Origin: a virus
Length of the DNA stretch: 49,326 nucleotides
Direction: 5' to 3' (one strand)
IMG/VR virus record: IMGVR_UViG_3300025120_000092
Span: 1-49,326 of that record
Positions 1 through 49,326 of this stretch are shown piece by piece. Below the pieces are notes generated by a model. The model made no database searches. It was not told the origin of the DNA and worked only from the letters and a program-made list of their open reading frames with translations. Both the position numbers and the translations under genes were made by a program. Every line of letters starts with the position of its first letter. Positions within the stretch are counted from its first letter, which is position 1.

Positions 1-2643
1 TCCGTCTGTGCAGTCAGGAGCGTCTGCACAACTACAGTTTCCGGTATCGCACGTCAATGAGCTGGCGCAAGGTGGAGAACCACCTCCGCAGTCGGCGGAA
101 CAACATTCCTTTGTCCATACCGGCACGCAGCTACCAACACCACCTCTACAACAGCTAAACTGAGGACCTTCGAGGATTCCTCCGGGTATTGTTCCCCTTA
201 CTTCACCACCAAGGCACACCTCGCAGTGATTCGCATCGCATACTGGTTGGCAATTGCCATTTATACAGCACGCAACGTAATATGATCCTTCATCTCCATC
301 TGGGTTACATGGATTTGCTTTGGGTGGCGGTGGACAATCGGTGCCAAGCGGATCGTCATTACAACTTCGACAGAAGCTAGGAGCTTCGCCTCCACAACAG
401 CAAGGACCATCCGAATTGCCTCCAGTCTCCCAGTCTGGATCTTCTAAATCAGCGTTTCGAAGGGCCTCTGGATCTCTCTCGAAGAATTCCTTACTATACA
501 AGGAAGGACGACACACACCATTAACACATATATGAGCACTTCCGCAATCGGAATCAGCCGAACATGACGGGATGGTATTGGCATCAAACTGTCCTGCTCT
601 ACCCCGAGATGATCTCTGGATTCCTCTTTCTTCTGCTAGACAACAGCCGGGAAGACCTGGATTTTCTTCACATAACTCACTGTCTCTGTAACCGCAGAGC
701 ATACAGCAAGGAACCATTGGATCTGGATCTGGTGGATCCGTATCACAATCAACCTCTGAACACTGTTCATCTGGGAAAAATTCTAATCCACCAAGACGAG
801 TGCAATCTTCGGCTGTTACGTTTACACATGCAGTTTCATCTGGGTTTGCTGGATCTGGTAGATAACAACAAGCTCCTATATCTGGAGGAGGCACAGTAGG
901 ACAATCATCTTCTCCGGTGCAAATTGTTTGTGGTGTGAATATTCCACCACCATCTACACAATTAGTTTGTGTTATAAAATCTTCACATTTGTATTCTGAG
1001 TCGGTATCACCAGAATTGCAATTTTGTAAACAAGTACAACACTTACCAACTGGTTCGTCGTCATCGACAATACAACAATCAATATCTTGACATCTAACGT
1101 CTTGTCCCATAAATACACCACCGACTCGCTTACAATCTTGGACTGTAACATCACTCAGGCAAGTATCTTCAGTGCAACATGCACCAATGTATGGAATATA
1201 ATCACAACAATCGATATATCCACATCCTGCCGTTCCACCGCCATATGCGGGATCGTTTGGATTTATGGAAGTACCTTCTAAAATTTCTTCGCACTGTATT
1301 CTACTGTAATTACCAATACAGATACCATCTTTACAACAGGCCCATTGTGGTTGACATGGATCATTACAAAATCTTATTGAGTTATCACCCTCTGGACTTG
1401 AATCATATGAATTACAGGTTACACCTTCCCAGTAAGTTGCATTATAGTAATCACATTCTGCTTTACTCATCTCAGATAAACAAATACCCTCAGAACAACA
1501 AACTCCGGCGGTGATGCCACAGTTATTTTGACATGAGTTGTTTATATCAAAAACACCATACAAATTATCACAGAAAGATTGTGTTACATAATCTTTACAT
1601 TTGAATGTTTCATTGATTGGATCTTGATAACAACAGGATCCGTATGCTCCACCAGATTGACATGAATCTACATTGTAACCTCTTGCAGCAAAAACAACTC
1701 TCCAAGAGAAACCATTGTCGTGACTATAGAAGTTACAGATATCAGTACCACAACTGAAGAACTTGTTTAATGATTCAAAGTAAACATTGTCTGGGAACTT
1801 CCAAAATCCATCACCTTTAACAACCGCAGTAAACGATCGTAGTTCTGGTTTTGCGTTGAAGTCTCCGGTGAATCCCTTGATACCAATTGGGGTATTGATT
1901 ACAACCAATGCACCTCTATCGACATCAATCAGAATTCCGCTGTCTGATGTTTCTCCACCAAGATCGTCATCCCCAGTTACTCCTGTAATTTCATCTTGTA
2001 GAATTGGACCGACTGTATAAGTAAAGTCCTTTGTATCAGTAACAAGTTTTACGTTAGCGGCTGGAGCAGCATCAACTTCGTCTGGAAATTGTGCCTTACT
2101 TAAAATGGAGTTGAAGAATAAAATTTCATCGTCTATTGTGACACCATGAAGTTCAGAAACTCTATCTGGCTCGCTAAGATAAAGTAAGTGACTACCTGTC
2201 ATTCCGACATCTACACTCGCACCAGTAAACTCTTCTGGATTGTAGCCACCAGTTATGAAAACAGAATTGAATAGACCAACAGAAACATAAAGTGAACCAT
2301 CACCACCTATTGATGTGAATTCAAATGTCTTTCCACCGTCAACACCTTTAAACAAATCATATTGACCTGCATCGACAGTCGAACCTGCTCCAAGGTGATA
2401 AGTTCCAGTATTTCCAGTTAAACCTATAACGGTAAATACATTTTCATCACTGATATGGAAATCTAAGTGATCATCATATCTTTCTATTCGAGTGATATAT
2501 GCACCAGTTCCACCTGATGGACCAGACCAAGTAGTGCCAGGAGTTGCTAACTCTGGCCCAGTGGTGCCGGTTATTCCTCTTGGACCCTGCGGACCTCTAG
2601 GTCCCTTTGGTTTTATGTGGCTACTTCCGATGAATCTTGACAT
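1..2643 (-). CDS. giant collagen-like, cysteine-rich virion or adhesin protein (partial, C-terminus off window)
   Basis: The frame is open from an ATG at 2643 to the window edge (881 residues), so the C-terminus is missing. Residues ~12-30 are collagen-like Gly-X-Y triplets (GPRGPQGPRG). A beta-rich linker follows. From about residue 290 onward there are many cysteine-rich repeats of the form GACC...C...C...GG.F...C, and a segment C..DSDC...HICVNGVC resembling EGF or IGFBP-like knots. It is the first of three tandem paralogues (with the next two genes) that share this N-terminal plan. Those two end in an Lcl/DUF1566-like domain, so this one probably does too. It is the most distal gene of the minus-strand baseplate and fibre block, which suggests an exposed fibre tip or receptor-binding role. 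GACC repeats are typical of planctomycete surface proteins (family knowledge). The function is inferred. Confidence 0.8.
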   Translation of the reverse strand, partial: MSRFIGSSHIKPKGPRGPQGPRGITGTTGPELATPGTTWSGPSGGTGAYITRIERYDDHLDFHISDENVFTVIGLTGNTGTYHLGAGSTVDAGQYDLFKGVDGGKTFEFTSIGGDGSLYVSVGLFNSVFITGGYNPEEFTGASVDVGMTGSHLLYLSEPDRVSELHGVTIDDEILFFNSILSKAQFPDEVDAAPAANVKLVTDTKDFTYTVGPILQDEITGVTGDDDLGGETSDSGILIDVDRGALVVINTPIGIKGFTGDFNAKPELRSFTAVVKGDGFWKFPDNVYFESLNKFFSCGTDICNFYSHDNGFSWRVVFAARGYNVDSCQSGGAYGSCCYQDPINETFKCKDYVTQSFCDNLYGVFDINNSCQNNCGITAGVCCSEGICLSEMSKAECDYYNATYWEGVTCNSYDSSPEGDNSIRFCNDPCQPQWACCKDGICIGNYSRIQCEEILEGTSINPNDPAYGGGTAGCGYIDCCDYIPYIGACCTEDTCLSDVTVQDCKRVGGVFMGQDVRCQDIDCCIVDDDEPVGKCCTCLQNCNSGDTDSEYKCEDFITQTNCVDGGGIFTPQTICTGEDDCPTVPPPDIGACCYLPDPANPDETACVNVTAEDCTRLGGLEFFPDEQCSEVDCDTDPPDPDPMVPCCMLCGYRDSELCEENPGLPGCCLAEERGIQRSSRGRAGQFDANTIPSCSADSDCGSAHICVNGVCRPSLYSKEFFERDPEALRNADLEDPDWETGGNSDGPCCCGGEAPSFCRSCNDDPLGTDCPPPPKANPCNPDGDEGSYYVACCINGNCQPVCDANHCEVCLGGEVRGTIPGGILEGPQFSCCRGGVGSCVPVWTKECCSADCGGGSPPCASSLTCDTGNCSCADAPDCTDG

Positions 2644-2654
2644 ATAGAATCTCT

Positions 2655-5564
2655 TTATGAATTACAGTCACATGGACTACATGAATTACAACCACCCAAG
2701 ACTGGATATGCAGGGGAACTGTTGGCACAACTCACGCTTATTGTATATATGGGAATTCTTCTCACGGGTCGCAGTTTATTTTTATCGTTTACATCTTTCC
2801 TGTATGAACTGATCATATTACCATCGGGTACACTTTGTGCATACATTCGATGTCCCTGAGAAGCTTCAAACTGCCTACCAGTTATTTCTGATGTTCTTAA
2901 ATTAGGATCAGAAGTTTCGTAGTTACCAGTGCTTGGCAAAAATTTCGATCCGGAAGTAGATGTCCAATATCGTCCAGTCATAGGAATGTATCCTGTAGTC
3001 GAACTCTGCATCTGAGAATTTTTCCCAGTCATATAGTTCATCTCAACTGCACTAGGAATATACCAATCGGTAAAACCAGTATTGTTGCTTCTGTTAAAAG
3101 AAGAAATCTCGTAAGTTGCGTCACCATTTGTGTTTTGTATATCCCACATTATGGCATAGTAAAGATCAAAATTAGTTTCAACTGCATCTCTGAGTGCGGC
3201 TTCATTATCAAAGTCAAACAATTCGATGAGAGGATACCAATTTGAAGATGTTTCTATACCATGCTTCCATCTTGTATAATCAAAATCATCCCCTAAACTA
3301 GGACCAAGATTCCAAATATGTGTGTCTTTACTGGTATCATCATAAAGTCTGGTATTCAATAATCCATCTATTACAGATGTAGCGTATGAAGTCTCACCTT
3401 GTTCAAATCCTTTATTCATACCCCATGTCATGTCGTAGTTGTTGCTATTTCCTACGGATAGATCTTCTTTGGCAGTAACTAAAGCCCATCGACGATGAAT
3501 CGTAGCTGTGCCATAATACCTAGAGGCAAAGTAAGAGTACATTATTGAGCCACCCTCATCTACAACATTGGCCTCTTCCATTTTATCGTTCAATGAAGCA
3601 GAACCGTAATCACATAATCTAGGTAAAGGATTTCCAAATTGATCTCTTCCATGGTTTATGAAAGTTTTACTTATGTGTCCTTGTTCTTGTGCGTTCCATG
3701 TATTCTCGTAAAAATCTTTAAAGTAGATTTTAAGTGGAGACGTGTGATCACAGGGACAAGTCTGTTGGTTTTCTGTTCTTGGTCCAACAGAGGAGACATA
3801 ACTTCTTGGTGTGCCAGGAAACAACGAACCATTTGCTTGACAATATTTCTGGATTAAGTTAGAACCATCTTCATTTGCACCAGTGTGTGTTTCCATGCAG
3901 TATATGGGGGGTCCTTTTGCCAAGTCTGGATTATTTACAGTAGTACAAGTTGATGGTTCTCCAATGTAACCTACAAAAATACCTCCACCAAATTCATCAC
4001 CAACTCGAATACCATCCACACATGGTTGAGTGTTCAGTTGACAAGAATCTTCTCCTTGTTCGGAGATGGGAGGTCTGCAACACTCCACATAATTTGGTTC
4101 ATCAGGAAAATCGCATTGTGTTCCGATTCCATGAAAAACTCCAGACTCTGTGTCACCATCATTATCAATATCTTTATTCACAGCACAACCAAAAGCAGAG
4201 TCTTGTGTGCAGATTTCACCTCTACAACACGCACCGAAATATCCTTCGGTACAACAATTTACCCAATTGGGAGCGGTCTCATCACATGATCTACCCTCAA
4301 AGAATACACCATCAATTAGATCACAAAATTCAGCATCGACTGATAGACAAACCCCGTCTTTACAACAGGCTCCATCACCCGGACATTTGTTTGGACAACC
4401 ACCAGATTCTTGTATTTCTGCACAGGTTTTATCTGCAAATAATCCACCGATTTCATCACACTTTTCTTTTGTGCTTCTTACACATCCATCATTTACACAA
4501 CAAGAACCTTCAACAAAGCAGTTTGGACCTTCTTGTCTGTCTAAACATGTTACTGTATCAAACACACCTTCGATTGCATCACAAAAAGCTTTTGTAATAT
4601 AATCATCACAAGTTGTAGTAAAGTCTCCAGATTCTCTGGAACAATAACAACAAGATCCTATTGTATTCTCAAACAACGCCCCCAACTTTTGGGATGGTGT
4701 TTTTATCTTCTTTGTTCCAACTGTTCTATCTCTGAATTTAAACTGTGCCTGTATTTGATCTTTAGTTAAACCAGACTGATTTAGTATATTTGACATTGGT
4801 AGATAAACACCAAAGCATACACCTGCCACTGTTTCTAGTGGATCTCCACCGCCAAAGAAATTGTGTGTTCCATGAATTTTTTCACTTCCACTAGCCCCAC
4901 TAACACCCGGTGTTAAATCCTGTACATTCCAGTTCACCAACGAGGGCTGACTGCCGGGAACCTGTCCGGCATCAATTGAAGAAAAACTTTCTCTCACTAT
5001 CTTAAAAGTAAACCCAACAGATCCAGAACTTCCGGTGTTTGCAACAGGAGTGGGATCATAAGTTAAACCTCTTGCTCCCTTGCCACCAGTTCGTCCATCT
5101 CTAGTGAAGAAAACAATTTCTCCAGTGTTTCCAATTTTCCCAACATCATATGTTTTACCACTAAGAACTATTTCATCGGTTCCATTTGAACCATGAATTG
5201 GATGTGCGATTATATCACTACCAGAAATTCTTAATCGTTTGAATGTTGCAGTGTTTCCATCTACTGATTTTAGTATGCTGTTATAAGTACCACCATAAAC
5301 AGGAGCAGCGATAAAAATGCCTTCGGGTAAAATATCACCTGTAGCTCCGATTATATTATCAATGGTAAACTCTTTACCATCAGTAAGACTGATCTTAATT
5401 CCGGAAGCTGACACTCCAACTATGTTAGATATCCCAGCACCAGTATTACCCCTACTTCCTAGAGTATAGCCACCAGTAGTTCCAGTTGCTCCCTTTGCTC
5501 CGGTAGGTCCAGTAGGTCCAACAGGACCCGGTGCCACTATGATATGTCTACTACTTCCAGCCAT
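2655..5564 (-). CDS. giant collagen-like, Cys-repeat protein with Lcl/DUF1566-like C-terminal domain
   Basis: 969 residues. Residues ~11-35 are collagen-like (GPVGPTGPTGAKGATG). Residues ~285-515 hold at least six cysteine-rich repeats with patterns such as GACCKDGVC and GSCCVNDGC, followed by C...GG.F and a closing Cys. From ~520 a domain opens with GDEFGGGIFVGY and ends with WYIPSAVEMNYM, YWTSTSG and LRPVRRIP. These are hallmarks of the DUF1566/Lcl C-terminal domain first named in Legionella collagen-like protein. The start codon overlaps the stop of the upstream gene (TAATG), so the two are translationally coupled. It is probably a trimeric virion fibre or adhesin that reads host-surface polysaccharide; that role is inferred from architecture and position next to baseplate genes. 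Confidence 0.85.
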   Translation of the reverse strand: MAGSSRHIIVAPGPVGPTGPTGAKGATGTTGGYTLGSRGNTGAGISNIVGVSASGIKISLTDGKEFTIDNIIGATGDILPEGIFIAAPVYGGTYNSILKSVDGNTATFKRLRISGSDIIAHPIHGSNGTDEIVLSGKTYDVGKIGNTGEIVFFTRDGRTGGKGARGLTYDPTPVANTGSSGSVGFTFKIVRESFSSIDAGQVPGSQPSLVNWNVQDLTPGVSGASGSEKIHGTHNFFGGGDPLETVAGVCFGVYLPMSNILNQSGLTKDQIQAQFKFRDRTVGTKKIKTPSQKLGALFENTIGSCCYCSRESGDFTTTCDDYITKAFCDAIEGVFDTVTCLDRQEGPNCFVEGSCCVNDGCVRSTKEKCDEIGGLFADKTCAEIQESGGCPNKCPGDGACCKDGVCLSVDAEFCDLIDGVFFEGRSCDETAPNWVNCCTEGYFGACCRGEICTQDSAFGCAVNKDIDNDGDTESGVFHGIGTQCDFPDEPNYVECCRPPISEQGEDSCQLNTQPCVDGIRVGDEFGGGIFVGYIGEPSTCTTVNNPDLAKGPPIYCMETHTGANEDGSNLIQKYCQANGSLFPGTPRSYVSSVGPRTENQQTCPCDHTSPLKIYFKDFYENTWNAQEQGHISKTFINHGRDQFGNPLPRLCDYGSASLNDKMEEANVVDEGGSIMYSYFASRYYGTATIHRRWALVTAKEDLSVGNSNNYDMTWGMNKGFEQGETSYATSVIDGLLNTRLYDDTSKDTHIWNLGPSLGDDFDYTRWKHGIETSSNWYPLIELFDFDNEAALRDAVETNFDLYYAIMWDIQNTNGDATYEISSFNRSNNTGFTDWYIPSAVEMNYMTGKNSQMQSSTTGYIPMTGRYWTSTSGSKFLPSTGNYETSDPNLRTSEITGRQFEASQGHRMYAQSVPDGNMISSYRKDVNDKNKLRPVRRIPIYTISVSCANSSPAYPVLGGCNSCSPCDCNS

Positions 5565-8500
5565 TAACTATCCCTTATAACCTTTGGAACTCTCCAAAGT
5601 GAATCATCGCCGGATAGATATTTTGAATCACATCTAATCAAACGAACTGGTCTTACTTTGTATTTATTTTCTAAACGATTTGCTTTATATGTAAAGAATT
5701 GAGTAACATCTCCATTAGGATTGAAGTGCATTGCCCAAGCTTCGGATCCAGATATAATACTTCCATCACCCAGAACTACACCCTCACCACTCACACCGGA
5801 TCCTAAAGTTGATCCAGCATATTCATTAAAGGCTCCAGTTGATGTCCAGTGCCAACCATCAACTGGAACACCTTCATGTTCTAGTAGTTTTACATTTAAG
5901 TTAAAGTTGTAGTAGTCATCATCACTGGTACAGTTTGCAGCAATAAACGCCATCTCATCATGACTGGGTAAATACCAGTTCGATACTGCTGCTGGGTTTT
6001 CTCCTGTTTGTCCGTCAGAAGTTAACCCGTCAGATAATAATCTAGCAGCTCTAAAAGATGTCATCTCACCTGCGGTTGGACCAAACAAACTCTGATCAAA
6101 TCTAACATCGAACTTGCCATCACTATAGTTATCAGCGGAAACTAGTCGTATTGTATTTAACAGTCCCCAATTTCTTCTCCAATATCCATTATTGGCTTGC
6201 TTTGGATGTGTTGCAGCCCACAACTGAGGATCTGTCCTAGTTCCTCTTGCTTTTTCACACGAAACAAAAGTATTGCTGTTTAGGTTATTGAGTGACTTCG
6301 AATACTTGGAATCATACCAATAACCCTCATTACCAATATAACTTTCGTAGTTTGGTAAGTCATTATATTTTCCGTTTATTTCATCGTACAGTGGACCCCA
6401 GGCACACCCAGAGTTACCCCAAACAAACTCTTCTTGCGTAAAAGGACTACCGTAGTCTGACAGAGTTGAGCCAGAAATTGCAATCGGTTCTTTGGAAACT
6501 ATGAGAAGATATGAATCTGGCAGTGGTTCTCCTGCAACAGGCAAATCTGTTCTAAAGAAAGGGTTGCAATTACTAGCAGTTCCACCACTTATACCATATC
6601 CATTATAGTCATATGAACTGTAATAGTATTCAGAGTTTCTCATATTTCCATCAATCAAACTCATGGTGTTTCCCGGACTAAATGCATGTCTCGCACCAAG
6701 AAGTTTAGATCCATATGGGTTGTATAATCCAACAACCACACCTCCGGCAAATTCATCGCCTGGTTTTATTTGCTGTGAACCAATTATACCAGAGCAACTA
6801 CTTGTTGCTTTATTTGTGCAGTTTACTTGAGAACATGTGGTTCCTTTTCCTGCGTAGTATCCACCTGTTGCGATACAAGAATCTCCTGAGATTCCGCTAT
6901 CACAATCTCCTGATGATCGGCAGCAAGCCCCGGTTCCCCCATAACAGCGATTCTCTCCGTTTTCGTCAATACATTGAACCCCGAGTCCGTGGAAAAATCC
7001 ACCCGACTCTACACAATCATAGTGTGTTTTTAGTTCACAATCACCAACACCATTACAACATGCTCCGAGATCTCCAAAAGCAGAATTGCAACTAATATCC
7101 ACACAAGATATATCATTACCACCAAAAATGGTTTCTATATTTTCTTCCAAACCTAATGATAAACATTCATATGCAGTCATTTGCTGGCATTGTATATTCC
7201 CAAAGTCGGTGTTTTTTATACAACATGGACCTTTTACATTACAGATGTCACAAGTAGATCCTGTTCCACCAAAAGTCCCACCGGCAATACAAGTATCACA
7301 AGTAGAGCCAACTCCCTGAAAATAACCATTCGTACAACCATCTATTGTTCTAAGATCACAAGTTCCTGATGCACTACAACATGCCCCGACACCAGTTACA
7401 TCTTCAAATGAACCTTCAAAATTTCTAAACAGCGGATCATCTTGATTTGGGTTACATGAAAATACCAGTGAGTCTGATACAGATAGACCATCTAGAGTAA
7501 CACCACCAATAGAAACTGGACCTTGAGATACTAGGTTTCCATACCAAAGACCATCAACCCAAAAGAAATTGTAAAGTTGTTCCACACCAATGTTATTATC
7601 ATCTAAAGAAAAACATGGGACTCTATTGTACGGAAATACAACGTTTGTTCCAAATCTCTGATATGAATCATTGAAAGGATTATGGTGCCTTTTCATGAAT
7701 ATACTAATTGCATGACCTTTATCAGAATCTTCTGGAGGTAATATGTTAAAAACTACACGCCTTCCAGTAGGTACTGTGGTTGCTTCTACTATAAAGAAAT
7801 CTGCTTCTCTTGGATCTATATCAACTCGCCAAGTAAAAAAGTCTTCTAATAACGTGTAGTTATTGGAACTTGTTCCTATGATCTTAAATCTTTCTGCATA
7901 CCTTGATATCGCAGATTCTAGAGTTTCTTCTATAGGATCGTATTTTATTCTATCGCCAGTTGCAGCCGGACCAAGCTTAAAAGGACCGCTGACTCCCTCT
8001 GGTATAAATGATCTTATAATATCATTTTTAGTTGCTGCTTCATCTAGTTCTATGCTACCAACGAAACCAACATTATAGTCTATTACAATTTCATTTCCAT
8101 CAATAGTCTCGAAGACATTTAAACCAAATCCAGTAGCAGTTATAGGTCTAACTGAAATTCCTTGGAGTTGATCTCCACAAACACCATCATACAAACCAAT
8201 ACCAGTCGATCCTTCGGCGGTTCCTGTTATGAACTGGAAGGACGGACCTGTATAACCTACAAGCGCCCCGTCTGCGTACAACACAACACCAGAGCTAAAT
8301 CCCTGTTCTAGTGTAGATCCTGCTAAGGTAAATCCTAGTAGTTCGTTTCCAGTGCCACCACTGAGTCCATATGAAAGCGGTCCAGTATGTCCTTTGGGAC
8401 CACTAGGACCTGACAGTCCAATTGGACCTGTAGATCCACCGGACTGACCGGCGTGGATGAAGCTTACTGCACTGCTTCCATAAGTACCTTGTCTTGCCAC
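5564..8500 (-). CDS. giant collagen-like, Cys-repeat protein with Lcl/DUF1566-like C-terminal domain (paralogue)
   Basis: 978 residues, same plan as the downstream paralogue. Residues ~19-45 are collagen-like (GPIGLSGPSGPKGHTGP). A beta-rich region follows to ~365. Residues ~370-580 contain about six cysteine repeats (GACCSASGTCDL, GACCNGVGDCEL, GACCRSSGDCDS) each closing with a GGFF.GLG..C-like segment. The Lcl/DUF1566-like domain begins at GDEFAGGVVVGL near 582 and ends with WYLPSHDEMAFI, WHWTSTG and KVRPVRLI. The repeats align by eye with GACC repeats of planctomycete extracellular proteins. It lies between a fibre-like gene and its paralogue, with almost no intergenic space, inside the late virion block. 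Likely an exposed fibre or adhesin subunit; a tail-fibre adhesin and a host-attachment protein are not distinguishable from sequence. Confidence 0.85.
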   Translation of the reverse strand: MARQGTYGSSAVSFIHAGQSGGSTGPIGLSGPSGPKGHTGPLSYGLSGGTGNELLGFTLAGSTLEQGFSSGVVLYADGALVGYTGPSFQFITGTAEGSTGIGLYDGVCGDQLQGISVRPITATGFGLNVFETIDGNEIVIDYNVGFVGSIELDEAATKNDIIRSFIPEGVSGPFKLGPAATGDRIKYDPIEETLESAISRYAERFKIIGTSSNNYTLLEDFFTWRVDIDPREADFFIVEATTVPTGRRVVFNILPPEDSDKGHAISIFMKRHHNPFNDSYQRFGTNVVFPYNRVPCFSLDDNNIGVEQLYNFFWVDGLWYGNLVSQGPVSIGGVTLDGLSVSDSLVFSCNPNQDDPLFRNFEGSFEDVTGVGACCSASGTCDLRTIDGCTNGYFQGVGSTCDTCIAGGTFGGTGSTCDICNVKGPCCIKNTDFGNIQCQQMTAYECLSLGLEENIETIFGGNDISCVDISCNSAFGDLGACCNGVGDCELKTHYDCVESGGFFHGLGVQCIDENGENRCYGGTGACCRSSGDCDSGISGDSCIATGGYYAGKGTTCSQVNCTNKATSSCSGIIGSQQIKPGDEFAGGVVVGLYNPYGSKLLGARHAFSPGNTMSLIDGNMRNSEYYYSSYDYNGYGISGGTASNCNPFFRTDLPVAGEPLPDSYLLIVSKEPIAISGSTLSDYGSPFTQEEFVWGNSGCAWGPLYDEINGKYNDLPNYESYIGNEGYWYDSKYSKSLNNLNSNTFVSCEKARGTRTDPQLWAATHPKQANNGYWRRNWGLLNTIRLVSADNYSDGKFDVRFDQSLFGPTAGEMTSFRAARLLSDGLTSDGQTGENPAAVSNWYLPSHDEMAFIAANCTSDDDYYNFNLNVKLLEHEGVPVDGWHWTSTGAFNEYAGSTLGSGVSGEGVVLGDGSIISGSEAWAMHFNPNGDVTQFFTYKANRLENKYKVRPVRLIRCDSKYLSGDDSLWRVPKVIRDS

Positions 8501-8516
8501 TGCGTCACCTTCCAGA

Positions 8517-9701
8517 TTAAGTTAGATTTAAAGTGCTCTCTACAGTAGCTTTATGTGTATCTAATGCAGTAAGTTTGTCATACAAATCGACAGGAGATCC
8601 TGTCTTACTCTGATTATATATGGTCGCAGTGTCAGTGACGGTTAGGTTTTCTATAGTAACACTAGATGGAATTGAAACTGCGCTGGTAGAACTTACTTTG
8701 ATATAGGGATATAACTCAATTTGTCTTTGAGTGTTCTGACCAACGATGACTGTCTCTGTTTTTCTTGAAAATATGGGTGTTGTAAACGCATAATGTGTAT
8801 TGGATGATATTGTCCAAGTTCCTGATGCAATAGTAATTTTACCGGAGGAATCAGCCAATCCAGTAATTTTTCCTGACCCATCACTAGATTTTCTTACATC
8901 AAAATAATTATCTACGGTGTTTGCTCCAACAACTTGACCACTCCAAGTTATTCTTCCATTTGTTTGCTGGATTGCAGAACTTCCGATTAAACCCGGATCT
9001 GGCGGTGTATTGACATAAATTCTTTCGTCCAAAGATGAAAGAGATGCCGATGAATTCAATGCACCATATAAATCTTTGTAATCTAAAATTGTAAAGGTCA
9101 GAGGTCTGTCACATCTTTTCCAATTGTAAGAATCAGATTCTGTTATTGAATAAATCAACGCGCCAGGAGGCTCTGTTCCAACTTCACTTGAAATTTCCTC
9201 TCCACCGATAATGTAACCAACATAGTTTAAAACTTGTGCATTAAAGCCTGGAGTTTTAATTTTTTGTATAACTGGTTTTACAACATATCCCGGATTGTTT
9301 GGTGCAAGAGCCTGCAATACACCGCTAGTATTTCCCGACAGGAAGTAAACATCTTCTCCACCCGCACCGCCAGTCACACCGTCTTCATCTTTTTCTTGTC
9401 TGAGTGTGATTGGACCTGTATCTGGATAATTTATCATTCCATAAAGAACAACATTAAGATTAGATCCAGTAATACTCTCTACTACACCAAAAACTTCGGC
9501 ATTGGCAGGATCATTTGCGAGAGATGTCACATACCTGTTCAATCCCGGATCGTAACGAACTACATGGCCAGCACTTAATCCATTTTCTACAGAATATTCA
9601 TCAGCATCCCTAGAGATGGTGGTGAGTAATCGAGCACCAACTGTATTAAGGTTAGCGACACTTCTAATTGAATCAATGTTTGATGAACTATAACTGGGCA
9701 T
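8517..9701 (-). CDS. virion structural / tail-fibre-like protein
   Basis: 394 residues, beta-rich and Gly/Ser/Thr-rich. The N-terminal part contains a segment like GLSAGHVVRYD...Y....AN.A.VFGVVESI, resembling the repeated 'G.VV....G' units of its upstream neighbour (which has SLGDIVRFN...QTLGIVTKKI). This suggests a shared fibre-shaft building block. The C-terminus (YDKLTALDTHKATVESTL) looks helical and could trimerise. It sits between a larger fibre-like gene and the giant collagen-like genes. No enzymatic motif is visible. Probable component of the long fibre or baseplate attachment; assignment rests on composition and context. Confidence 0.65.
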   Translation of the reverse strand: MPSYSSSNIDSIRSVANLNTVGARLLTTISRDADEYSVENGLSAGHVVRYDPGLNRYVTSLANDPANAEVFGVVESITGSNLNVVLYGMINYPDTGPITLRQEKDEDGVTGGAGGEDVYFLSGNTSGVLQALAPNNPGYVVKPVIQKIKTPGFNAQVLNYVGYIIGGEEISSEVGTEPPGALIYSITESDSYNWKRCDRPLTFTILDYKDLYGALNSSASLSSLDERIYVNTPPDPGLIGSSAIQQTNGRITWSGQVVGANTVDNYFDVRKSSDGSGKITGLADSSGKITIASGTWTISSNTHYAFTTPIFSRKTETVIVGQNTQRQIELYPYIKVSSTSAVSIPSSVTIENLTVTDTATIYNQSKTGSPVDLYDKLTALDTHKATVESTLNLT

Positions 9702-9714
9702 TTTTTATTCCTTC

Positions 9715-12018
9715 TTAGAAATCCGAATCTGCAACGTAGTGAACAAAGATATCATCAAATGCCACTGCACCAGCGTTGCAGAATATTCTTATTCCACCTG
9801 GTCTAACAGTAGACGCGGTTATTGGAACAACACCAGCAGCAGCAGTTCGCAAAGCACTATTATACCCAACAGTCCCACTTGTTTTAGTCAAATCTCTCTG
9901 TGCAGATTGATTGTATCCATCTGCTACTTTTCCTGAACTTGGAGAATAAAGACTTACTGTTGGTGCTTCTCTCATTTTGACTGGGAAATCATAATAAAAC
10001 GAGAGCGTGGGTGAAGTCGTAAATCTAACAGGTTCAAAATCTGCTAAAACTTCATTGAACATGGTAACTAATCCAGTTCTAGTAGATCTATCATAACTTC
10101 TCTGATAATACCTAGAACACCTAGCCAGTTCTCTCTGAGAAAACTCTTCCGTGATTTTTTCTATTTCTGGTAGAGGATCTACAAAGCCTTTGTATAATCT
10201 CCACTGCGCCAAATCTAAAGTAGCACCAGATGTTAGATGATTTAACTTGAGTCCGAGTCCCAAGAATCCATCTGCCCTCGATACAGTTTTACCCGATGGG
10301 ACTGGTGGAACAGCAAACCTCAGAGCGAACTGACTAAATTTAGTTCCCAACTGAAGTTGACTGATTTTATAATAATCATAAGTCGTTCCATCATAGTATC
10401 TCTTGAGATAAAGATCTACTACATCTTTAGTTGCACCTCTGAGGTATCCAGAAATTGTAATGTCTTGTCCGACATAACTGTCTGCCCCCTCTATTCTGTT
10501 TTCAAACCCAGCAAAGTCTCCCGAATTACCAAAGGAGAATCCGGATGCTAGAGTGTGTGACAATTCTGTATAGAAATTGGGACTTCCTAAAACATCTTGT
10601 TGTCCAGCATCAAAATCCATTCTTCTTATTTTCGCAGCGGAAACACCAGCCCCGACTCCAGTGTAGTTGCGAATGTAGTAACGATACCAACGATCAGCAG
10701 AATAAGTATCACCAGTGCCGGTAAAGTCTGCGGTTATTCCAATATCTCTTTGCCAAATTTCGAAAGAACCATTTATTAATTCGGAACCTTCCACATTGGG
10801 ATTTGGTTCTGTACTATTGAACTGTCTATTAGTTCCTCCAGATTCACCAGATCTAAGTCCACTAACAGCACCACCTGCGCCTGGTGCATGGACAAGAACT
10901 ATTTCATTTGGAGTCCTAATTAGAACTGGTTTTAATACATTACCCGGAATTGCGTTGGTTAGGTTACCACCTTCTGTTAAGTAATTAATTCCCGGAGCTA
11001 TATTACCAGTAACATTACTGTCACCAATAATTCCGTGCGTGGTAATTTCAAGATACTGACTCTCGATTTTTTTGGTTACAATTCCTAGTGTTTGATCTGC
11101 AAAGTCTTGTGTAAGATTACTACCAAAAGTAAATCCGTCTGTGCTGTTAAATCGAACGATATCACCAAGACTATATGGAGAGTTATCTCCAACGTTCGGC
11201 ATTATTCTAGATCTCAAATCTCCGCCGGTAGATCCAGTCTTACCACTTAGTAATTGACCTCTATATTGCAGAAGTAGTCCTTGGTTTCCTGTGATTCCTA
11301 GCAGAACTGGCTTCGATACTAAACCTGTTATTTGTGGTTCTTCTGTGGTTATTCCGCCCATGTAATGAGTAGATGGGTTTAAGAAATATACCTGCCCTGT
11401 TGTCAATCCACTCGGACCAACTTGAGATTGCATGAATGTATTTGTCAGGCCGGTAACATAACCGGATGTTGTGATGTCAATGATAGAAATGCCACCACAC
11501 GCTCCTCCGGTCGGGGGCGAAGAAGATATGCCAGTAACCATACCTATCATTTCCGCCCGGAAACCACTGTCCGCACAAGCGTAGGTTAATCCTGCTTCAC
11601 TTGAGGATGACAGTGTTCCGTGATTGCTATCCAGTCTAACGAAAGTTCCGACAGTGACTCCTGTAGTCTCTCCACCAGTTCCAAGATATCTAAAAACAGT
11701 GGCCGGAACTCTGAGTCCGCCTGTATTTTCATCGCTTGATCCAGAAAAATTCAACTCTCCAGTTACAGTTAGATCACCGGCAACGGTATGGGTAGGAACA
11801 CTGGATGCCAGTTTAAGCTTGATATGACCTGCGGTTATTGCGTTTGTAGTGGCACCAAGAACAACATCTATACCATCACCAGTACCGGCAATGTTATATA
11901 AATGCATACTGTTTAGCTTAGTAATAATTTCAGCGTTCTCTTTTTGAACCCAATCATAGAAAGTAGTATTACTGGCTAACTCTTCTATTCTTTGAAAATT
12001 ATCATTTTCAATCGTCAT
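9715..12018 (-). CDS. tail-fibre-like virion protein with carbohydrate-binding-like C-terminal domain
   Basis: 767 residues. The N-terminus (TTFYDWVQKENAEIITKLN, then GDGIDVV and AGDLTVTGELNFSG) resembles N-terminal attachment regions of large structural proteins in T4-like marine phages. The middle has repeated VVRYD/GIV-like beta units. From about residue 410 the sequence reads LINGSFEIWQRDI...YSADRWYRYY and continues with a jelly-roll-like pattern including GQDITISGYLRG. This is the common 'NG.F.IWQRG..ADRW' phage fibre carbohydrate-binding module. It is therefore a good candidate receptor-binding fibre. It lies just downstream of baseplate genes in a tight minus-strand operon. Confidence 0.72.
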   Translation of the reverse strand: MTIENDNFQRIEELASNTTFYDWVQKENAEIITKLNSMHLYNIAGTGDGIDVVLGATTNAITAGHIKLKLASSVPTHTVAGDLTVTGELNFSGSSDENTGGLRVPATVFRYLGTGGETTGVTVGTFVRLDSNHGTLSSSSEAGLTYACADSGFRAEMIGMVTGISSSPPTGGACGGISIIDITTSGYVTGLTNTFMQSQVGPSGLTTGQVYFLNPSTHYMGGITTEEPQITGLVSKPVLLGITGNQGLLLQYRGQLLSGKTGSTGGDLRSRIMPNVGDNSPYSLGDIVRFNSTDGFTFGSNLTQDFADQTLGIVTKKIESQYLEITTHGIIGDSNVTGNIAPGINYLTEGGNLTNAIPGNVLKPVLIRTPNEIVLVHAPGAGGAVSGLRSGESGGTNRQFNSTEPNPNVEGSELINGSFEIWQRDIGITADFTGTGDTYSADRWYRYYIRNYTGVGAGVSAAKIRRMDFDAGQQDVLGSPNFYTELSHTLASGFSFGNSGDFAGFENRIEGADSYVGQDITISGYLRGATKDVVDLYLKRYYDGTTYDYYKISQLQLGTKFSQFALRFAVPPVPSGKTVSRADGFLGLGLKLNHLTSGATLDLAQWRLYKGFVDPLPEIEKITEEFSQRELARCSRYYQRSYDRSTRTGLVTMFNEVLADFEPVRFTTSPTLSFYYDFPVKMREAPTVSLYSPSSGKVADGYNQSAQRDLTKTSGTVGYNSALRTAAAGVVPITASTVRPGGIRIFCNAGAVAFDDIFVHYVADSDF

Positions 12019-12043
12019 CTGTGTGTTCCCTTACTAAAGCCTA

Positions 12044-12826
12044 TCATGCGGTATCAACCAAGTAATTATTAATAAATCTTATCGTCTGATCAGCCCGAGG
12101 GCTGGCAATTGCAGAGACTCTGGTTCTATCGGGGTTGACGGGAGTTGCCCCACCATTACTCGAACCAAAAATGACGGGAGTCAGAACTAGTTTCACTCTA
12201 ACAGCGCCAAGTGGTGGTGTTCCTTCTAAACTGGAGTTATCTGCAAGATCGGGATCAAACTCAAACCCCTCTACATTTTCATTTGCAAGAAAATATTTTT
12301 TACTAATCTGGAAACCAACAGCACTGCCATTGGAAACTCCCTCAAACCTGTAAGTACCAAAGTCTCCATCACCTTCAAAATATACCCACTGCTTGAGACC
12401 ACCACCAACATCGTCAGGTAAAGTTACTAAGAACCAACCCGGATCAACTTCAATCAGGCTCCCGCCGGAAGACCAACTTCCACGGACACCCACCGTGGGA
12501 GAAACCGGACATGCGCCAGGAGCGGTAACATCACCCCAACCCGGTCCAGATACATCTGCGTCTGGAGCTACTAGACCACCCCAGTTACTCATCATTGTTG
12601 TTGTTAAGGTTTGATTAAGAAAAAATCTTTCCTGAACTTCATTCAATTCAGAAGCTTGCAAAGGATATCCGGGAACGAACCCAGTGAATGTGTAATTTTT
12701 AGGAAGACCTGTTGCCTGCAATTCTTGGTTAACTGTTCTGGCATAATAGGGAAAACTGCTAAGAGGGAATGAGAATTGTCCCCCAGCCTGTGCTTTACCG
12801 AATGGAATTAAAGATCGTTCTGCCAT
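12044..12826 (-). CDS. baseplate-associated structural protein (gp9/gp10 position)
   Basis: 260 residues. A short N-terminal segment contains PGYPLQASELNEVQERFF, a pattern seen in baseplate or fibre-connector proteins of T4-like marine phages ('P..PLQASELNE.QE'). The rest is beta-rich with several acidic loops. It is located immediately after gp8, where T4 relatives carry gp9/gp10 wedge-pin genes, and before the fibre-like genes, so a fibre-connector role is plausible. I cannot match it securely to a named T4 protein. Confidence 0.6.
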   Translation of the reverse strand: MAERSLIPFGKAQAGGQFSFPLSSFPYYARTVNQELQATGLPKNYTFTGFVPGYPLQASELNEVQERFFLNQTLTTTMMSNWGGLVAPDADVSGPGWGDVTAPGACPVSPTVGVRGSWSSGGSLIEVDPGWFLVTLPDDVGGGLKQWVYFEGDGDFGTYRFEGVSNGSAVGFQISKKYFLANENVEGFEFDPDLADNSSLEGTPPLGAVRVKLVLTPVIFGSSNGGATPVNPDRTRVSAIASPRADQTIRFINNYLVDTA

Positions 12827-12834
12827 ATATTACC

Positions 12835-14679
12835 TCAGCTCCCCGCCATGTTAAGTACGATGTTAGCTCTAAATTTTCTTCCACTCTCTGACATAACTCC
12901 CTTTGAAGACAATTCAGTAGAAGATGGAATCACAACTTTAGTTGCTCCTGTATGTAGGTTCTTACCTGTATTCGCTTTTATCTCGGGTGTCTGTGTCACG
13001 TTCGTTATAATGTAATCACTACCACCCAAAGTCAGTGTTGTTCCAGATTTAAAGTTTTCTGGCTTTGCAGTCGCCAACTCTATACTAACTACAGAAGAAC
13101 TTGTTTGTGTGGAGGCAACAATTTTATCTCTTGCAGCAGATTGTGCTTTTTTTGGTTTCAATGATCTTCCCACAGAAAACAATGTAGCCTTGGCTACCAC
13201 AGAAAGTGCCGGTGCATCTGGTTCTGTCGATGCAATTGCGGTAAATTTAGTTGTAGAAGCAACGACAGATTTTTCTGAAACATTTTTATCAGAAAATAAC
13301 ACTGTGCCATCTAATTTTTGAGCACCCTCTATCAAACCAAACTTATAAAACTCTGTCTGATCTGTGCTGTTTGCTATGTCGGTATAATCAAGAGAAGCCG
13401 TAACAGAAACTCTAGTTGCCTCTAGAACTTGTCTCAAATTAAATCCACCAATCGGCTCCATTCCAAGTGTAATTACATTTTCCAACACAGTTTTATCATT
13501 AACACCAGAAACATCTGATAGATCAACTGTAAAGTCACTATAACCTGATCCATTGTTTTCTATTTTTATACCAGTTATGAGATATCTCTGTTGATCTTTG
13601 CTTAAACTTGCATCGTTTGTTCTTTCTGTCAACAATCTTATTGTTGCATTGGAACCGGACGATGAGAGCAAAGGAATTACCGGATTCGATACATTAATTC
13701 TTTTCTGTATATCCGTCAAACCAGACAAATCAATTTCACAAGAAATGATTCTGCCACCAGCAGTTCGAGTGTTTATTAAACTAGATGCAGTTGAATTTGG
13801 ATTATATGAGAATATGTTCTCTGCTAGTTTTTCTATGTCTGTCTTTGTTGACTTGGTTGGATCACAATTAGGACAAGAAGAACATGTAGATCCGCCAGGT
13901 CCTAATTTTTCGGTAAAGGTACTTTCTAAATCTAAAGAATTTGCGATAGTGTCACAATCCATACATGTTGTGCAAGAGAATGACATAACAAGGTCGCTCT
14001 TTCCAAAAGTGGCACCTTTAGATTGTGAGAATCCACCTTCTCTTGCATATAAACAACAAGATCCAGTTTGTCCAGCACCAGTAGGGCAAATTTGCAGAGC
14101 TTTCGTGGTGAGAGAACCCGTTTTTGTTTTTATATCAGAAAAATCAAATGGATCGGGGACTGCGATCCATTTGTCAAAGTTTACTGAATTCTTTTGACCC
14201 AAATCTTCTCTGAAAAGAAACAGATATGAGTAACCATCCTTTTCTGTGACAATACCAGATTGGTGTGTTGGCATAACATTTGCAACTGGTTGTAGGGGTG
14301 TCCCGTTGAACTGTTTATTGTTTAGTGGATTATTACCTAGAACCAAATAAGTGCTTCCATTTGGTGTAATTAGATAATAATTTTTTCCTGTGTTGGAGTC
14401 TTCTGGATTCCATGCATAATATGGTGATCCTTGTGCCCATTTTACTCTTCTTGCTACAACCTTAACATCGTCGGCCGATATTTTTGAATATAGTGTTGCA
14501 TCACTTCCTGCATCAATCTGATCTTTTGCTGTGTTCAGAGTACCAGCTCTTCCTGTTGGTTCAGGTGAACCCAGAAATAATGACAAAGATCTATCCCCTT
14601 TTTGGATAGACTTCACGAATTGGTGTGCGTTGTTGGCACCCAGTCCTATTGGTGAAATGTTGTTTTTAGTTACAGCCAT
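12835..14679 (-). CDS. gp8: baseplate wedge protein gp8-like, with cysteine-rich insertion
   Basis: 614 residues; T4 gp8 is about 334, so this one is enlarged. The N-terminal half has gp8-like features: LFLGSPEP, then ADDVKVVARRVKWAQGSPY, an Asn/Tyr-rich stretch ending NYYLITPNG, and DGYSYLFLFREDL. Residues ~195-280 form an insertion with nine cysteines (TGSCCLYAREGG, SCTTCMDCD, CSSCPNCD). The insertion resembles modules in the giant collagen-like proteins of the same block (GSCCYCSRESGDF). It lies between the gp7-like wedge gene and the next structural gene. In T4 gp8 dimers join the baseplate wedge; the cysteine insert is probably surface-exposed and disulfide- or metal-stabilised (inference). 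Confidence 0.75.
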   Translation of the reverse strand: MAVTKNNISPIGLGANNAHQFVKSIQKGDRSLSLFLGSPEPTGRAGTLNTAKDQIDAGSDATLYSKISADDVKVVARRVKWAQGSPYYAWNPEDSNTGKNYYLITPNGSTYLVLGNNPLNNKQFNGTPLQPVANVMPTHQSGIVTEKDGYSYLFLFREDLGQKNSVNFDKWIAVPDPFDFSDIKTKTGSLTTKALQICPTGAGQTGSCCLYAREGGFSQSKGATFGKSDLVMSFSCTTCMDCDTIANSLDLESTFTEKLGPGGSTCSSCPNCDPTKSTKTDIEKLAENIFSYNPNSTASSLINTRTAGGRIISCEIDLSGLTDIQKRINVSNPVIPLLSSSGSNATIRLLTERTNDASLSKDQQRYLITGIKIENNGSGYSDFTVDLSDVSGVNDKTVLENVITLGMEPIGGFNLRQVLEATRVSVTASLDYTDIANSTDQTEFYKFGLIEGAQKLDGTVLFSDKNVSEKSVVASTTKFTAIASTEPDAPALSVVAKATLFSVGRSLKPKKAQSAARDKIVASTQTSSSVVSIELATAKPENFKSGTTLTLGGSDYIITNVTQTPEIKANTGKNLHTGATKVVIPSSTELSSKGVMSESGRKFRANIVLNMAGS

Positions 14680-14691
14680 TCTTCTTTCCTA

Positions 14692-15981
14692 TTAAGTACA
14701 GTTACCATCAGCAGCACACAGATTATCACAACTAGTTATACCTAAATTCGGATTAGTTACACCATCTATATTTAGGGGTAAAAATAACATATCAAAAACC
14801 TTCAAATCACCAATCGGAGTTTCACCGCTTACACCACTAGCCCAGTTTGGGTGTACAAACGAGGGCATATTATATGTATTACCAGAAATTGCATCGGAGC
14901 TGGGAGATCCAGAACATCCGGCTATTGCATCAAATCCAATTATATTTTCCATTGAAAATACAACATAATTACCTATCTGTGGGTTTTCGAAGAATCGAGG
15001 ATCTAGTCCATCGAAGGTAGATCCCACCACGGCAGGATTATAGTCATCTATTGTTGTTTGGAAAAATACTCTGGTGCCTATTGGGTGTAGAATATTATTA
15101 TAAGAAACTTCATAATCAGCCAAAACTGGAATATCTTCTGCTTGTTCTGTCAAAAGATTTACAGTGTATGTAAAATCATTAAAGAATCTGTCAGTCATTC
15201 TTCCGTAGTTAAGAAGAGCATTTTCGCTTGCTTCTGAACCAAAAAATCCACCAGAAGATCCAGTATTGGTTGCGATGTTACCAAGATTCAACCGCATCAT
15301 CTCAGTTTTTGGTTCTTGAACCTGAACACCATTTACTTTATCAAAAATTGTCGTAAAGAATCTCGATATTGCTTCTGGAGTTGTTTTTCTTCCATAAAGC
15401 TTATCTTTTATATTCTTAATTAATCTCTTGGTACTATTGACATCAACTAAATTTAAATTCACTAATCCGTCAACAAAGGTATTGATAAAATGTTGAGCAG
15501 TAGTCTGATCCATAAATTCAATATCTTGAATTCTTTCTATTGTATCTACTCTATACTTTGCCCCAGCATTTTTATCACAATATAACCAATTATAGTAATA
15601 CTGCAAAAATTTAACAAACAAAGTTTTTTCGTTACGATCTTCAACCTTCATCCAAAACGGGACAAATTTTCTCACATCATATGCAATACCACAACTGTCT
15701 GTTAATAAATTTGGTATTCCATCCGCGTCCAATACTGGACCAGATGAAGGTACTTCCGAATCACCGAGCTGATTGTCTATGCCATTATCGGCCAAAGGAC
15801 CTGGTATAACAGGTTTATTATTGTCGGAAGTGTCAGAACTAATAAAATTAACAAATTCTTCTATTACTTTATCTAAATCCAAATCTTTATTAAGGGACAA
15901 TTCAACTAAAGCCTGATCTTCTCTTTTAGAAGCCAGACTAGAGCCTTTTTTTACCTCATCTGAAAACGGAATTAGTGACAA
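14692..15981 (-). CDS. baseplate wedge protein (gp7-like)
   Basis: 429 residues. The central part contains FVPFWMKVEDRNEKTLFVKF followed by LQYYYNWLYC and later LIKNIKDKLYGRKTTPEAI. This is the typical signature of a wedge protein in T4-like cyanophages, where it follows gp6 in the gp25-gp6-gp7-gp8 order. That gene order is preserved here. Residues ~25-100 are a low-complexity acidic linker. The C-terminus carries an unusual cluster of Cys (CDNLCAADGNC) near residues 418-428, in keeping with Cys additions in neighbouring baseplate proteins. The gp7 assignment rests mainly on synteny; T4 gp7 is over 1000 residues, so the match is partial at best. Confidence 0.6.
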   Translation of the reverse strand: MSLIPFSDEVKKGSSLASKREDQALVELSLNKDLDLDKVIEEFVNFISSDTSDNNKPVIPGPLADNGIDNQLGDSEVPSSGPVLDADGIPNLLTDSCGIAYDVRKFVPFWMKVEDRNEKTLFVKFLQYYYNWLYCDKNAGAKYRVDTIERIQDIEFMDQTTAQHFINTFVDGLVNLNLVDVNSTKRLIKNIKDKLYGRKTTPEAISRFFTTIFDKVNGVQVQEPKTEMMRLNLGNIATNTGSSGGFFGSEASENALLNYGRMTDRFFNDFTYTVNLLTEQAEDIPVLADYEVSYNNILHPIGTRVFFQTTIDDYNPAVVGSTFDGLDPRFFENPQIGNYVVFSMENIIGFDAIAGCSGSPSSDAISGNTYNMPSFVHPNWASGVSGETPIGDLKVFDMLFLPLNIDGVTNPNLGITSCDNLCAADGNCT

Positions 15982-15991
15982 AATTTATCCC

Positions 15992-17839
15992 TCATGAATT
16001 TACTAGTCTTACTGAATTTGCAATTGGATTTATAATAACCTGGCGAACCCCCGAAACAGAAGTTATATCAAAAGGATTTGCAGTTAAAGTAAAGGGTCCT
16101 CTTGTGATTCCACTATTAATTTTTACAATCCCTGTGTCGAGATCAACATAACCAATACCAACATCTTCAACCACAGCACTACCTTCGTCTTCGATTAATC
16201 TAAGACTAAAGCGTCGAGTTGGAACTCCGGGTATTTGTTGACCCTGCGATAAACGACAAGGAACAGAACTGAGTGGACTAGAAAACGAGTTTCCGCTCGT
16301 CATATAAAATACTGCCAATTTATTACCAAAGTAAAATGTTTTTTCTCTTGTATTTGAAGTTGAACTCGATATGTTAAATGCACAGATAAAGAATGGATAT
16401 GACAAATCAGTTTTGTCTGGATTTACAATTGGAACTATGCCCGGATCAATACTCTCTATATCTTGACCTAAAGCTAGTGTATCTAAAGAGTAATTAAACT
16501 TTCTATTTGTAATTCTATTGAAAGCTTGATTTATTTCAGAGATGACTTGCTCGTCGGATTTTATTGCGTTTGTTTTGTCTCTTCTTACTATCAAGTCTAC
16601 GTTGGCATTAACAAACTCAGCCTTTTTATATTCCGGTATAATAGTTACTACTGTTTTTTCTCGTAATATTTTTATAGCTTCTTCTGCGTTAGGGGAAGAA
16701 GGATCAATTGCATTTTGGTTTCCATCAACTAAAGAAACAAAAAGTCTTCCTAATACTGGAGGGCTTAGTTCATCACCACCAAATACACTAATAAACTTAT
16801 TGGGATCGCCTTCTCCCTGACCAAATCCAGCTTCATTTAAAAGTGCAAGACAATCATTTTTAGTAACAGCTCTGTCTTGCGCCGCAAATGTTTTTGGTAT
16901 GAAGAATCTAAGGTTATCTGGATCTGGATCATCTTTACCGCCGGAAGAGTTGCCAGTTTGTGGGACTAACTGTGTTCCCGAATTGAGTGATATTTGTGTT
17001 CCGCCGTCTATTGAATTGGGAATGGTTTTGTAAGCAAAGAATCCATAGTTGTTTCCTGCTTGACCACCGGACACCAAATACGAAACTCTAACAATACTGT
17101 TTGTGTTTAGTCCAGATCCTATAACAATTCCGGTACTGGGATCATATCTCCCACTGAAATTAACATAGAATCCATTTCTTTCTCTTTCTAAAAAGTAGAC
17201 TGTATCGTCTTCGAATATGTTTGGAGCAAAAGTACCACTTCTTCTGTACTCAACAAACGTACCTGTTCCTTCGACATCAACTTCAACTTTAATTGTTCTA
17301 ATGTCAATGTCTGTGCTAGGAAGAAAAACTCTTTGTTGTTCTGGTTCAGTTTCAAAAATTTGTTCTATCACTGCTTCTGTCGCTTGATATGCATCAAAAA
17401 TTGCAATCGGTTCTTCTGTCCCCGGAATATTCTGTAGAGTAAACTCTTTTGCGTTAAAGAACGTAGTTGTTTGTCCATTTGCATTAGTTGCTTGGATTGG
17501 CTGAAAAGCAGCAACCGAAGCTCCGGCTTCGCCGGCTACTCGCAATTTTAAACTTACCGAAGAAGAAATTCTACCGGGAACAACATAACCCATTGGTTTT
17601 GCTAAAGATATTAAAGAATCAGGTCTTTGTGCCGTATCAATGAACATCTCATTTGCAAACATGTTATTATAGAATGCATAATAAAAACTGTTATAAGCCA
17701 AAAGATCAACTAAGGTTCCAATGGCAGATCCATCAAAGGAAAAATCTTTAAACTCTTCTTGTCCACCAAGAAATGACTTTAGACTTGCTTTGATTTCATC
17801 GAAATCTAAACTACCTAGTTCAATTTTGGGATTGCTCAT
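15992..17839 (-). CDS. gp6: baseplate wedge protein gp6 (J-like)
   Basis: 615 residues, close to T4 gp6 (660). The N-terminus (IELGSLDFDEIKASLKSFL, then DFSFDGSAIGTLVDLLAYNS) is the classic gp6 start with the 'YNSFYYAFYNNMFANE' motif. Residues ~320-345 read FIPKTFAAQDRAVTKNDC, the J-protein/gp6 core. The C-terminal half is beta-rich. gp6 dimers form the inner baseplate ring. Its start codon overlaps the stop of gp25 at 17839, so the pair is translationally coupled. Confident by motif and synteny. Confidence 0.9.
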   Translation of the reverse strand: MSNPKIELGSLDFDEIKASLKSFLGGQEEFKDFSFDGSAIGTLVDLLAYNSFYYAFYNNMFANEMFIDTAQRPDSLISLAKPMGYVVPGRISSSVSLKLRVAGEAGASVAAFQPIQATNANGQTTTFFNAKEFTLQNIPGTEEPIAIFDAYQATEAVIEQIFETEPEQQRVFLPSTDIDIRTIKVEVDVEGTGTFVEYRRSGTFAPNIFEDDTVYFLERERNGFYVNFSGRYDPSTGIVIGSGLNTNSIVRVSYLVSGGQAGNNYGFFAYKTIPNSIDGGTQISLNSGTQLVPQTGNSSGGKDDPDPDNLRFFIPKTFAAQDRAVTKNDCLALLNEAGFGQGEGDPNKFISVFGGDELSPPVLGRLFVSLVDGNQNAIDPSSPNAEEAIKILREKTVVTIIPEYKKAEFVNANVDLIVRRDKTNAIKSDEQVISEINQAFNRITNRKFNYSLDTLALGQDIESIDPGIVPIVNPDKTDLSYPFFICAFNISSSTSNTREKTFYFGNKLAVFYMTSGNSFSSPLSSVPCRLSQGQQIPGVPTRRFSLRLIEDEGSAVVEDVGIGYVDLDTGIVKINSGITRGPFTLTANPFDITSVSGVRQVIINPIANSVRLVNS

Positions 17840-18231
17840 TATCGAAGCCTTTCTAACTCAACCACAATTGTGGATGTATCGGTAACAGTTGTGTCCTGCA
17901 AAATAACCTTGTAAGTAACTCTAACATCAACATCAAAATTACTCTCCCTCTCCAGAATTTCAATTTTTTCTAGAGTGGCTCTGGGTTCATATCTTGCTAT
18001 TAAGTTTTCCCATCTGTGTTGCAGTATACCATAATCAATAGCATTATCATTCTCAAACAAGTACTCATATAACCCACCACCGAAGTCCTCATCAAATGGT
18101 CTTTCTCCAAGTCCAGTCAGTATTATATTCTGAATAGACTGACGAACTGCATTTATATCAGTCTTCTTATTTACGTCTTTCGTAAAAGAATTCAATCCAA
18201 AACTAAAATCTAAGTCTGAATAAATGGGCAT
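17839..18231 (-). CDS. gp25: baseplate wedge protein gp25 (gpW/gp25 family)
   Basis: 130 residues, like T4 gp25 (132). The sequence shows the family's order: DLDFSFGLN...K.DINAVRQSIQNIILTGLGERPFDEDFGGGL, then a helix, then RYEPRATLEKIEI. The EPR motif matches the core motif of gp25. It forms part of the wedge core that contacts the sheath. The start has a Shine-Dalgarno (AAGGAA) and is preceded by a 7-bp hairpin (18243-18263). It is coupled to gp6 downstream. Confidence 0.95.
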   Translation of the reverse strand: MPIYSDLDFSFGLNSFTKDVNKKTDINAVRQSIQNIILTGLGERPFDEDFGGGLYEYLFENDNAIDYGILQHRWENLIARYEPRATLEKIEILERESNFDVDVRVTYKVILQDTTVTDTSTIVVELERLR

Positions 18232-18242
18232 GTGATGATTCC

Positions 18243-18263
18243 TTGGCTACTGTATTTAGCCAA
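18243..18263 (-). promoter_or_regulatory. 7-bp hairpin immediately upstream of gp25 ribosome binding site
   Basis: TTGGCTA and TAGCCAA are perfect inverted repeats around a 7-nt loop (AATACAG on the minus strand). On the minus transcript the hairpin directly abuts the gp25 Shine-Dalgarno. No U-tract follows, so it is not a classical terminator. The upper stem contains CTAAATA, one or two bases from the T4 late -10. It may be a processing or translational control element; function inferred. Confidence 0.4.
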
Positions 18264-18269
18264 TATTTT

Positions 18270-19163
18270 TTACTGGATATCTTTCAACCAGTCAGTGATT
18301 TCTTCGGATTCTTCTGGGCTTTTCAACAAACTATCTCTAGTTAAAGTAAGTCTCATGAAGTAAATTGTTGGATCATTCATTTCATGTGTAATTTCTTGAA
18401 TCATCCATTTACCACTCAAATTCTTTTCTTCTATATTAGGATCGGCCTCTTCTGGTGGAATAGTGATTCTTATGATATGACCTGGTCTTAGATTTAGATT
18501 ACCAACCATACCAATTTGTATGACCTGCGAACTTGCCAATTGTCCTTGAGCGTTTCTATACAACGGAGTGTGTGGCGGAGTATCCCAAAAAGTGGCTAAA
18601 CTTTTCGTATATTCCATATATTCATGAAATTTATCCCCAATACACGGACAATTACAACTACTAGGACTATTTGGTTCGTCCCACAAACAACCGAGATACT
18701 CTTCACCTAAAACATCTTCTATTTTAAGGCATTCTTTTGTATCTAAAACCATATCATCCAGTTCATCATCAGTTGGATCTGGATCTATTGGAAATTCAAG
18801 TAATGCAGTTTTTGCATCAGCCAATGTTTCAAACTGAATAAAGTTCCATTCATCATCCAAACCCTCTTGTTCTAAAACGACATAGTTAGTCGTAGAGTCA
18901 AGATTTACAATACTTCCAAATCTAGACCTAAACCACTGTATGAAATCCAGTTTTTCATATATTTTTGCTTTCCTTGGTTGTAGATCTTTACATGGGCAGT
19001 TACAGTATGGATCATCCTCGGGACATCCAGCGTTGCTAACTTCTCCGCCAGGATTTGCACAAATATACTCGTCACGATATGCATACTTTGTGTTCATTTT
19101 TGTTTTTTTGCCCTCTTTTACATATTTTCGGAGAGCGTCTATTATTTGTAGATCAGTAGCCAT
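18270..19163 (-). CDS. baseplate hub-like protein with cysteine-rich insertions
   Basis: 297 residues from an ATG with Shine-Dalgarno GGGAG; longer upstream starts lie inside the preceding gene, with which this one overlaps by 11 nt. The C-terminal part (NLNLRPGHIIRITIP, then GKWMIQEITHEMNDPTIYFMRL) has the look of a hub/gp27-type beta-domain seen in tail-hub proteins. Two cysteine clusters interrupt it: C..PGGEVSNAGC...YCNCPC near residues 34-58 and SSCNCPC near 180. Its position between the large hub-like gene and gp25 supports a hub or hub-adapter role. Exact T4 equivalent not certain. Confidence 0.6.
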   Translation of the reverse strand: MATDLQIIDALRKYVKEGKKTKMNTKYAYRDEYICANPGGEVSNAGCPEDDPYCNCPCKDLQPRKAKIYEKLDFIQWFRSRFGSIVNLDSTTNYVVLEQEGLDDEWNFIQFETLADAKTALLEFPIDPDPTDDELDDMVLDTKECLKIEDVLGEEYLGCLWDEPNSPSSCNCPCIGDKFHEYMEYTKSLATFWDTPPHTPLYRNAQGQLASSQVIQIGMVGNLNLRPGHIIRITIPPEEADPNIEEKNLSGKWMIQEITHEMNDPTIYFMRLTLTRDSLLKSPEESEEITDWLKDIQ

Positions 19164-21390
19164 TGTTACAATCTCCCTCACAAAGACCATCATGGGCATT
19201 TTCTGCACTGAAGTAATAAATTTTCTTTTTGTCCCCAGTATAACCTTGTGTCAACTTCAATCCAAACAAAGTCAAATCAGTTTGATCAATAACAGATAAG
19301 TTTACGACTTGTCCAATAGAAGTCTGTGGACAGTAATCCCCGGTCGATGTTATGTGATAAGATCCAATAGGGTTTGGTGTATATCCTCTGGGATAATCTG
19401 TGCTGTCTTTGTTTGTGTTGACTCCAGGTCCAACTAAAGTATCAGCTTCTTTTTCATATGGTGGGTTATCAGGAATATCCGGAAGGCCATCTTCTTCCGC
19501 AAAATTAAACAAAGATCTATTCATCACTTCATTTAAGTTGTAAGCTCCTGTATAATCGTAAGTATATCCTCTCCCACCATAGTTCTTTTTAAGAACAAGG
19601 AAAGGAGAATATACATCATTATAAAAATCTAAAGTAAATCCTTCTGTGAATTTACCTCGCATTTCTTCGATTGTCAAATTACCAAATATTGCGGCTCGTA
19701 GGTTACTTGGAATGGAATCAAACACAGAGTCGTCCGAGCCTCTTATGTTTGCAATCCCATGCAAATCTTTTAAGATTAAATCTTCGCCGGTATTTACATT
19801 TTCCAGACCAGGAACTGTGATATTGTTAATTGTTCCTACCGAGGCACCATACCAGTCTAAAATTTCATCATCATCAGTTACTGCAAAGATAGGATCTGCG
19901 GTCAATCCCATGAAATTCAGAAGTTCTATCTTTGGTATTAACTCTATTTCTTTCCACTCATATCTAAAAATATTTTTTGCTATTGGATAATAGTCTGTTA
20001 TTAATACACTTTTCAATTCATCCTGATCATCAGCGATACAACAAACAGAATACTTGTAAATATTCCACTTCTCTTTTAAATCCCTTTTTCTTCTATATTC
20101 ATCCAACGCTTGGGAAACTGGTGCTTTTATTTCCCTTTTAATTTTCTTGAGAGTTTCTATATTTAACTCAGACATATCCAAATAGTTTTGCCAAAGTTCA
20201 TTTGGATATTCAGATGTCAGCCCTCTGATGTACTCCATATCAGAGTTTTCGTTGTATTTTCCTTTATCAGACCAACCCCAGATATCATCATAGTTTTTAT
20301 GAGCCTCAGTCTGAACCAATTCAAAATCATCCGGAATTAAGTGATATGATTCTAACTTTTTCCACTTTTCTTTATCTTCCTGATAATTATATTCATACGT
20401 TTTATATAAATACTTTTCATCATCGAATAAGAATCTAGCATATGGATCAAAATAATTTGGTTTGACTATTGTATATCTTCCAAGAAAAGCAGAGCGATCT
20501 GACATGTTTCTGGTAAATGACATACCAGAATCATCAACTAGCTTTTTGATTCTAAATGGATCTAGTTCATTAGAAGAAACTGAATATGAGTTTTTACCCG
20601 TTGACAACTGCTCGGCTTCCTCTCCCAATAAAGCCTCATGTGACTTATAGTGCCAACCATCAAAGTCTTGCCAAAAGAAATACAAACACGCATTTGGATT
20701 TTCTTTTCTAACAGAAAAGGAAGCGGCGTAGTTTATAAGCTCCATCAAGGCCATAGAAATAACAGGTTTTCTTTGTGGTAAAGAAAGGTTATTACCTCTA
20801 ATCCAAATTGAATTTTGTGTATCTTCTATTTCGAAAGGTTCATCAGAAAAATATTTACCCGCAAGATAATCAATAAGTCCCGGACTACCATCAGCATCAT
20901 TCCCTGCTATCTTACCCATGAATTCAGTATCACCAGCAAAAGGTATTTCTGATTCATAATATTTCACAGCTTGCTTTGATGAAAACTTTAATTGATAATA
21001 TCTAAGTTGTTGTCCACCGCTTGTTCTGGTTGTGGTTGTTGGACTCTGTAATTCAACGAACTCATAAACATAAAATGTAGCAGTTTTCCTTGCTTGAACA
21101 TCTTCAACTGCACTCTCAAAGTCAAGTTCTATTTTTTCATTACCAGTAAAGTTAAAATTATCAATGATATCACCTACACCCAATATGATCAAGTTTCCTG
21201 TCATACTGGGACTCAATAATGATTCTGATATAGACATACCACCAAATTGAGATGGTGAGCCTACTGCCAATTGAGCTTCCTGAACATCTTCACCAAGAAC
21301 ACCCATGGAAGAAATTTCATTTCCATTCAGGTCTTCTTTGATTATCTTAAGTTTGTGTATATTACAAGATTTATAATAAATATCAGCCAT
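19153..21390 (-). CDS. large baseplate hub protein (gp27-like N-terminal region)
   Basis: 745 residues. The N-terminus (YYKSCNIHKLKIIKEDLNG, QLAVGSPSQFGGMSISESLL, SMTGNLIILGVGDIIDNFNF, GNEKIELDFES) matches the start of phage hub proteins of the gp27/gpD type, where a beta-barrel first domain bears S-L/SMTG motifs. A long helical central part (residues ~330-450) and a C-terminal Cys-containing tail follow (DGLCEGDCNNGY). T4 gp27 is 391 residues, so extra domains are present. It overlaps gp53 upstream (shared base at 21390) and the smaller hub gene downstream. Confidence 0.65.
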   Translation of the reverse strand: MADIYYKSCNIHKLKIIKEDLNGNEISSMGVLGEDVQEAQLAVGSPSQFGGMSISESLLSPSMTGNLIILGVGDIIDNFNFTGNEKIELDFESAVEDVQARKTATFYVYEFVELQSPTTTTRTSGGQQLRYYQLKFSSKQAVKYYESEIPFAGDTEFMGKIAGNDADGSPGLIDYLAGKYFSDEPFEIEDTQNSIWIRGNNLSLPQRKPVISMALMELINYAASFSVRKENPNACLYFFWQDFDGWHYKSHEALLGEEAEQLSTGKNSYSVSSNELDPFRIKKLVDDSGMSFTRNMSDRSAFLGRYTIVKPNYFDPYARFLFDDEKYLYKTYEYNYQEDKEKWKKLESYHLIPDDFELVQTEAHKNYDDIWGWSDKGKYNENSDMEYIRGLTSEYPNELWQNYLDMSELNIETLKKIKREIKAPVSQALDEYRRKRDLKEKWNIYKYSVCCIADDQDELKSVLITDYYPIAKNIFRYEWKEIELIPKIELLNFMGLTADPIFAVTDDDEILDWYGASVGTINNITVPGLENVNTGEDLILKDLHGIANIRGSDDSVFDSIPSNLRAAIFGNLTIEEMRGKFTEGFTLDFYNDVYSPFLVLKKNYGGRGYTYDYTGAYNLNEVMNRSLFNFAEEDGLPDIPDNPPYEKEADTLVGPGVNTNKDSTDYPRGYTPNPIGSYHITSTGDYCPQTSIGQVVNLSVIDQTDLTLFGLKLTQGYTGDKKKIYYFSAENAHDGLCEGDCNNGY

Positions 21391-22301
21391 TATGCTATAA
21401 CCCTAGATCCTCTTCTGCTAGTTCCTCGGATCATATTAAAATATGCTTGTTTTATTTTAGGAATAAACTTTTTATTTGGAATTTTTAGTATTCTTTTAGA
21501 ATTATTAATCTTTTCTCTTTCGAACCGAAGAGAAGTCGTCGGAGGAGTAGTTTCATTATGAATGAATTTATACAAAGCAGTTTCAGTATTTAAATTATTA
21601 GAAAAATCAAACTGTTCTGTCACCGATCCAGCAGAATCTAATTTTCTATAAGGAGAAATTTCAATTCTACCACCATCCGTTAGAGTAATGAACTTCATCA
21701 ACATGTCTTTTTCTATTTGTTTTTTATATCTAACTTTAGAATCACCAGTACCATAAACTAAATCATATGTATTTGTTGTTAGGTTTTTTCTGTAAACATA
21801 AAGAAGAGGACTTGTTTTTAAATTATCTTCATTGGATGTATTTGTAAATTCTTCTTTTACAACTATTCTTCTAAACTTTTTGTCATAGTACTTTACAACA
21901 CCAGCTTCTTTCCATTTATCAGAAGAAAGCGCAGTATAAAATACAACAACATCACCTGATTTTATTTTATCCAAAACATCATCAAAGTAATAAGCGGTCC
22001 CCCGGAAATCTCTTTCCAATGAATTCTGTTCTTCATCGTAAGAAAGAGGAAAATCCTTATGTGAAATCATCTCATTAAAAAGACCTATCACAAAGAATGC
22101 CGAGTGATCCAAATATTCATTATATGCCAGTTTGTCCAAAGAATCAGATTCAATATACTGATGATTTTTGAAAGCAGAAAGATCCTTTTTAAAAGTCTCT
22201 GTGAATTTTGCTGTTCTAAAAATATCAACCACTTCAAAAACTTGATTATTTGGCATTGTGTATGATGTTTTGGGAAACTTTTTAAAGTAATTACTACTCA
22301 T
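21390..22301 (-). CDS. gp53: baseplate wedge protein gp53
   Basis: 303 residues. The N-terminal YFKKFPKTSY and VDIFRTAKFTETFKKD motifs are the gp53 family signature ('YF..FP...Y...DIFRR'). The middle contains a LysM-like segment (DKIKSGDVVVFYTALSSDKW). The C-terminus is very basic. T4 gp53 is 196 residues, so this is extended. gp53 strengthens wedge-wedge contacts in the baseplate. Start overlaps the stop of gp48 (22298-22301). Confidence 0.8.
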   Translation of the reverse strand: MSSNYFKKFPKTSYTMPNNQVFEVVDIFRTAKFTETFKKDLSAFKNHQYIESDSLDKLAYNEYLDHSAFFVIGLFNEMISHKDFPLSYDEEQNSLERDFRGTAYYFDDVLDKIKSGDVVVFYTALSSDKWKEAGVVKYYDKKFRRIVVKEEFTNTSNEDNLKTSPLLYVYRKNLTTNTYDLVYGTGDSKVRYKKQIEKDMLMKFITLTDGGRIEISPYRKLDSAGSVTEQFDFSNNLNTETALYKFIHNETTPPTTSLRFEREKINNSKRILKIPNKKFIPKIKQAYFNMIRGTSRRGSRVIA

Positions 22302-23206
22302 GATTGGAACGCCTCTGATCTGGTTTGAATTCCAGCACGAGGATTGGCCCCGCCTGATGTTTGTGATGCGTTAAACAGGATTGGTTCTATTTCCGTAAAC
22401 TTAACAACAAGTTCCGTTTTCATGGGATAGATATTGCCTTCCCCGTCTTCAGCCATAGACTTTGTGTCATTTACTACAGATACATCAGATATACCGCACA
22501 ATTTTGGAGTTCCTATAGTTTGTTCTGTTATATCAATTCCATTATCCCTCTTACATTCAATTGTCCACATGAAAGGAGCAAGAACTCTAGACAACGGACT
22601 CAATATATCTTTTTGTCCCAACGAATATGCTTCAAACGCAGAAGAAATATTAGAAATCGCCGTAACGTCGGCCCTACCTCGGGGAACTAATGACCACTTA
22701 AATGTAAAGTCTCTTTGTGTTGTGGATTTCCAAGTCATTTCTTGGGACATCATATTCCTTCTTGAAGTTGTCAGCTCACTGGTCTGATCCGAGACCGTAT
22801 TGATGGCAATCTTTCCGGCTTGTTTGGCGAGGGTTTGTACTGGAGACATTGCATCAATGACCACCGACCCCGCAGCGCCTTTTATTCCATTCCTAGCGTA
22901 GGCAGAACTTGTTCTATTAATTATTCCCATAGATTCGACTCCCTGACTAGCCGAGGCGGTGGCCGTTTTACTTATATTGTATGTCTTTGTGGAATCTTCT
23001 GGCTCATAATTGTTACCAGTACTTCTTGCTAAATCTTGTGGTAATGGTAGTCTGATCAGTGCGTAAACAGGAATTGCAGAAGGATTTCCCCTTGCTTGCG
23101 CTGTACCAGCATATTTTCTGCATGTAATATACATATAACTGTCAATCTCAGATGGAAGCTCTCTGTTTATGGCAGGATAGGCAAAATTTGGGTTAGATAC
23201 TGGCAT
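22298..23206 (-). CDS. gp48: baseplate tail-tube cap protein gp48
   Basis: 302 residues. It carries the gp48-type segment RNMMSQEMTWKSTTQRDFTF and KWSLVPRGRADVTAI and LAPFMWTIECKRDN, which fit the T4 tail cap family (gp48 sits on the hub and initiates the tube). A strong Shine-Dalgarno (AAGGAG) precedes the ATG. It is the first gene of the 23 kb minus-strand virion block and diverges from gp4 across a 36-bp interval with a symmetric promoter-like element. Confidence 0.8.
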   Translation of the reverse strand: MPVSNPNFAYPAINRELPSEIDSYMYITCRKYAGTAQARGNPSAIPVYALIRLPLPQDLARSTGNNYEPEDSTKTYNISKTATASASQGVESMGIINRTSSAYARNGIKGAAGSVVIDAMSPVQTLAKQAGKIAINTVSDQTSELTTSRRNMMSQEMTWKSTTQRDFTFKWSLVPRGRADVTAISNISSAFEAYSLGQKDILSPLSRVLAPFMWTIECKRDNGIDITEQTIGTPKLCGISDVSVVNDTKSMAEDGEGNIYPMKTELVVKFTEIEPILFNASQTSGGANPRAGIQTRSEAFQS

Positions 23207-23221
23207 TTTTTCTCCTTGGGC

Positions 23222-23238
23222 CTAACTATATATGTTAG
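23222..23238. promoter_or_regulatory. symmetric divergent late-promoter-like element between gp48 and gp4
   Basis: CTAAC and GTTAG flank an AT core TATATAT (CTAAC-7-GTTAG). Read on plus the core gives TATATATG, on minus CATATATA, each one or two bases from the T4 late -10 (TATAAATA). The whole intergenic gap is 36 bp. A start ~6-8 nt downstream on plus would fall only a few bases before the gp4 ATG (23243), which has no Shine-Dalgarno, so gp4 mRNA may be almost leaderless. Inference from spacing. Confidence 0.45.
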
Positions 23239-23242
23239 AACT

Positions 23243-23680
23243 ATGGCATATAAAACAAAATTTAATCCAATAAACACAAGCAAATACGCTGGAAATGTGA
23301 AAAACATCATTTGCAGATCTTTGTGGGAAAGAAAAGTCTGTAAATATTTAGATGAAAATAAAAATGTTTTACAATGGGGAAGTGAAGAGCTGATAATTCC
23401 ATATGTTTCACCAGTTGACAATAAAGCACATCGATACTATCCAGACTTTATAGCAGAAATAAGAACAAAAGACGGTGATGTAAAAACATTTGTTATAGAA
23501 GTCAAACCAGAAAAACAGACAAAAAAGCCACAAAAGAAGAAGAAGTCCAAAAGAACATTTTTATCAGAAGTAAAAACTTATGCGGTAAACGAAGCAAAAT
23601 GGATTGCCGCGACTAAATACTGTGAGGAAAAAGGTTGGCATTTTAAAATAGTAACAGAAAAAACCCTCAACATAAGGTAA
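23243..23680 (+). CDS. gp4: head completion protein gp4 (nuclease fold)
   Basis: 145 residues, like T4 gp4 (150). The ATG chosen begins MAYKTKFNPINTSKYAGN, which matches the family start 'KY.P.NP.KY.G'. The core has RSLWERKVCKYL, a TnsA/restriction-like fold signature, then EELIIPYVSPVDNKAHRYY with PDFIAEI and VIEVKPEKQT. The D and E-x-K pair of this region (PDF...EVK) fit a PD-(D/E)xK active site. The C-terminus is basic (KKPQKKKKSKR). In T4 gp4 is needed to finish filled heads before tail joining. Upstream in-frame sequence overlaps gp48 on the other strand and was excluded. Confidence 0.9.
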   Translation: MAYKTKFNPINTSKYAGNVKNIICRSLWERKVCKYLDENKNVLQWGSEELIIPYVSPVDNKAHRYYPDFIAEIRTKDGDVKTFVIEVKPEKQTKKPQKKKKSKRTFLSEVKTYAVNEAKWIAATKYCEEKGWHFKIVTEKTLNIR

Positions 23681-23683
23681 GAA

Positions 23684-24340
23684 ATGTCCTCACTATCAAA
23701 ATTAAAAACATTCTTTAGTACCACAGAACACCCTGCAAGAACTAACAAGTTTGAAGCAAGTTGGCGAGGACTCTCACGATCTGGAGATCTTGAAGATCCT
23801 AATGATCCTGTAGCAATAAAATCAGTATCGTTTCCGGGAATGACAGTTGAGTTTGATACTCAAGAATTTCAGGGTCTTAGAAGACAAATACCAAGAAAAA
23901 GAAATAACACACAGCAACTTTTGGTAACTTTTTGGCTTGGTAGTAAATTAACCTTATACGCACAAATATCAGACTGGATGAAGGCTGTAAGTGGTATAGA
24001 TGACAGTACGGGTACTAGTTATAGACCATCCAATAAAGTTCCATATATAAGCACTGATAACTTATATAATGATAAGATAAAAGATTGTTGGTTGTCTTTG
24101 CAACTTGAAGATATTTGGACGGGAAAAATCCCCATAGATGATGGAACCGTGACTGGGGATTTTCCAGCAATATTGTTTGTGGGTGAAGCATATCCAGTTG
24201 CTATTCAACCGATAAATCTTTCTATTGATCAACCAAATGAATTTGCAACCTTCGACGTTCTTTTTAACTATGTTGATATAAAATATCAGCCAGCAACAAG
24301 AGTGTCCTTTCCTAATTTTGGCGGATCGGCATTCGCATAA
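23684..24340 (+). CDS. tail-tube-fold protein (gp54-like tube initiator, or gp19 paralogue)
   Basis: 218 residues. The N-terminus NKFEASW followed by AIKSVSFPGMTVEFDTQEF and GLRRQIPRKRNNTQQLLVTF is the tail-tube-like pattern (gp19/gp54 share it). T4 gp19 is 163 and gp54 is 320 residues. Its location next to gp4 and the gp26-like chaperone favours gp54 or a tube paralogue rather than the main tube gene. It follows gp4 by only 3 nt and overlaps none of its neighbours; the Shine-Dalgarno is weak (GGTAAG). Confidence 0.65.
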   Translation: MSSLSKLKTFFSTTEHPARTNKFEASWRGLSRSGDLEDPNDPVAIKSVSFPGMTVEFDTQEFQGLRRQIPRKRNNTQQLLVTFWLGSKLTLYAQISDWMKAVSGIDDSTGTSYRPSNKVPYISTDNLYNDKIKDCWLSLQLEDIWTGKIPIDDGTVTGDFPAILFVGEAYPVAIQPINLSIDQPNEFATFDVLFNYVDIKYQPATRVSFPNFGGSAFA

Positions 24341-24356
24341 AACGGAGATTTAAACT

Positions 24357-25085
24357 ATGATTTCAGAATTACTAACACTTGATCTTCCTAAGTATCAAGT
24401 TGAAATTCCATCTAAGAAGAAAAAAACTTTTCTTAGACCCTTCTTGGTAAAAGAAGAAAAGGTTCTCCTCCAGGCTCAAGAGACCGGAGACGCAGCCTCT
24501 ATTCTCAAAGCTTTAGGAGAAATGATACAATGTTGCGTAGAAAATGTGGGGAATCCATATGAGTTACCACTATTTGATATCGAATATCTGTTTATAAAGT
24601 TAAGAGAAAAGTCTGTTGATGAAACAGTATCTCCTGCTATAATTTGCCCAGAATCAAACGAGAGAATTGAACTTAAAATAAACTTAGCAGATATTGAATT
24701 AAAAACAGAAGATGCACACACCAATAAAATAAAATTAAGTGAAACCGTTGAAGTCCATATGAAATATCCAACTCTGATGGATTATATCGATCTTCAAACA
24801 TTGGATGCAACATCTTCCGAAGTATTATACAAACTTATCGTCAAGTGTATAAACAAAATACAAACTCCAGAAGAACTAATAAGTGATGTCCAATCACTAA
24901 ATGAAACTGAAATAGAAGAGTTTGTAAACTCAATGACAAACTCACAGTTTGAATCTGTATTGAATTTCTTTGCAACTATGCCTAGATTAGAAAAAGAAGT
25001 TTCATATGAAACGAAAGATGGAAAAACCAAGAAAGTGCTGTTTAGAGGATTGTCTGATTTTTTTCTATTGCCCTCAGCCACATAA
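24357..25085 (+). CDS. gp26: baseplate hub chaperone gp26-like (T4_baseplate family), 0-frame product
   Basis: 242 residues. The N-terminus (LPKYQVEIPSKKKKTFLRPF and LVKEEKVLLQAQETGD) and the following FDIEYLFIKLREKSVDE and CPESNERIEL fit the T4 base plate hub family (gp26, a hub assembly factor, not kept in virion as a major part). A Shine-Dalgarno GGAG precedes the ATG. Near the 3' end there is a heptanucleotide T TTT TTT in the right phase for -1 frameshifting, after which the -1 frame is open to 25264. The 0-frame ends 7 codons later with a short tail (LLPSAT). It therefore looks like a chaperone with a frameshifted longer form, analogous to lambda gpG/gpGT. Confidence 0.75.
   Translation: MISELLTLDLPKYQVEIPSKKKKTFLRPFLVKEEKVLLQAQETGDAASILKALGEMIQCCVENVGNPYELPLFDIEYLFIKLREKSVDETVSPAIICPESNERIELKINLADIELKTEDAHTNKIKLSETVEVHMKYPTLMDYIDLQTLDATSSEVLYKLIVKCINKIQTPEELISDVQSLNETEIEEFVNSMTNSQFESVLNFFATMPRLEKEVSYETKDGKTKKVLFRGLSDFFLLPSAT
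25058..25064 (+). other. putative programmed -1 ribosomal frameshift site (T TTT TTT)
   Basis: Seven T in phase T_TTT_TTT (0-frame codons GAT TTT TTT CTA). A -1 slip continues as Ser-Ile-Ala-Leu-Ser-His and stays open for 66 codons. The fused product would be 302 residues. No strong downstream hairpin was seen, so stimulation would have to be weak or from elsewhere. Confidence 0.6.
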
Positions 25086-25120
25086 ATCTTCTCTACCATT
25101 ACAATATAAATTTTCAACTT

Positions 25121-25264
25121 ATGCACAACTTTAATTACACAAGAGGTGATCTGGAAAATTTACTATGTTGGGAAAGAGAGATTTTAGTGTCACAAGTGGG
25201 GGAAGTAATTCGAGCGGAAAATGAAAGACTTGAACAAATGATGGCCAAACAAAGAGGATTCTGA
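25121..25264 (+). CDS. -1 frame extension of gp26-like gene (gp51-like tail), or 47-aa separate gene
   Basis: From the first ATG the open frame gives 47 residues (MHNFNYTRGDLENLLCWERE then acidic/helical C-terminus). The frame is also open upstream, without stops, to the slippery site at 25058, encoding SIALSHINLLYHYNINFQL. That segment looks like coding sequence of the tail-assembly chaperone type ('LSH..L..YY..NF.LM') rather than leader. No Shine-Dalgarno precedes the ATG. A late-promoter-like TATAAATT lies at 25105-25112, 8 nt before the ATG, so an independent leaderless gene is the competing explanation. Most likely it is the C-terminal part of the frameshift product. Confidence 0.6.
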   Translation: MHNFNYTRGDLENLLCWEREILVSQVGEVIRAENERLEQMMAKQRGF

Positions 25265-25267
25265 TAA

Positions 25268-26776
25268 ATGGAAAATCACTTAGACTTTTTTAAAGAAAAA
25301 AAGAAATCTCGTTCGAATCAGGGCGATGGTGTTTTATTATCTGCCATATCAAATCTTAAAAAGGACAGAGTAAAAAAGTCTAATCTGAAAAAGAGTAACA
25401 TCAAAAAGACAAACGTAGCCAACATAGTAGAGGGAGATATATCTGATAATTATGTAATTCCAGATCAACAAACTCCACCTCCTGACTTTTATTCTGGTTC
25501 TGATTATAAAAAAAAAGAAGATCAGGTAACCAAAGAAACCGTAGATAAAAATTACATAACAAAAATAGTAAATGGAATAGTAAATAATAAATTTCATTCT
25601 GTAAAAAGTAATTATGTTGTAAAACAGCCACAGAATATTATTTACAATACGATAAAATCACCAGAGCAAAAGCTGTATAGAATGGATAAAAGAAATTTTA
25701 AAAATTCTCCAGCAGAACAAAAAATTTACAGACTAAATCAAAATAATGTTGTTGTATCACCAGAAGAAATGTTTAATCAGGCTCCACCTGTTAAATCGGT
25801 GAAGAATGGATCAACCAAATCTAATTTTACTAGATTACCAGAACAACGACTAAACACAGCAGAGCAGATATCAAACGAATCTAATTTTACTAGATTACCA
25901 GAACAACGACTAAACACAGCAGAGCAGATATCAAACGAATCTAATTTTACTAGATTACCAGAACAAAATTTAAATGAATTAGATAAAACAAAAGTAGATA
26001 ATCGGCTACAACAAAGTTTTAATTTAATACCAAACGAAACTGTAAAAACGGTCAAAACAGAAACTAATAAAGTCAAAAACTTTATATTAAATAAAAAATC
26101 TGTTATTAACTTTATTGACAATTCGTTTATGGAACCATTAAAAACCACCATGGTAAAAACCATAAACAATTTCAATACATTACCCGGCATGGAACTTGGT
26201 GGCATTGTCAAGACTCCGCAAACAGTTGTGGTTGCGGAAAAGGCTCCAGAAGCTGTCATACCTTTAGAAAAATATAATGAATTGATATCCAAACAAAGCA
26301 TGTTTGATATTGTTTTTAATAAAGATGCAAGAGAAGGTATGTTTAGAGAAGCTATCGAATCATATGCGAATGAAGTTAATATAAGACCAAATATCGAAAA
26401 TAAAAAACCTTTGGGTTTCTTTAAAGCAGAAGGTATAACAGGCGAAAATAAAAAACCAGAAAAACCTGAAATCGTCGATTCACCAAATTCTAATCAAATG
26501 GCAACACCAATTGCGATACAAGAAAAAAACAGAATAAATGATGAAATAAAAGTATCCAACCTCAAATTAGAATCACAAATCCAAGCCCAAGATATTTCTC
26601 GGAATATCGATCCCCAAACCAACCCTCTTCCCAATCCCTCTCTAGGACAAACTCAAGTAGTGGAGCAGGCAAACAGGGAAGCTATAACAGACGAGTCACG
26701 GAACGTTTCCGATCCCGTGACTCGTCTTATTACAAAAAGTTTTGACTCACCTAAGTGGCGTTCTGCACTGTATTAA
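25268..26776 (+). CDS. tape-measure-like or hub protein with internal 20-residue repeats
   Basis: 502 residues, Lys/Asn-rich and mostly disordered-looking. It contains two and a half copies of a 20-residue repeat (SNFTRLPEQRLNTAEQISNE) at about residues 184-233 from a 60-bp DNA repeat. The C-terminal third has GGIVKTPQTVVVAEKAPEAV and IPLEKYNEL at ~310-340, the pattern 'GGI...GEKGPEAVIPL' that closes many tape-measure proteins. In T4 the tape measure gp29 is 590 residues and lies beside hub-assembly genes; this gene directly follows the gp26-like chaperone. It converges with gp32, overlapping its 3' end by 4 nt. Confidence 0.55.
   Translation: MENHLDFFKEKKKSRSNQGDGVLLSAISNLKKDRVKKSNLKKSNIKKTNVANIVEGDISDNYVIPDQQTPPPDFYSGSDYKKKEDQVTKETVDKNYITKIVNGIVNNKFHSVKSNYVVKQPQNIIYNTIKSPEQKLYRMDKRNFKNSPAEQKIYRLNQNNVVVSPEEMFNQAPPVKSVKNGSTKSNFTRLPEQRLNTAEQISNESNFTRLPEQRLNTAEQISNESNFTRLPEQNLNELDKTKVDNRLQQSFNLIPNETVKTVKTETNKVKNFILNKKSVINFIDNSFMEPLKTTMVKTINNFNTLPGMELGGIVKTPQTVVVAEKAPEAVIPLEKYNELISKQSMFDIVFNKDAREGMFREAIESYANEVNIRPNIENKKPLGFFKAEGITGENKKPEKPEIVDSPNSNQMATPIAIQEKNRINDEIKVSNLKLESQIQAQDISRNIDPQTNPLPNPSLGQTQVVEQANREAITDESRNVSDPVTRLITKSFDSPKWRSALY
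25818..25966 (+). repeat. 60-bp in-frame tandem repeat (~2.5 copies)
   Basis: Copies begin at 25818, 25878 and 25938 (partial). They are identical over the shared part apart from the ends, so duplication is recent. The unit is 60 bp (20 codons), which keeps the reading frame. Located within the tape-measure-like gene. Confidence 0.95.
26689..26727. repeat. 13-bp perfect inverted repeat in the 3' end of the coding region
   Basis: AGACGAGTCACGG at 26689-26701 is followed by a 13-nt loop and CCGTGACTCGTCT at 26715-26727. It sits 50-90 bp before the convergent stop codons of the tape-measure-like gene and gp32. There is no T-tract in either direction. It could act as a bidirectional block to transcription or as a 3' stabilising stem; function inferred. 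Confidence 0.7.
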
Positions 26777-27669
26777 TTACCAGTCTCGTCCGCGAGCTTT
26801 TGGAAGTAATCCACAGCATCCATGTCTTCAGAAGTAGAAGACTCGCTCTCGGTTTCCTTCGAACCACTTGAAGAATCAACTGGAGCGGTCATCGTATCCA
26901 CCGTGGAATTGTTTACCTCGGTTGATCTGATATCTGCACCAATCACTTGACTCAGCTTAGCCTTAAGTTCATCATAAGACTTGAAGTTCGACGCTTCGGT
27001 GAAAGCAGTAAGACAATACTGCTTCTTCCACAGAGTCTCCAACCCATCGTCGTCACCGTTCATAAGTGGAGACGCAGAGTCAAACTCTGACTTATCATAG
27101 TTGATAAATCCTGCAACCTTTCGAACCTTCAGTTTAAAGTTCGCACCACCCCAAAAATCAAATGGGTTGATAGGATCTTCATCTTCAAATTCTGGTTGCA
27201 TCGCTTCTTGGATCTTGTCGAAGATCTTCTTTCCATACTTGTAGAGGAAAATTTTACCTTCGTTTTGTGGGTTTGCTGGATCGCTAACAATAAGAATGTT
27301 AGAGATATAATTCAGCTTTCTCTTTCGGGTCCTTGCAAGATCCTTATCAGACTCGATCCCACTGTTCCAGAGTTCAGAATTCATTTCTGACACTGGATCC
27401 TTCTCTCCAAGAGTGGTACGACTGTTCTCAATGAACCAACCACCCTTACCCTGAAATGCGTGCGAATAGAGCTTTGCCCAAGGAACGTCTTCTCCATCAG
27501 CAGCGGGGAGGAAACGAATTACGGCAAAACCATTACTCGACTTGTCTAATTCTGGTCGCCAGAATCGATCATCCTTGTAAGACTCAGACTTGTTGGTTGC
27601 TTCCAACTTCTTCGTCAAATCCTGTACACTCGATCTCGACTTACTCTTCATATCAGCAAAACTAGCCAT
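26773..27669 (-). CDS. gp32: single-stranded DNA-binding protein gp32
   Basis: 298 residues, like T4 gp32 (301). The start has a basic Lys/Ser/Arg-rich N-terminus (SKSRSSVQDLTKKLEATNKS), then DDRFWRPELDKSSNGFAVIR with FLPAADGEDVPWAKLYSHAF, the OB-fold core. The zinc cysteines of T4 gp32 are absent (GGWFIENSRTTLGEKDPVSE and MNSELWNSG), as in cyanophage homologues. The C-terminus is acidic and ends DYFQKLADETGN, used in T4 to recruit replication proteins. A consensus sigma70 promoter and two leader hairpins lie upstream. Confidence 0.93.
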   Translation of the reverse strand: MASFADMKSKSRSSVQDLTKKLEATNKSESYKDDRFWRPELDKSSNGFAVIRFLPAADGEDVPWAKLYSHAFQGKGGWFIENSRTTLGEKDPVSEMNSELWNSGIESDKDLARTRKRKLNYISNILIVSDPANPQNEGKIFLYKYGKKIFDKIQEAMQPEFEDEDPINPFDFWGGANFKLKVRKVAGFINYDKSEFDSASPLMNGDDDGLETLWKKQYCLTAFTEASNFKSYDELKAKLSQVIGADIRSTEVNNSTVDTMTAPVDSSSGSKETESESSTSEDMDAVDYFQKLADETGN

Positions 27670-27682
27670 ATTAGATCCTTTC

Positions 27683-27724
27683 CGAGGTTCTACCTCGTTC
27701 TTTTATCACTGGGAACTCCCCAGT
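27683..27724 (-). promoter_or_regulatory. two hairpins in gp32 mRNA leader (possible autoregulatory site)
   Basis: On the minus transcript ACTGGG-5-CCCAGT (27724-27708) and CGAGGT-3-ACCTCG (27697-27683) form stems between the promoter and the start codon; the first can also re-pair as GAACT-4-AGTTC. T4 gp32 represses its own translation by binding near a leader pseudoknot. The arrangement here is compatible with such control. Function inferred. Confidence 0.5.
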
Positions 27725-27735
27725 TCGATGTGTGT

Positions 27736-27763
27736 ATTATAACATAAATATATAGTGTGTCAA
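27736..27763 (-). promoter_or_regulatory. sigma70-type promoter for gp32
   Basis: TTGACA (27763-27758) and TATAAT (27741-27736), both perfect consensus, spaced 16 bp. The -35 overlaps the stop codon of the gp33-like gene. Predicted start near 27729, giving a leader of about 60 nt. Confidence 0.85.
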
Positions 27764-27987
27764 ATAGGAAGTTTAGATTTTATTCTCGGTATGAGATTAA
27801 TATCTTCACCTTCTATTCGTAGCTTTTCTACGATAGGCTTATTTAAGTATTTTGCAATTAAGGCAGGTTCGATATCAGACTCTTCACATTGAATAATAAT
27901 GGCATCGAGGTAAGATCCGCCTTTTTCTCTCACATAATTCTCGATCAATTTAGAAAAATCTTTTTTAGTCACTTCTTCAAATTTCAT
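27760..27987 (-). CDS. gp33: late transcription co-activator gp33-like protein
   Basis: 75 residues. Acidic/basic helical protein with FSKLIENYVREKGGSYLDAI and IIQCEESDIEPALIAKYLNK and a C-terminal LRIEGEDINLIP, which resembles gp33 of T4-like cyanophages (REK..SY.DA...Y.E...I). gp33 bridges the RNA polymerase beta flap and sliding clamp at late promoters in T4. It has its own Shine-Dalgarno (AAAGGAAG) and sigma70 promoter and lies beside gp32. Its presence agrees with the TATAAATA late promoters in the window. Confidence 0.75.
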   Translation of the reverse strand: MKFEEVTKKDFSKLIENYVREKGGSYLDAIIIQCEESDIEPALIAKYLNKPIVEKLRIEGEDINLIPRIKSKLPI

Positions 27988-28007
27988 AATAACTTCCTTT
28001 GTTTGGT

Positions 28008-28036
28008 ATCATAGCACATAGAAAATAGCATGTCAA
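28008..28036 (-). promoter_or_regulatory. sigma70-type promoter for the gp33-like gene
   Basis: TTGACA (28036-28031) and TATGAT (28013-28008), spaced 17 bp, on the minus strand. About 20 nt downstream the Shine-Dalgarno of the gp33-like gene begins. Confidence 0.8.
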
Positions 28037-28071
28037 GCTACATATATATATCTTGACAGCAGGAGATAAAA

Positions 28072-29319
28072 ATGGCCTCTTCCTCTATAACAATTACAGT
28101 ATTCGGCGGAACCGCAGGATTAGCAACAGACTTCAATACATCTGGAGCCGGATTTTCCGGAATCCATATCCCCATCAATAAACTTTCATGGGGTGATGAG
28201 AACATCTCCTATCGTGTAAGTGACACATATCCCCTGCCAGTTAAGTTCTACGGATCATCTGGCGATTCCATTTCCGTAACAGGAAAGGTAGAGGCATCAG
28301 GATCGTTCCCAATTATAAACCAAGGGGTTGGCACAACCAACGACCCAATCTATGCTCTTGTTGTTGCAGGAAACACATCAGGTGGAGGCCATGTTGGAGT
28401 TTCTGGACCAATAGAGGGTAGATCTGGTGGTTTCCCCGTTGGTGTTACTGGTGATATAACAATTGCAAATACTTCAGTCGCTATTGGTTACTCTGCTGGT
28501 GCTACACCAGTTGAGATCACCGGAGGACGCTATCTAAGCTCTCTAACGGACAAGGTGACTGTATCGGGTACAGTGGGTATTTCTGGAGGGAGAGCGTTAA
28601 ACACCTCTCAGGACTCTGTGAAGGTATTCGGTGCTGGTGGTGGTAACACCGTAGGTATTGAGATACATGGAGCAGGTTTCTCTGGAGACGCTCTCAAGGT
28701 TGCTATGGTTAACGCAGGTATCACTTTCACCGTGGGACTAAACACCCAGTTAGGTGTAACCAATGATGCGGCAGAAGGATTGTTTGTTCGTGGTATAACC
28801 GGAGCATACCCAATCACCGTCAAGGGTGAAAATGATGGTGCAATTTCCATTACAACAACCGATACTCTTCCAGTCTCAACTAGTGGGGCATGGAGTATAA
28901 ATGATGATAGAATCATCCAAGCCTTGCAAGGCGCAACTGCACCGGGTGTATCTAAGTTGGATTCGATCCAAACAAATACATCGGCTATAACAACAATATC
29001 CAGTAATATAACAAATGGCAGACTTTCCGCAAAAATCAGTGAAGTAACAAGACCAGGATCAATCATCTCTGGATCTAAGATAATCTCCACATCAGGATCT
29101 CAGTTTGCTAAGAAAGCACTCAAGTCTGGTGTAACGATAAAAGCAGCTCCAGATAATACTAATATTGTTTATGTTGGTGATAAGTCTGTATCAAATGCAG
29201 TGAATAACGGTTATCCACTCGAAGCAGGAGAAAGTTTGTTCTTGGAATGCAATAACTTAAGCTTGTTATTTGCAAGAACAGTGAGTGGTACAGGAACAAT
29301 TCATTACATAGGTTCATAA
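28072..29319 (+). CDS. virion structural protein, beta-rich
   Basis: 415 residues, Gly/Ser/Thr-rich with repeated GVSG/VTGD/ISGG turns that suggest a beta-helical or stacked beta-solenoid shaft. The C-terminal domain (SGVTIKAAPDNTNIVYVGDK and PLEAGESLFLEC with LLFARTVSGTGTIHYIG) is the small jelly-roll 'spike' module found at the end of many marine phage structural proteins. Shine-Dalgarno AGGAG, ATG 8 nt later. It begins a plus-strand pair with the next gene and likely is a fibre or decoration protein. Confidence 0.65.
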   Translation: MASSSITITVFGGTAGLATDFNTSGAGFSGIHIPINKLSWGDENISYRVSDTYPLPVKFYGSSGDSISVTGKVEASGSFPIINQGVGTTNDPIYALVVAGNTSGGGHVGVSGPIEGRSGGFPVGVTGDITIANTSVAIGYSAGATPVEITGGRYLSSLTDKVTVSGTVGISGGRALNTSQDSVKVFGAGGGNTVGIEIHGAGFSGDALKVAMVNAGITFTVGLNTQLGVTNDAAEGLFVRGITGAYPITVKGENDGAISITTTDTLPVSTSGAWSINDDRIIQALQGATAPGVSKLDSIQTNTSAITTISSNITNGRLSAKISEVTRPGSIISGSKIISTSGSQFAKKALKSGVTIKAAPDNTNIVYVGDKSVSNAVNNGYPLEAGESLFLECNNLSLLFARTVSGTGTIHYIGS

Positions 29320-29322
29320 TAA

Positions 29323-30777
29323 ATGAGTAGACGTAACACAAAAAGAAAACAAAAAAGTTCTCTTTTATCATCAAATTCCGATCGATTAATAAACGTCGGA
29401 GATGGTGTATTCACAGGACTTTCTTTTTATGATACACTGGAAGATAATGTTGATGTTGATCAAAGACAAAACTGTTCCCCAAACATCAATCTGTATGATG
29501 ATAATAAAAAGGCATTAATAAATTACGAAAATTGTCTCAATCGCAGAGACTTAAATAAAATTGACGTTCTTTTTAATACTTTGGTTTCAGGAGAAATATT
29601 TACTTTATCTGAAGGAGAACACACATGCCATTTAGATGGAGCAGAATCCAATTTAAGTGGCACATATGTGTTTAAAAACTACTTCAATAAAATAATTTCT
29701 GCTGAAGTTTCATCTGTTACAAAATCACAAAGTTATGATAAAAACTACATGTCTTCTGGGTTTTTGGAACCCCTACAAATAACCGCAGACAAAATTCTAA
29801 AAGAGATTAGAAAAAAATACTTTGTTGTGAATCAATTGGGTTCGTTTGATATTGATATAAGACCTGGTGACTATGTGTCATTTGCGAACACAAAGAGAAA
29901 TAAAAATAAAAGATACAAAGTAAAAGATGTGCGGATAGTAGATGCGAAAGGTGAAATAGAATTTTATGATAAGATCACTCCCGAGGACACAGTGGGAGAA
30001 AAAATTCTACTTTCTGTAATTAGAACACAAACCCAAGAGCAAGAAAAAGAACCTATTGAGAACGTTGAGTTCGTGGATGTGCCGGGTGTTAGTTCATTTT
30101 TAGGAGATGAACAACTCCATATAATAAAGATAAATGCTGTTCCAAGACAAGGTGGACCTGGTAATGTTTATTCGATACTAGATCAAAGACAACCTGTTTT
30201 AGAACTAGAAGCAGGAAAGTCTTATGTGATTGATTTCACCAATGCACCAACCCACAATTTAAGATTTTCTAGAACCGAAGATGGAACACACAATAATGGT
30301 TTAGTGTTTCCATTAGGTCAAAACTATACTAACTTCATAGTAATTGAACCAAGTGATAATCTTGCAACCACACCTTTATTTTACTTTTGCTTAAATCATC
30401 CAGGCATGGGAAATAGAGTTAATATAGTTTCACAAGTTGCAGGCAAGTCAAGAATAACAGAAAACCAAGATTTGGTTAGACTACAAGATGAAATCAGACT
30501 TGAGAGAGACAATGCAGATGCAGATCGTCAAGGGGAAGATCGGAATATCGATAGAGTTACAGAAGATGATAGAAATAGAATTGAAGAACAACGGCAAAGT
30601 AGATCAACCCCACCATCACCCTCTTCTCGTATGAGGAGACAGCAAACACAAAGTAGCTCGTCTCCTATGAGATCTACATCATCCTCATCTTCGTCTTCGT
30701 CGTCTTCTTCATCATCTTCATCCTCATCTTCGTCATCATCATCTGGTGGCGGTGGTGGTGGAGGATATGGTTACTAA
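29323..30777 (+). CDS. virion-associated protein with cupredoxin-like domain and poly-Ser/Gly tail
   Basis: 484 residues. Residues ~290-370 have LELEAGKSYVIDFTN followed by THNLRF, then FYFCLNHPGMGN. H311, C356, H359 and M362 are spaced as type-1 copper ligands (plastocyanin H-C distance is similar; C-x2-H-x2-M). This module occurs in several structural proteins of marine phages. Residues ~200-235 resemble an N-terminal PAAR/gp5-like beta strand region. The C-terminus has a 22-serine run, then a Gly run and YGY. Starts 3 nt after the previous gene, so they are co-transcribed. It converges on the tRNA-Pro gene. Copper binding is a prediction only. Confidence 0.55.
   Translation: MSRRNTKRKQKSSLLSSNSDRLINVGDGVFTGLSFYDTLEDNVDVDQRQNCSPNINLYDDNKKALINYENCLNRRDLNKIDVLFNTLVSGEIFTLSEGEHTCHLDGAESNLSGTYVFKNYFNKIISAEVSSVTKSQSYDKNYMSSGFLEPLQITADKILKEIRKKYFVVNQLGSFDIDIRPGDYVSFANTKRNKNKRYKVKDVRIVDAKGEIEFYDKITPEDTVGEKILLSVIRTQTQEQEKEPIENVEFVDVPGVSSFLGDEQLHIIKINAVPRQGGPGNVYSILDQRQPVLELEAGKSYVIDFTNAPTHNLRFSRTEDGTHNNGLVFPLGQNYTNFIVIEPSDNLATTPLFYFCLNHPGMGNRVNIVSQVAGKSRITENQDLVRLQDEIRLERDNADADRQGEDRNIDRVTEDDRNRIEEQRQSRSTPPSPSSRMRRQQTQSSSSPMRSTSSSSSSSSSSSSSSSSSSSSSSGGGGGGGYGY
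30679..30744 (+). repeat. poly-serine microsatellite (22 Ser codons)
   Basis: TCN repeats (tca, tcc, tct, tcg mixed) encode 22 consecutive serines followed by seven glycines. Mixed codons suggest selection for serine rather than simple slippage. Prone to length change. Confidence 0.9.
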
Positions 30778-30778
30778 A

Positions 30779-30861
30779 TCGGGGTGACAGGATTTGAACC
30801 TGCGGAACCTGCGACCTCCTGCTCCCAAAGCAGGCACACTACCAAGCTGTGCTACACCCCG
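30779..30861 (-). tRNA. tRNA-Pro (UGG) with 9-nt tandem duplication
   Basis: Acceptor CGGGGTG/CACCCCG, anticodon stem CCTGC-TTTGGGA-GCAGG with UGG, and T-arm GCAGG-TTCAAAT-CCTGT all read well on the minus strand. Between anticodon arm and T-arm there is an extra GCAGGTTCC, a near copy of the following GCAGGTTCA, making the molecule about 83 nt instead of 74. No CCA is encoded. Either a functional tRNA with an extended variable loop or a non-functional derivative. Confidence 0.8.
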
Positions 30862-30870
30862 ATAAAAAAA

Positions 30871-30954
30871 TACGAGCGGTGGGACTCGAACCCACAAGCC
30901 CCGAAGGGCGACAGATTTTAAGTCTGTTGCGTATGCCGATTCCGCCACGCTCGC
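30871..30954 (-). tRNA. tRNA-Leu (UAA)
   Basis: Class II tRNA, 84 nt on the minus strand. Acceptor GCGAGCG/CGCTCGT, anticodon arm CAGAC-TTAAAAT-CTG carrying UAA, long variable arm with CGCCCTTCGGGGC, T-arm GTGGG-TTCGAGT-CCCAC. No CCA encoded. Decodes TTA, common in the AT-rich late genes. It is followed by a run of T and then tRNA-Pro. Confidence 0.95.
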
Positions 30955-30973
30955 AGGTTAACTCGACGTTTTC

Positions 30974-31001
30974 ATTATAGCATAATCATAGAATAAGTCT
31001 A
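30974..31001 (-). promoter_or_regulatory. sigma70-type promoter for tRNA-Leu/tRNA-Pro
   Basis: TAGACT (31001-30996) and TATAAT (30979-30974) spaced 16 bp on the minus strand, about 20 bp upstream of the tRNA-Leu 5' end. It lies directly downstream of the GMP reductase stop codon. Confidence 0.65.
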
Positions 31002-31003
31002 GA

Positions 31004-32026
31004 CTATTTACCAAAAATTTCATTAAGTTGGGTATTTACTCTAATAAACGTAGTACACTTAGGAAGTTCCTTTATAGTCTTCGCTCCGACATAACTACAC
31101 GCAGATCTAAGACCACCTGTAATTTCCTGTAGTGTTTCTTGCACAGCTCCTCTGTATGGAACCATTACAGTCTTACCCTCAGAAGCTCTGTATGAAGCAA
31201 CTCCACCATTGTACTTATTCATTGCAGTATCGGAAGACATACCATAAAAGATTTTATGTGATATGTTGCCATCTTCATCAGTAAAATGCTCACCGGCACT
31301 TTCATCATGTCCTGCTAACATCCCACCCAACATCACAAAATCTGCACCAGCTCCAAATGCTTTTACTACATCACCCGGACAAGTACATCCACCATCAGCG
31401 ATGATATGTCCGCCCAGTCCGTGGGCTGCATCCGCACATTCTATCACTGCTGAAAGTTGGGGATACCCCACTCCGGTAATCCTTCTTGTAGTACAGACGC
31501 TGCCAGGGCCAATTCCAACTTTTACAATGTCTGCACCAGCCAAAATTAAAGCTTCTGTCATTTCTCTCGTAACAACATTTCCGGCTATGATAATCTTGTC
31601 TGTCCATGTTTGTCTCACTCTTTTTACATATTCTAAAAGCCTTTGACTGTATCCGTTTGCAACATCAACACAAATGATTTTTCTTTTTGGGTTGTTCTTA
31701 AAGAAGTTTTCTAGTCTCTTGAAATCATGCTGAGACATACCAACAGTTGGAACTAAGCCCCACACTTCTTCTGGCCATTTCTTTTGGATATCATGCTTGT
31801 TGACACAAGTAATCATTCCATTCTTGGATAAAACATTACCCATATCAATAGTCCCAGTTGTATCCATGTTTGAAGCCATTATTGGAACGCAACTAAGTTC
31901 ATAATCAGTCCACTTAAATTTAAATCTTCGGTGTAAAGAAACCTCAGATCTAGACTCAAGTACAGATCTTTTTGGACAAATTAAAACGTCATTATAATCT
32001 AGTTTAATATCATGCTCAAATTTCAT
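31004..32026 (-). CDS. guaC: GMP reductase
   Basis: 340 residues, as in E. coli GuaC (347), with no CBS domains. It opens with [16 protein letters not shown], and the core has [39 protein letters not shown] (C178 the catalytic Cys) and [20 protein letters not shown] and [19 protein letters not shown]. These are the GuaC variants rather than the IMP dehydrogenase ones. The reaction is GMP to IMP using NADPH. In a phage it could rebalance guanine and adenine nucleotides during infection. It is part of the small-gene operon running towards the tRNA pair. Confidence 0.93.
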
Positions 32027-32041
32027 TCACAGTCACCTTAC

Positions 32042-32419
32042 TTAAGATCTCGTAACACGAAGTAGTTTTTCAATTTGCAAATCACACTGAGATTCTCTTT
32101 GTCCACCCGGCCAGTGTAGATAATCTTTGGTTCCGTTCTTCTTAAGATTAATAAGAAGGGGTAGAATCAAACCCTCTATTTCTTCCATTTTTGCTTTGAT
32201 CAATACATCATATTGAGCTTTTACTTCAACCGAACCCTCGCATGTGCTATTGAGTTCTATGATTTGATCAAGCTTTTTTTGGATATTTTCAATTTCTTCT
32301 GGTGCAGCGGTGGAAGCAGATGAGATGATATCATTAAGTTCATCTTCATTTACTGCCATAAAACCAAAGCTGCCTTCATCGAATGATTCCATGAAGTCGT
32401 TATCGTTTTTTTCAGCCAT
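32042..32419 (-). CDS. conserved small phage protein, acidic/helical
   Basis: 125 residues. N-terminal third is acidic and disordered; residues ~38-95 form a helical hairpin (IENIQKKLDQIIELNSTC... YDVLIKAKMEEIEGLILPLL); the C-terminus has LKKNGTKDYLHWPGGQRE. The 'L...LKK...KDYL.WPG' motif is shared with a hypothetical family of T4-like cyanophages. Function unknown. Overlaps the next upstream gene by 8 nt, so translated in the same operon. Confidence 0.65.
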   Translation of the reverse strand: MAEKNDNDFMESFDEGSFGFMAVNEDELNDIISSASTAAPEEIENIQKKLDQIIELNSTCEGSVEVKAQYDVLIKAKMEEIEGLILPLLINLKKNGTKDYLHWPGGQRESQCDLQIEKLLRVTRS

Positions 32420-32606
32420 TTAAAAGTTCTCCCCCGTTATGTTTTTGTTCGGATGTAAGATAGAGTTTTATATCAGACCCATCTTTCCAAACTTTAGTGC
32501 CATTAAAATCGATTAGGTACTTTTTACCTTGAGCTGTTTCTGATATTTCAGAAATAGTACCAATTTTATGACTAGTAACCTCAACAACTGTTTCTGTTAT
32601 GTTCAT
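32412..32606 (-). CDS. small unknown phage protein
   Basis: 64 residues; beta-rich (TVVEVTSHKIGTISEISE, then QGKKYLIDFNGTKVW), resembling an SH3-like barrel. Its start overlaps the stop of the deaminase-like gene at 32606. No family assignment. Tight operon placement supports that it is real. Confidence 0.6.
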   Translation of the reverse strand: MNITETVVEVTSHKIGTISEISETAQGKKYLIDFNGTKVWKDGSDIKLYLTSEQKHNGGELLNG

Positions 32607-32974
32607 CAGTAAACCAACCTTTCATATCCATCGGTTTTTGTGTAATAAATTTTATCGAAAATCATTTTACACCAAGGAGTACAGATACAACAGGGCTTAG
32701 ACATTCGCATGTCACCAAACCTATTGAATCTGAAATTTACTAGCATAAGATTTTTTCTTTCTTTACACTTCAGAAGTGCATCCAATTCAGAATGGACTTC
32801 ATCATATCTATAACCTAACTTCTTTGCTTTTGGATGAGATTTTTGCTCATTTGTTCCAATAGAAATTATATTGTTCCTAACAAGTATAAGTGATACATGT
32901 TTTTTAGGTCTAGGATTTTTAAAAGCGAATGGTTTGGCTACTTCTGCCAATTTGTCAAACTTTTGTTTTCTCAT
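32606..32974 (-). CDS. CMP/dCMP deaminase-like zinc protein
   Basis: 122 residues. H61-S-E63 (EVHSELDALL) and P94-C95-C96-I-C98 (KPCCICTPWC) give the H-x-E...P-C-x2-C zinc and catalytic motif of the cytidine/deoxycytidylate deaminase fold. Extra Cys at 102. It may supply dUMP or edit nucleobases; exact substrate cannot be told. It lies in the nucleotide-metabolism operon with GMP reductase and overlaps the 58-residue upstream gene. Confidence 0.7.
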   Translation of the reverse strand: MRKQKFDKLAEVAKPFAFKNPRPKKHVSLILVRNNIISIGTNEQKSHPKAKKLGYRYDEVHSELDALLKCKERKNLMLVNFRFNRFGDMRMSKPCCICTPWCKMIFDKIYYTKTDGYERLVY

Positions 32975-33131
32975 CAGGTATCACACTAACAAGCTCCAAC
33001 TTTCTTTCGAAACCATCAGACGTATTATCATCTGCAATTTCTAGAGCTTTTTCTATTGCTTCATTTTTCGTGCTGTCGAGAACTCTTACTTTATGTAATA
33101 TTGTTTCTCTAACTGTTAAATTATAATCCAT
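32955..33131 (-). CDS. small conserved phage protein (58 aa)
   Basis: ATG at 33131, stop at 32955. Reads MDYNLTVRETILHKVRVLDS... then ALEIADDNTSDGFERKLEL. The Shine-Dalgarno GGAG lies 7 nt before the start, immediately 3' of the tRNA-Arg gene. It overlaps the deaminase-like gene start by 20 nt. Function unknown; the 'VRVLDS...EAIEKAL' pattern suggests a small alpha/beta protein. Confidence 0.65.
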   Translation of the reverse strand: MDYNLTVRETILHKVRVLDSTKNEAIEKALEIADDNTSDGFERKLELVSVIPDEKTKV

Positions 33132-33144
33132 GATATATCTCCAA

Positions 33145-33218
<74 letters not shown>

Positions 33219-33223
33219 GAAAA

Positions 33224-33346
33224 TCATCTGACTTTACGCCCGTTACCCGAACGGGAAGTCCTTGCTGGTGCATTACCCTTTTTGGGTTTTGAACTACGAG
33301 GACTTCCTACTTTTGTAATATTGTTAACGTGTTTTGATTGTGCCAT
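33224..33346 (-). CDS. 40-aa basic phage protein
   Basis: ATG at 33346, stop at 33224, 40 residues. Very basic, with SKPKKGNAPARTSRSGNGRK. Ribosome binding site AAGGA. It sits between the Sm-like gene and tRNA-Arg. Function unknown; may bind nucleic acid. Confidence 0.65.
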   Translation of the reverse strand: MAQSKHVNNITKVGSPRSSKPKKGNAPARTSRSGNGRKVR

Positions 33347-33362
33347 TATATAAATCCTTAAA

Positions 33363-33725
33363 TTACGTCGTGAGCCTTAGACCAGCCATGTCATCAGTGA
33401 GCGAGCTTTCTTCCTTAGTCCGAAGAGCTTGAGTAAGATCCATTCCTGCTGCATTACCCTGTGCAACTACTAGACCGTTACCGATGCTGGTGTTGTACTG
33501 ATTCATGAGTTCAACCGCTGGTGCGATATCGAAAACGATGTGTTCGTTCTTGAGAACGATAGCTTCTTCATCTGCATATGGAAGCCAAGGAGCGAATGCA
33601 AGCTTACCTTCACCCATTGGGAGAAGAACAGCAGGATTCTTCACTGAAATAGTTTCATCTTCATTGTAAGTAACGTTCGCAAGTAGTTCTTCACCACCAA
33701 AAATTCTAATAAGTCGTACACTCAT
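33363..33725 (-). CDS. conserved T4-like phage protein (Sm-like beta-barrel pattern)
   Basis: 120 residues. It opens MSVRLIRIFGGEELLANVTY, then SVKNPAVLLPMGEG and LAFAPWLPYADEEAIVLKNE followed by HIVFDIAPAVELMNQYN. This is a conserved marine T4-like phage family with an Sm/LSm-like opening 'GEE...V' and 'P......APW.P'. Function unknown. It overlaps the stop of the 44-residue gene upstream (ATGA). Confidence 0.7.
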   Translation of the reverse strand: MSVRLIRIFGGEELLANVTYNEDETISVKNPAVLLPMGEGKLAFAPWLPYADEEAIVLKNEHIVFDIAPAVELMNQYNTSIGNGLVVAQGNAAGMDLTQALRTKEESSLTDDMAGLRLTT

Positions 33726-33856
33726 TTTTTAGCTCCATTTTTTTTCTTAGTTGGTTTTCCCTTTTTGGGAAAAATTTTATCATAATTTTCTGAATACTTT
33801 TTCATATCAACTTGACGATATTTATCGCCTTTACCTGCACCATGTTTACCACTCAT
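33722..33856 (-). CDS. 44-aa basic conserved phage protein
   Basis: ATG at 33856, stop at 33722. Reads MSGKHGAGKGDKYRQVDMKK then ends with PKKGKPTKKKNGAKK. Shine-Dalgarno GGAGA. The first half matches a short conserved T4-like marine phage motif (GKHG.GKGDKYR). Function unknown. Confidence 0.7.
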   Translation of the reverse strand: MSGKHGAGKGDKYRQVDMKKYSENYDKIFPKKGKPTKKKNGAKK

Positions 33857-33879
33857 AATGCTCTCCGTTCTGATGCTTA

Positions 33880-33907
33880 ATTATAGCAGAGTAAAGTATA
33901 ATTGCAA
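33880..33907 (-). promoter_or_regulatory. sigma70-type promoter for the 44-aa gene operon
   Basis: TTGCAA (33907-33902) and TATAAT (33885-33880), spaced 16 bp on the minus strand. Precedes the 44-aa gene by about 25 nt. The same run continues into the Sm-like gene, the 40-aa gene, tRNA-Arg, deaminase and GMP reductase, so this may be the main promoter of that set. Confidence 0.7.
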
Positions 33908-33912
33908 CTAAA

Positions 33913-34134
33913 TTAATTGCTTTTATCTGAGCAAGAACATTTACCAGTAACAAAATCCCAGATTCTACATTTACTATTTGGTTTTTCAATAGGCCAACAT
34001 TGCCCATCTACTGGAATTTTAGTAGGCATGGCTTGCGCCCTATTCGAAGCTGTTTTCGCTTCACTTTCTGTCAATAGCAAATCAACACACCTATCGTCGA
34101 TCTTAATTGAAGTATGAAACAATTCTTTAGACAT
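33913..34134 (-). CDS. 73-aa unknown protein
   Basis: ATG at 34134 chosen because GAGGAG lies 10 nt upstream; an earlier in-frame M overlaps the late promoter. Sequence: MSKELFHTSIKIDDRCVDLL then SEAKTASNRAQAMPTKIP and a C-terminal Cys-rich end (CWPIEKPNSKCRIWDF, TGKCSCSDKSN). Five Cys in 73 residues. Function unknown. Its promoter is a perfect T4 late -10. Confidence 0.65.
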   Translation of the reverse strand: MSKELFHTSIKIDDRCVDLLLTESEAKTASNRAQAMPTKIPVDGQCWPIEKPNSKCRIWDFVTGKCSCSDKSN

Positions 34135-34151
34135 AATAAATCTCCTCATCA

Positions 34152-34159
34152 TATTTATA
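34152..34159 (-). promoter_or_regulatory. T4-type late promoter TATAAATA
   Basis: Perfect TATAAATA on the minus strand (raw tatttata). The start of the 73-aa gene lies 18 nt downstream, with the Shine-Dalgarno in between. Agrees with late transcription by a gp55/gp33 system. Confidence 0.8.
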
Positions 34160-34172
34160 ACGAAAAAACAGG

Positions 34173-34772
34173 TCAGCAGTCGTAATCTTTCCAGTTTGCG
34201 AGAAGTATACCCAAGTCTGCTGGATCAACGGTTCCGTCTGCGTTGAAGTCTGCGTCTGATTCATACACACCCCATTCACCGAATAAAATTCCCAAGTCTT
34301 TCCCGTTTATACACCCATCACCATCTATATCACCATACGGTTGTATCTCTACTGAATACGTCCACTCCTGCACATGTGGAACACCAATCTGTAATGCTGG
34401 CGATTCGTAATAGAATATTACTTGTCCACCATCGACACATACTTCATAGTCAGTAGAGTCTTGTGCTATAGTGTAAGTACCTATCCTGATAGGAACACGA
34501 TGTCTATACTTTATGACAAGAGAAGTTGATGATGTATTTGTGAGTGTGATTTGTCCTTGTGATGAAAATAAACTATCGACAATAGGTCGATTGTCATAGT
34601 AGTCAACTTCAGTAATTCTTGTTTCATATGCTGAACCGCCGGTGGTGTGTAACCATCCATCTTTGAGTTCCTCTCGATGTACATCGAAAAAAATCAATGG
34701 GGGACGACAAACCTCCTGCGCCACCGAAGTGACGCAGAAGGCTGCCATAAGTCCATAGATGAATTGCTTCAA
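34173..34772 (-). CDS. secreted protein with C-terminal dockerin-like pair
   Basis: Start taken as TTG at 34772, right after the stop of the tailspike gene (TAA-T-TTG). This gives MKQFIYGLMAAFCVTSVAQ, a good signal peptide; the ATG at residue 9 would cut it. 199 residues in all. The C-terminal ~52 residues hold two dockerin-type calcium motifs: GDIDGDGCINGKDLGILFGE then DADFNADGTVDPADLGILLA NW. These follow the planctomycete pattern (GD-N-DG-V---DL--LL--WG). The middle is a beta-rich domain of unknown function. It forms an operon with the tailspike. Odd for a phage: a signal peptide and dockerin suggest export from the host and docking to a surface partner (inference). Confidence 0.65.
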   Translation of the reverse strand: MKQFIYGLMAAFCVTSVAQEVCRPPLIFFDVHREELKDGWLHTTGGSAYETRITEVDYYDNRPIVDSLFSSQGQITLTNTSSTSLVIKYRHRVPIRIGTYTIAQDSTDYEVCVDGGQVIFYYESPALQIGVPHVQEWTYSVEIQPYGDIDGDGCINGKDLGILFGEWGVYESDADFNADGTVDPADLGILLANWKDYDC

Positions 34773-34773
34773 A

Positions 34774-36690
34774 TTAGTTATTCCACTTCTCAAGTAGATC
34801 ATCGTTGTTAGCATAAGAGTTCCACTTATGACTTGCCAACTTAGATGCGTTTCCTTCGTAGTGAACACCCGTAGCAGGACTCGTCCAAGGTAGAGTCATT
34901 GTTTCGGGATCGAATCGCAAATCTGATGGTGTACCCTGCCCAGATCCCGATGTAGCATCAGGTGTTGGCATGAAATACTCTTCCTTGTCAGGTGTACGGT
35001 AGTTGTCTCGCCACATGACATTGACGTACATGGGAGATCCGTAACCATTTTCAAATGGGTATGAAACTTCTAGTTCTTCTCCATTGTACTTGTTCGTGGT
35101 TTCACTACCATTCCAATTACCCTTACCAAACATGAGATTGTCTTGGAATAAACAGTTTCGAGTGTTGTGGCAACCCCATGCAAACATTCTTGCTCGTCCG
35201 ACGAGGAGACTACCAAGTCCTTCGGGATTCTCGGGATCTTCTCGTCTTGCTCCGGGGTAATAATCATCATCGATTCCTGCCCAGTGAGCAATCTTATTAC
35301 CTACGAATGCAAAGTTTCTGAATTCAGATCCTTCTACATCGTTTCTTCCGAACGTACCGAACAATTGCTGTCCACCACTACGAGTCCATTCAGTGACGTA
35401 TCGAATGATGATATTCTCCTGAATGACTACCTCATCATGTCTGCCTCCAGTGTGAGTCTGAATCAAGTCTACATGGACTCCACTTACTGGTGGAGGACTA
35501 CCATCATCATCATTGAAGAACCCGTGACGAGATGTCGATAGATTCGACACAAGATGAGAATAACCAGTGAGAATGATGTCACCAACGATGAGATCATAGT
35601 GTGACTGGATGTCAACGATACGCATTGCGGGTTGGAAGTGTCGCTTCCATGTAGAACCGATCGAGAAGATATGCGGTCCACTCTTCGTCATGGCACTGGT
35701 GGTAAACTCACCAGTCTCTTGATCCATGTACCCAGACTCTCTACTCTTTCCTTCGATCAAGCAGTTGTCGAAACAGTACATGCTTTGTCTTCCACCGTTG
35801 AGTATTTCAGCACCATCTTCTACTGTAGCGGGTACGATGTGGACATTTTTGAAGTAGAGTTTACACCTCCATGTGCCGTTATGCTGTCCGACGATAGGGC
35901 ATAGTTCTGGATCGACTGCGGATTCGATAGTCACCCACTGATCATCCGACATACCCGAAGAGTTTACGCTTCGCAGATCACGGTCTTCGCTGTTCGATGC
36001 AAGTTTATGTTCACCTTCGAGTAGTTTGATCACACGACCTGCGTTGGTGTCACCCTTAACAAGACCGTGATATGCTGCGTGATGAATCGTAGCAAATGGA
36101 TTCTTTCTGGAACCATCACCAGTCTCATCGTTACCCTTGCCACTTACAAAGAGTGCGGGATCATAGCCAGGGCCCCATGTCTGGTTGTTTGGGAATACAT
36201 CGAGTCCACAGATTGATGGGTAGTCAAGGAATGAACCCTTCAATTCAAGGGGAATGCCAACCTTAGGATAAACCTTTGCACTGATGCGAAGTCGTTCTCC
36301 GTGGGTGAACTGTACGGGATTGAATTCAAAGAACCATTCGAGTTCGCCAGTCTCTTCGTTGAGACGCTCCTCTGTAGCAATGCCAAGAATGTTTGAGTAT
36401 TCTTGTTTTGCACCCCAGTTGGAGAGCACCTTTACGAGATCTCTTGGTCCAACTGTTCCCCAGTTTGCGAGGATATAGTTCAAATCTCCGACGTTTACTT
36501 TACCGTCTAGATTAAAATCTCCACTGAGTTGTGTTGGGATCTTGTCAGCATCATGTAGATAAAATTCTACTTTCTCGATTCCTTCGAGGGCGTATGCTGC
36601 TACACCGATCTTCGTTTTACCACTCACGTCAATATACTGTGGTCTGGTCCAATACGCAATTGCTGTTTCGTTCTCTGGTGTGTAAGACAT
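34774..36690 (-). CDS. beta-helix tailspike-like protein with an embedded dockerin-like motif
   Basis: 638 residues from the ATG at 36690, chosen for its Shine-Dalgarno AAAGGAG; a longer ORF starts further upstream at 36771 without one. Residues 57-93 contain a dockerin-like unit (GDFNLDGKVNVGDLNYILAN then LVKVLSNWG). From ~180 the segment FVSGKGNDETGDGSRKNPFA and the following stacked turns point to a right-handed beta-helix of the pectin-lyase/tailspike type. It may bind or cut polysaccharide. GC and codon use look higher and more C/G-ending than in late baseplate genes. The downstream secreted gene is coupled to it. Confidence 0.65.
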   Translation of the reverse strand: MSYTPENETAIAYWTRPQYIDVSGKTKIGVAAYALEGIEKVEFYLHDADKIPTQLSGDFNLDGKVNVGDLNYILANWGTVGPRDLVKVLSNWGAKQEYSNILGIATEERLNEETGELEWFFEFNPVQFTHGERLRISAKVYPKVGIPLELKGSFLDYPSICGLDVFPNNQTWGPGYDPALFVSGKGNDETGDGSRKNPFATIHHAAYHGLVKGDTNAGRVIKLLEGEHKLASNSEDRDLRSVNSSGMSDDQWVTIESAVDPELCPIVGQHNGTWRCKLYFKNVHIVPATVEDGAEILNGGRQSMYCFDNCLIEGKSRESGYMDQETGEFTTSAMTKSGPHIFSIGSTWKRHFQPAMRIVDIQSHYDLIVGDIILTGYSHLVSNLSTSRHGFFNDDDGSPPPVSGVHVDLIQTHTGGRHDEVVIQENIIIRYVTEWTRSGGQQLFGTFGRNDVEGSEFRNFAFVGNKIAHWAGIDDDYYPGARREDPENPEGLGSLLVGRARMFAWGCHNTRNCLFQDNLMFGKGNWNGSETTNKYNGEELEVSYPFENGYGSPMYVNVMWRDNYRTPDKEEYFMPTPDATSGSGQGTPSDLRFDPETMTLPWTSPATGVHYEGNASKLASHKWNSYANNDDLLEKWNN

Positions 36691-36828
36691 TTGAACAGTC
36701 TCCTTTCGTGGCATGAAGGCACCCTTAAAGATGATCTCATAGCCTAAACTGTTAATCAGATTCTCCGGCATCTGATTTCGCCGTTGTTGTTAATGACGCA
36801 AACAACTCGCGCAATATCCAAATCATTA

Positions 36829-36836
36829 TATTTATG
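36829..36836 (-). promoter_or_regulatory. late-promoter-like CATAAATA
   Basis: On the minus strand ACATAAATATAATG upstream of the tailspike; CATAAATA is one base from the T4 late -10. Located at the 3' end of the lysozyme gene. Confidence 0.55.
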
Positions 36837-37221
36837 TAATATTAGACTTAACTGACTGCCAATATTTCACTGTGGAACTTTTTTTGTAACCGTTTGGTCC
36901 GCCGTTGTGGATTCTTGCGCGATCTTCATCGGTTGGTTTTCTACCTAATCTTTTTTCAGTACAGTACCTATTCCAGTATGCCAACATTATTTTCTCTGAG
37001 TAGTCTTTATCTACACAGTCTAAATAAACACCACCAATGCTGGGATTGTGTTCGACAGCATCTTTCCAATAACACTGAAGAATTTGATATGGACCGATTT
37101 CACCAGCAGCACCTACTGCTGTGGAGTCACAGTTACTTTCCACAATACAAATAGATTGCATTAACTCATCGTGAGCTGAAGCTGTTCCGAGAACCAAGAT
37201 GGTGGAGATGAGTATTTCCAT
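36832..37221 (-). CDS. invertebrate-type (destabilase) lysozyme with signal peptide
   Basis: 129 residues. Starts at the ATG overlapping the upstream stop (TAATG), which gives MEILISTILVLGTASA, a short signal peptide; upstream in-frame M's lie inside the preceding gene. The body reads ICIVESNCDSTAVGAAGEIG and PYQILQCYWKDA, then YSEKIMLAYWNRYC and ARIHNGGPNGYKKSSTVKYW. ARIHNGGPNG is a hallmark of the i-type lysozyme/destabilase family, and the VES Glu fits the catalytic Glu. Likely a secreted peptidoglycan hydrolase for lysis or entry. Unusual family for a phage. Confidence 0.8.
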   Translation of the reverse strand: MEILISTILVLGTASAHDELMQSICIVESNCDSTAVGAAGEIGPYQILQCYWKDAVEHNPSIGGVYLDCVDKDYSEKIMLAYWNRYCTEKRLGRKPTDEDRARIHNGGPNGYKKSSTVKYWQSVKSNIT

Positions 37222-37838
37222 TAGTTGTAGTGTGATACTAGAGCGTGATCTGGAAACCATTCGGGTAGGGGATCGTGAGGTTTTCGGTAATCACAACGGC
37301 CGATACCTTTTTTCCACTTTGCGAATCTAGCCTTTTCCCCGATGTAATACTTTCTGTAGGCACTAACGGCATCCCCCTCCACCTTGTACTCATCAGGCAT
37401 TGCCTGAGCAAAGGGAGTAACCTTGTGGTAGGTGTCTTGATCAATGTTCTCGGGCCAATCGGCCTTACAGAATTCAATAATAGATTCTGACGCATGACGA
37501 CGATCGTATCTTCTTGTATATTCCCTACAGAGTTGGAGGCCGTGGGAAACCAACCACATGTAGTTACCCAATGTTTCGCGGGCCCAGATTGTACATGGGT
37601 GATTTACCATTGTAGCATGGTACAGAAACTTATGATCTGGCATGTCACGATCAAGCCAATGCGTCCACCTTTTGATTCGCCGACCAGTTTTTGAATAAGC
37701 GACATACTCTTCTCCGTCAAGCATTCGATGAATGGTCGAAAGCATCTGTGCAGTTTCGACCGGCATCTTTACAATGTGCTTGTCACACATGTGGTTTGCG
37801 GATGTCAATGGTGAATCGTGAAGTACAAAAATGTTCAT
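37221..37838 (-). CDS. conserved marine-phage protein of unknown function
   Basis: 205 residues. It opens MNIFVLHDSPLTSANHMCDK with HIVKMPVETAQMLSTIHRML. The central NHPCTIWARETLGNYMWLVS is followed by HGLQLCREYTRRYD. These 'DKH.VKM..E.AQ.LS' and 'NHPC..W.R.....Y.WL..HG' patterns define a conserved family in T4-like cyanophages. No known catalytic set is recognised. It overlaps the lysozyme start. Confidence 0.65.
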   Translation of the reverse strand: MNIFVLHDSPLTSANHMCDKHIVKMPVETAQMLSTIHRMLDGEEYVAYSKTGRRIKRWTHWLDRDMPDHKFLYHATMVNHPCTIWARETLGNYMWLVSHGLQLCREYTRRYDRRHASESIIEFCKADWPENIDQDTYHKVTPFAQAMPDEYKVEGDAVSAYRKYYIGEKARFAKWKKGIGRCDYRKPHDPLPEWFPDHALVSHYN

Positions 37839-37855
37839 ATACGTATTTTACACAA

Positions 37856-38839
37856 TTATTTTTCTGTGTCAAGTATAAACTTGTAGTCACTATCGTACAT
37901 CATCTTTGCTAGATCTTTGAACGATGTTTCTGGTTCCCATCCAAGAACTTCCTTCGCTTTACTAGAATCACCCAACAGATAAGGAACTTCATGTGGTCTG
38001 AAAAGTCTATCGTCTATCTCCACATACTTTTCTGGATCTAGTCCTGCAATATCAAAAACTTCATGCAAAAAATGTTTTACAGTGTAAGTATGTCCAGTTG
38101 AGATTACATATTCATCAGCTTTATCCTGCTGTAACATCAACCACATTGCCTTTGCATAATCACCAGCAAATCCCCAGTCTCGATATGAGCTTAGATTTCC
38201 GAGTGATAATTTATCTTGTAAGCCAAGTTTGATTCTTGCGGCAGCCAAAGTAATTTTACGAGTCACGAAAGTTTCACCTCTTCTTGGTGATTCATGATTG
38301 AACAAAATACCAGAAGAGGCGTGCATGTTATAAGCGACTCTATAGTTTCTAACTAAGTTATGTGCAAACAATTTAGCACAAGCATAAGGGGATGCTGGTG
38401 TCATTCTAGACTCTTCGGTATATCCAGTCTCTGGACAAGGAGCATCACCATACATCTCTGATGAAGACGCTTGATAAAATTTACAATCAGGAACCAAAGC
38501 TCGAATAGCTTCGAGTATATGGAGTGTTCCCATAGAAATACCGTTGACAGTATCTTCAGGAACATCAAACGAGACACGAACATGTGATTGTGCCGCTAGA
38601 TTGTAGATCTCATCTGGTTTGTACTTTGATATCAATCTCCAAGTAGAAGATGAATCATTCAGATCATGATACTCAAGAATGAAGTCTTCATTATCATACA
38701 GATGATCAATCCTATCTGTGGTTATTAAACTAGTTCTTCTTTTTAGTCCAATGACTTTGTAGCCTTTAGATAGCAAAAACTCGGACAGATAAGATCCATC
38801 CTGTCCACACACACCACTTATGATTGCTGTTTTTTTCAT
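37856..38839 (-). CDS. gmd: GDP-mannose 4,6-dehydratase
   Basis: 327 residues, slightly shorter than E. coli Gmd (373). Glycine motif GVCGQDG (9-15), NLAAQSHV (80-87), catalytic SSSEMYG (125-131) and Y152-x3-K156. Downstream GILFNHESPRRGETFVTRKI and RDWGFAGDYAKAMWLMLQ are characteristic. Converts GDP-mannose to GDP-4-keto-6-deoxymannose, precursor of fucose and rhamnose-type sugars. In a phage it could modify host surface glycan or supply sugar for glycosylation. A perfect TATAAATA late promoter and AAGGAA Shine-Dalgarno lie upstream. Confidence 0.93.
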   Translation of the reverse strand: MKKTAIISGVCGQDGSYLSEFLLSKGYKVIGLKRRTSLITTDRIDHLYDNEDFILEYHDLNDSSSTWRLISKYKPDEIYNLAAQSHVRVSFDVPEDTVNGISMGTLHILEAIRALVPDCKFYQASSSEMYGDAPCPETGYTEESRMTPASPYACAKLFAHNLVRNYRVAYNMHASSGILFNHESPRRGETFVTRKITLAAARIKLGLQDKLSLGNLSSYRDWGFAGDYAKAMWLMLQQDKADEYVISTGHTYTVKHFLHEVFDIAGLDPEKYVEIDDRLFRPHEVPYLLGDSSKAKEVLGWEPETSFKDLAKMMYDSDYKFILDTEK

Positions 38840-38863
38840 TGTATAAGTTCCTTCGCGTTATCA

Positions 38864-38871
38864 TATTTATA
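38864..38871 (-). promoter_or_regulatory. T4-type late promoter TATAAATA upstream of gmd
   Basis: Perfect TATAAATA on the minus strand (raw tatttata). It overlaps the 3' end of the DUF4406 gene. Start of gmd about 25 nt further. Confidence 0.8.
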
Positions 38872-39256
38872 CACGAAGTTCTAGAGGTCTAGGCAGAGGA
38901 ACTTCATAATGAACATCAAGACCCATTGCCTTAGCAAGGGCCCACTCAGCTTGAGCACCCTTGCTGTTTTCCCATTTACTCATCATGTAAATTGCAGTAC
39001 AGTTTTCACAAATGGCAACCATGTCACGACATAATGCTTTACGCATAAATTCATGATCTTCATAATTGGTGTCAGGAGCGAAGGACAGAGGGTCTGCCAT
39101 CGGTTTACCTGCGTCTCTATCCAGTTGTGCGGGGTTTACAACTTCCCACCCCTGTGCAATAAGCACATTTGCACACCGATCGAAAGCTGGGTAATTGTAT
39201 TCTTCATACCCACGCATAGGACCAGCGATATAGATTGTTGGTTTTCTAGTTTGCAT
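38867..39256 (-). CDS. DUF4406 protein (nucleoside deoxyribosyltransferase-like)
   Basis: 129 residues. TIYIAGPMRGYEEYNYPAFD is the family signature, then NVLIAQGWEVVNPAQLDRD and a CTAIYMMSKWENSKGAQAEW AL helix. Such proteins are related to nucleoside 2-deoxyribosyltransferases; a nucleotide-salvage or hydrolase role is likely. Shine-Dalgarno AAAGGAG. Its transcript starts after the terminator that follows the fibre gene. Confidence 0.8.
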   Translation of the reverse strand: MQTRKPTIYIAGPMRGYEEYNYPAFDRCANVLIAQGWEVVNPAQLDRDAGKPMADPLSFAPDTNYEDHEFMRKALCRDMVAICENCTAIYMMSKWENSKGAQAEWALAKAMGLDVHYEVPLPRPLELRV

Positions 39257-39274
39257 TGTTAATATCTCCTTTAT

Positions 39275-39311
39275 AAAAAAAAGGGGGAGAAGAATTTCTT
39301 CTTCCCCCCCA
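39275..39311 (-). terminator. rho-independent terminator
   Basis: On the minus strand a G-rich arm, GAAGA/TCTTC stem and C-rich arm (one bulge) are followed by eight T. It lies between the fibre paralogue stop (39341) and the DUF4406 gene. Confidence 0.8.
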
Positions 39312-39340
39312 ATATACTAGAAAATTAACTTATGTCAATA

Positions 39341-41269
39341 TTAAACTTTACCTTTTCCTGTGATGTCTTCAGGTTTTATCTTGCCGGTCCGGAACGACTG
39401 AGAAGCCATTCGTTCGGATGCACTGTTTCCACCTTGTCCATCGACATACTGAGTCATTATGTAATGACCAGGTGCTGGATAAATTCTTGCTTCTTTATCA
39501 AGAATCTCCATTCCTTCTTCTGGGTTGTTTGCAGAGATGGAAGCACCTAACTGGAAACCCTGCCACGTTAGTTCATCAGGTTTAAAGGCAAACAAACGAC
39601 CCTTACCTGTGATGTGTCCGTCAAGAACACTTATGGCTTCTTGATAATCTCGGGTTGCTCCAGCAAACGCATCAGTCGCAATGGTGGAATTTCCACCGTC
39701 GATCTTGAAGTCATTTACCGTGGCTCCTGCTCCAAATTTGAAGTGGTTTGTCCAGTACCCAGATCTGGTTATGAAGTCATTCGGTAGGAAAGGAGGTTCG
39801 TCGGGATTGGCTGGATATACGTTACCACCAGTGTTTTCAATTCTCACATCGTAGTATGGATTGAAGTCATGTAAAGTAAGTTCACCAATAGTGTATGGTC
39901 CATGTCTGACTACTCTCTCATCATTGTGGAGATCATGTCGGTTCCACACTAAGAAGGAGAGTTGTGAACCCAACTCTAGAGGATAATTTCCGTTGACGAA
40001 GATATCCTTTTTGTCTCTCCTACCGCCAAGTCCAAATGACGGGAAGTCATCGAAGCTCTGAGTATGAACAGACTGTGGATAAGCATCTAGCTTATCGATA
40101 TTACCAGAGACTTTATGTCTTGCGACATGTCCAGCACCACTTCTGTCTGTATCCTGAGCGTTACGAACTCTAGGTGCATAGATGAAGTGTGGAATGTCTC
40201 CACTAGCCTGTACGGTTAGGTTATGTGGACCTGTTCTTCCGAGAACTTTAAATACCTGACCCACTCCACTTCCTATGAATTGAGTTGTATTTAATTGGGG
40301 ACCTTCTTGAATGCCGAGATCGAAAAAACGACGACTTCGGGTTTCATGAAGGCTAGATCCGTTTGGACCAGAGAAGTTTCTTTCATCAGTCCAAACTTCT
40401 ACAACACCGTTGTAGAACTGGGTGCGACCACTTCCTACGCAATAATAGTTTCTGACATAAGAGTCCCAAAGTGTAACTACGTTTCTGGATGAATCAAACA
40501 CACTTTCTGCTTTGATTACTAACTTAGGAACGAAGCCAGGTCCAGTTGTGCCATTGCTTTCTGTTTTACTCGGTCCTGAATGATATTGACCAGCCGAAGG
40601 TCCATCAGTTGCAAAGTATCCATTGGACATGAATTTATCTACGACTGTTCCGATTGCTTTACTTAGAGGAGCCGCAATAGACATGCCACCAAGAGGCCAA
40701 GAGAATGACTCAGCAGGTATCTGTACTTCTTTGCGGCGAGCTACCTCGATGGGGGTGCCGTTCGCATGAAATTCCTTGCTTGTCTCATAGCTAAATTTAC
40801 CACCATATGTTTCAGAAATTACTAACTCACGAAGTTCGCCATGAAGATCACCGGCGTTAGTGGCAGTGGTTCCTTCCCACATTCCGGTGTGTCCACCTTG
40901 GTTTGGCCAACCAACCTGAGCACTTCCACCTGCGATGGAACCATAACTGATACCTGCTGGGAAACCACCACAGAAACCACCATAAAGACAAGGAGTCTTC
41001 GGCCAAGGGCCTCCAGCTAATCCTATATCTTCTGCATCGGGGAGTAGAGTAAAGAATACACTGTCTCTACCTCGGGGCGCTCTTGTGGCACCTTCAAAGT
41101 AGTAACCAAGACCACCACTCGAACCCTGAGTGTATCCACTAGTAGTTCCTAATACTTTAATAAACCAGTTATCTTTATTATGCCACTGATATCCAGTGAC
41201 GCCGATGGCGTTGCCACCTGTTCCGCTTGTAACGCCGGTTCTTAAACCTGACCAGTAAAAGTCTGCCAT
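39341..41269 (-). CDS. fibre/spike-like virion protein (paralogue A)
   Basis: 642 residues from the ATG at 41269 (MADFYWSGLRTGVTSG) preceded by AAGGAG; the longer ORF start is in the conserved leader and was rejected. Over the first ~170 residues it matches the other copy (MADFYWSG, DNWFI, YYFE.ATR.PR, GPWPK.PCLYGG). The rest is beta-rich with WNR/ENTGGNVY segments. No enzyme motif. The terminator and duplicated leader show each copy is its own transcription unit. Likely a spike or fibre subunit. Confidence 0.6.
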   Translation of the reverse strand: MADFYWSGLRTGVTSGTGGNAIGVTGYQWHNKDNWFIKVLGTTSGYTQGSSGGLGYYFEGATRAPRGRDSVFFTLLPDAEDIGLAGGPWPKTPCLYGGFCGGFPAGISYGSIAGGSAQVGWPNQGGHTGMWEGTTATNAGDLHGELRELVISETYGGKFSYETSKEFHANGTPIEVARRKEVQIPAESFSWPLGGMSIAAPLSKAIGTVVDKFMSNGYFATDGPSAGQYHSGPSKTESNGTTGPGFVPKLVIKAESVFDSSRNVVTLWDSYVRNYYCVGSGRTQFYNGVVEVWTDERNFSGPNGSSLHETRSRRFFDLGIQEGPQLNTTQFIGSGVGQVFKVLGRTGPHNLTVQASGDIPHFIYAPRVRNAQDTDRSGAGHVARHKVSGNIDKLDAYPQSVHTQSFDDFPSFGLGGRRDKKDIFVNGNYPLELGSQLSFLVWNRHDLHNDERVVRHGPYTIGELTLHDFNPYYDVRIENTGGNVYPANPDEPPFLPNDFITRSGYWTNHFKFGAGATVNDFKIDGGNSTIATDAFAGATRDYQEAISVLDGHITGKGRLFAFKPDELTWQGFQLGASISANNPEEGMEILDKEARIYPAPGHYIMTQYVDGQGGNSASERMASQSFRTGKIKPEDITGKGKV

Positions 41270-41320
41270 TCTTCTGCTCCTTGATGCATCAAAGGACTGT
41301 AGTCTTTCTATGTATAATCC
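41270..41320 (-). promoter_or_regulatory. duplicated 5' leader with late-like promoter TATACATA (copy A)
   Basis: On the minus strand TATACATA (41316-41309) and the following leader with a TTGATGCATCAA palindrome overlapping the Shine-Dalgarno. This ~50 bp is almost identical to copy B at 43151-43201. Confidence 0.7.
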
Positions 41321-41322
41321 AA

Positions 41323-41355
41323 CAAAAGTAAAAAGGGGAGAGTATTGCACTCCCC
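41323..41355 (-). terminator. rho-independent terminator
   Basis: On the minus strand GGGGAG-9-CTCCCC followed by TTTTTACTTTTG. It separates the two paralogous fibre genes, directly upstream of copy A's leader. Confidence 0.85.
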
Positions 41356-41386
41356 CCTCTTAATTACTTTAGATTTAACGGTTAGA

Positions 41387-43150
41387 TTACCTACCCTTAG
41401 AGAACTGGACGAATGCTTGAGCACCCTTGGTAATCGTACCTTCACTACCAGTGTTACCACCCTGTTCACCCAACCACTGGAGTGTTACAAACATTCCGGG
41501 AGTGTATTGAACTCTGGTGTTGGGATCTACAACGCGAGCACCTTCTTCACCGACAGCACTTAGTGGTCCCACACTAGCACCAATCTGGAAACCAGTATAG
41601 GATGGGTCTGAAGGTGAATAAGTTCTTAGAACAACCGTATCATCTCCACCATTTGATCCGGGGACATTGGGTTGTGTATCAAGATCCGCATCAACTATGG
41701 TGATGAATGAATCTGATTTATTACTCCCGGCGTTCTGAATATCTGTACCTACCCACAGTGATCCACCATCGAAGTTTAGGTTTTCAATAGTAACTCCGGC
41801 GTTTAAGTTAAACTTATTATTGTTTGAGTTAAACAGGTCCCGAAGCTGTTCTACTGATGAATTAGATTTATTTGAAGGAATACCGAGTTGCACACCATAG
41901 AAGGTATTGGAACTCTTCATGTTCAGATTGGTAATTGTCCAAGGTCCATTTTTCTCAGAATTTACTCGGTGAACTAAGTTCAATGGACTCTGTGGAACCG
42001 AGTTGAGCCCCTCACTCGTCCCCTGAACGACCACCTGCGCGTCCCGTTCTTGTGGGTAAATGTTTGCTGTGGTGATGTCACCTGCAACTTGGTGTTTACC
42101 TCTATACGAATCGCCGCCTTCGGCATTATATCTAAATCTTGGTGCATAGTCAAACTGAGGAATTGCACCACTTGCTCCGATGAAGATATCATATGCTCCG
42201 GTGAGTCCGGTTATTCTGCATAGACTACCAAAACCAACATTTACTAGTTTGGTGTTCGATCCCTCGGGTCTCGCCGTCACGAAGCCAGGACTCTCGACCT
42301 TTTCACCTTCGGGTGTGTAGCTAACATATGCATCAGCCAGTGCTCTGTCTTCGACATACAGTATGACGTTACTGTCATTCAGTCTCATTTCACCGTCTCT
42401 TGTGACATAACATCGTCTGATGAAGGAATCGTCAGAGAGGGAGACTAAGTTATATCCGTCATGTCGTAGTTCAAATGTCTTGATCGCTAAGCCAGAGGGA
42501 AGTTTACCGGGTCCAGTTTCACCACTGTTACCAAACGTAAAGGTGGCTCCTGCCTGATTCGATCCAGACCAACCGTTGGGTGGGAAGAAATCAAGACGAT
42601 CACCGATGCTTCCAAGTGGATAACTGAAAGAATGCACAGGTAACTGGTGAGCAGAAAGTTCTTTTCCGGTAACTCTTCGAGAAGTCGGGGGATCCATATT
42701 AATAAACTGACCACTGTATCGTTCTGTAACTGTGACCTGTCTGAGGTTACCAGTAACCTCAGCGGTTGATCCAGTAGAACCTAACCAATATCCAGTTGCA
42801 CCAGCGTTAGGAGAACCGGGTCCACCACCGTTGATGTGGTGGGGGAATGCTCCACACCATCCACCGTAGAGGCAGGGGTTCTTTGGCCAAGGTCCGCCTT
42901 GAAGTCCGGCTTCAGGATCATTTCCTAGAAGATCAAAGAAAACTTTATCATCTTTTCTTGGTACTCTTGTTGCGGATTCAAAGTAGTAACCCACATCAGC
43001 ACTGCCACCAAACGAGTTTCCAGTTGATCCTGCAACTCTAATGAACCAGTTATCTTGATTATGCCATTCGTAAGCAGTCAAACCCTTCGGAGTTCCTGCT
43101 GTACCACTTGTAACGCCGGTTTTTATACCTGACCAGTAAAAGTCTGCCAT
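41387..43150 (-). CDS. fibre/spike-like virion protein (paralogue B)
   Basis: 587 residues from the ATG at 43150 (MADFYWSGIKTGVTSGTAGT) with AAGGAG. It shares its N-terminal ~170 residues with copy A (GGPWPKNPCLYGGWCGAFPH) but diverges afterwards, as expected for a conserved mount and a variable receptor-binding part. Central and C-terminal parts are beta-rich (repeated G-T-V-S). Its own terminator and duplicated leader make it a separate unit. Role inferred from composition and duplication. Confidence 0.6.
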   Translation of the reverse strand: MADFYWSGIKTGVTSGTAGTPKGLTAYEWHNQDNWFIRVAGSTGNSFGGSADVGYYFESATRVPRKDDKVFFDLLGNDPEAGLQGGPWPKNPCLYGGWCGAFPHHINGGGPGSPNAGATGYWLGSTGSTAEVTGNLRQVTVTERYSGQFINMDPPTSRRVTGKELSAHQLPVHSFSYPLGSIGDRLDFFPPNGWSGSNQAGATFTFGNSGETGPGKLPSGLAIKTFELRHDGYNLVSLSDDSFIRRCYVTRDGEMRLNDSNVILYVEDRALADAYVSYTPEGEKVESPGFVTARPEGSNTKLVNVGFGSLCRITGLTGAYDIFIGASGAIPQFDYAPRFRYNAEGGDSYRGKHQVAGDITTANIYPQERDAQVVVQGTSEGLNSVPQSPLNLVHRVNSEKNGPWTITNLNMKSSNTFYGVQLGIPSNKSNSSVEQLRDLFNSNNNKFNLNAGVTIENLNFDGGSLWVGTDIQNAGSNKSDSFITIVDADLDTQPNVPGSNGGDDTVVLRTYSPSDPSYTGFQIGASVGPLSAVGEEGARVVDPNTRVQYTPGMFVTLQWLGEQGGNTGSEGTITKGAQAFVQFSKGR

Positions 43151-43201
43151 TCTTCTGCTCCTTGATGCATCAAAGGACTGTAGTCTTTCTATGTATAATC
43201 T
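43151..43201 (-). promoter_or_regulatory. duplicated 5' leader with late-like promoter TATACATA (copy B)
   Basis: TATACATA at 43197-43190 (minus). Leader matches copy A, including AAAGACT/AGTC(C)TTT hairpin and TTGATGCATCAA. Preceded by a terminator (43202-43242). Confidence 0.7.
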
Positions 43202-43242
43202 AACAAAAAACAAGAGCTAGAGAAATTAATCTCTAGCTCTTG
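43202..43242 (-). terminator. rho-independent terminator with perfect 13-bp stem
   Basis: On the minus strand CAAGAGCTAGAGA-6-TCTCTAGCTCTTG followed by TTTTTTGTT. It ends the transcript of the HTH gene and lies just upstream of the copy B leader. Confidence 0.9.
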
Positions 43243-43301
43243 CTGATTGATGGGGAGAGGGGACACGAACCCCCTCCCGATATCAGTAACTACACTGTTG
43301 C

Positions 43302-43583
43302 TCAGCCGTTGTCGAGCATGTAGCGGTTACCGAACTTGTCATACCCGTAGGTACGAGTGCCGGGGTGAGTGTCCTGCATGAAGTAGCGGGTGCTACCGTT
43401 GCTGGTCTTCTCAGTGACGCATTCCCAGTTACCGTACTGCTCCATCTCAGCACGAATGTTGCTGATCATGGCGCGGAAGTTACCGACACCGAAACGAGCC
43501 TTAGCTTCGTTCTGGGTGAGTCCCTTACCGGCGGTGAGGAAGTTGATGCACTTTCGCTTCTTGGTGAGTGTGTTGCTAGTCAT
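43302..43583 (-). CDS. small helix-turn-helix-like phage protein
   Basis: 93 residues. MTSNTLTKKRKCINFLTAGK, then GLTQNEAKARFGVGNFRAMI, which has an HTH pattern with SNIRAEMEQYGNWECV. This matches a small family in T4-like cyanophages. Likely DNA binding. Shine-Dalgarno AAGGA. A sigma70 promoter and a leader hairpin precede it, so it may be early. It ends before a strong terminator. Confidence 0.75.
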   Translation of the reverse strand: MTSNTLTKKRKCINFLTAGKGLTQNEAKARFGVGNFRAMISNIRAEMEQYGNWECVTEKTSNGSTRYFMQDTHPGTRTYGYDKFGNRYMLDNG

Positions 43584-43614
43584 AGTATAGAATCCTTAGT
43601 TGGTACTTTTAGTT

Positions 43615-43650
43615 GTCGAGTCTCAAATGCAGTACCGATCATTTCTCGAC
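43615..43650 (-). promoter_or_regulatory. leader hairpin upstream of the HTH gene
   Basis: GTCGAG/CTCGAC outer stem and AAATG/CATTT inner stem with a one-sided GAGA bulge, on the minus transcript, at the start of the leader of the HTH gene. May affect mRNA stability; function inferred. Confidence 0.45.
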
Positions 43651-43662
43651 TCGTATGGTTAT

Positions 43663-43690
43663 ATTGTAACAGGTTTTTTTCTTTTGTCAA
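43663..43690 (-). promoter_or_regulatory. sigma70-type promoter for the HTH gene
   Basis: TTGACA (43690-43685) and TACAAT (43668-43663), spaced 16 bp on the minus strand. Transcription would start near 43656, at the top of the leader hairpin. Confidence 0.85.
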
Positions 43691-43709
43691 GTCTTTTATT
43701 AACTTTTTT

Positions 43710-43883
43710 TCAGGACTTGTATCGGTTGTTCCAAGGACTACCGTGTGAGAGAATCAGCATAGTAGGAACCCAAAGACCGATAAACGTGCCAAGTTCAGAA
43801 TTTGTCTGATAGACATAGATTGAAAGGCAGATGGACAGAAGTCCGACAATAAACAAGATTTTAGAAATTACATTGTGAAACAT
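43710..43883 (-). CDS. small membrane protein (two transmembrane helices)
   Basis: 57 residues from ATG at 43883 (MFHNVISKILFIVGLLSICL), preceded by GGAGA at a usable spacing; a second M lies 6 nt upstream. Two hydrophobic segments (~7-23 and ~32-48) are separated by a short loop, consistent with a small inner-membrane protein. Pattern also seen in T4-like cyanophages. Function unknown. Starts just 3' of tRNA-Lys. Confidence 0.6.
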   Translation of the reverse strand: MFHNVISKILFIVGLLSICLSIYVYQTNSELGTFIGLWVPTMLILSHGSPWNNRYKS

Positions 43884-43911
43884 TTTCATTCTCCAAACAT
43901 TCATAACGAAG

Positions 43912-43984
43912 TACCTCCTGTTGGACTCGAACCAACGACCAATCGGTTAAAAGCCGATTGCTCTACCAACTGAGCTAAGGAGGC
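43912..43984 (-). tRNA. tRNA-Lys (UUU)
   Basis: 73 nt on the minus strand. Acceptor GCCTCCT/AGGAGGT (one G-U), D-arm GCTC...GAGC, anticodon arm TCGGC-TTTTAAC-CGA with UUU, T-arm GTTGG-TTCGAGT-CCAAC. No CCA. Preceded by a 130-nt leader with a strong promoter. Confidence 0.95.
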
Positions 43985-44111
43985 AAGCTTCCGGGATGCG
44001 AATTCCGGTAACGCAGAGGTTTTGATAGATTACCTCAAACTACCTCATTCTGGGGGAGAAGGCGCCCGCTCTTTGTACTATAATAAAATAATTAATATCC
44101 ATCAGTAAGTT

Positions 44112-44140
44112 ATTCTAACATAATTGACAGTCTCTGTCAA
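44112..44140 (-). promoter_or_regulatory. sigma70-type promoter with operator-like palindrome upstream of tRNA-Lys
   Basis: TTGACA (44140-44135) and TAGAAT (44117-44112), 17 bp apart. The -35 lies in a perfect 7-bp palindrome, TTGACAGAGACTGTCAA (44140-44124), an operator-like site. The ~130-nt leader to tRNA-Lys holds no ORF of note. Confidence 0.8.
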
Positions 44141-44146
44141 CCAATT

Positions 44147-44329
44147 TCACTTAAAAACCTTAAGACGGTTTACGACACGACTAGTCTGAATTTCATCACC
44201 ACGCTTGTGCATATTTCTCTGCTTGGTGATGCCTTTACCCCAGCCACGCCGAATTATCGTGTGTCCTTTGATTGCATTACCTTCGCGTTCTGCTTCCAAG
44301 TCGAATTTGTCAAGAACTCTCTTAGCCAT
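44147..44329 (-). CDS. 60-aa basic phage protein
   Basis: 60 residues; basic and Gly-rich (MAKRVLDKFDLEAEREGNAI, then RRGWGKGITKQRNMHKRGDE). Ribosome binding site GGAG at 7-nt distance, within a TTGGAGATATAT segment that directly follows the tRNA-Ile 3' end. Function unknown; possible nucleic acid binding. Confidence 0.55.
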   Translation of the reverse strand: MAKRVLDKFDLEAEREGNAIKGHTIIRRGWGKGITKQRNMHKRGDEIQTSRVVNRLKVFK

Positions 44330-44342
44330 AATATATCTCCAA

Positions 44343-44415
44343 TGAGCCGGGTGGGGCTTGAACCCACGAGTACACCGTTATAAGCGGTGCTGCTAATGCC
44401 ATCCGCGTCCGGCCC
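44343..44415 (-). tRNA. tRNA-Ile (UAU)
   Basis: 73 nt on the minus strand. Acceptor GGGCCGG/CCGGCTC, anticodon arm CACCG-CTTATAA-CGGTG with UAU, T-arm GTGGG-TTCAAGC-CCCAC. No CCA. The D-stem is weak (GCGG/TAGC, one mismatch). UAU would read AUA directly; most bacteria use CAU with lysidine. Unusual isoacceptor. Confidence 0.85.
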
Positions 44416-44424
44416 GTGTCACCA

Positions 44425-44691
44425 TTATATCACATCTGCGGGGAATGTCAACTTTAATTTCTTGTTTGTGACGTGTCCGTTGTCATTTTTGTTGAGGTAG
44501 TTGGACTTTTGCCTATCCTCATCGTGTCCGAGTCTATAGTTCACTTGCTCGATACCACCCATGACCGTATTGAGCTTTTCCTGTGCCTCTACATCAGAAA
44601 AGTGCCAATGCATAAGAGCATTTACCCGTTCAATTGCTTCTTCTTCATCAGTCCCAAGTGGAATATCAATGTGTAGCCTGTATTGGCTCAT
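44425..44691 (-). CDS. conserved phage protein of unknown function
   Basis: 88 residues. MSQYRLHIDIPLGTDEEEAI and ALMHWHFSDVEAQEKLN followed by NYRLGHDEDRQKSNYL. A Ser/Asp-rich C-terminus. Shape 'YRLHI..P......AI....' fits a small conserved T4-like marine phage family. Shine-Dalgarno AAGGT. Coupled to the upstream gene by ATGA overlap. No known function. Confidence 0.6.
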   Translation of the reverse strand: MSQYRLHIDIPLGTDEEEAIERVNALMHWHFSDVEAQEKLNTVMGGIEQVNYRLGHDEDRQKSNYLNKNDNGHVTNKKLKLTFPADVI

Positions 44692-45074
44692 AACAAACCT
44701 TCTTTCCAGAATTCATCTGTAAGTTTATATTCTTTTTCTTCTGCCTCTTGTTCGCCATCACCTTCCCACTCAGAAGTTTCCCACTGGAGGATATGGATCA
44801 TCTCATGCATGATTGTTGCAATAAAGTTACGAAGAGGCTGATCGACAGCGATTTCCATGTCATAGTTTGAGGTGTGCCCTTTGTTTTCTTGGGAACAAGA
44901 ACCCCAACAAGACATATGTTCATACTTTTTTAGGCTAAGCTCGATACTTCTGTGTTCAAATTGATGCAAAGAATGCTTTTCGAGAAACCAACGAATCGCT
45001 TTTTCCGACATTGGTGCCTTCCAAAAGCTCTGGGCATCTCCCCAGTTGTCGGTGTGGTTAATTTTCCATGTCAT
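44688..45074 (-). CDS. HExxH metalloprotease-like protein
   Basis: 128 residues from ATG 45074. H90-E91-M-I-H94 (ATIMHEMIHILQWE) with a downstream acidic stretch that can supply the third zinc ligand. Preceding CWGSCSQENKGHT and WGDAQSFWKA. Resembles small SprT-type phage metallopeptidases, but motif evidence only. Start overlaps the upstream gene; no clear Shine-Dalgarno, so a start elsewhere is possible. Downstream gene is coupled by ATGA. Confidence 0.6.
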   Translation of the reverse strand: MTWKINHTDNWGDAQSFWKAPMSEKAIRWFLEKHSLHQFEHRSIELSLKKYEHMSCWGSCSQENKGHTSNYDMEIAVDQPLRNFIATIMHEMIHILQWETSEWEGDGEQEAEEKEYKLTDEFWKEGLL

Positions 45075-45255
45075 CGTTATCAATTTGTTCACTGCCGCGA
45101 TCATAATTTTCAAAGGGTAACAATTCCCTCAACGAAGTCATTATAGCAGCTAATTCTTTGTAGTCAAGCTTATCTAACAAGTATTTTTCGTAGCCCAACA
45201 CTGCGGATTCTGCTGCGCTTATCAATTCTTCCAAATATTGATCTTCTAACTTCAT
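45058..45255 (-). CDS. 65-aa unknown helical protein
   Basis: 65 residues, acidic, predicted two helices (DQYLEELISAAESAVLGYEK and DYKELAAIMTSLRELL). Overlaps the HExxH gene start by 17 nt. Function unknown. Confidence 0.5.
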   Translation of the reverse strand: MKLEDQYLEELISAAESAVLGYEKYLLDKLDYKELAAIMTSLRELLPFENYDRGSEQIDNDDMEN

Positions 45256-45260
45256 ATGGC

Positions 45261-45545
45261 TTACTCAAATAACGTTGGTGTGAATACTTCCTCTTTATTT
45301 AGGTGATCGATGCAATCTTGAATCGATTCTTTCATGCTTTCTAGTTCCAAAACCGTGTAACCGTGATCACCACCCGGTGCGTTTTTCTCCCAAAAATGAA
45401 AATTTGCAAGGTGTCTTCCTTTTTTATCGAAAAACGCACTCAAATATGGTCTATTTTCGTGAAGTTTTGGGTTTCCGCTATTTATTACGTCATCCACTCC
45501 GAATCTGACCAAATTTTCATTACAAATACTACGACTATTCATCAT
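45261..45545 (-). CDS. 94-aa unknown protein
   Basis: 94 residues from the ATG at 45545, with GGAG 7 nt upstream and overlapping the preceding gene's stop. MMNSRSICNENLVRFGVDDV, later DKKGRHLANFHFWEKNAP and HGYTVLELESMKESIQD. No recognised family. Small conserved-gene cluster of an early/middle type. Confidence 0.5.
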   Translation of the reverse strand: MMNSRSICNENLVRFGVDDVINSGNPKLHENRPYLSAFFDKKGRHLANFHFWEKNAPGGDHGYTVLELESMKESIQDCIDHLNKEEVFTPTLFE

Positions 45546-45807
45546 TATTGTTCTCCAGATCAAAAATAATATCAAAAATGGACTTTTTTCTCTTTGATGC
45601 ACGAAGAATGAACTCGTTCATCTTCTTTAAAATGTGTGGAGGTAGCTGCATTTCTTTTTCATCCATGTGATCACACAGATCAATGCACATATTTGCTAGA
45701 AAATCAGATCTTCGCATCTCATTTTGTAGTTTTTTTCTTGCTTTGGTATTTTTTCTTGACAAAACTGCTATTGCATGGTTGTATCTTGTAAAGTCACTGT
45801 CGCTCAT
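45535..45807 (-). CDS. 90-aa unknown protein
   Basis: 90 residues; mainly helical with basic stretches (SRKNTKARKKLQNEMRRSDF, then CDHMDEKEMQLPPHILKKMN). Overlaps its downstream gene by 11 nt and the upstream one by 14 nt. Function unknown. Confidence 0.5.
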   Translation of the reverse strand: MSDSDFTRYNHAIAVLSRKNTKARKKLQNEMRRSDFLANMCIDLCDHMDEKEMQLPPHILKKMNEFILRASKRKKSIFDIIFDLENNNDE

Positions 45808-45982
45808 ATCTATTTTTCTCCATGTTGTTCATTAATTCAATCATCTTTTCATGAAAACGTCCGGAAAATTCACCATAAAACTCATCGACAGACCAACAGT
45901 CAGACTCTGGTGTGTCGCAGATGTCATAAAAACGAGTCATGAACTCGTATAACAGCTTTTTTTGTTTTGTATTTAATTCCAT
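45794..45982 (-). CDS. 62-aa unknown protein
   Basis: 62 residues from ATG 45982 (MELNTKQKKLLYEFMTRFYD). An earlier TTG start sits inside the -35 of its promoter and was rejected. Helical and acidic. First gene of the operon running to 44147. Function unknown. Confidence 0.55.
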   Translation of the reverse strand: MELNTKQKKLLYEFMTRFYDICDTPESDCWSVDEFYGEFSGRFHEKMIELMNNMEKNRYERQ

Positions 45983-46011
45983 GTTGTAAAAATCCCTGTT
46001 TTTCAAGGGTA

Positions 46012-46039
46012 ATTGTACCATATTTTTATATAAAGTCAA
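46012..46039 (-). promoter_or_regulatory. sigma70-type promoter for the 45982 operon
   Basis: TTGACT (46039-46034) and TACAAT (46017-46012), spaced 16 bp, minus strand. It serves the cluster of small genes 45982 to 44147. Confidence 0.8.
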
Positions 46040-46050
46040 CTCTTATTAAA

Positions 46051-46800
46051 TCAATAACCTTCGTCACCAACACCCAAGTTCCTTCCTCCCGTTAATTTTC
46101 GTTTTACGGGAGGATTTTTCATTGGATTTTTGGATAGGGTTGACGAGTTCTTTGAATTATTTTTCAAATTGATTTTTGCTTCACCAAGAGCAAGAATAAG
46201 TGCGTTTGAAAAGTTGAGTTGTTCTTTCACAGAAGCTTTCTTCTTCTTTTCTTCTGCACGCTTTGCTGCTTCGATGTCTCCAGCACTTGGTTGTGTTGGA
46301 CGACCTGAATTGTGGACATCTTTAGGAACCGGCTTAGTCAACGACTTCATTATTCTGGAAACTCTACTCTCTTCTAAGACTTCTGGTGCTTTTACTTCTG
46401 GTCTTGCATATAGAAGAGTTCTCATTGGTGATCTTTTTGTTTGTTCTTGCATGGTTCCTAGTTTCCTTAGTCTCTGGTTTTCTCCCTGACGTACAGCGGG
46501 AAATAATTTACGAGCAATCTTTTCTATTCTGCCTTTTCTTGCATTTACTTTCTTCTCAATGTGTGCTCTCACACTAAGAGGCAGGTCCGACATACTCTTT
46601 CCTTGAAGGAATCTTGATGCAATCTGCTTCCTTGCTTGTTTTCGTGCTTTTGTTTTCAGAGCACCTTCACTTTTACGGTGTTTTTCTTTTCTTTTTCTTG
46701 AAATCGCCCGCCTCTTCGCAGTCCGCCTAGCAATTAAAGCTCTTTTAAGCCTTTGCTGCGGTGTCATTACTTCATCAAGTTGGGTTTCTCTTTCAGGCAT
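46051..46800 (-). CDS. conserved basic phage protein
   Basis: 249 residues, strongly basic with a long Arg/Lys-rich helical N-terminus (LKRALIARRTAKRRAISRKR, later KKVNARKGRIEKIARKLFPA VR). The C-terminal half is Ser/Pro-rich with LNFSNALILALGEA. The 'RLKRAL...RR.AKRRA' motif is shared by a T4-like cyanophage protein often found next to the following gene. Nucleic-acid binding is likely. Function unknown. No strong Shine-Dalgarno; TAGTG precedes. Confidence 0.6.
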   Translation of the reverse strand: MPERETQLDEVMTPQQRLKRALIARRTAKRRAISRKRKEKHRKSEGALKTKARKQARKQIASRFLQGKSMSDLPLSVRAHIEKKVNARKGRIEKIARKLFPAVRQGENQRLRKLGTMQEQTKRSPMRTLLYARPEVKAPEVLEESRVSRIMKSLTKPVPKDVHNSGRPTQPSAGDIEAAKRAEEKKKKASVKEQLNFSNALILALGEAKINLKNNSKNSSTLSKNPMKNPPVKRKLTGGRNLGVGDEGY

Positions 46801-46816
46801 TACACTATGTATTGTT

Positions 46817-47932
46817 TCAAAGGTTCATGAACGCATCTTTTGCTTCAATTACTTGACGAATCATTAATTTTCTACCACTACTCACCTTTGACGCATCGAT
46901 TCTCAGACGAATGTTGAACAACTTCAACCCACCCTCTGCTTCTACCATTATAGTGGGATTTTTTGTATTTGCAAGGTATGCAGTCATGGGAGTGTCTATC
47001 AATGATTGTTTGAGATCCATACCGGCAGAGCGTTCTGTGACTTTACCCTTACCCACTTTCACCAACACCACATCCTTCTCGTCCCGAGTGAGACCGAATG
47101 AAAGGAAGTTGTACAGAGTCCCACCACGATACTGCTTGTTTGCAAGTTTACGACTCAGATCACTCGCAGCAGCTTGATATACTGCACGAGCTGCATTTTC
47201 ATACTGAATACCAACAGTCTCCAGTATACCCTGTCTACTCTCAAATACAACATCTTTATTAATAGAGGCGATAGCATTCGCAAAGGACTGTCTTTTTGAT
47301 GCAATGTTTACTCCGAGCCGTGAGAATAGATTTTCCATAGGTCCGAAGCCATAACCGACCACTTGTGCAAACTGATCCCCACCAGTTACCTTGAGAGAAA
47401 CCTTACCGACAGATCGGTTGTTTACCATAATAGAAACATCAGTTTTTGTGGTTGTTTGTCCGACAGTACCCTCTGCACTAATGCGAATGACATCATTCTT
47501 GCCGTTTGTGAATGCAGAGAAGATGTTATTAGAGATAGTCTTACGAAGCGGGCCTGACGATGATGATACATCGAAGACGTATGCGATGATCGTATCATAC
47601 AGATCACGAACCTGAGAGTGATCAGATTTTAACAAATATTGTTGAGTATTATTATCGATACCAACTGCGACGGTCACAGTGTCCAGTCCCCCGAATGCAT
47701 CTCTTCTCGTAACAGAAGCACCACCTCGGAGCGCCCTTTTCACTATTCCTCGAATGTTCTGGAAGGATGCTGCGCTAGGACTGATTGAAAAGTCTGGGTT
47801 GTCTCTATCTGAACCTTTGGTTTCAAGGGACGAATACGCTGCGTATACCGCAGCAGCAAAGATTGCCTCTGCTGCATAACCTCTGTTAAACTTCGCTACT
47901 GTGAGTTCCTGAGAACCTCCGACTGTAGTCAT
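46817..47932 (-). CDS. conserved marine-phage protein of unknown function
   Basis: 371 residues. MTTVGGSQELTVAKFNRGYA then AAEAIFAAAVYAAYSS, followed by alternating beta strands (VTVAVGIDNNT, VSIMVNNRSVGKVSLKV) that could form a PD-(D/E)xK or double-psi like core; no catalytic set is certain. 'KFNRG..AEAIF.AA..A' is a family mark in T4-like marine phages. Shine-Dalgarno GGGGAGA. Operon with its neighbours. Confidence 0.65.
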   Translation of the reverse strand: MTTVGGSQELTVAKFNRGYAAEAIFAAAVYAAYSSLETKGSDRDNPDFSISPSAASFQNIRGIVKRALRGGASVTRRDAFGGLDTVTVAVGIDNNTQQYLLKSDHSQVRDLYDTIIAYVFDVSSSSGPLRKTISNNIFSAFTNGKNDVIRISAEGTVGQTTTKTDVSIMVNNRSVGKVSLKVTGGDQFAQVVGYGFGPMENLFSRLGVNIASKRQSFANAIASINKDVVFESRQGILETVGIQYENAARAVYQAAASDLSRKLANKQYRGGTLYNFLSFGLTRDEKDVVLVKVGKGKVTERSAGMDLKQSLIDTPMTAYLANTKNPTIMVEAEGGLKLFNIRLRIDASKVSSGRKLMIRQVIEAKDAFMNL

Positions 47933-47988
47933 ATATTCTATCTCCCCTTTGGCGAACTCAAAGTTATGTATTTAAAATTGAATGCCAA

Positions 47989-48192
47989 TCAGGAAGATTT
48001 GCTGCGGTCTACTTGTACTCTGCGGGCGAGGACTGCTCTTCGTGATGCAATCTTCCTTGCAGTATCCGAGCGTGCCGACTGTACATCTTTTTGTGCTTGC
48101 TTAAGGGTAGAACCCAGTCGGCGATCGCTGAACTTTTCCATGTTGGAATCGTCGTTCTCGTTGTTCTCTAAAAACTTGCTAAAACTCTTCAT
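47989..48192 (-). CDS. 67-aa conserved phage protein
   Basis: 67 residues from ATG 48192, Shine-Dalgarno GGAGA. MKSFSKFLENNENDDSNMEK, then basic RKIASRRAVLARRVQVDRSK. The N-terminal MKSF..FLE motif is shared by several small T4-like phage proteins. Function unknown. First gene of the minus-strand operon next to the divergent intergenic region. Confidence 0.55.
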   Translation of the reverse strand: MKSFSKFLENNENDDSNMEKFSDRRLGSTLKQAQKDVQSARSDTARKIASRRAVLARRVQVDRSKSS

Positions 48193-48235
48193 TGTAATTC
48201 TCCAAGGATAGAGTATGTATGTCATTGTGGGCCCC

Positions 48236-48288
48236 GCTAGGAGTCCCATGCTAGGAGTCCCATAGGGGTCCCATGCTAGGAGTCCCGT
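48236..48288. repeat. tandem array of a 14-bp unit
   Basis: Unit GCTAGGAGTCCCAT at 48236-48249, 48250-48263 and 48275-48288 (last two bases differ), with an 11-bp truncated unit AGGGGTCCCAT between the second and third. Located in the divergent intergenic region. Confidence 0.9.
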
Positions 48289-48371
48289 GGGGGGGTGTGT
48301 TTTGCCGGGGGTATGGAGCTGATTTTTTACCGCCGCATTTCGCTAAGGGTTTTGGGGTGTGGGACCCCTAT
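48262..48371. repeat. 12-bp inverted repeat pair, 86-bp spacer
   Basis: ATAGGGGTCCCA at 48262-48273 is complementary to TGGGACCCCTAT at 48360-48371. Could form a long-range stem or a pair of binding sites. Confidence 0.75.
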
Positions 48372-48465
48372 TGCTCCCTGCACTGTTTGGACAGGACGTT
48401 GATAGGGGTGGATAGTAGGCAGGAAAAAAAACTTATAAAAAACCCATAAAAAGGCACTCAATGGG

Positions 48466-48493
48466 TTGACGGGTGCTGGAGTTCTGGTATAAT
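48466..48493 (+). promoter_or_regulatory. sigma70-type promoter for a leaderless gene
   Basis: TTGACG (48466-48471) and TATAAT (48488-48493), spaced 16 bp. Six bases separate -10 from an ATG at 48500, so transcription is expected to start at or beside the start codon. Confidence 0.85.
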
Positions 48494-48499
48494 ACATGC

Positions 48500-48757
48500 A
48501 TGAACATGACAGACAACAACATCGTTTTCACCCTCTCCGATCCCTCCTGCAACGGATTCACGGATCTCCTCCAGCGTGTAGTGTATCTCTCCGAAGACGA
48601 ATGTTTCGAAGCTGCTGATGAACACAGTCAAGCGTTCCCCGAAGATCCCTACCTCGTCGTCCGTGCTACTCGTGTCCGTGACAACGACTGGGTCGAAGAC
48701 TACGGTTGTGACGGTTCCAACTACCTTGCTGATGTCCAGTACTCGGAGACTCACTGA
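48500..48757 (+). CDS. small acidic early protein, leaderless start
   Basis: 85 residues from ATG 48500 (MNMTDNNIVFTLSDPSCNGF); a second ATG at 48506 is possible. Acidic, mixed alpha/beta with CFEAADEHSQAFPEDPYLVV and DNDWVEDYGCDGSNY. No Shine-Dalgarno. Codons end largely in C, unlike the late genes. First of a plus-strand cluster; the next gene overlaps its stop by 1 nt (TGATG). Function unknown; host-takeover type by position. Confidence 0.7.
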   Translation: MNMTDNNIVFTLSDPSCNGFTDLLQRVVYLSEDECFEAADEHSQAFPEDPYLVVRATRVRDNDWVEDYGCDGSNYLADVQYSETH

Positions 48758-48972
48758 TGAATCTATTCGTTGCACACGCTTACGGTTTCCCCTCATCCGA
48801 ATATGGTTGTCACTTCGTGGTCGCTGCTCCTGAAAAAGATACAGCGTTCCGAATGATCGACGACCATCTCCGTGAGTTCAATACCGATGGACTGGATATC
48901 GAGGTTCCCCGTCATATCGGTGTCGCGGCTGCGGGTGTGAAGTCCGGTATCGTTTCCCAATTCACCACTTGA
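48757..48972 (+). CDS. 71-aa small protein
   Basis: 71 residues, MNLFVAHAYGFPSSEYGCHF, then FRMIDDHLREFNTDGLDIEV and ending GIVSQFTT. Compact alpha/beta pattern. Its ATG overlaps the stop of the preceding gene, so it relies on translational coupling. C-ending codons. Function unknown. Confidence 0.65.
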   Translation: MNLFVAHAYGFPSSEYGCHFVVAAPEKDTAFRMIDDHLREFNTDGLDIEVPRHIGVAAAGVKSGIVSQFTT

Positions 48973-48997
48973 CCACTTCCTCTCTATGGAGTACAAT
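48969..48997 (+). promoter_or_regulatory. sigma70-type promoter for a second leaderless gene
   Basis: TTGACC (48969-48974) and TACAAT (48992-48997), spaced 17 bp. Six bases separate -10 from the ATG at 49004, the same arrangement as the promoter at 48466-48493. The -35 overlaps the upstream gene's stop codon. Confidence 0.8.
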
Positions 48998-49003
48998 ACA
49001 CAC

Positions 49004-49237
49004 ATGAACGAAACCAACTACAACGACGACATTCGTGCAGACGACCTTTTCATTGCTGGTGACGAGATCACCGAATGGGAGAATGCCTGCGACATGATGG
49101 ACCCCGAAGTCGCCTTCGGTGAACTCTGGTCCGACGACATTGAAAGGCTTCCCGAGGACGATGACATCTCATTCGAGTGCGGCCCTCATGTTATGGGCTA
49201 TGACCTCGAACCCCTCGATGAGGAAGACTGCCCATGA
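49004..49237 (+). CDS. small very acidic protein, leaderless start
   Basis: 77 residues from ATG 49004 (MNETNYNDDIRADDLFIAGD). Highly acidic throughout (EITEWENACDMMDPEVAFGE, LPEDDDISFE). The earlier in-frame ATG at 48986 lies upstream of the -10 and was rejected. No Shine-Dalgarno. Acidic small early phage proteins often mimic DNA or inhibit host enzymes, but no specific function can be read. Confidence 0.65.
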   Translation: MNETNYNDDIRADDLFIAGDEITEWENACDMMDPEVAFGELWSDDIERLPEDDDISFECGPHVMGYDLEPLDEEDCP

Positions 49238-49320
49238 TGACACTCTCCATGATTTTCGCTTGGGTCGCCTTTGTTTGTTTCGTCCTTGCGTTCCTAGCAG
49301 GCGCAAGTCCAAACAAATAG
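49234..49320 (+). CDS. 28-aa single-pass membrane peptide
   Basis: MMTLSMIFAWVAFVCFVLAF followed by LAGASPNK. One hydrophobic segment. ATG overlaps the previous stop (ATGA). Small membrane peptide of unknown role. Ends 6 bases before the window edge. Confidence 0.5.
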   Translation: MMTLSMIFAWVAFVCFVLAFLAGASPNK

Positions 49321-49326
49321 GCGGAT

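Follow-up and report, generated by a model that had tools for sequence, protein, structure and literature searches.

Results

Genes and features of the locus

The window, by which we mean the whole 49,326-nt stretch of viral DNA that was analysed (IMG/VR record IMGVR_UViG_3300025120_000092), encodes a gp32-type protein and T4-like head and tail proteins around the locus under study, with a gene order much as in HTVC008M, C48C1 and DLP6. The locus itself contains the following features.

24357..25085, plus strand: 0-frame gp26-type gene, short form of a tail assembly chaperone, 242 aa (PF12322, PHROG 150, AlphaFold2 model).
25044..25049, plus strand: AGAGGA, Shine-Dalgarno-like, 8 nt 5' of the heptamer, probable frameshift stimulator (sequence; dominant spacing and codon bias in relatives).
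25058..25064, plus strand: T_TTT_TTT slippery heptamer, in the right phase for -1 tandem slippage (sequence; T_TTT_TTN conserved in relatives).
25064..25264, plus strand: -1 frame extension, gp51-type tail of the predicted long form, 66 aa plus stop (PHROG 634; homologous -1 extension in relatives).
25121..25264, plus strand: 47-aa ORF with an ATG start within the extension, not judged an independent gene (no Shine-Dalgarno; begins about 20 codons into a segment conserved as protein).
25268..26776, plus strand: next gene, 502 aa (own Shine-Dalgarno AGAGGA at 25253-25258, inside the end of the extension).

An initial annotation of this DNA had proposed a programmed -1 frameshift at the end of the gp26-type gene, and the anatomy that it described is present in the sequence. 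The T run forms an in-phase heptamer of the X_XXY_YYZ type, six sense codons separate it from the TAA of the 0 frame, and the -1 frame is open beyond that stop, running for 66 codons after the slip to the TGA at 25262-25264. The predicted fusion (236+66) is 302 aa long, with ...LSDFF-SIALSH... at its junction; this length, like the 242 and 47 residues given for the short form and the ATG ORF, agrees with the annotation. The first ATG of the -1 frame past the slip site is that at 25121 and, as had been claimed, it has no Shine-Dalgarno. In contrast, the gene starting at ATG 25268 has AGAGGA upstream, indicating that this operon does use Shine-Dalgarno signals.

This AT-rich window has no more runs of seven T than chance would give (28 counted versus about 34 expected), so the T run by itself is unremarkable. 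The case for frameshifting is therefore based on the phase and position of the heptamer and its conservation in relatives, and not on the presence of the run.

The 502-aa ORF downstream matched nothing in PHROG or Pfam. It occupies the place of a putative tape measure or peptidase in relatives, and HTVC008M has at this position a short ORF followed by a putative tape measure. A 60-base tandem repeat at 25810-25966 (2.6 copies, 97%) encodes 20-residue repeats within the 502-aa ORF, and another tandem repeat, short and imperfect with the unit GCTAGGAGTCCCAT, lies at 48236-48293.

The two reading frames encode a gp26-type protein and a gp51-type tail

The 0-frame protein belongs to the T4 gp26 family, matching PF12322 with an E-value of 2e-51 and 175 bits (cut-off 24.5), and it matches PHROG 150 (baseplate hub) with an E-value of 2e-55. 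Searched on its own, the -1 peptide hits PHROG 634, the gp51 family annotated as baseplate hub assembly catalyst, with an E-value of 1e-13. Moreover, the fused sequence matches PHROG 634 without a break over residues 197-299 and PHROG 150 up to position 276 of 282, showing that both families already span the junction. Judged by sequence, the locus encodes a short and a long form with a common N-terminal domain, as tail assembly chaperones do.

The AlphaFold2 model of the gp26-type protein has a pLDDT of 90.6, and its residues 1-97 match 2ob9, 3klu and 3fgx, all three named as tail assembly chaperones in PMC9603447. A Foldseek search of the model against the PDB found nothing significant (2ob9 ranked 14th, E 2.5), and a sequence search against solved structures found no credible relative. 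Re-alignment of the Foldseek candidates with VIA-align gave a Z of 7.9 over 86 residues for 2ob9, the HK97 tail assembly chaperone, followed by 3klu (7.1) and 3fgx (7.0), and then by an unrelated chain at 2.7. Z values of 7-8 may count as middling in fold comparison; here the top three are all chaperones. The fold assignment thus comes from VIA-align, as Foldseek alone gave no significant match, and the model points to a chaperone-like fold for the gp26-type protein, shared with that of HK97.

Slip site and frame are conserved beyond the constraint of the protein

We opened 12 annotated relatives (Kyanoviridae, including a Methylophilales phage; Sinorhizobium phiM19; Stenotrophomonas DLP6; Vibrio PG216). 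Each of them has an in-phase T_TTT_TTC or T_TTT_TTT 0-2 codons before the end of gp26, with the gp51 tail in the -1 frame. Additionally, 80 IMG/VR loci were fetched with an alignment of fused proteins, giving a first set of 97 sequences in all. Both parts were detected in 95 of these, the exceptions being a truncated contig and T4 itself; the 95 take in the window itself and three copies of its virus. A second set consisted mostly of loci retrieved from bacterial and archaeal assemblies by gp26 alone, plus nine more isolates. Loci L106-L143 are T4-like phage contigs binned into bacterial or archaeal genome assemblies, probably as contamination; among them are a 188-kb contig filed under Nonlabens xiamenensis and part of a Heimdallarchaeota chromosome record.

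The initial annotation had advised looking for relatives that had lost the heptamer or the open -1 frame, and neither has been lost where both parts were detected: the -1 relation and an in-phase T_TTT_TTN were found in 95/95 such loci of the first set and in 44/45 of the second, where L137, with G_TTT_TTT at the end of gp26, is the sole exception. The two sets together thus give 139 of 140 loci, which are related by descent and are not independent events, although many are only 25-40% identical in protein.

Codon statistics were computed on 90 distinct loci, that is, the 95 less the copies of the window virus and other duplicates. The base 5' of the Phe pair is T and the first Phe codon is TTT in every one of them. 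The codon before the run is AGT, TCT, GAT, GCT, AAT, ACT or GGT, so that the residue varies and the T is constant. Elsewhere in these genes, Phe-Phe pairs are usually encoded by TTC TTT, and only 2 of 97 read T_TTT_TTN. The protein therefore does not explain the conservation of the heptamer, and site and frame are conserved among relatives beyond protein constraint. Taken together, this comparison strongly supports the frameshift interpretation of the initial annotation.

Homopolymers are error-prone, and the apparent frameshift might stem from an indel introduced into the T run during sequencing or assembly. A single-sequence scan of viral contigs retrieved only copies of the same virus; the same T7 is present in two other contigs from different metagenomes, one of them with 3 substitutions elsewhere, which makes an indel unlikely. 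The same -1 arrangement also recurs in cultured phages and across the 140 loci, and we regard the probability of such an error as negligible.

The tail is poorly explained as an independent gene

The tail could instead be a small gene of its own (gp51), started at 25121 or by reinitiation past the gp26 stop. In every opened relative with an annotated tail, GenBank has it as a CDS apart from gp26, with a start of its own, and the late-promoter-like TATAAATT is present at 25105. However, the first start codon of the tail lacks a Shine-Dalgarno in all 90 distinct loci; such a signal, together with an independent start, had been named by the initial annotation as a feature to look for in homologues, and its absence favours frameshifting. 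Roughly one locus in three has its first start 18-33 codons into the conserved tail, whereas protein conservation is unbroken from the FF of the slip site onward, including the residues before the first start, and the in-phase heptamer is fixed among relatives. We consider an independent gene very unlikely; an additional internal product may be made from the tail.

A late promoter at 25105, offered by the initial annotation as an alternative, was not retained. TATAAATT exists there, yet it occurs twice in the window versus 4.2 expected, and the late-promoter octamer TATAAATA occurs three times versus 3.0 expected, frequencies at or below chance.

A Shine-Dalgarno-like element lies upstream of the slip site

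The AGAGGA at 25044-25049 in the window has counterparts in most relatives, with GAGG, GGAG or AGGA no more than 24 nt 5' of the heptamer in 67 of the 90 distinct loci. The spacing is mostly 8-11 nt, with a peak at 10 nt, and resembles that of the internal Shine-Dalgarno that stimulates -1 frameshifting in E. coli dnaX. Codon choice supports the element as well. The Glu codon five codons 5' of the two Phe codons is GAG in 48/66 cases (73%) versus 672/2226 (30%) elsewhere (p 3e-12, ignoring kinship among loci), and Gly GGG is enriched in the codon just after that position. Together, these two biases produce the GAGG/GGAG/AGGA motif. From the sequence and this pattern, AGAGGA is a probable frameshift stimulator in the window.

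The strict codon phase and the upstream element fit ribosomal slippage. Transcriptional slippage on the T run would also yield a -1 product, and RNA polymerase can slip on homopolymers such as this run, with its 7 T in the window and in some relatives. In 73 of the 90 distinct loci, however, it consists of six T followed by C, which is short for transcriptional slippage, and we judge this origin highly improbable.

Downstream structure is confined to some relatives. In the window, no stem was predicted downstream (MFE about 0 over 50 nt). RNAalifold over 89 sequences found no universal structure downstream of the heptamer, and a systematic pair scan of relatives found no shared helix. Some relatives have a strong, clade-specific stem that begins 5 nt past the heptamer, in at least two topologies and with compensatory changes. 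The two stem groups are L005, L037, L058, L062, L086 and L090, and L047, L054, L069, L073 and L092; their covariation counts lean towards structure but are indicative only, since the groups were picked for pairing. Given a window without a stem and 23 of the 90 distinct loci without strict Shine-Dalgarno-like tetramers, stimulators are not universal.

Discussion

Proposed mechanism

Taken together, the sequence evidence makes it very probable that a conserved programmed -1 frameshift produces the long form of a tail assembly chaperone in this T4-like marine virus. We infer from the comparison that the slip occurs, and with an efficiency that would leave the short form the major product. The majority of ribosomes would translate gp26 to its stop and release the short form of 242 aa. 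A minority would move back one base at T_TTT_TTT while holding tRNA-Phe in both the P and A sites, probably aided by pairing of the AGAGGA 8 nt upstream with the 16S anti-Shine-Dalgarno. The slipped ribosomes would read 66 further codons, yielding a long form of 302 aa in which the tail is the counterpart of the T4 gp51 C-terminus. If lambda gpG/gpGT is a guide, both forms may act together on the hub or the tape measure while the tail is being assembled, and be gone before it is complete.

Relation to known systems

Cyanophages and other Kyanoviridae, HTVC008M, Melnitz-3, phiM19, DLP6 and PG216 share with the window the gene order, the heptamer, the -1 frame and the tail motif. The window differs in that T_TTT_TTT stands six codons before the stop, whereas Kyanoviridae-type relatives usually have T_TTT_TTC one codon before it; it is less than 40% identical to the isolate relatives, and it belongs to the loci in which no downstream stem was found.

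The locus also resembles the lambda gpG/gpGT class in its short form and its predicted long form made by a -1 frameshift, encoded ahead of a presumed tape measure gene. The lambda slip site is G_GGA_AAG, unlike the T_TTT_TTT of the window. For lambda gpG/gpGT and the tail assembly chaperone class, PMC8785237 cites Xu, Hendrix and Duda 2004. Vandenendeviridae and Andersonviridae (PMC12846349) likewise end the short form with a poly-T slippery site and have an open -1 frame, but their motif is GTTTTT and they are different phage families. The same paper cites Vladimirov et al. 2022 for T4-like phages with poly-T slippery sites; according to a passage of PMC10274946, citing the same work, some T4-like phages have a short gene and a fused long gene instead of frameshifting. 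Frameshifting of chaperone genes has thus been cited before, poly-T sites of T4-like phages included, and the mechanism is known in kind.

T4 and the evolution of the two forms

The initial annotation was correct in describing T4 with separate gp26 and gp51, and we can add that gp51 is a full-length paralogue of the fused product. T4 gp26 aligns with the part of the profile before the junction (hhalign P 98%, 201 columns) and is homologous to the short form of the window. T4 gp51, which carries PF12322, aligns with the fused profile over 226 columns (gp51 residues 14 to 243), through the junction, and is homologous to the fused long form. Because gp51 aligns across the junction, T4 appears to have one gene for the short form and another for the long form. 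It differs from the window in that this second gene is full-length, separate and located on the strand opposite to gene 26; T4 gp26 ends in ...GLKEFFELL with TTC TTT, and the slippery heptamer is absent. RB49 has the same gene arrangement as T4. Both T4 proteins are listed as hub assembly chaperones in PMC3004832. Cyanophage gp51 has about 20% of the length of other gp51 proteins and is similar to them at the C-terminus (PMC3037559), a remark that fits our reading of the gp51 tail as the end of the long form.

A further arrangement is seen in Vibrio phage D509 (L101, 3650-3690), where gp26 ends in CTT TTC AAG TAATGG, with no heptamer and with an ATG overlapping the stop. The tail of D509 may be made by reinitiation instead of frameshifting. 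We hypothesize, with about even chances of being right, that the poly-T frameshift is ancestral in the T4 superfamily, with a bipartite signal (GAGG plus T_TTT_TTN) and stems that arose independently in clades, that the T4 group duplicated the gene to give gp26 and gp51, and that the D509 group may use the stop-start overlap.

Implications

No joined CDS was present at this locus in the 20 annotated phage records that we opened, T4 and RB49 aside, and public annotation still splits or omits the long product. Our analysis indicates that the small 'gp51' genes in the opened cyanophage records are mis-annotated halves of a frameshift product. Moreover, the loci provide a set of natural frameshift signals from many hosts, in which the trade-off between slip site, Shine-Dalgarno element and downstream structure can be followed. 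For T4 itself, the comparison supports a simple answer on gp51, namely that it is the long form of a tail assembly chaperone.

Follow-up and report, generated by a model that had tools for sequence, protein, structure and literature searches.

The TSP-SEC gene pair

The window, i.e. the whole 49,326-base stretch of IMGVR_UViG_3300025120_000092 that was analysed, contains genes for a T4-like baseplate, a tail tube and a gp32-like protein, and the contig is that of a T4-like phage. Positions 34173–36690, singled out by an earlier sequence-only reading of this DNA, match exactly two adjacent genes, TSP and SEC, which lie on the minus strand together with all of their features described below. TSP (34774..36690) encodes a 638-aa tailspike-like protein, in which an Ig-like N-terminal domain with an inserted dockerin half-pair is followed by a right-handed beta-helix-type body. 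Its start is the ATG at 36690, and the sequence AAAGGAG is found 9 nt upstream at 36700–36706. SEC (34173..34772) encodes a 199-aa protein that is predicted to be exported and carries a C-terminal dockerin; its TTG start at 34772 lies 1 nt past the TSP stop. The same TTG is the earliest possible SEC start in two relatives (L003 and L005), and a longer version of SEC beginning at a GTG (ORF 34868–34173) was rejected as an artefact from the choice of start. The pair directly follows a lysozyme-like gene (PF05497), and in relatives a trypsin-like lipoprotein and a porin-like protein are encoded nearby.

Linkage of the two genes was surveyed in 20 records, 15 of which contain a full TSP. In seven of these (G000, G002, G004, G005, G012, G013 and G016), 1 or 3 nt separate TSP from the SEC that follows it, spacing from which the two genes are probably translationally coupled; as G012 and G013 are near-identical, the adjacency represents at most six independent cases. 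A distant SEC lies 1.1 kb from TSP in G008, and no SEC was found in the remaining seven full-TSP records despite at least 6.8 kb of downstream sequence. SEC also occurs without an adjacent TSP (G017, G018 and G019), and two further contigs (G001 and G003) are cut within SEC and are not informative on linkage. Absence of the signal-peptide gene from relatives, which the sequence-only reading had named as evidence against itself, is thus partial, in that SEC is missing beside many TSPs and yet is also found on its own. One SEC-bearing contig appears podovirus-like by eye. Neither SEC nor TSP gave a tblastn match among 50,697 phage records, and a SEC dockerin used as a query gave no match in plasmids.

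SEC ends in a two-loop dockerin

Dockerins are described mainly from bacteria with surface-assembled enzymes and have been studied for the most part in cellulosomes; they act as the plug in a protein–protein lock that is among the tightest known. SEC begins with a predicted signal peptide (residues 1–18, MKQFIYGLMAAFCVTSVA, 34719..34772) comprising K2, a hydrophobic core and an SVA-Q site, and the other SECs for which the 5′ end is available likewise have hydrophobic N-termini. The N-terminal domain that follows (34335..34718) is predicted to be mostly beta and is without a known relative, with no match in Pfam; C22 and C112 are kept in every SEC member with both ends present. The C-terminal dockerin (residues 147–199, 34176..34334) was recognized by the SEC-family profile A6 and by Pfam Dockerin_1, and contains two predicted calcium loops with conserved ligand positions, at residues 148–159 (loop 1, 34296..34331) and 175–186 (loop 2, 34215..34250). 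The loops were compared in 10 SECs, a set that leaves out L002 (identical to the window over its 166 aa), L010 (second loop lost) and the near-identical L022, L028 and L029. In loop 1, positions 1, 5 and 12 are D in 10/10, with N (8) or D (2) at position 3 and N (7) or D (3) at position 9. Loop 2 is D at positions 1, 5 and 12 and N at position 3 in 10/10, with D (9) or N (1) at position 9. The distant SEC of L010 retains loop 1 only. Variability in loop 1 peaks at positions 11 and 19, neither of which is a calcium ligand; position 11 is a recognition position of cellulosomal dockerins. Loop 1 also contains Cys154 (34311..34313), a putative partner of the terminal Cys199 (34176–34178). The two residues co-occur in 4 of 12 SECs (three distinct sequences) and are both absent from the other eight, a pattern that would fit a disulphide clasp and may speak for export.

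A profile search for type I dockerins, proposed as a check in the sequence-only reading, matched SEC. Profile A6, built from 11 members, retrieves 14 PDB chains at E ≤ 0.01, the best ten of which are dockerin chains or dockerin-bearing enzymes, with the best matches to 2MTE (CelS, 5.9e-7) and 1DAQ (6.3e-7). By molecule name, 12 of the 14 are cellulosomal enzymes or their dockerins, and the other two (5LXV and 2JNK) are presumably dockerin-bearing as well. Against Pfam, Dockerin_1 scores 19.6–20.3 bits on the single SEC protein, below the cut-off of 22.9, and 23.1 bits, above it, in a six-frame search in which neighbouring stretches are summed; other SEC members scored as single proteins likewise fall slightly short of the curated value, and 10 of 11 family members are matched at E ≤ 0.1. 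NCBIfam NF041540, the GC-type dockerin domain-anchored protein, likewise describes an exported protein with a C-terminal dockerin, and the SEC of the window ends in Cys; on this model, whose cut-off is 29 bits, SEC nevertheless reaches only 15.8. On these comparisons SEC ends in a true two-loop dockerin, and the two-unit dockerin-like domain of the sequence-only reading is borne out. The AlphaFold2 models of SEC (pLDDT 49) and TSP (pLDDT 29.7) were of too low a quality to be informative.

TSP carries a dockerin derivative within an Ig-like domain

The dockerin-like insert of TSP (residues 57–93, 36412..36522) interrupts the Ig-like domain. This segment had been read as a pair of calcium loops, a description that holds for its first half, where a full loop of the form D-x-N-x-D-G-x-x-N-x-x-D is present by sequence (residues 58–69, 36484..36519) with its helix, and fails for the second half-repeat, in which the helix GPRDLVKVLSNWG (residues 81–93, 36412..36450) remains and the loop is lost, leaving a single site. 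Sixteen TSP homologues were compared, omitting same-contig or near-identical sequences (L014, L015, L016, L022, L025, L027 and L028) and loci without a full N-terminus (L011–L013 and L029). In order, the residues at its five ligand positions are D (16/16), N (14) or T (2), D (16/16), N (8) or D (8), and D (16/16); the second loop is gone in 16/16, with L89 and W92 retained. Because the second loop is missing throughout, the TSP module is a dockerin derivative rather than a canonical dockerin. The calcium ligands are kept among homologues of both proteins (TSP 16/16, SEC 10/10), where their loss would have spoken against the sequence-only reading. TSP alone gave no dockerin match in Pfam, and its six-frame Dockerin_1 match is sub-threshold at 12.8 bits; the TSP profile cross-matches the SEC dockerins of other records at E 2.8e-7 to 2.9e-4. 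Contig L114 encodes two TSP homologues (blastp E as low as 2.5e-20 and 1.2e-8) whose Ig-like domain is uninterrupted; in one of them a dockerin-like half is placed at the N-terminus rather than within the domain. The N-terminal domain is probably an Ig fold, Big_7 being matched in 1 of 14 members at E 0.21. A candidate PEP-CTERM tail on the same contig (L114:1188–1856), clear by eye, was rejected at 11.2 bits against a cut-off of 20.7.

The body of TSP is related to known spikes over part of its length. A profile of 14 homologues matches the tail spike gp124 (8FQC) at E 0.0011, spanning profile positions 189–325 only, as well as a tail fibre (9RKV) at E 0.048, and PHROG 4577 (‘tail protein’) is matched by 12 of the 14 members. 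What TSP shares with gp124 and other beta-helix tailspikes is the opening part of the beta-helix, where the profile matches; it differs from them in the dockerin-bearing Ig-like collar and, for half of the homologues (8/16), in a hydrophobic, signal-like N-terminus, a stretch that the window TSP lacks. ‘Tailspike’ is therefore a profile-level call, and no virion-binding domain was recognized at the TSP N-terminus.

Loop pattern and codon use

The whole window, read in six frames, contains three matches to a strict loop pattern, D.[NDS].DG.[VIL][ND]..D[LFI], one of them in TSP and two in SEC; 2000 shuffles of the residues of 33 ORFs gave no match. The sequence-only reading had also noted that codon use in the pair differs from that of the baseplate genes. 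The difference is clear for TSP (distance 1.54 versus a maximum of 1.09 in 300 resamples) and about 3 SD for SEC (1.35; mean 0.90, maximum 1.37). As evidence of recent transfer it is poor, since equally large distances are seen for several ordinary genes that lie outside the baseplate block (gp32-like 1.64; 28072–29319, 1.53; 37221–37838, 1.48), and codon use as proof of recent transfer was rejected on these grounds.

Dockerin modules recur in a baseplate wedge protein and a second phage family

Dockerin_1 also matched a baseplate-type protein among the 20 records, at 33.3 bits in G017 and 26.5 bits (summed) in G003, and Pfam Baseplate_wedge is found on both of these dockerin-bearing proteins. 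A scan of the wedge family gave 19 loci; the comparison leaves aside L084 and L086–L088, and L085 is too distant to place. Five distinct sequences carry a two-loop dockerin (L059/L070/L071/L072, which share one sequence, L071 being the same contig as L059; L073; L074; L075; and L076), and four distinct sequences have none at the same site (L077–L080, again one sequence; L081; L082; and L083). The cassette is located between VLNGxF and a PIIG/RLVD segment. Dockerin_1 scores are above the cut-off for L062 (30.3 bits), L074 (26.3) and L075 (26.9), each of which passes the cut-off for Baseplate_wedge on the same protein, and below it for L073 (21.0) and L059 (15.7). Type I dockerins, as judged by two loops together with the profile score, are thus present in wedge relatives outside the window. 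The window itself contains a candidate wedge homologue at 14692–15981 (blastp E 2.7e-6), which is probably a homologue of the wedge protein and has no dockerin.

In a second phage family, proteins that by sequence appear to be exported carry a C-terminal dockerin (33.9 bits); 12 of its 14 loci align across the dockerin and two are cut by a contig end. The middle domain of this family (L035–L044) was considered as a cohesin and rejected, as neither Pfam nor a PDB profile search gave a cohesin match. A subtilase on phage contig L034 ends in two loops, with Peptidase_S8 at 138 bits and Dockerin_1 at 18.2 bits, the latter below its cut-off. At the level of sequence, the dockerins of this phage group are plug-in modules that are present or absent at the same sites and recur across several genes and phage groups. 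Acquisition of such modules, suggested in the sequence-only reading, is well supported as a recurrent event by the wedge cassette, the TSP insert compared with the uninterrupted L114 homologues, and the second family.

Search for a partner and a host

Cohesins were sought on the phage side, as the sequence-only reading had advised, and none of 30 phage records (20 + 10, most of them fragments) gave a match above the cut-off; an open frame of 672 aa in G018 contains one weak, sub-threshold cohesin stretch (13.9 bits). A cohesin gene that would complete a phage-encoded cohesin–dockerin complex was thus not found in these records. Two host clues were rejected. The sole genome-contig match, in a MAG filed under Porticoccaceae, is a phage contig that is by eye very close to L007, and the porin-like protein encoded in L003 matched nothing in phages and, in proteobacterial plasmids, only distantly related porins. 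For freshwater Phycisphaerae, a cohesin–dockerin ‘planctosome’ on the outer membrane has been hypothesized (PMC6461901). The planctomycete link draws on this published hypothesis and on the general character of such exoproteins, and may hold, as may the cohesin docking and the mimicry of host surface enzymes proposed in the sequence-only reading. Dockerin modules on baseplate or exported proteins of phages were not found reported in the open-licence literature, where the closest case is a siphophage protein described in PMC5967307 as having a predicted structural likeness to PDB 2WZ8.

Discussion

The reading that we tentatively prefer, at somewhat less than even confidence, is that host-derived dockerins tag extracellular phage proteins for docking to a cohesin-type partner on the host surface. 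Dockerin modules would have been captured, probably from the host, and fitted to phage proteins that act outside the host cytoplasm. SEC would be exported via the host Sec system and fold in an oxidizing compartment, where its C-terminal dockerin would bind two calcium ions and be held by a cohesin-type partner at the surface of the host, perhaps a planctomycete-like one. TSP may be a beta-helix protein for adsorption or depolymerization, and the one-calcium dockerin derivative in its Ig-like collar would serve either at that surface too or in packing.

The main rival, a real but lesser possibility, is that the modules are calcium-stabilized structural or spacer elements without a cohesin partner. 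Tailed-phage virion proteins gain and lose optional Ig-like accessory domains in loops, and the phage dockerins are likewise optional modules, although they differ in being, by their sequence, calcium-binding dockerins. In keeping with a structural role, the wedge proteins gain or lose the dockerin at one site, and TSP has, within an Ig-like loop, a single calcium site next to a helix that has lost its loop. The half-repeat without a loop and the single calcium site argue against a standard dockerin surface in TSP. This alternative stays alive because the TSP copy is degenerate and a cohesin is missing from the phage records. Against it, two-loop dockerins with a full set of ligands persist in SEC, in the wedge proteins and in the second family, variation in SEC loop 1 peaks away from the ligands, and dockerin-tagged enzymes carry the tag where these exported phage proteins do, at the C-terminus. 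We favour docking over a structural module because proteins that are baseplate-borne or predicted to be exported keep the full two-loop form, because variation in SEC loop 1 is highest at position 11, and because unrelated phage proteins have received the same tag. A precedent for the structural alternative is a phage lysin that is described in PMC4022735 as using a loop-F calcium site for its activity.

It is unlikely, though compatible with surface docking as far as SEC is concerned, that the pair belongs to a free exoenzyme set in which TSP, instead of being a virion spike, is a depolymerase that is exported, with SEC as its partner and the glycocalyx as a target late in infection. The signal-like starts in half of the TSPs and the genes surrounding the pair in the window and its relatives would fit such a set, whereas the window TSP has no hydrophobic stretch and the TSP profile matches tail spikes. 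Still harder to sustain is binding of the dockerins to another phage protein, with SEC or TSP assembled on the virion or in a phage-made complex: the 1–3 nt gap between the genes in seven records would favour it, but SEC is not beside TSP in 8 of 15 TSP records and occurs elsewhere without it, no phage cohesin scores above the cut-off in the 30 records, and the predicted signal peptide of SEC is ill-suited to cytoplasmic virion assembly. Passive carry-over of functionless host gene fragments, or chance EF-hand-like loops, is the least probable reading and already disfavoured: the pair departs from the baseplate genes in base composition and in codon use, but chance is excluded by the shuffles, ligands are kept in diverged homologues, and the modules have been placed repeatedly and independently in different genes.

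Compared with the type I dockerin (PF00404; C. thermocellum CelS, 1DAQ/2MTE), SEC has the same two loop-F-helix units with ligands at positions 1, 3, 5, 9 and 12, and the same C-terminal location on a protein predicted to be exported. The phage modules differ in being phage-encoded, in an F-helix that ends in W(G), in the TSP half-repeat without a loop and in having no known scaffoldin. The ‘planctosome’ of Phycisphaerae (Nemodlikiaceae) described in PMC6461901 resembles the phage case in placing non-cellulosomal cohesin and dockerin modules on exported proteins; it differs in being a genome-based bacterial hypothesis, and the main text of that paper never mentions phage or virus. An extension of the docking reading, which we regard as less likely than not, is that the wedge and tailspike dockerins are receptor-binding modules and that the tagged exported proteins plug, in the course of infection, into cohesin–dockerin complexes on the outer surface of a planctomycete-like host, remodelling the surface or blocking later phages.

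Complete dockerins as baseplate cassettes and on exported proteins, together with the module in a tailspike collar, would extend the known building blocks of phage virions by a new kind. They would also be an indirect, testable sign of cohesin–dockerin assembly on the surface of uncultured hosts, and the ‘planctosome’ idea itself becomes testable, with the phage modules as ready-made baits.

Genes around the tailspike-like protein and its exported neighbour

In relatives of the window, the gene pair for the tailspike-like beta-helix protein (TSP) and the exported, dockerin-ending protein is adjoined by a gene for a trypsin-like protease with a lipoprotein-type N-terminus (L003:9104-9829, minus strand, Trypsin 52.8 bits; L005:8537-9268, minus strand; L007:9988-10746, plus strand). 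A porin-like outer-membrane protein is encoded on the minus strand of L003 (12584-13696, NCBIfam ExtI 26.4 bits), L007 (11523-12551) and L024 (10620-11648); its matches, at the 27-30% identity level, are Halomonas and Sulfitobacter plasmid porins, and a search of 50,697 phage records returned none. The phage contig L058 (NYWV01000053.1), which closely resembles L007 by eye, is filed under a Porticoccaceae MAG and was probably misbinned there.

Directly upstream of TSP in the window lies a Destabilase-type lysozyme gene (36832-37260, minus strand, 55.8 bits) whose product has a signal-like N-terminus. Two tandem paralogues at window 39341-43213 share MADFYWSG near the N-terminus and gave no family matches; genes that resemble them by look adjoin TSP in L009 and L003. 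Window 1-8500 holds three long collagen-like tail-fibre genes, with numerous cysteine-rich GACC...C repeats. Within TSP itself, the segment LYVSxxGNDxTGDG (positions 183-217 of A3, the profile of 14 homologues) matches 4ZYA, a cytoplasmic asparagine-tRNA ligase chain, at E 1.3e-4.

Dockerins and a possible other tag elsewhere

A 109-kb virus contig encodes a subtilase with a signal peptide and a C-terminal dockerin (L034:6741-8153), and in a second phage family (L035-L044, L089-L101) the dockerin ends an exported protein whose gene is adjoined by collagen-like fibre genes. The 321-aa frame at L061:11537-12499 (phage record G018, minus strand) carries two separated EF-hand-like loops, DWDGDGEITFNDL and DFNGDGVLTQEDH, and is without a signal peptide. 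Finally, the exported protein of L114:1188-1856 (plus strand) has a PEP-CTERM-like tail, PAPGAIALLGMAGLMGRRRR, that scores 11.2 bits in Pfam, under the cut-off of 20.7; if true, this tail would represent the use of another host sorting tag.

Follow-up and report, generated by a model that had tools for sequence, protein, structure and literature searches.

When a start codon lies at the very base where its promoter should begin transcription, is the gene read from a messenger with no leader at all? The question is raised by the right end of a 49,326-bp viral sequence, hereafter the window, which is the whole of virus record IMGVR_UViG_3300025120_000092; the record itself is probably a fragment. 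Here two small open reading frames (ORFs) begin 6 nt after the −10 boxes of near-consensus σ70 promoters. We put at about 0.8 the probability that early genes and a repair gene of this phage are made as leaderless mRNAs, from σ70 promoters whose transcripts begin with the ATG codon itself.

The window carries baseplate wedge and hub proteins, T4_baseplate and a gp32-like SSB, the last with 55–62% identity to Kyanoviridae phages (Synechococcus, Pelagibacter) and marine relatives, the Pelagibacter phage being about as close as the cyanobacterial ones. From these T4-type structural and replication genes and the gp32-like identity, the phage is classed as T4-like and related to Kyanoviridae; no host marker is present in the window. 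Its last kilobase has a GC of 0.52 and GC3 values of 0.50–0.65, against a GC3 of 0.21–0.34 in most structural genes, and the final 1.1 kb stands apart from the remaining sequence in both GC and codon usage.

Promoters and reading frames at the right end

The features of the two units, and of a third, minus-strand unit that is discussed below, are these:

48466–48471, plus strand: −35 box TTGACG of unit 1
48488–48493, plus strand: −10 box TATAAT of unit 1, after a 16-bp spacer, with TG upstream
48500–48757, plus strand: unit 1 ORF, 85 aa (beginning MNMTDNN), acidic, GC3 0.60
48757–48972, plus strand: 71-aa ORF, the second gene of unit 1, which overlaps the stop codon of the first
48969–48974, plus strand: −35 box TTGACC of unit 2, overlapping the TGA stop (48970–48972) of the 71-aa ORF
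48992–48997, plus strand: −10 box TACAAT of unit 2, after a 17-bp spacer
49004–49237, plus strand: unit 2 ORF, 77 aa, very acidic, GC3 0.65
49234–49320, plus strand: hydrophobic ORF of 28 aa, which overlaps the stop codon of the unit 2 ORF (ATGA); the window ends here
37867–37872, minus strand: −35 box TTGACA of unit 3
37845–37850, minus strand: −10 box TAAAAT of unit 3, after a 16-bp spacer, with TGTG before the box
37221–37838, minus strand: unit 3 gene, 205 aa, Pyr_excise (PF03013) / phrog_624

The sequence confirmed both right-end sites as originally described, with their boxes, spacers of 16 and 17 bp and gaps of 6 nt. The discriminator is ACATGC in unit 1 (from TATAAT to the ATG at 48500) and ACACAC in unit 2 (from TACAAT to the ATG at 49004). 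Both ORFs are predicted to be leaderless, with the A at 48500 as the predicted +1 of unit 1. Gene size, position and σ70 promoters suggest that the two units are early. The 71-aa ORF is probably translationally coupled to the unit 1 ORF, and the 28-aa ORF is a possible second gene of unit 2.

Viral contigs and phage records yielded no homolog for the protein of either unit, so both start codons are assigned from reading frame and geometry alone. The 71-aa ORF gave a weak match to phrog_21741 and a further weak match in S9220M01. It also has an EYGCHFVV-like stretch in common with two otherwise unrelated phage contigs (L003, L004), which were retrieved through it and rejected as homologs because nothing beyond this short stretch is shared. 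A search for relatives syntenic at the right end, made through the 371-aa and 249-aa proteins, found no close one.

An intergenic stretch at 48230–48420, past the structural block and ahead of the early units, is GC-rich (0.586) and contains repeated CTAGGAGTCCCAT-like units. A single GCGATCGC, a HIP1-type palindrome and the only one among the stretches counted, is found at 48121, beside the early region. On the minus strand, a 93-aa ORF at 43302–43583 (GC3 0.74) resembles the plus-strand early ORFs in codon usage but has an SD-like motif. A perfect σ70 promoter (TTGACA-16-TATAAT) occupies 44415–44451 on the same strand and is expected to start about 2 nt short of the 5′ end of tRNA-Ile(TAT), and two further near-consensus minus-strand promoters lie around tRNA-Lys, at 44140 and 43690.

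A 6-nt gap in the window and in related contigs

The pattern TTGAC-N17/18-TANAAT-N6-ATG occurs three times in the window against a mean of 0.013 per shuffle, and none of 300 dinucleotide-preserving shuffles reaches three. At every other gap from 0 to 30 nt, the same −35/−10 pattern occurs at most once in the window. The motif common to all three units, TANAATAC-N4-ATGAAC, is absent from the 300 shuffles. A loose search of the window for a −10 box, 6 nt and ATG, with no −35 box required, found 7 sites where 3.5 were expected; this is not significant, and the search was rejected as a stand-alone test. It is the −35 box that makes the pattern exceptional, and with the box included the proposal that the geometry exceeds chance is borne out.

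The third unit spans 37872–37836 on the minus strand. The original prediction spoke of two units in an early cluster; both are real, but this one lies outside the cluster. The gap-6 units fall outside the structural block, whose genes mostly have SD-like motifs. Across the window such motifs precede 34 of 40 genes (the ATG at 49004 is counted among them owing to an upstream GGAG), so the expected contrast with SD use elsewhere holds.

Unit 3, in which the discriminator ACGTAT separates TAAAAT from the ATG at 37838, is predicted to make its gene leaderless as well. The gene belongs to the Pyr_excise, or pyrimidine-dimer glycosylase, family, and its start codon is certain because homologs align from residue 1. 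For unit 3 at least, this answers the objection that translation might really begin at a later codon.

We inspected the start codons of the best 80 relatives of this gene in viral contigs and took tblastn-anchored counts on 80 aligned homologs, L153 included, accepting promoters with at least 5/6 matches in the −10 box and at least 4/6 in the −35 box. Gap-6 promoters were found at 9 of the 80 (L041, L044, L045, L046, L047, L048, L051, L053 and L153), some of which are near-duplicates; the remaining close-promoter matches also total nine, scattered over gaps of 19–35 nt. These gap-6 homologs are just 43–48% identical to the window protein, and their spacer sequences differ. The closest kin of the unit 3 gene (L005–L013, 81–92% identity) have no gap-6 promoter there, and judged from these sequences the unit 3 promoter is not conserved among near kin. 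Its presence in distant homologs and absence from near ones means that lineages acquire or lose the leaderless promoter, always at an identical spacing.

Sought in relatives more widely, the geometry recurs as arrays. On G015, the 117-kb contig of L043 and a distant T4-like relative, strict thresholds gave 18–19 gap-6 units against 0–3 at other gaps, with 13 gap-6 units within 13 kb. Further arrays comprise 17 units (G018), 12 (G023), 11 (G022), 9 (G019) and 7 (G020), and a reversed-pattern control gave no match in these five contigs. G018 also encodes a T4-type major capsid protein with up to 57% identity to cyanophage ones. Under the same strict thresholds, Syn9, S9220M01 and T4 gave 0–1 at gap 6, with a peak about 22–29 nt after the −10 box. 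These counts rule out gap 6 as a general T4-like or cyanophage property, a reading likewise contradicted by the pattern counts in P-SSM2, S-CRM01, S-SRM01 and Mosig.

The arrays contrast with their contigs as the end of the window does with the rest, having a GC of about 0.45–0.59 against mostly 0.32–0.42 in the sampled remainder (G015, G018, G022). Given the same contrast, the window very likely breaks off where an array starts, its final kilobase most probably being the first, cut-off part of a GC-rich early array. Short gaps separate some units of an array, while others are spaced widely enough for more genes to lie between them. The −35 box may share bases with the stop codon of the gene before it (tTGAc), as it does at 48969 and also in G015, G018 and G023.

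The arrays were located at L093 6000–19100 (G015), L337 (G018), L339 (G022) and L342 (G023), in contigs that are otherwise AT-rich. In G015 and G022 the array includes a gene for an AAA_5 ATPase (418 and 449 aa), predicted to be leaderless, and after it one for a protein of 725–739 aa, which in G015 resembles a cyanophage ‘peptidase’.

In the viral collection as a whole, the pattern TTGACN{17,18}TANAATAC-N3-CATGAAC matched at least 120 stretches, whereas the same pattern lengthened by two bases (gap 8) matched 3, an excess of at least 40-fold for gap 6. Bacterial and archaeal genomes yielded 64 stretches, mostly in Clostridia and Paenibacillus. A host origin of the motif was considered and rejected, as all of these are single matches and point to no host.

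Where transcription would start

Transcription usually starts at the seventh base after the −10 box. With +1 so placed, in each of the three window units and in the arrays of relatives it coincides with the opening base of the start codon; nothing intervenes, so no usable SD lies between the two. The base before the ATG is C at 91 of 102 gap-6 sites and T at 9, and a pyrimidine at −1 followed by A at +1 fits initiation at the A of ATG.

It is unlikely that these promoters, though real, start 1–5 nt further upstream, giving very short SD-less leaders and an SD-independent, near-leaderless initiation. The start position at natural promoters does vary by a few nucleotides, a leader of 1–3 nt would be compatible with the sequence, and gap-7 sites do exist in relatives: in the loci that the collection-wide pattern retrieved, the promoters of other ORFs number 98 at gap 6, against 20 at gap 7 and 6 at gap 5, and there is also a broad leadered peak at gaps 24–30. 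The gap is nevertheless exactly 6 nt in three of three window units and in nearly all array units, and the pyrimidine at −1 with A at +1, found at 100 of the 102 sites, fits a start at the ATG itself. Unit 1 in addition contains a second ATG at 48496, out of frame with the one at 48500. A start 4–6 nt upstream, at 48494–48496, would place this AUG first, so the predicted +1 must be precise.

That the small ORFs are instead read from a longer polycistronic RNA, with the −10/ATG spacing incidental and unit 2 using a GGAG at 48987–48990 or an in-frame ATG at 48986, we consider highly improbable. Both elements do lie upstream of the ATG at 49004, and the ORFs are densely packed with overlapping stop and start codons. 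By the usual rules, however, the 13 nt between GGAG and ATG is too long for SD spacing, while unit 1 has neither an SD nor a clear same-strand gene upstream, and three gap-6 units with a common motif, or arrays of 11–17, are beyond chance. The predicted lack of an SD at both sites stands for unit 1 and needs amending for unit 2. As the GGAG and the ATG at 48986 precede the predicted transcript start, they are relevant only to read-through RNA, which may add some expression.

Promoter-like sequences beside spurious ORFs, or a chimeric contig end, would suit the deviant GC and codon usage of the window end, the ORF products without homologs and the non-significant loose search, but such a chance or artefactual origin has a negligible likelihood, given that no shuffle attains the observed count once the −35 box is included, that GC-rich arrays recur in AT-rich contigs (G015, G018, G022), that gap 6 so far exceeds gap 8 in viral contigs, and that unit 3 precedes an ordinary gene with homologs.

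The first codons are also distinctive. Codons 2–9 are A/C-rich, with a G fraction of 0.11 in the window units and 0.09–0.16 in the array groups against 0.24–0.29 later in the genes, and the first 40 nt have a mean folding energy of −1.9 kcal/mol compared with −8.1 kcal/mol internally. SD-led genes of the window are G-poor at their starts too (0.147 against 0.216), so part of this effect is general. Leaderless translation is known to be enhanced by CA repeats after the AUG (PMC9031893).

The leaderless reading originally proposed thus draws support from the significant 6-nt gap, its recurrence, its absence in leadered T4-like controls and the pyrimidine at −1. As several window genes and the arrays of relatives share the geometry, it looks like a real phage expression strategy and not a coincidence. 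Near-consensus σ70 promoters with their natural start on the first base of the ATG would lead host RNA polymerase to produce leaderless mRNAs. The host σ70 enzyme would read these promoters on entry of the phage DNA, no phage transcription factor being needed, and transcription would begin at the A of AUG. 70S ribosomes with initiator tRNA would then initiate directly at the 5′-terminal AUG, aided by the A/C-rich, G-poor and unstructured first codons. Each early unit would form a mini-operon, in which a leaderless first gene is followed by a stop-overlapping and probably coupled second gene (overlaps at 48757 and 49234).

Leaderless genes and phage promoters compared

Leaderless phage genes are already known. 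The lambda cI mRNA begins at the A of its AUG, has no SD and is bound and translated by E. coli 70S ribosomes (PMC11514452, PMC9031893). The likeness lies in the mRNA start at the AUG and the lack of an SD, which here are predicted from sequence. cI, however, is a single lysogeny repressor gene, whereas in the present T4-like phage the geometry is common to several genes, among them a repair-family gene and small ORFs of early type. Translation of leadered mRNAs is blocked by kasugamycin, that of leaderless ones is not (PMC11514452). Thermus phage phiYS40 makes many leaderless mRNAs, from middle and late genes (PMC3594737), in a host whose phylum is rich in leaderless genes; the units described here have host-type σ70 promoters and lie outside the structural genes. 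A programme of the phiYS40 kind was not found in the window, whose structural genes are mostly SD-led.

Actinobacteria and Deinococcus-Thermus have many leaderless genes, and the TA-led genes of these phyla resemble the present units in having a −10-like box whose first T lies about 12 bp ahead of the start codon (PMC3160421, PMC12340547). They differ in relying on a −10 motif (TANNNT) with weak −35 dependence, whereas here near-consensus −35 boxes with 16–17-bp spacers occur in Kyanoviridae-related phages. The early promoters of T4 and of Kyanoviridae such as Syn9 and S9220M01 are likewise strong, σ70-type and in T4-like phages, but their genes mostly start 22–30 nt after the −10 box, which leaves room for an SD, instead of 6 nt. 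Our search of the open-access literature turned up no description of T4-like phages with early leaderless arrays.

The chances are about even that a wide, undescribed group of T4-like phages makes its early takeover genes as such leaderless arrays, each built from a consensus σ70 promoter, 6 nt, ATG, A/C-rich first codons and GC-rich codon usage, while the late genes are SD-led. If so, early protein synthesis would be free of SD/anti-SD and 30S-based control, late genes would keep their SD, and the phage could switch translation modes in the course of infection.

SD-dependent gene finders may miss or mis-start such genes, for which the motif offers a simple, searchable signature. Leaderless mRNAs are commonly regarded as rare relics or host-specific habits. 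Phages with a dozen or more early genes in a fixed promoter–AUG geometry, alongside SD-led late genes, would be natural material for testing what leaderless initiation is used for, whether as a timing switch, to bypass a shut-off of translation or to pack promoters and genes more tightly.
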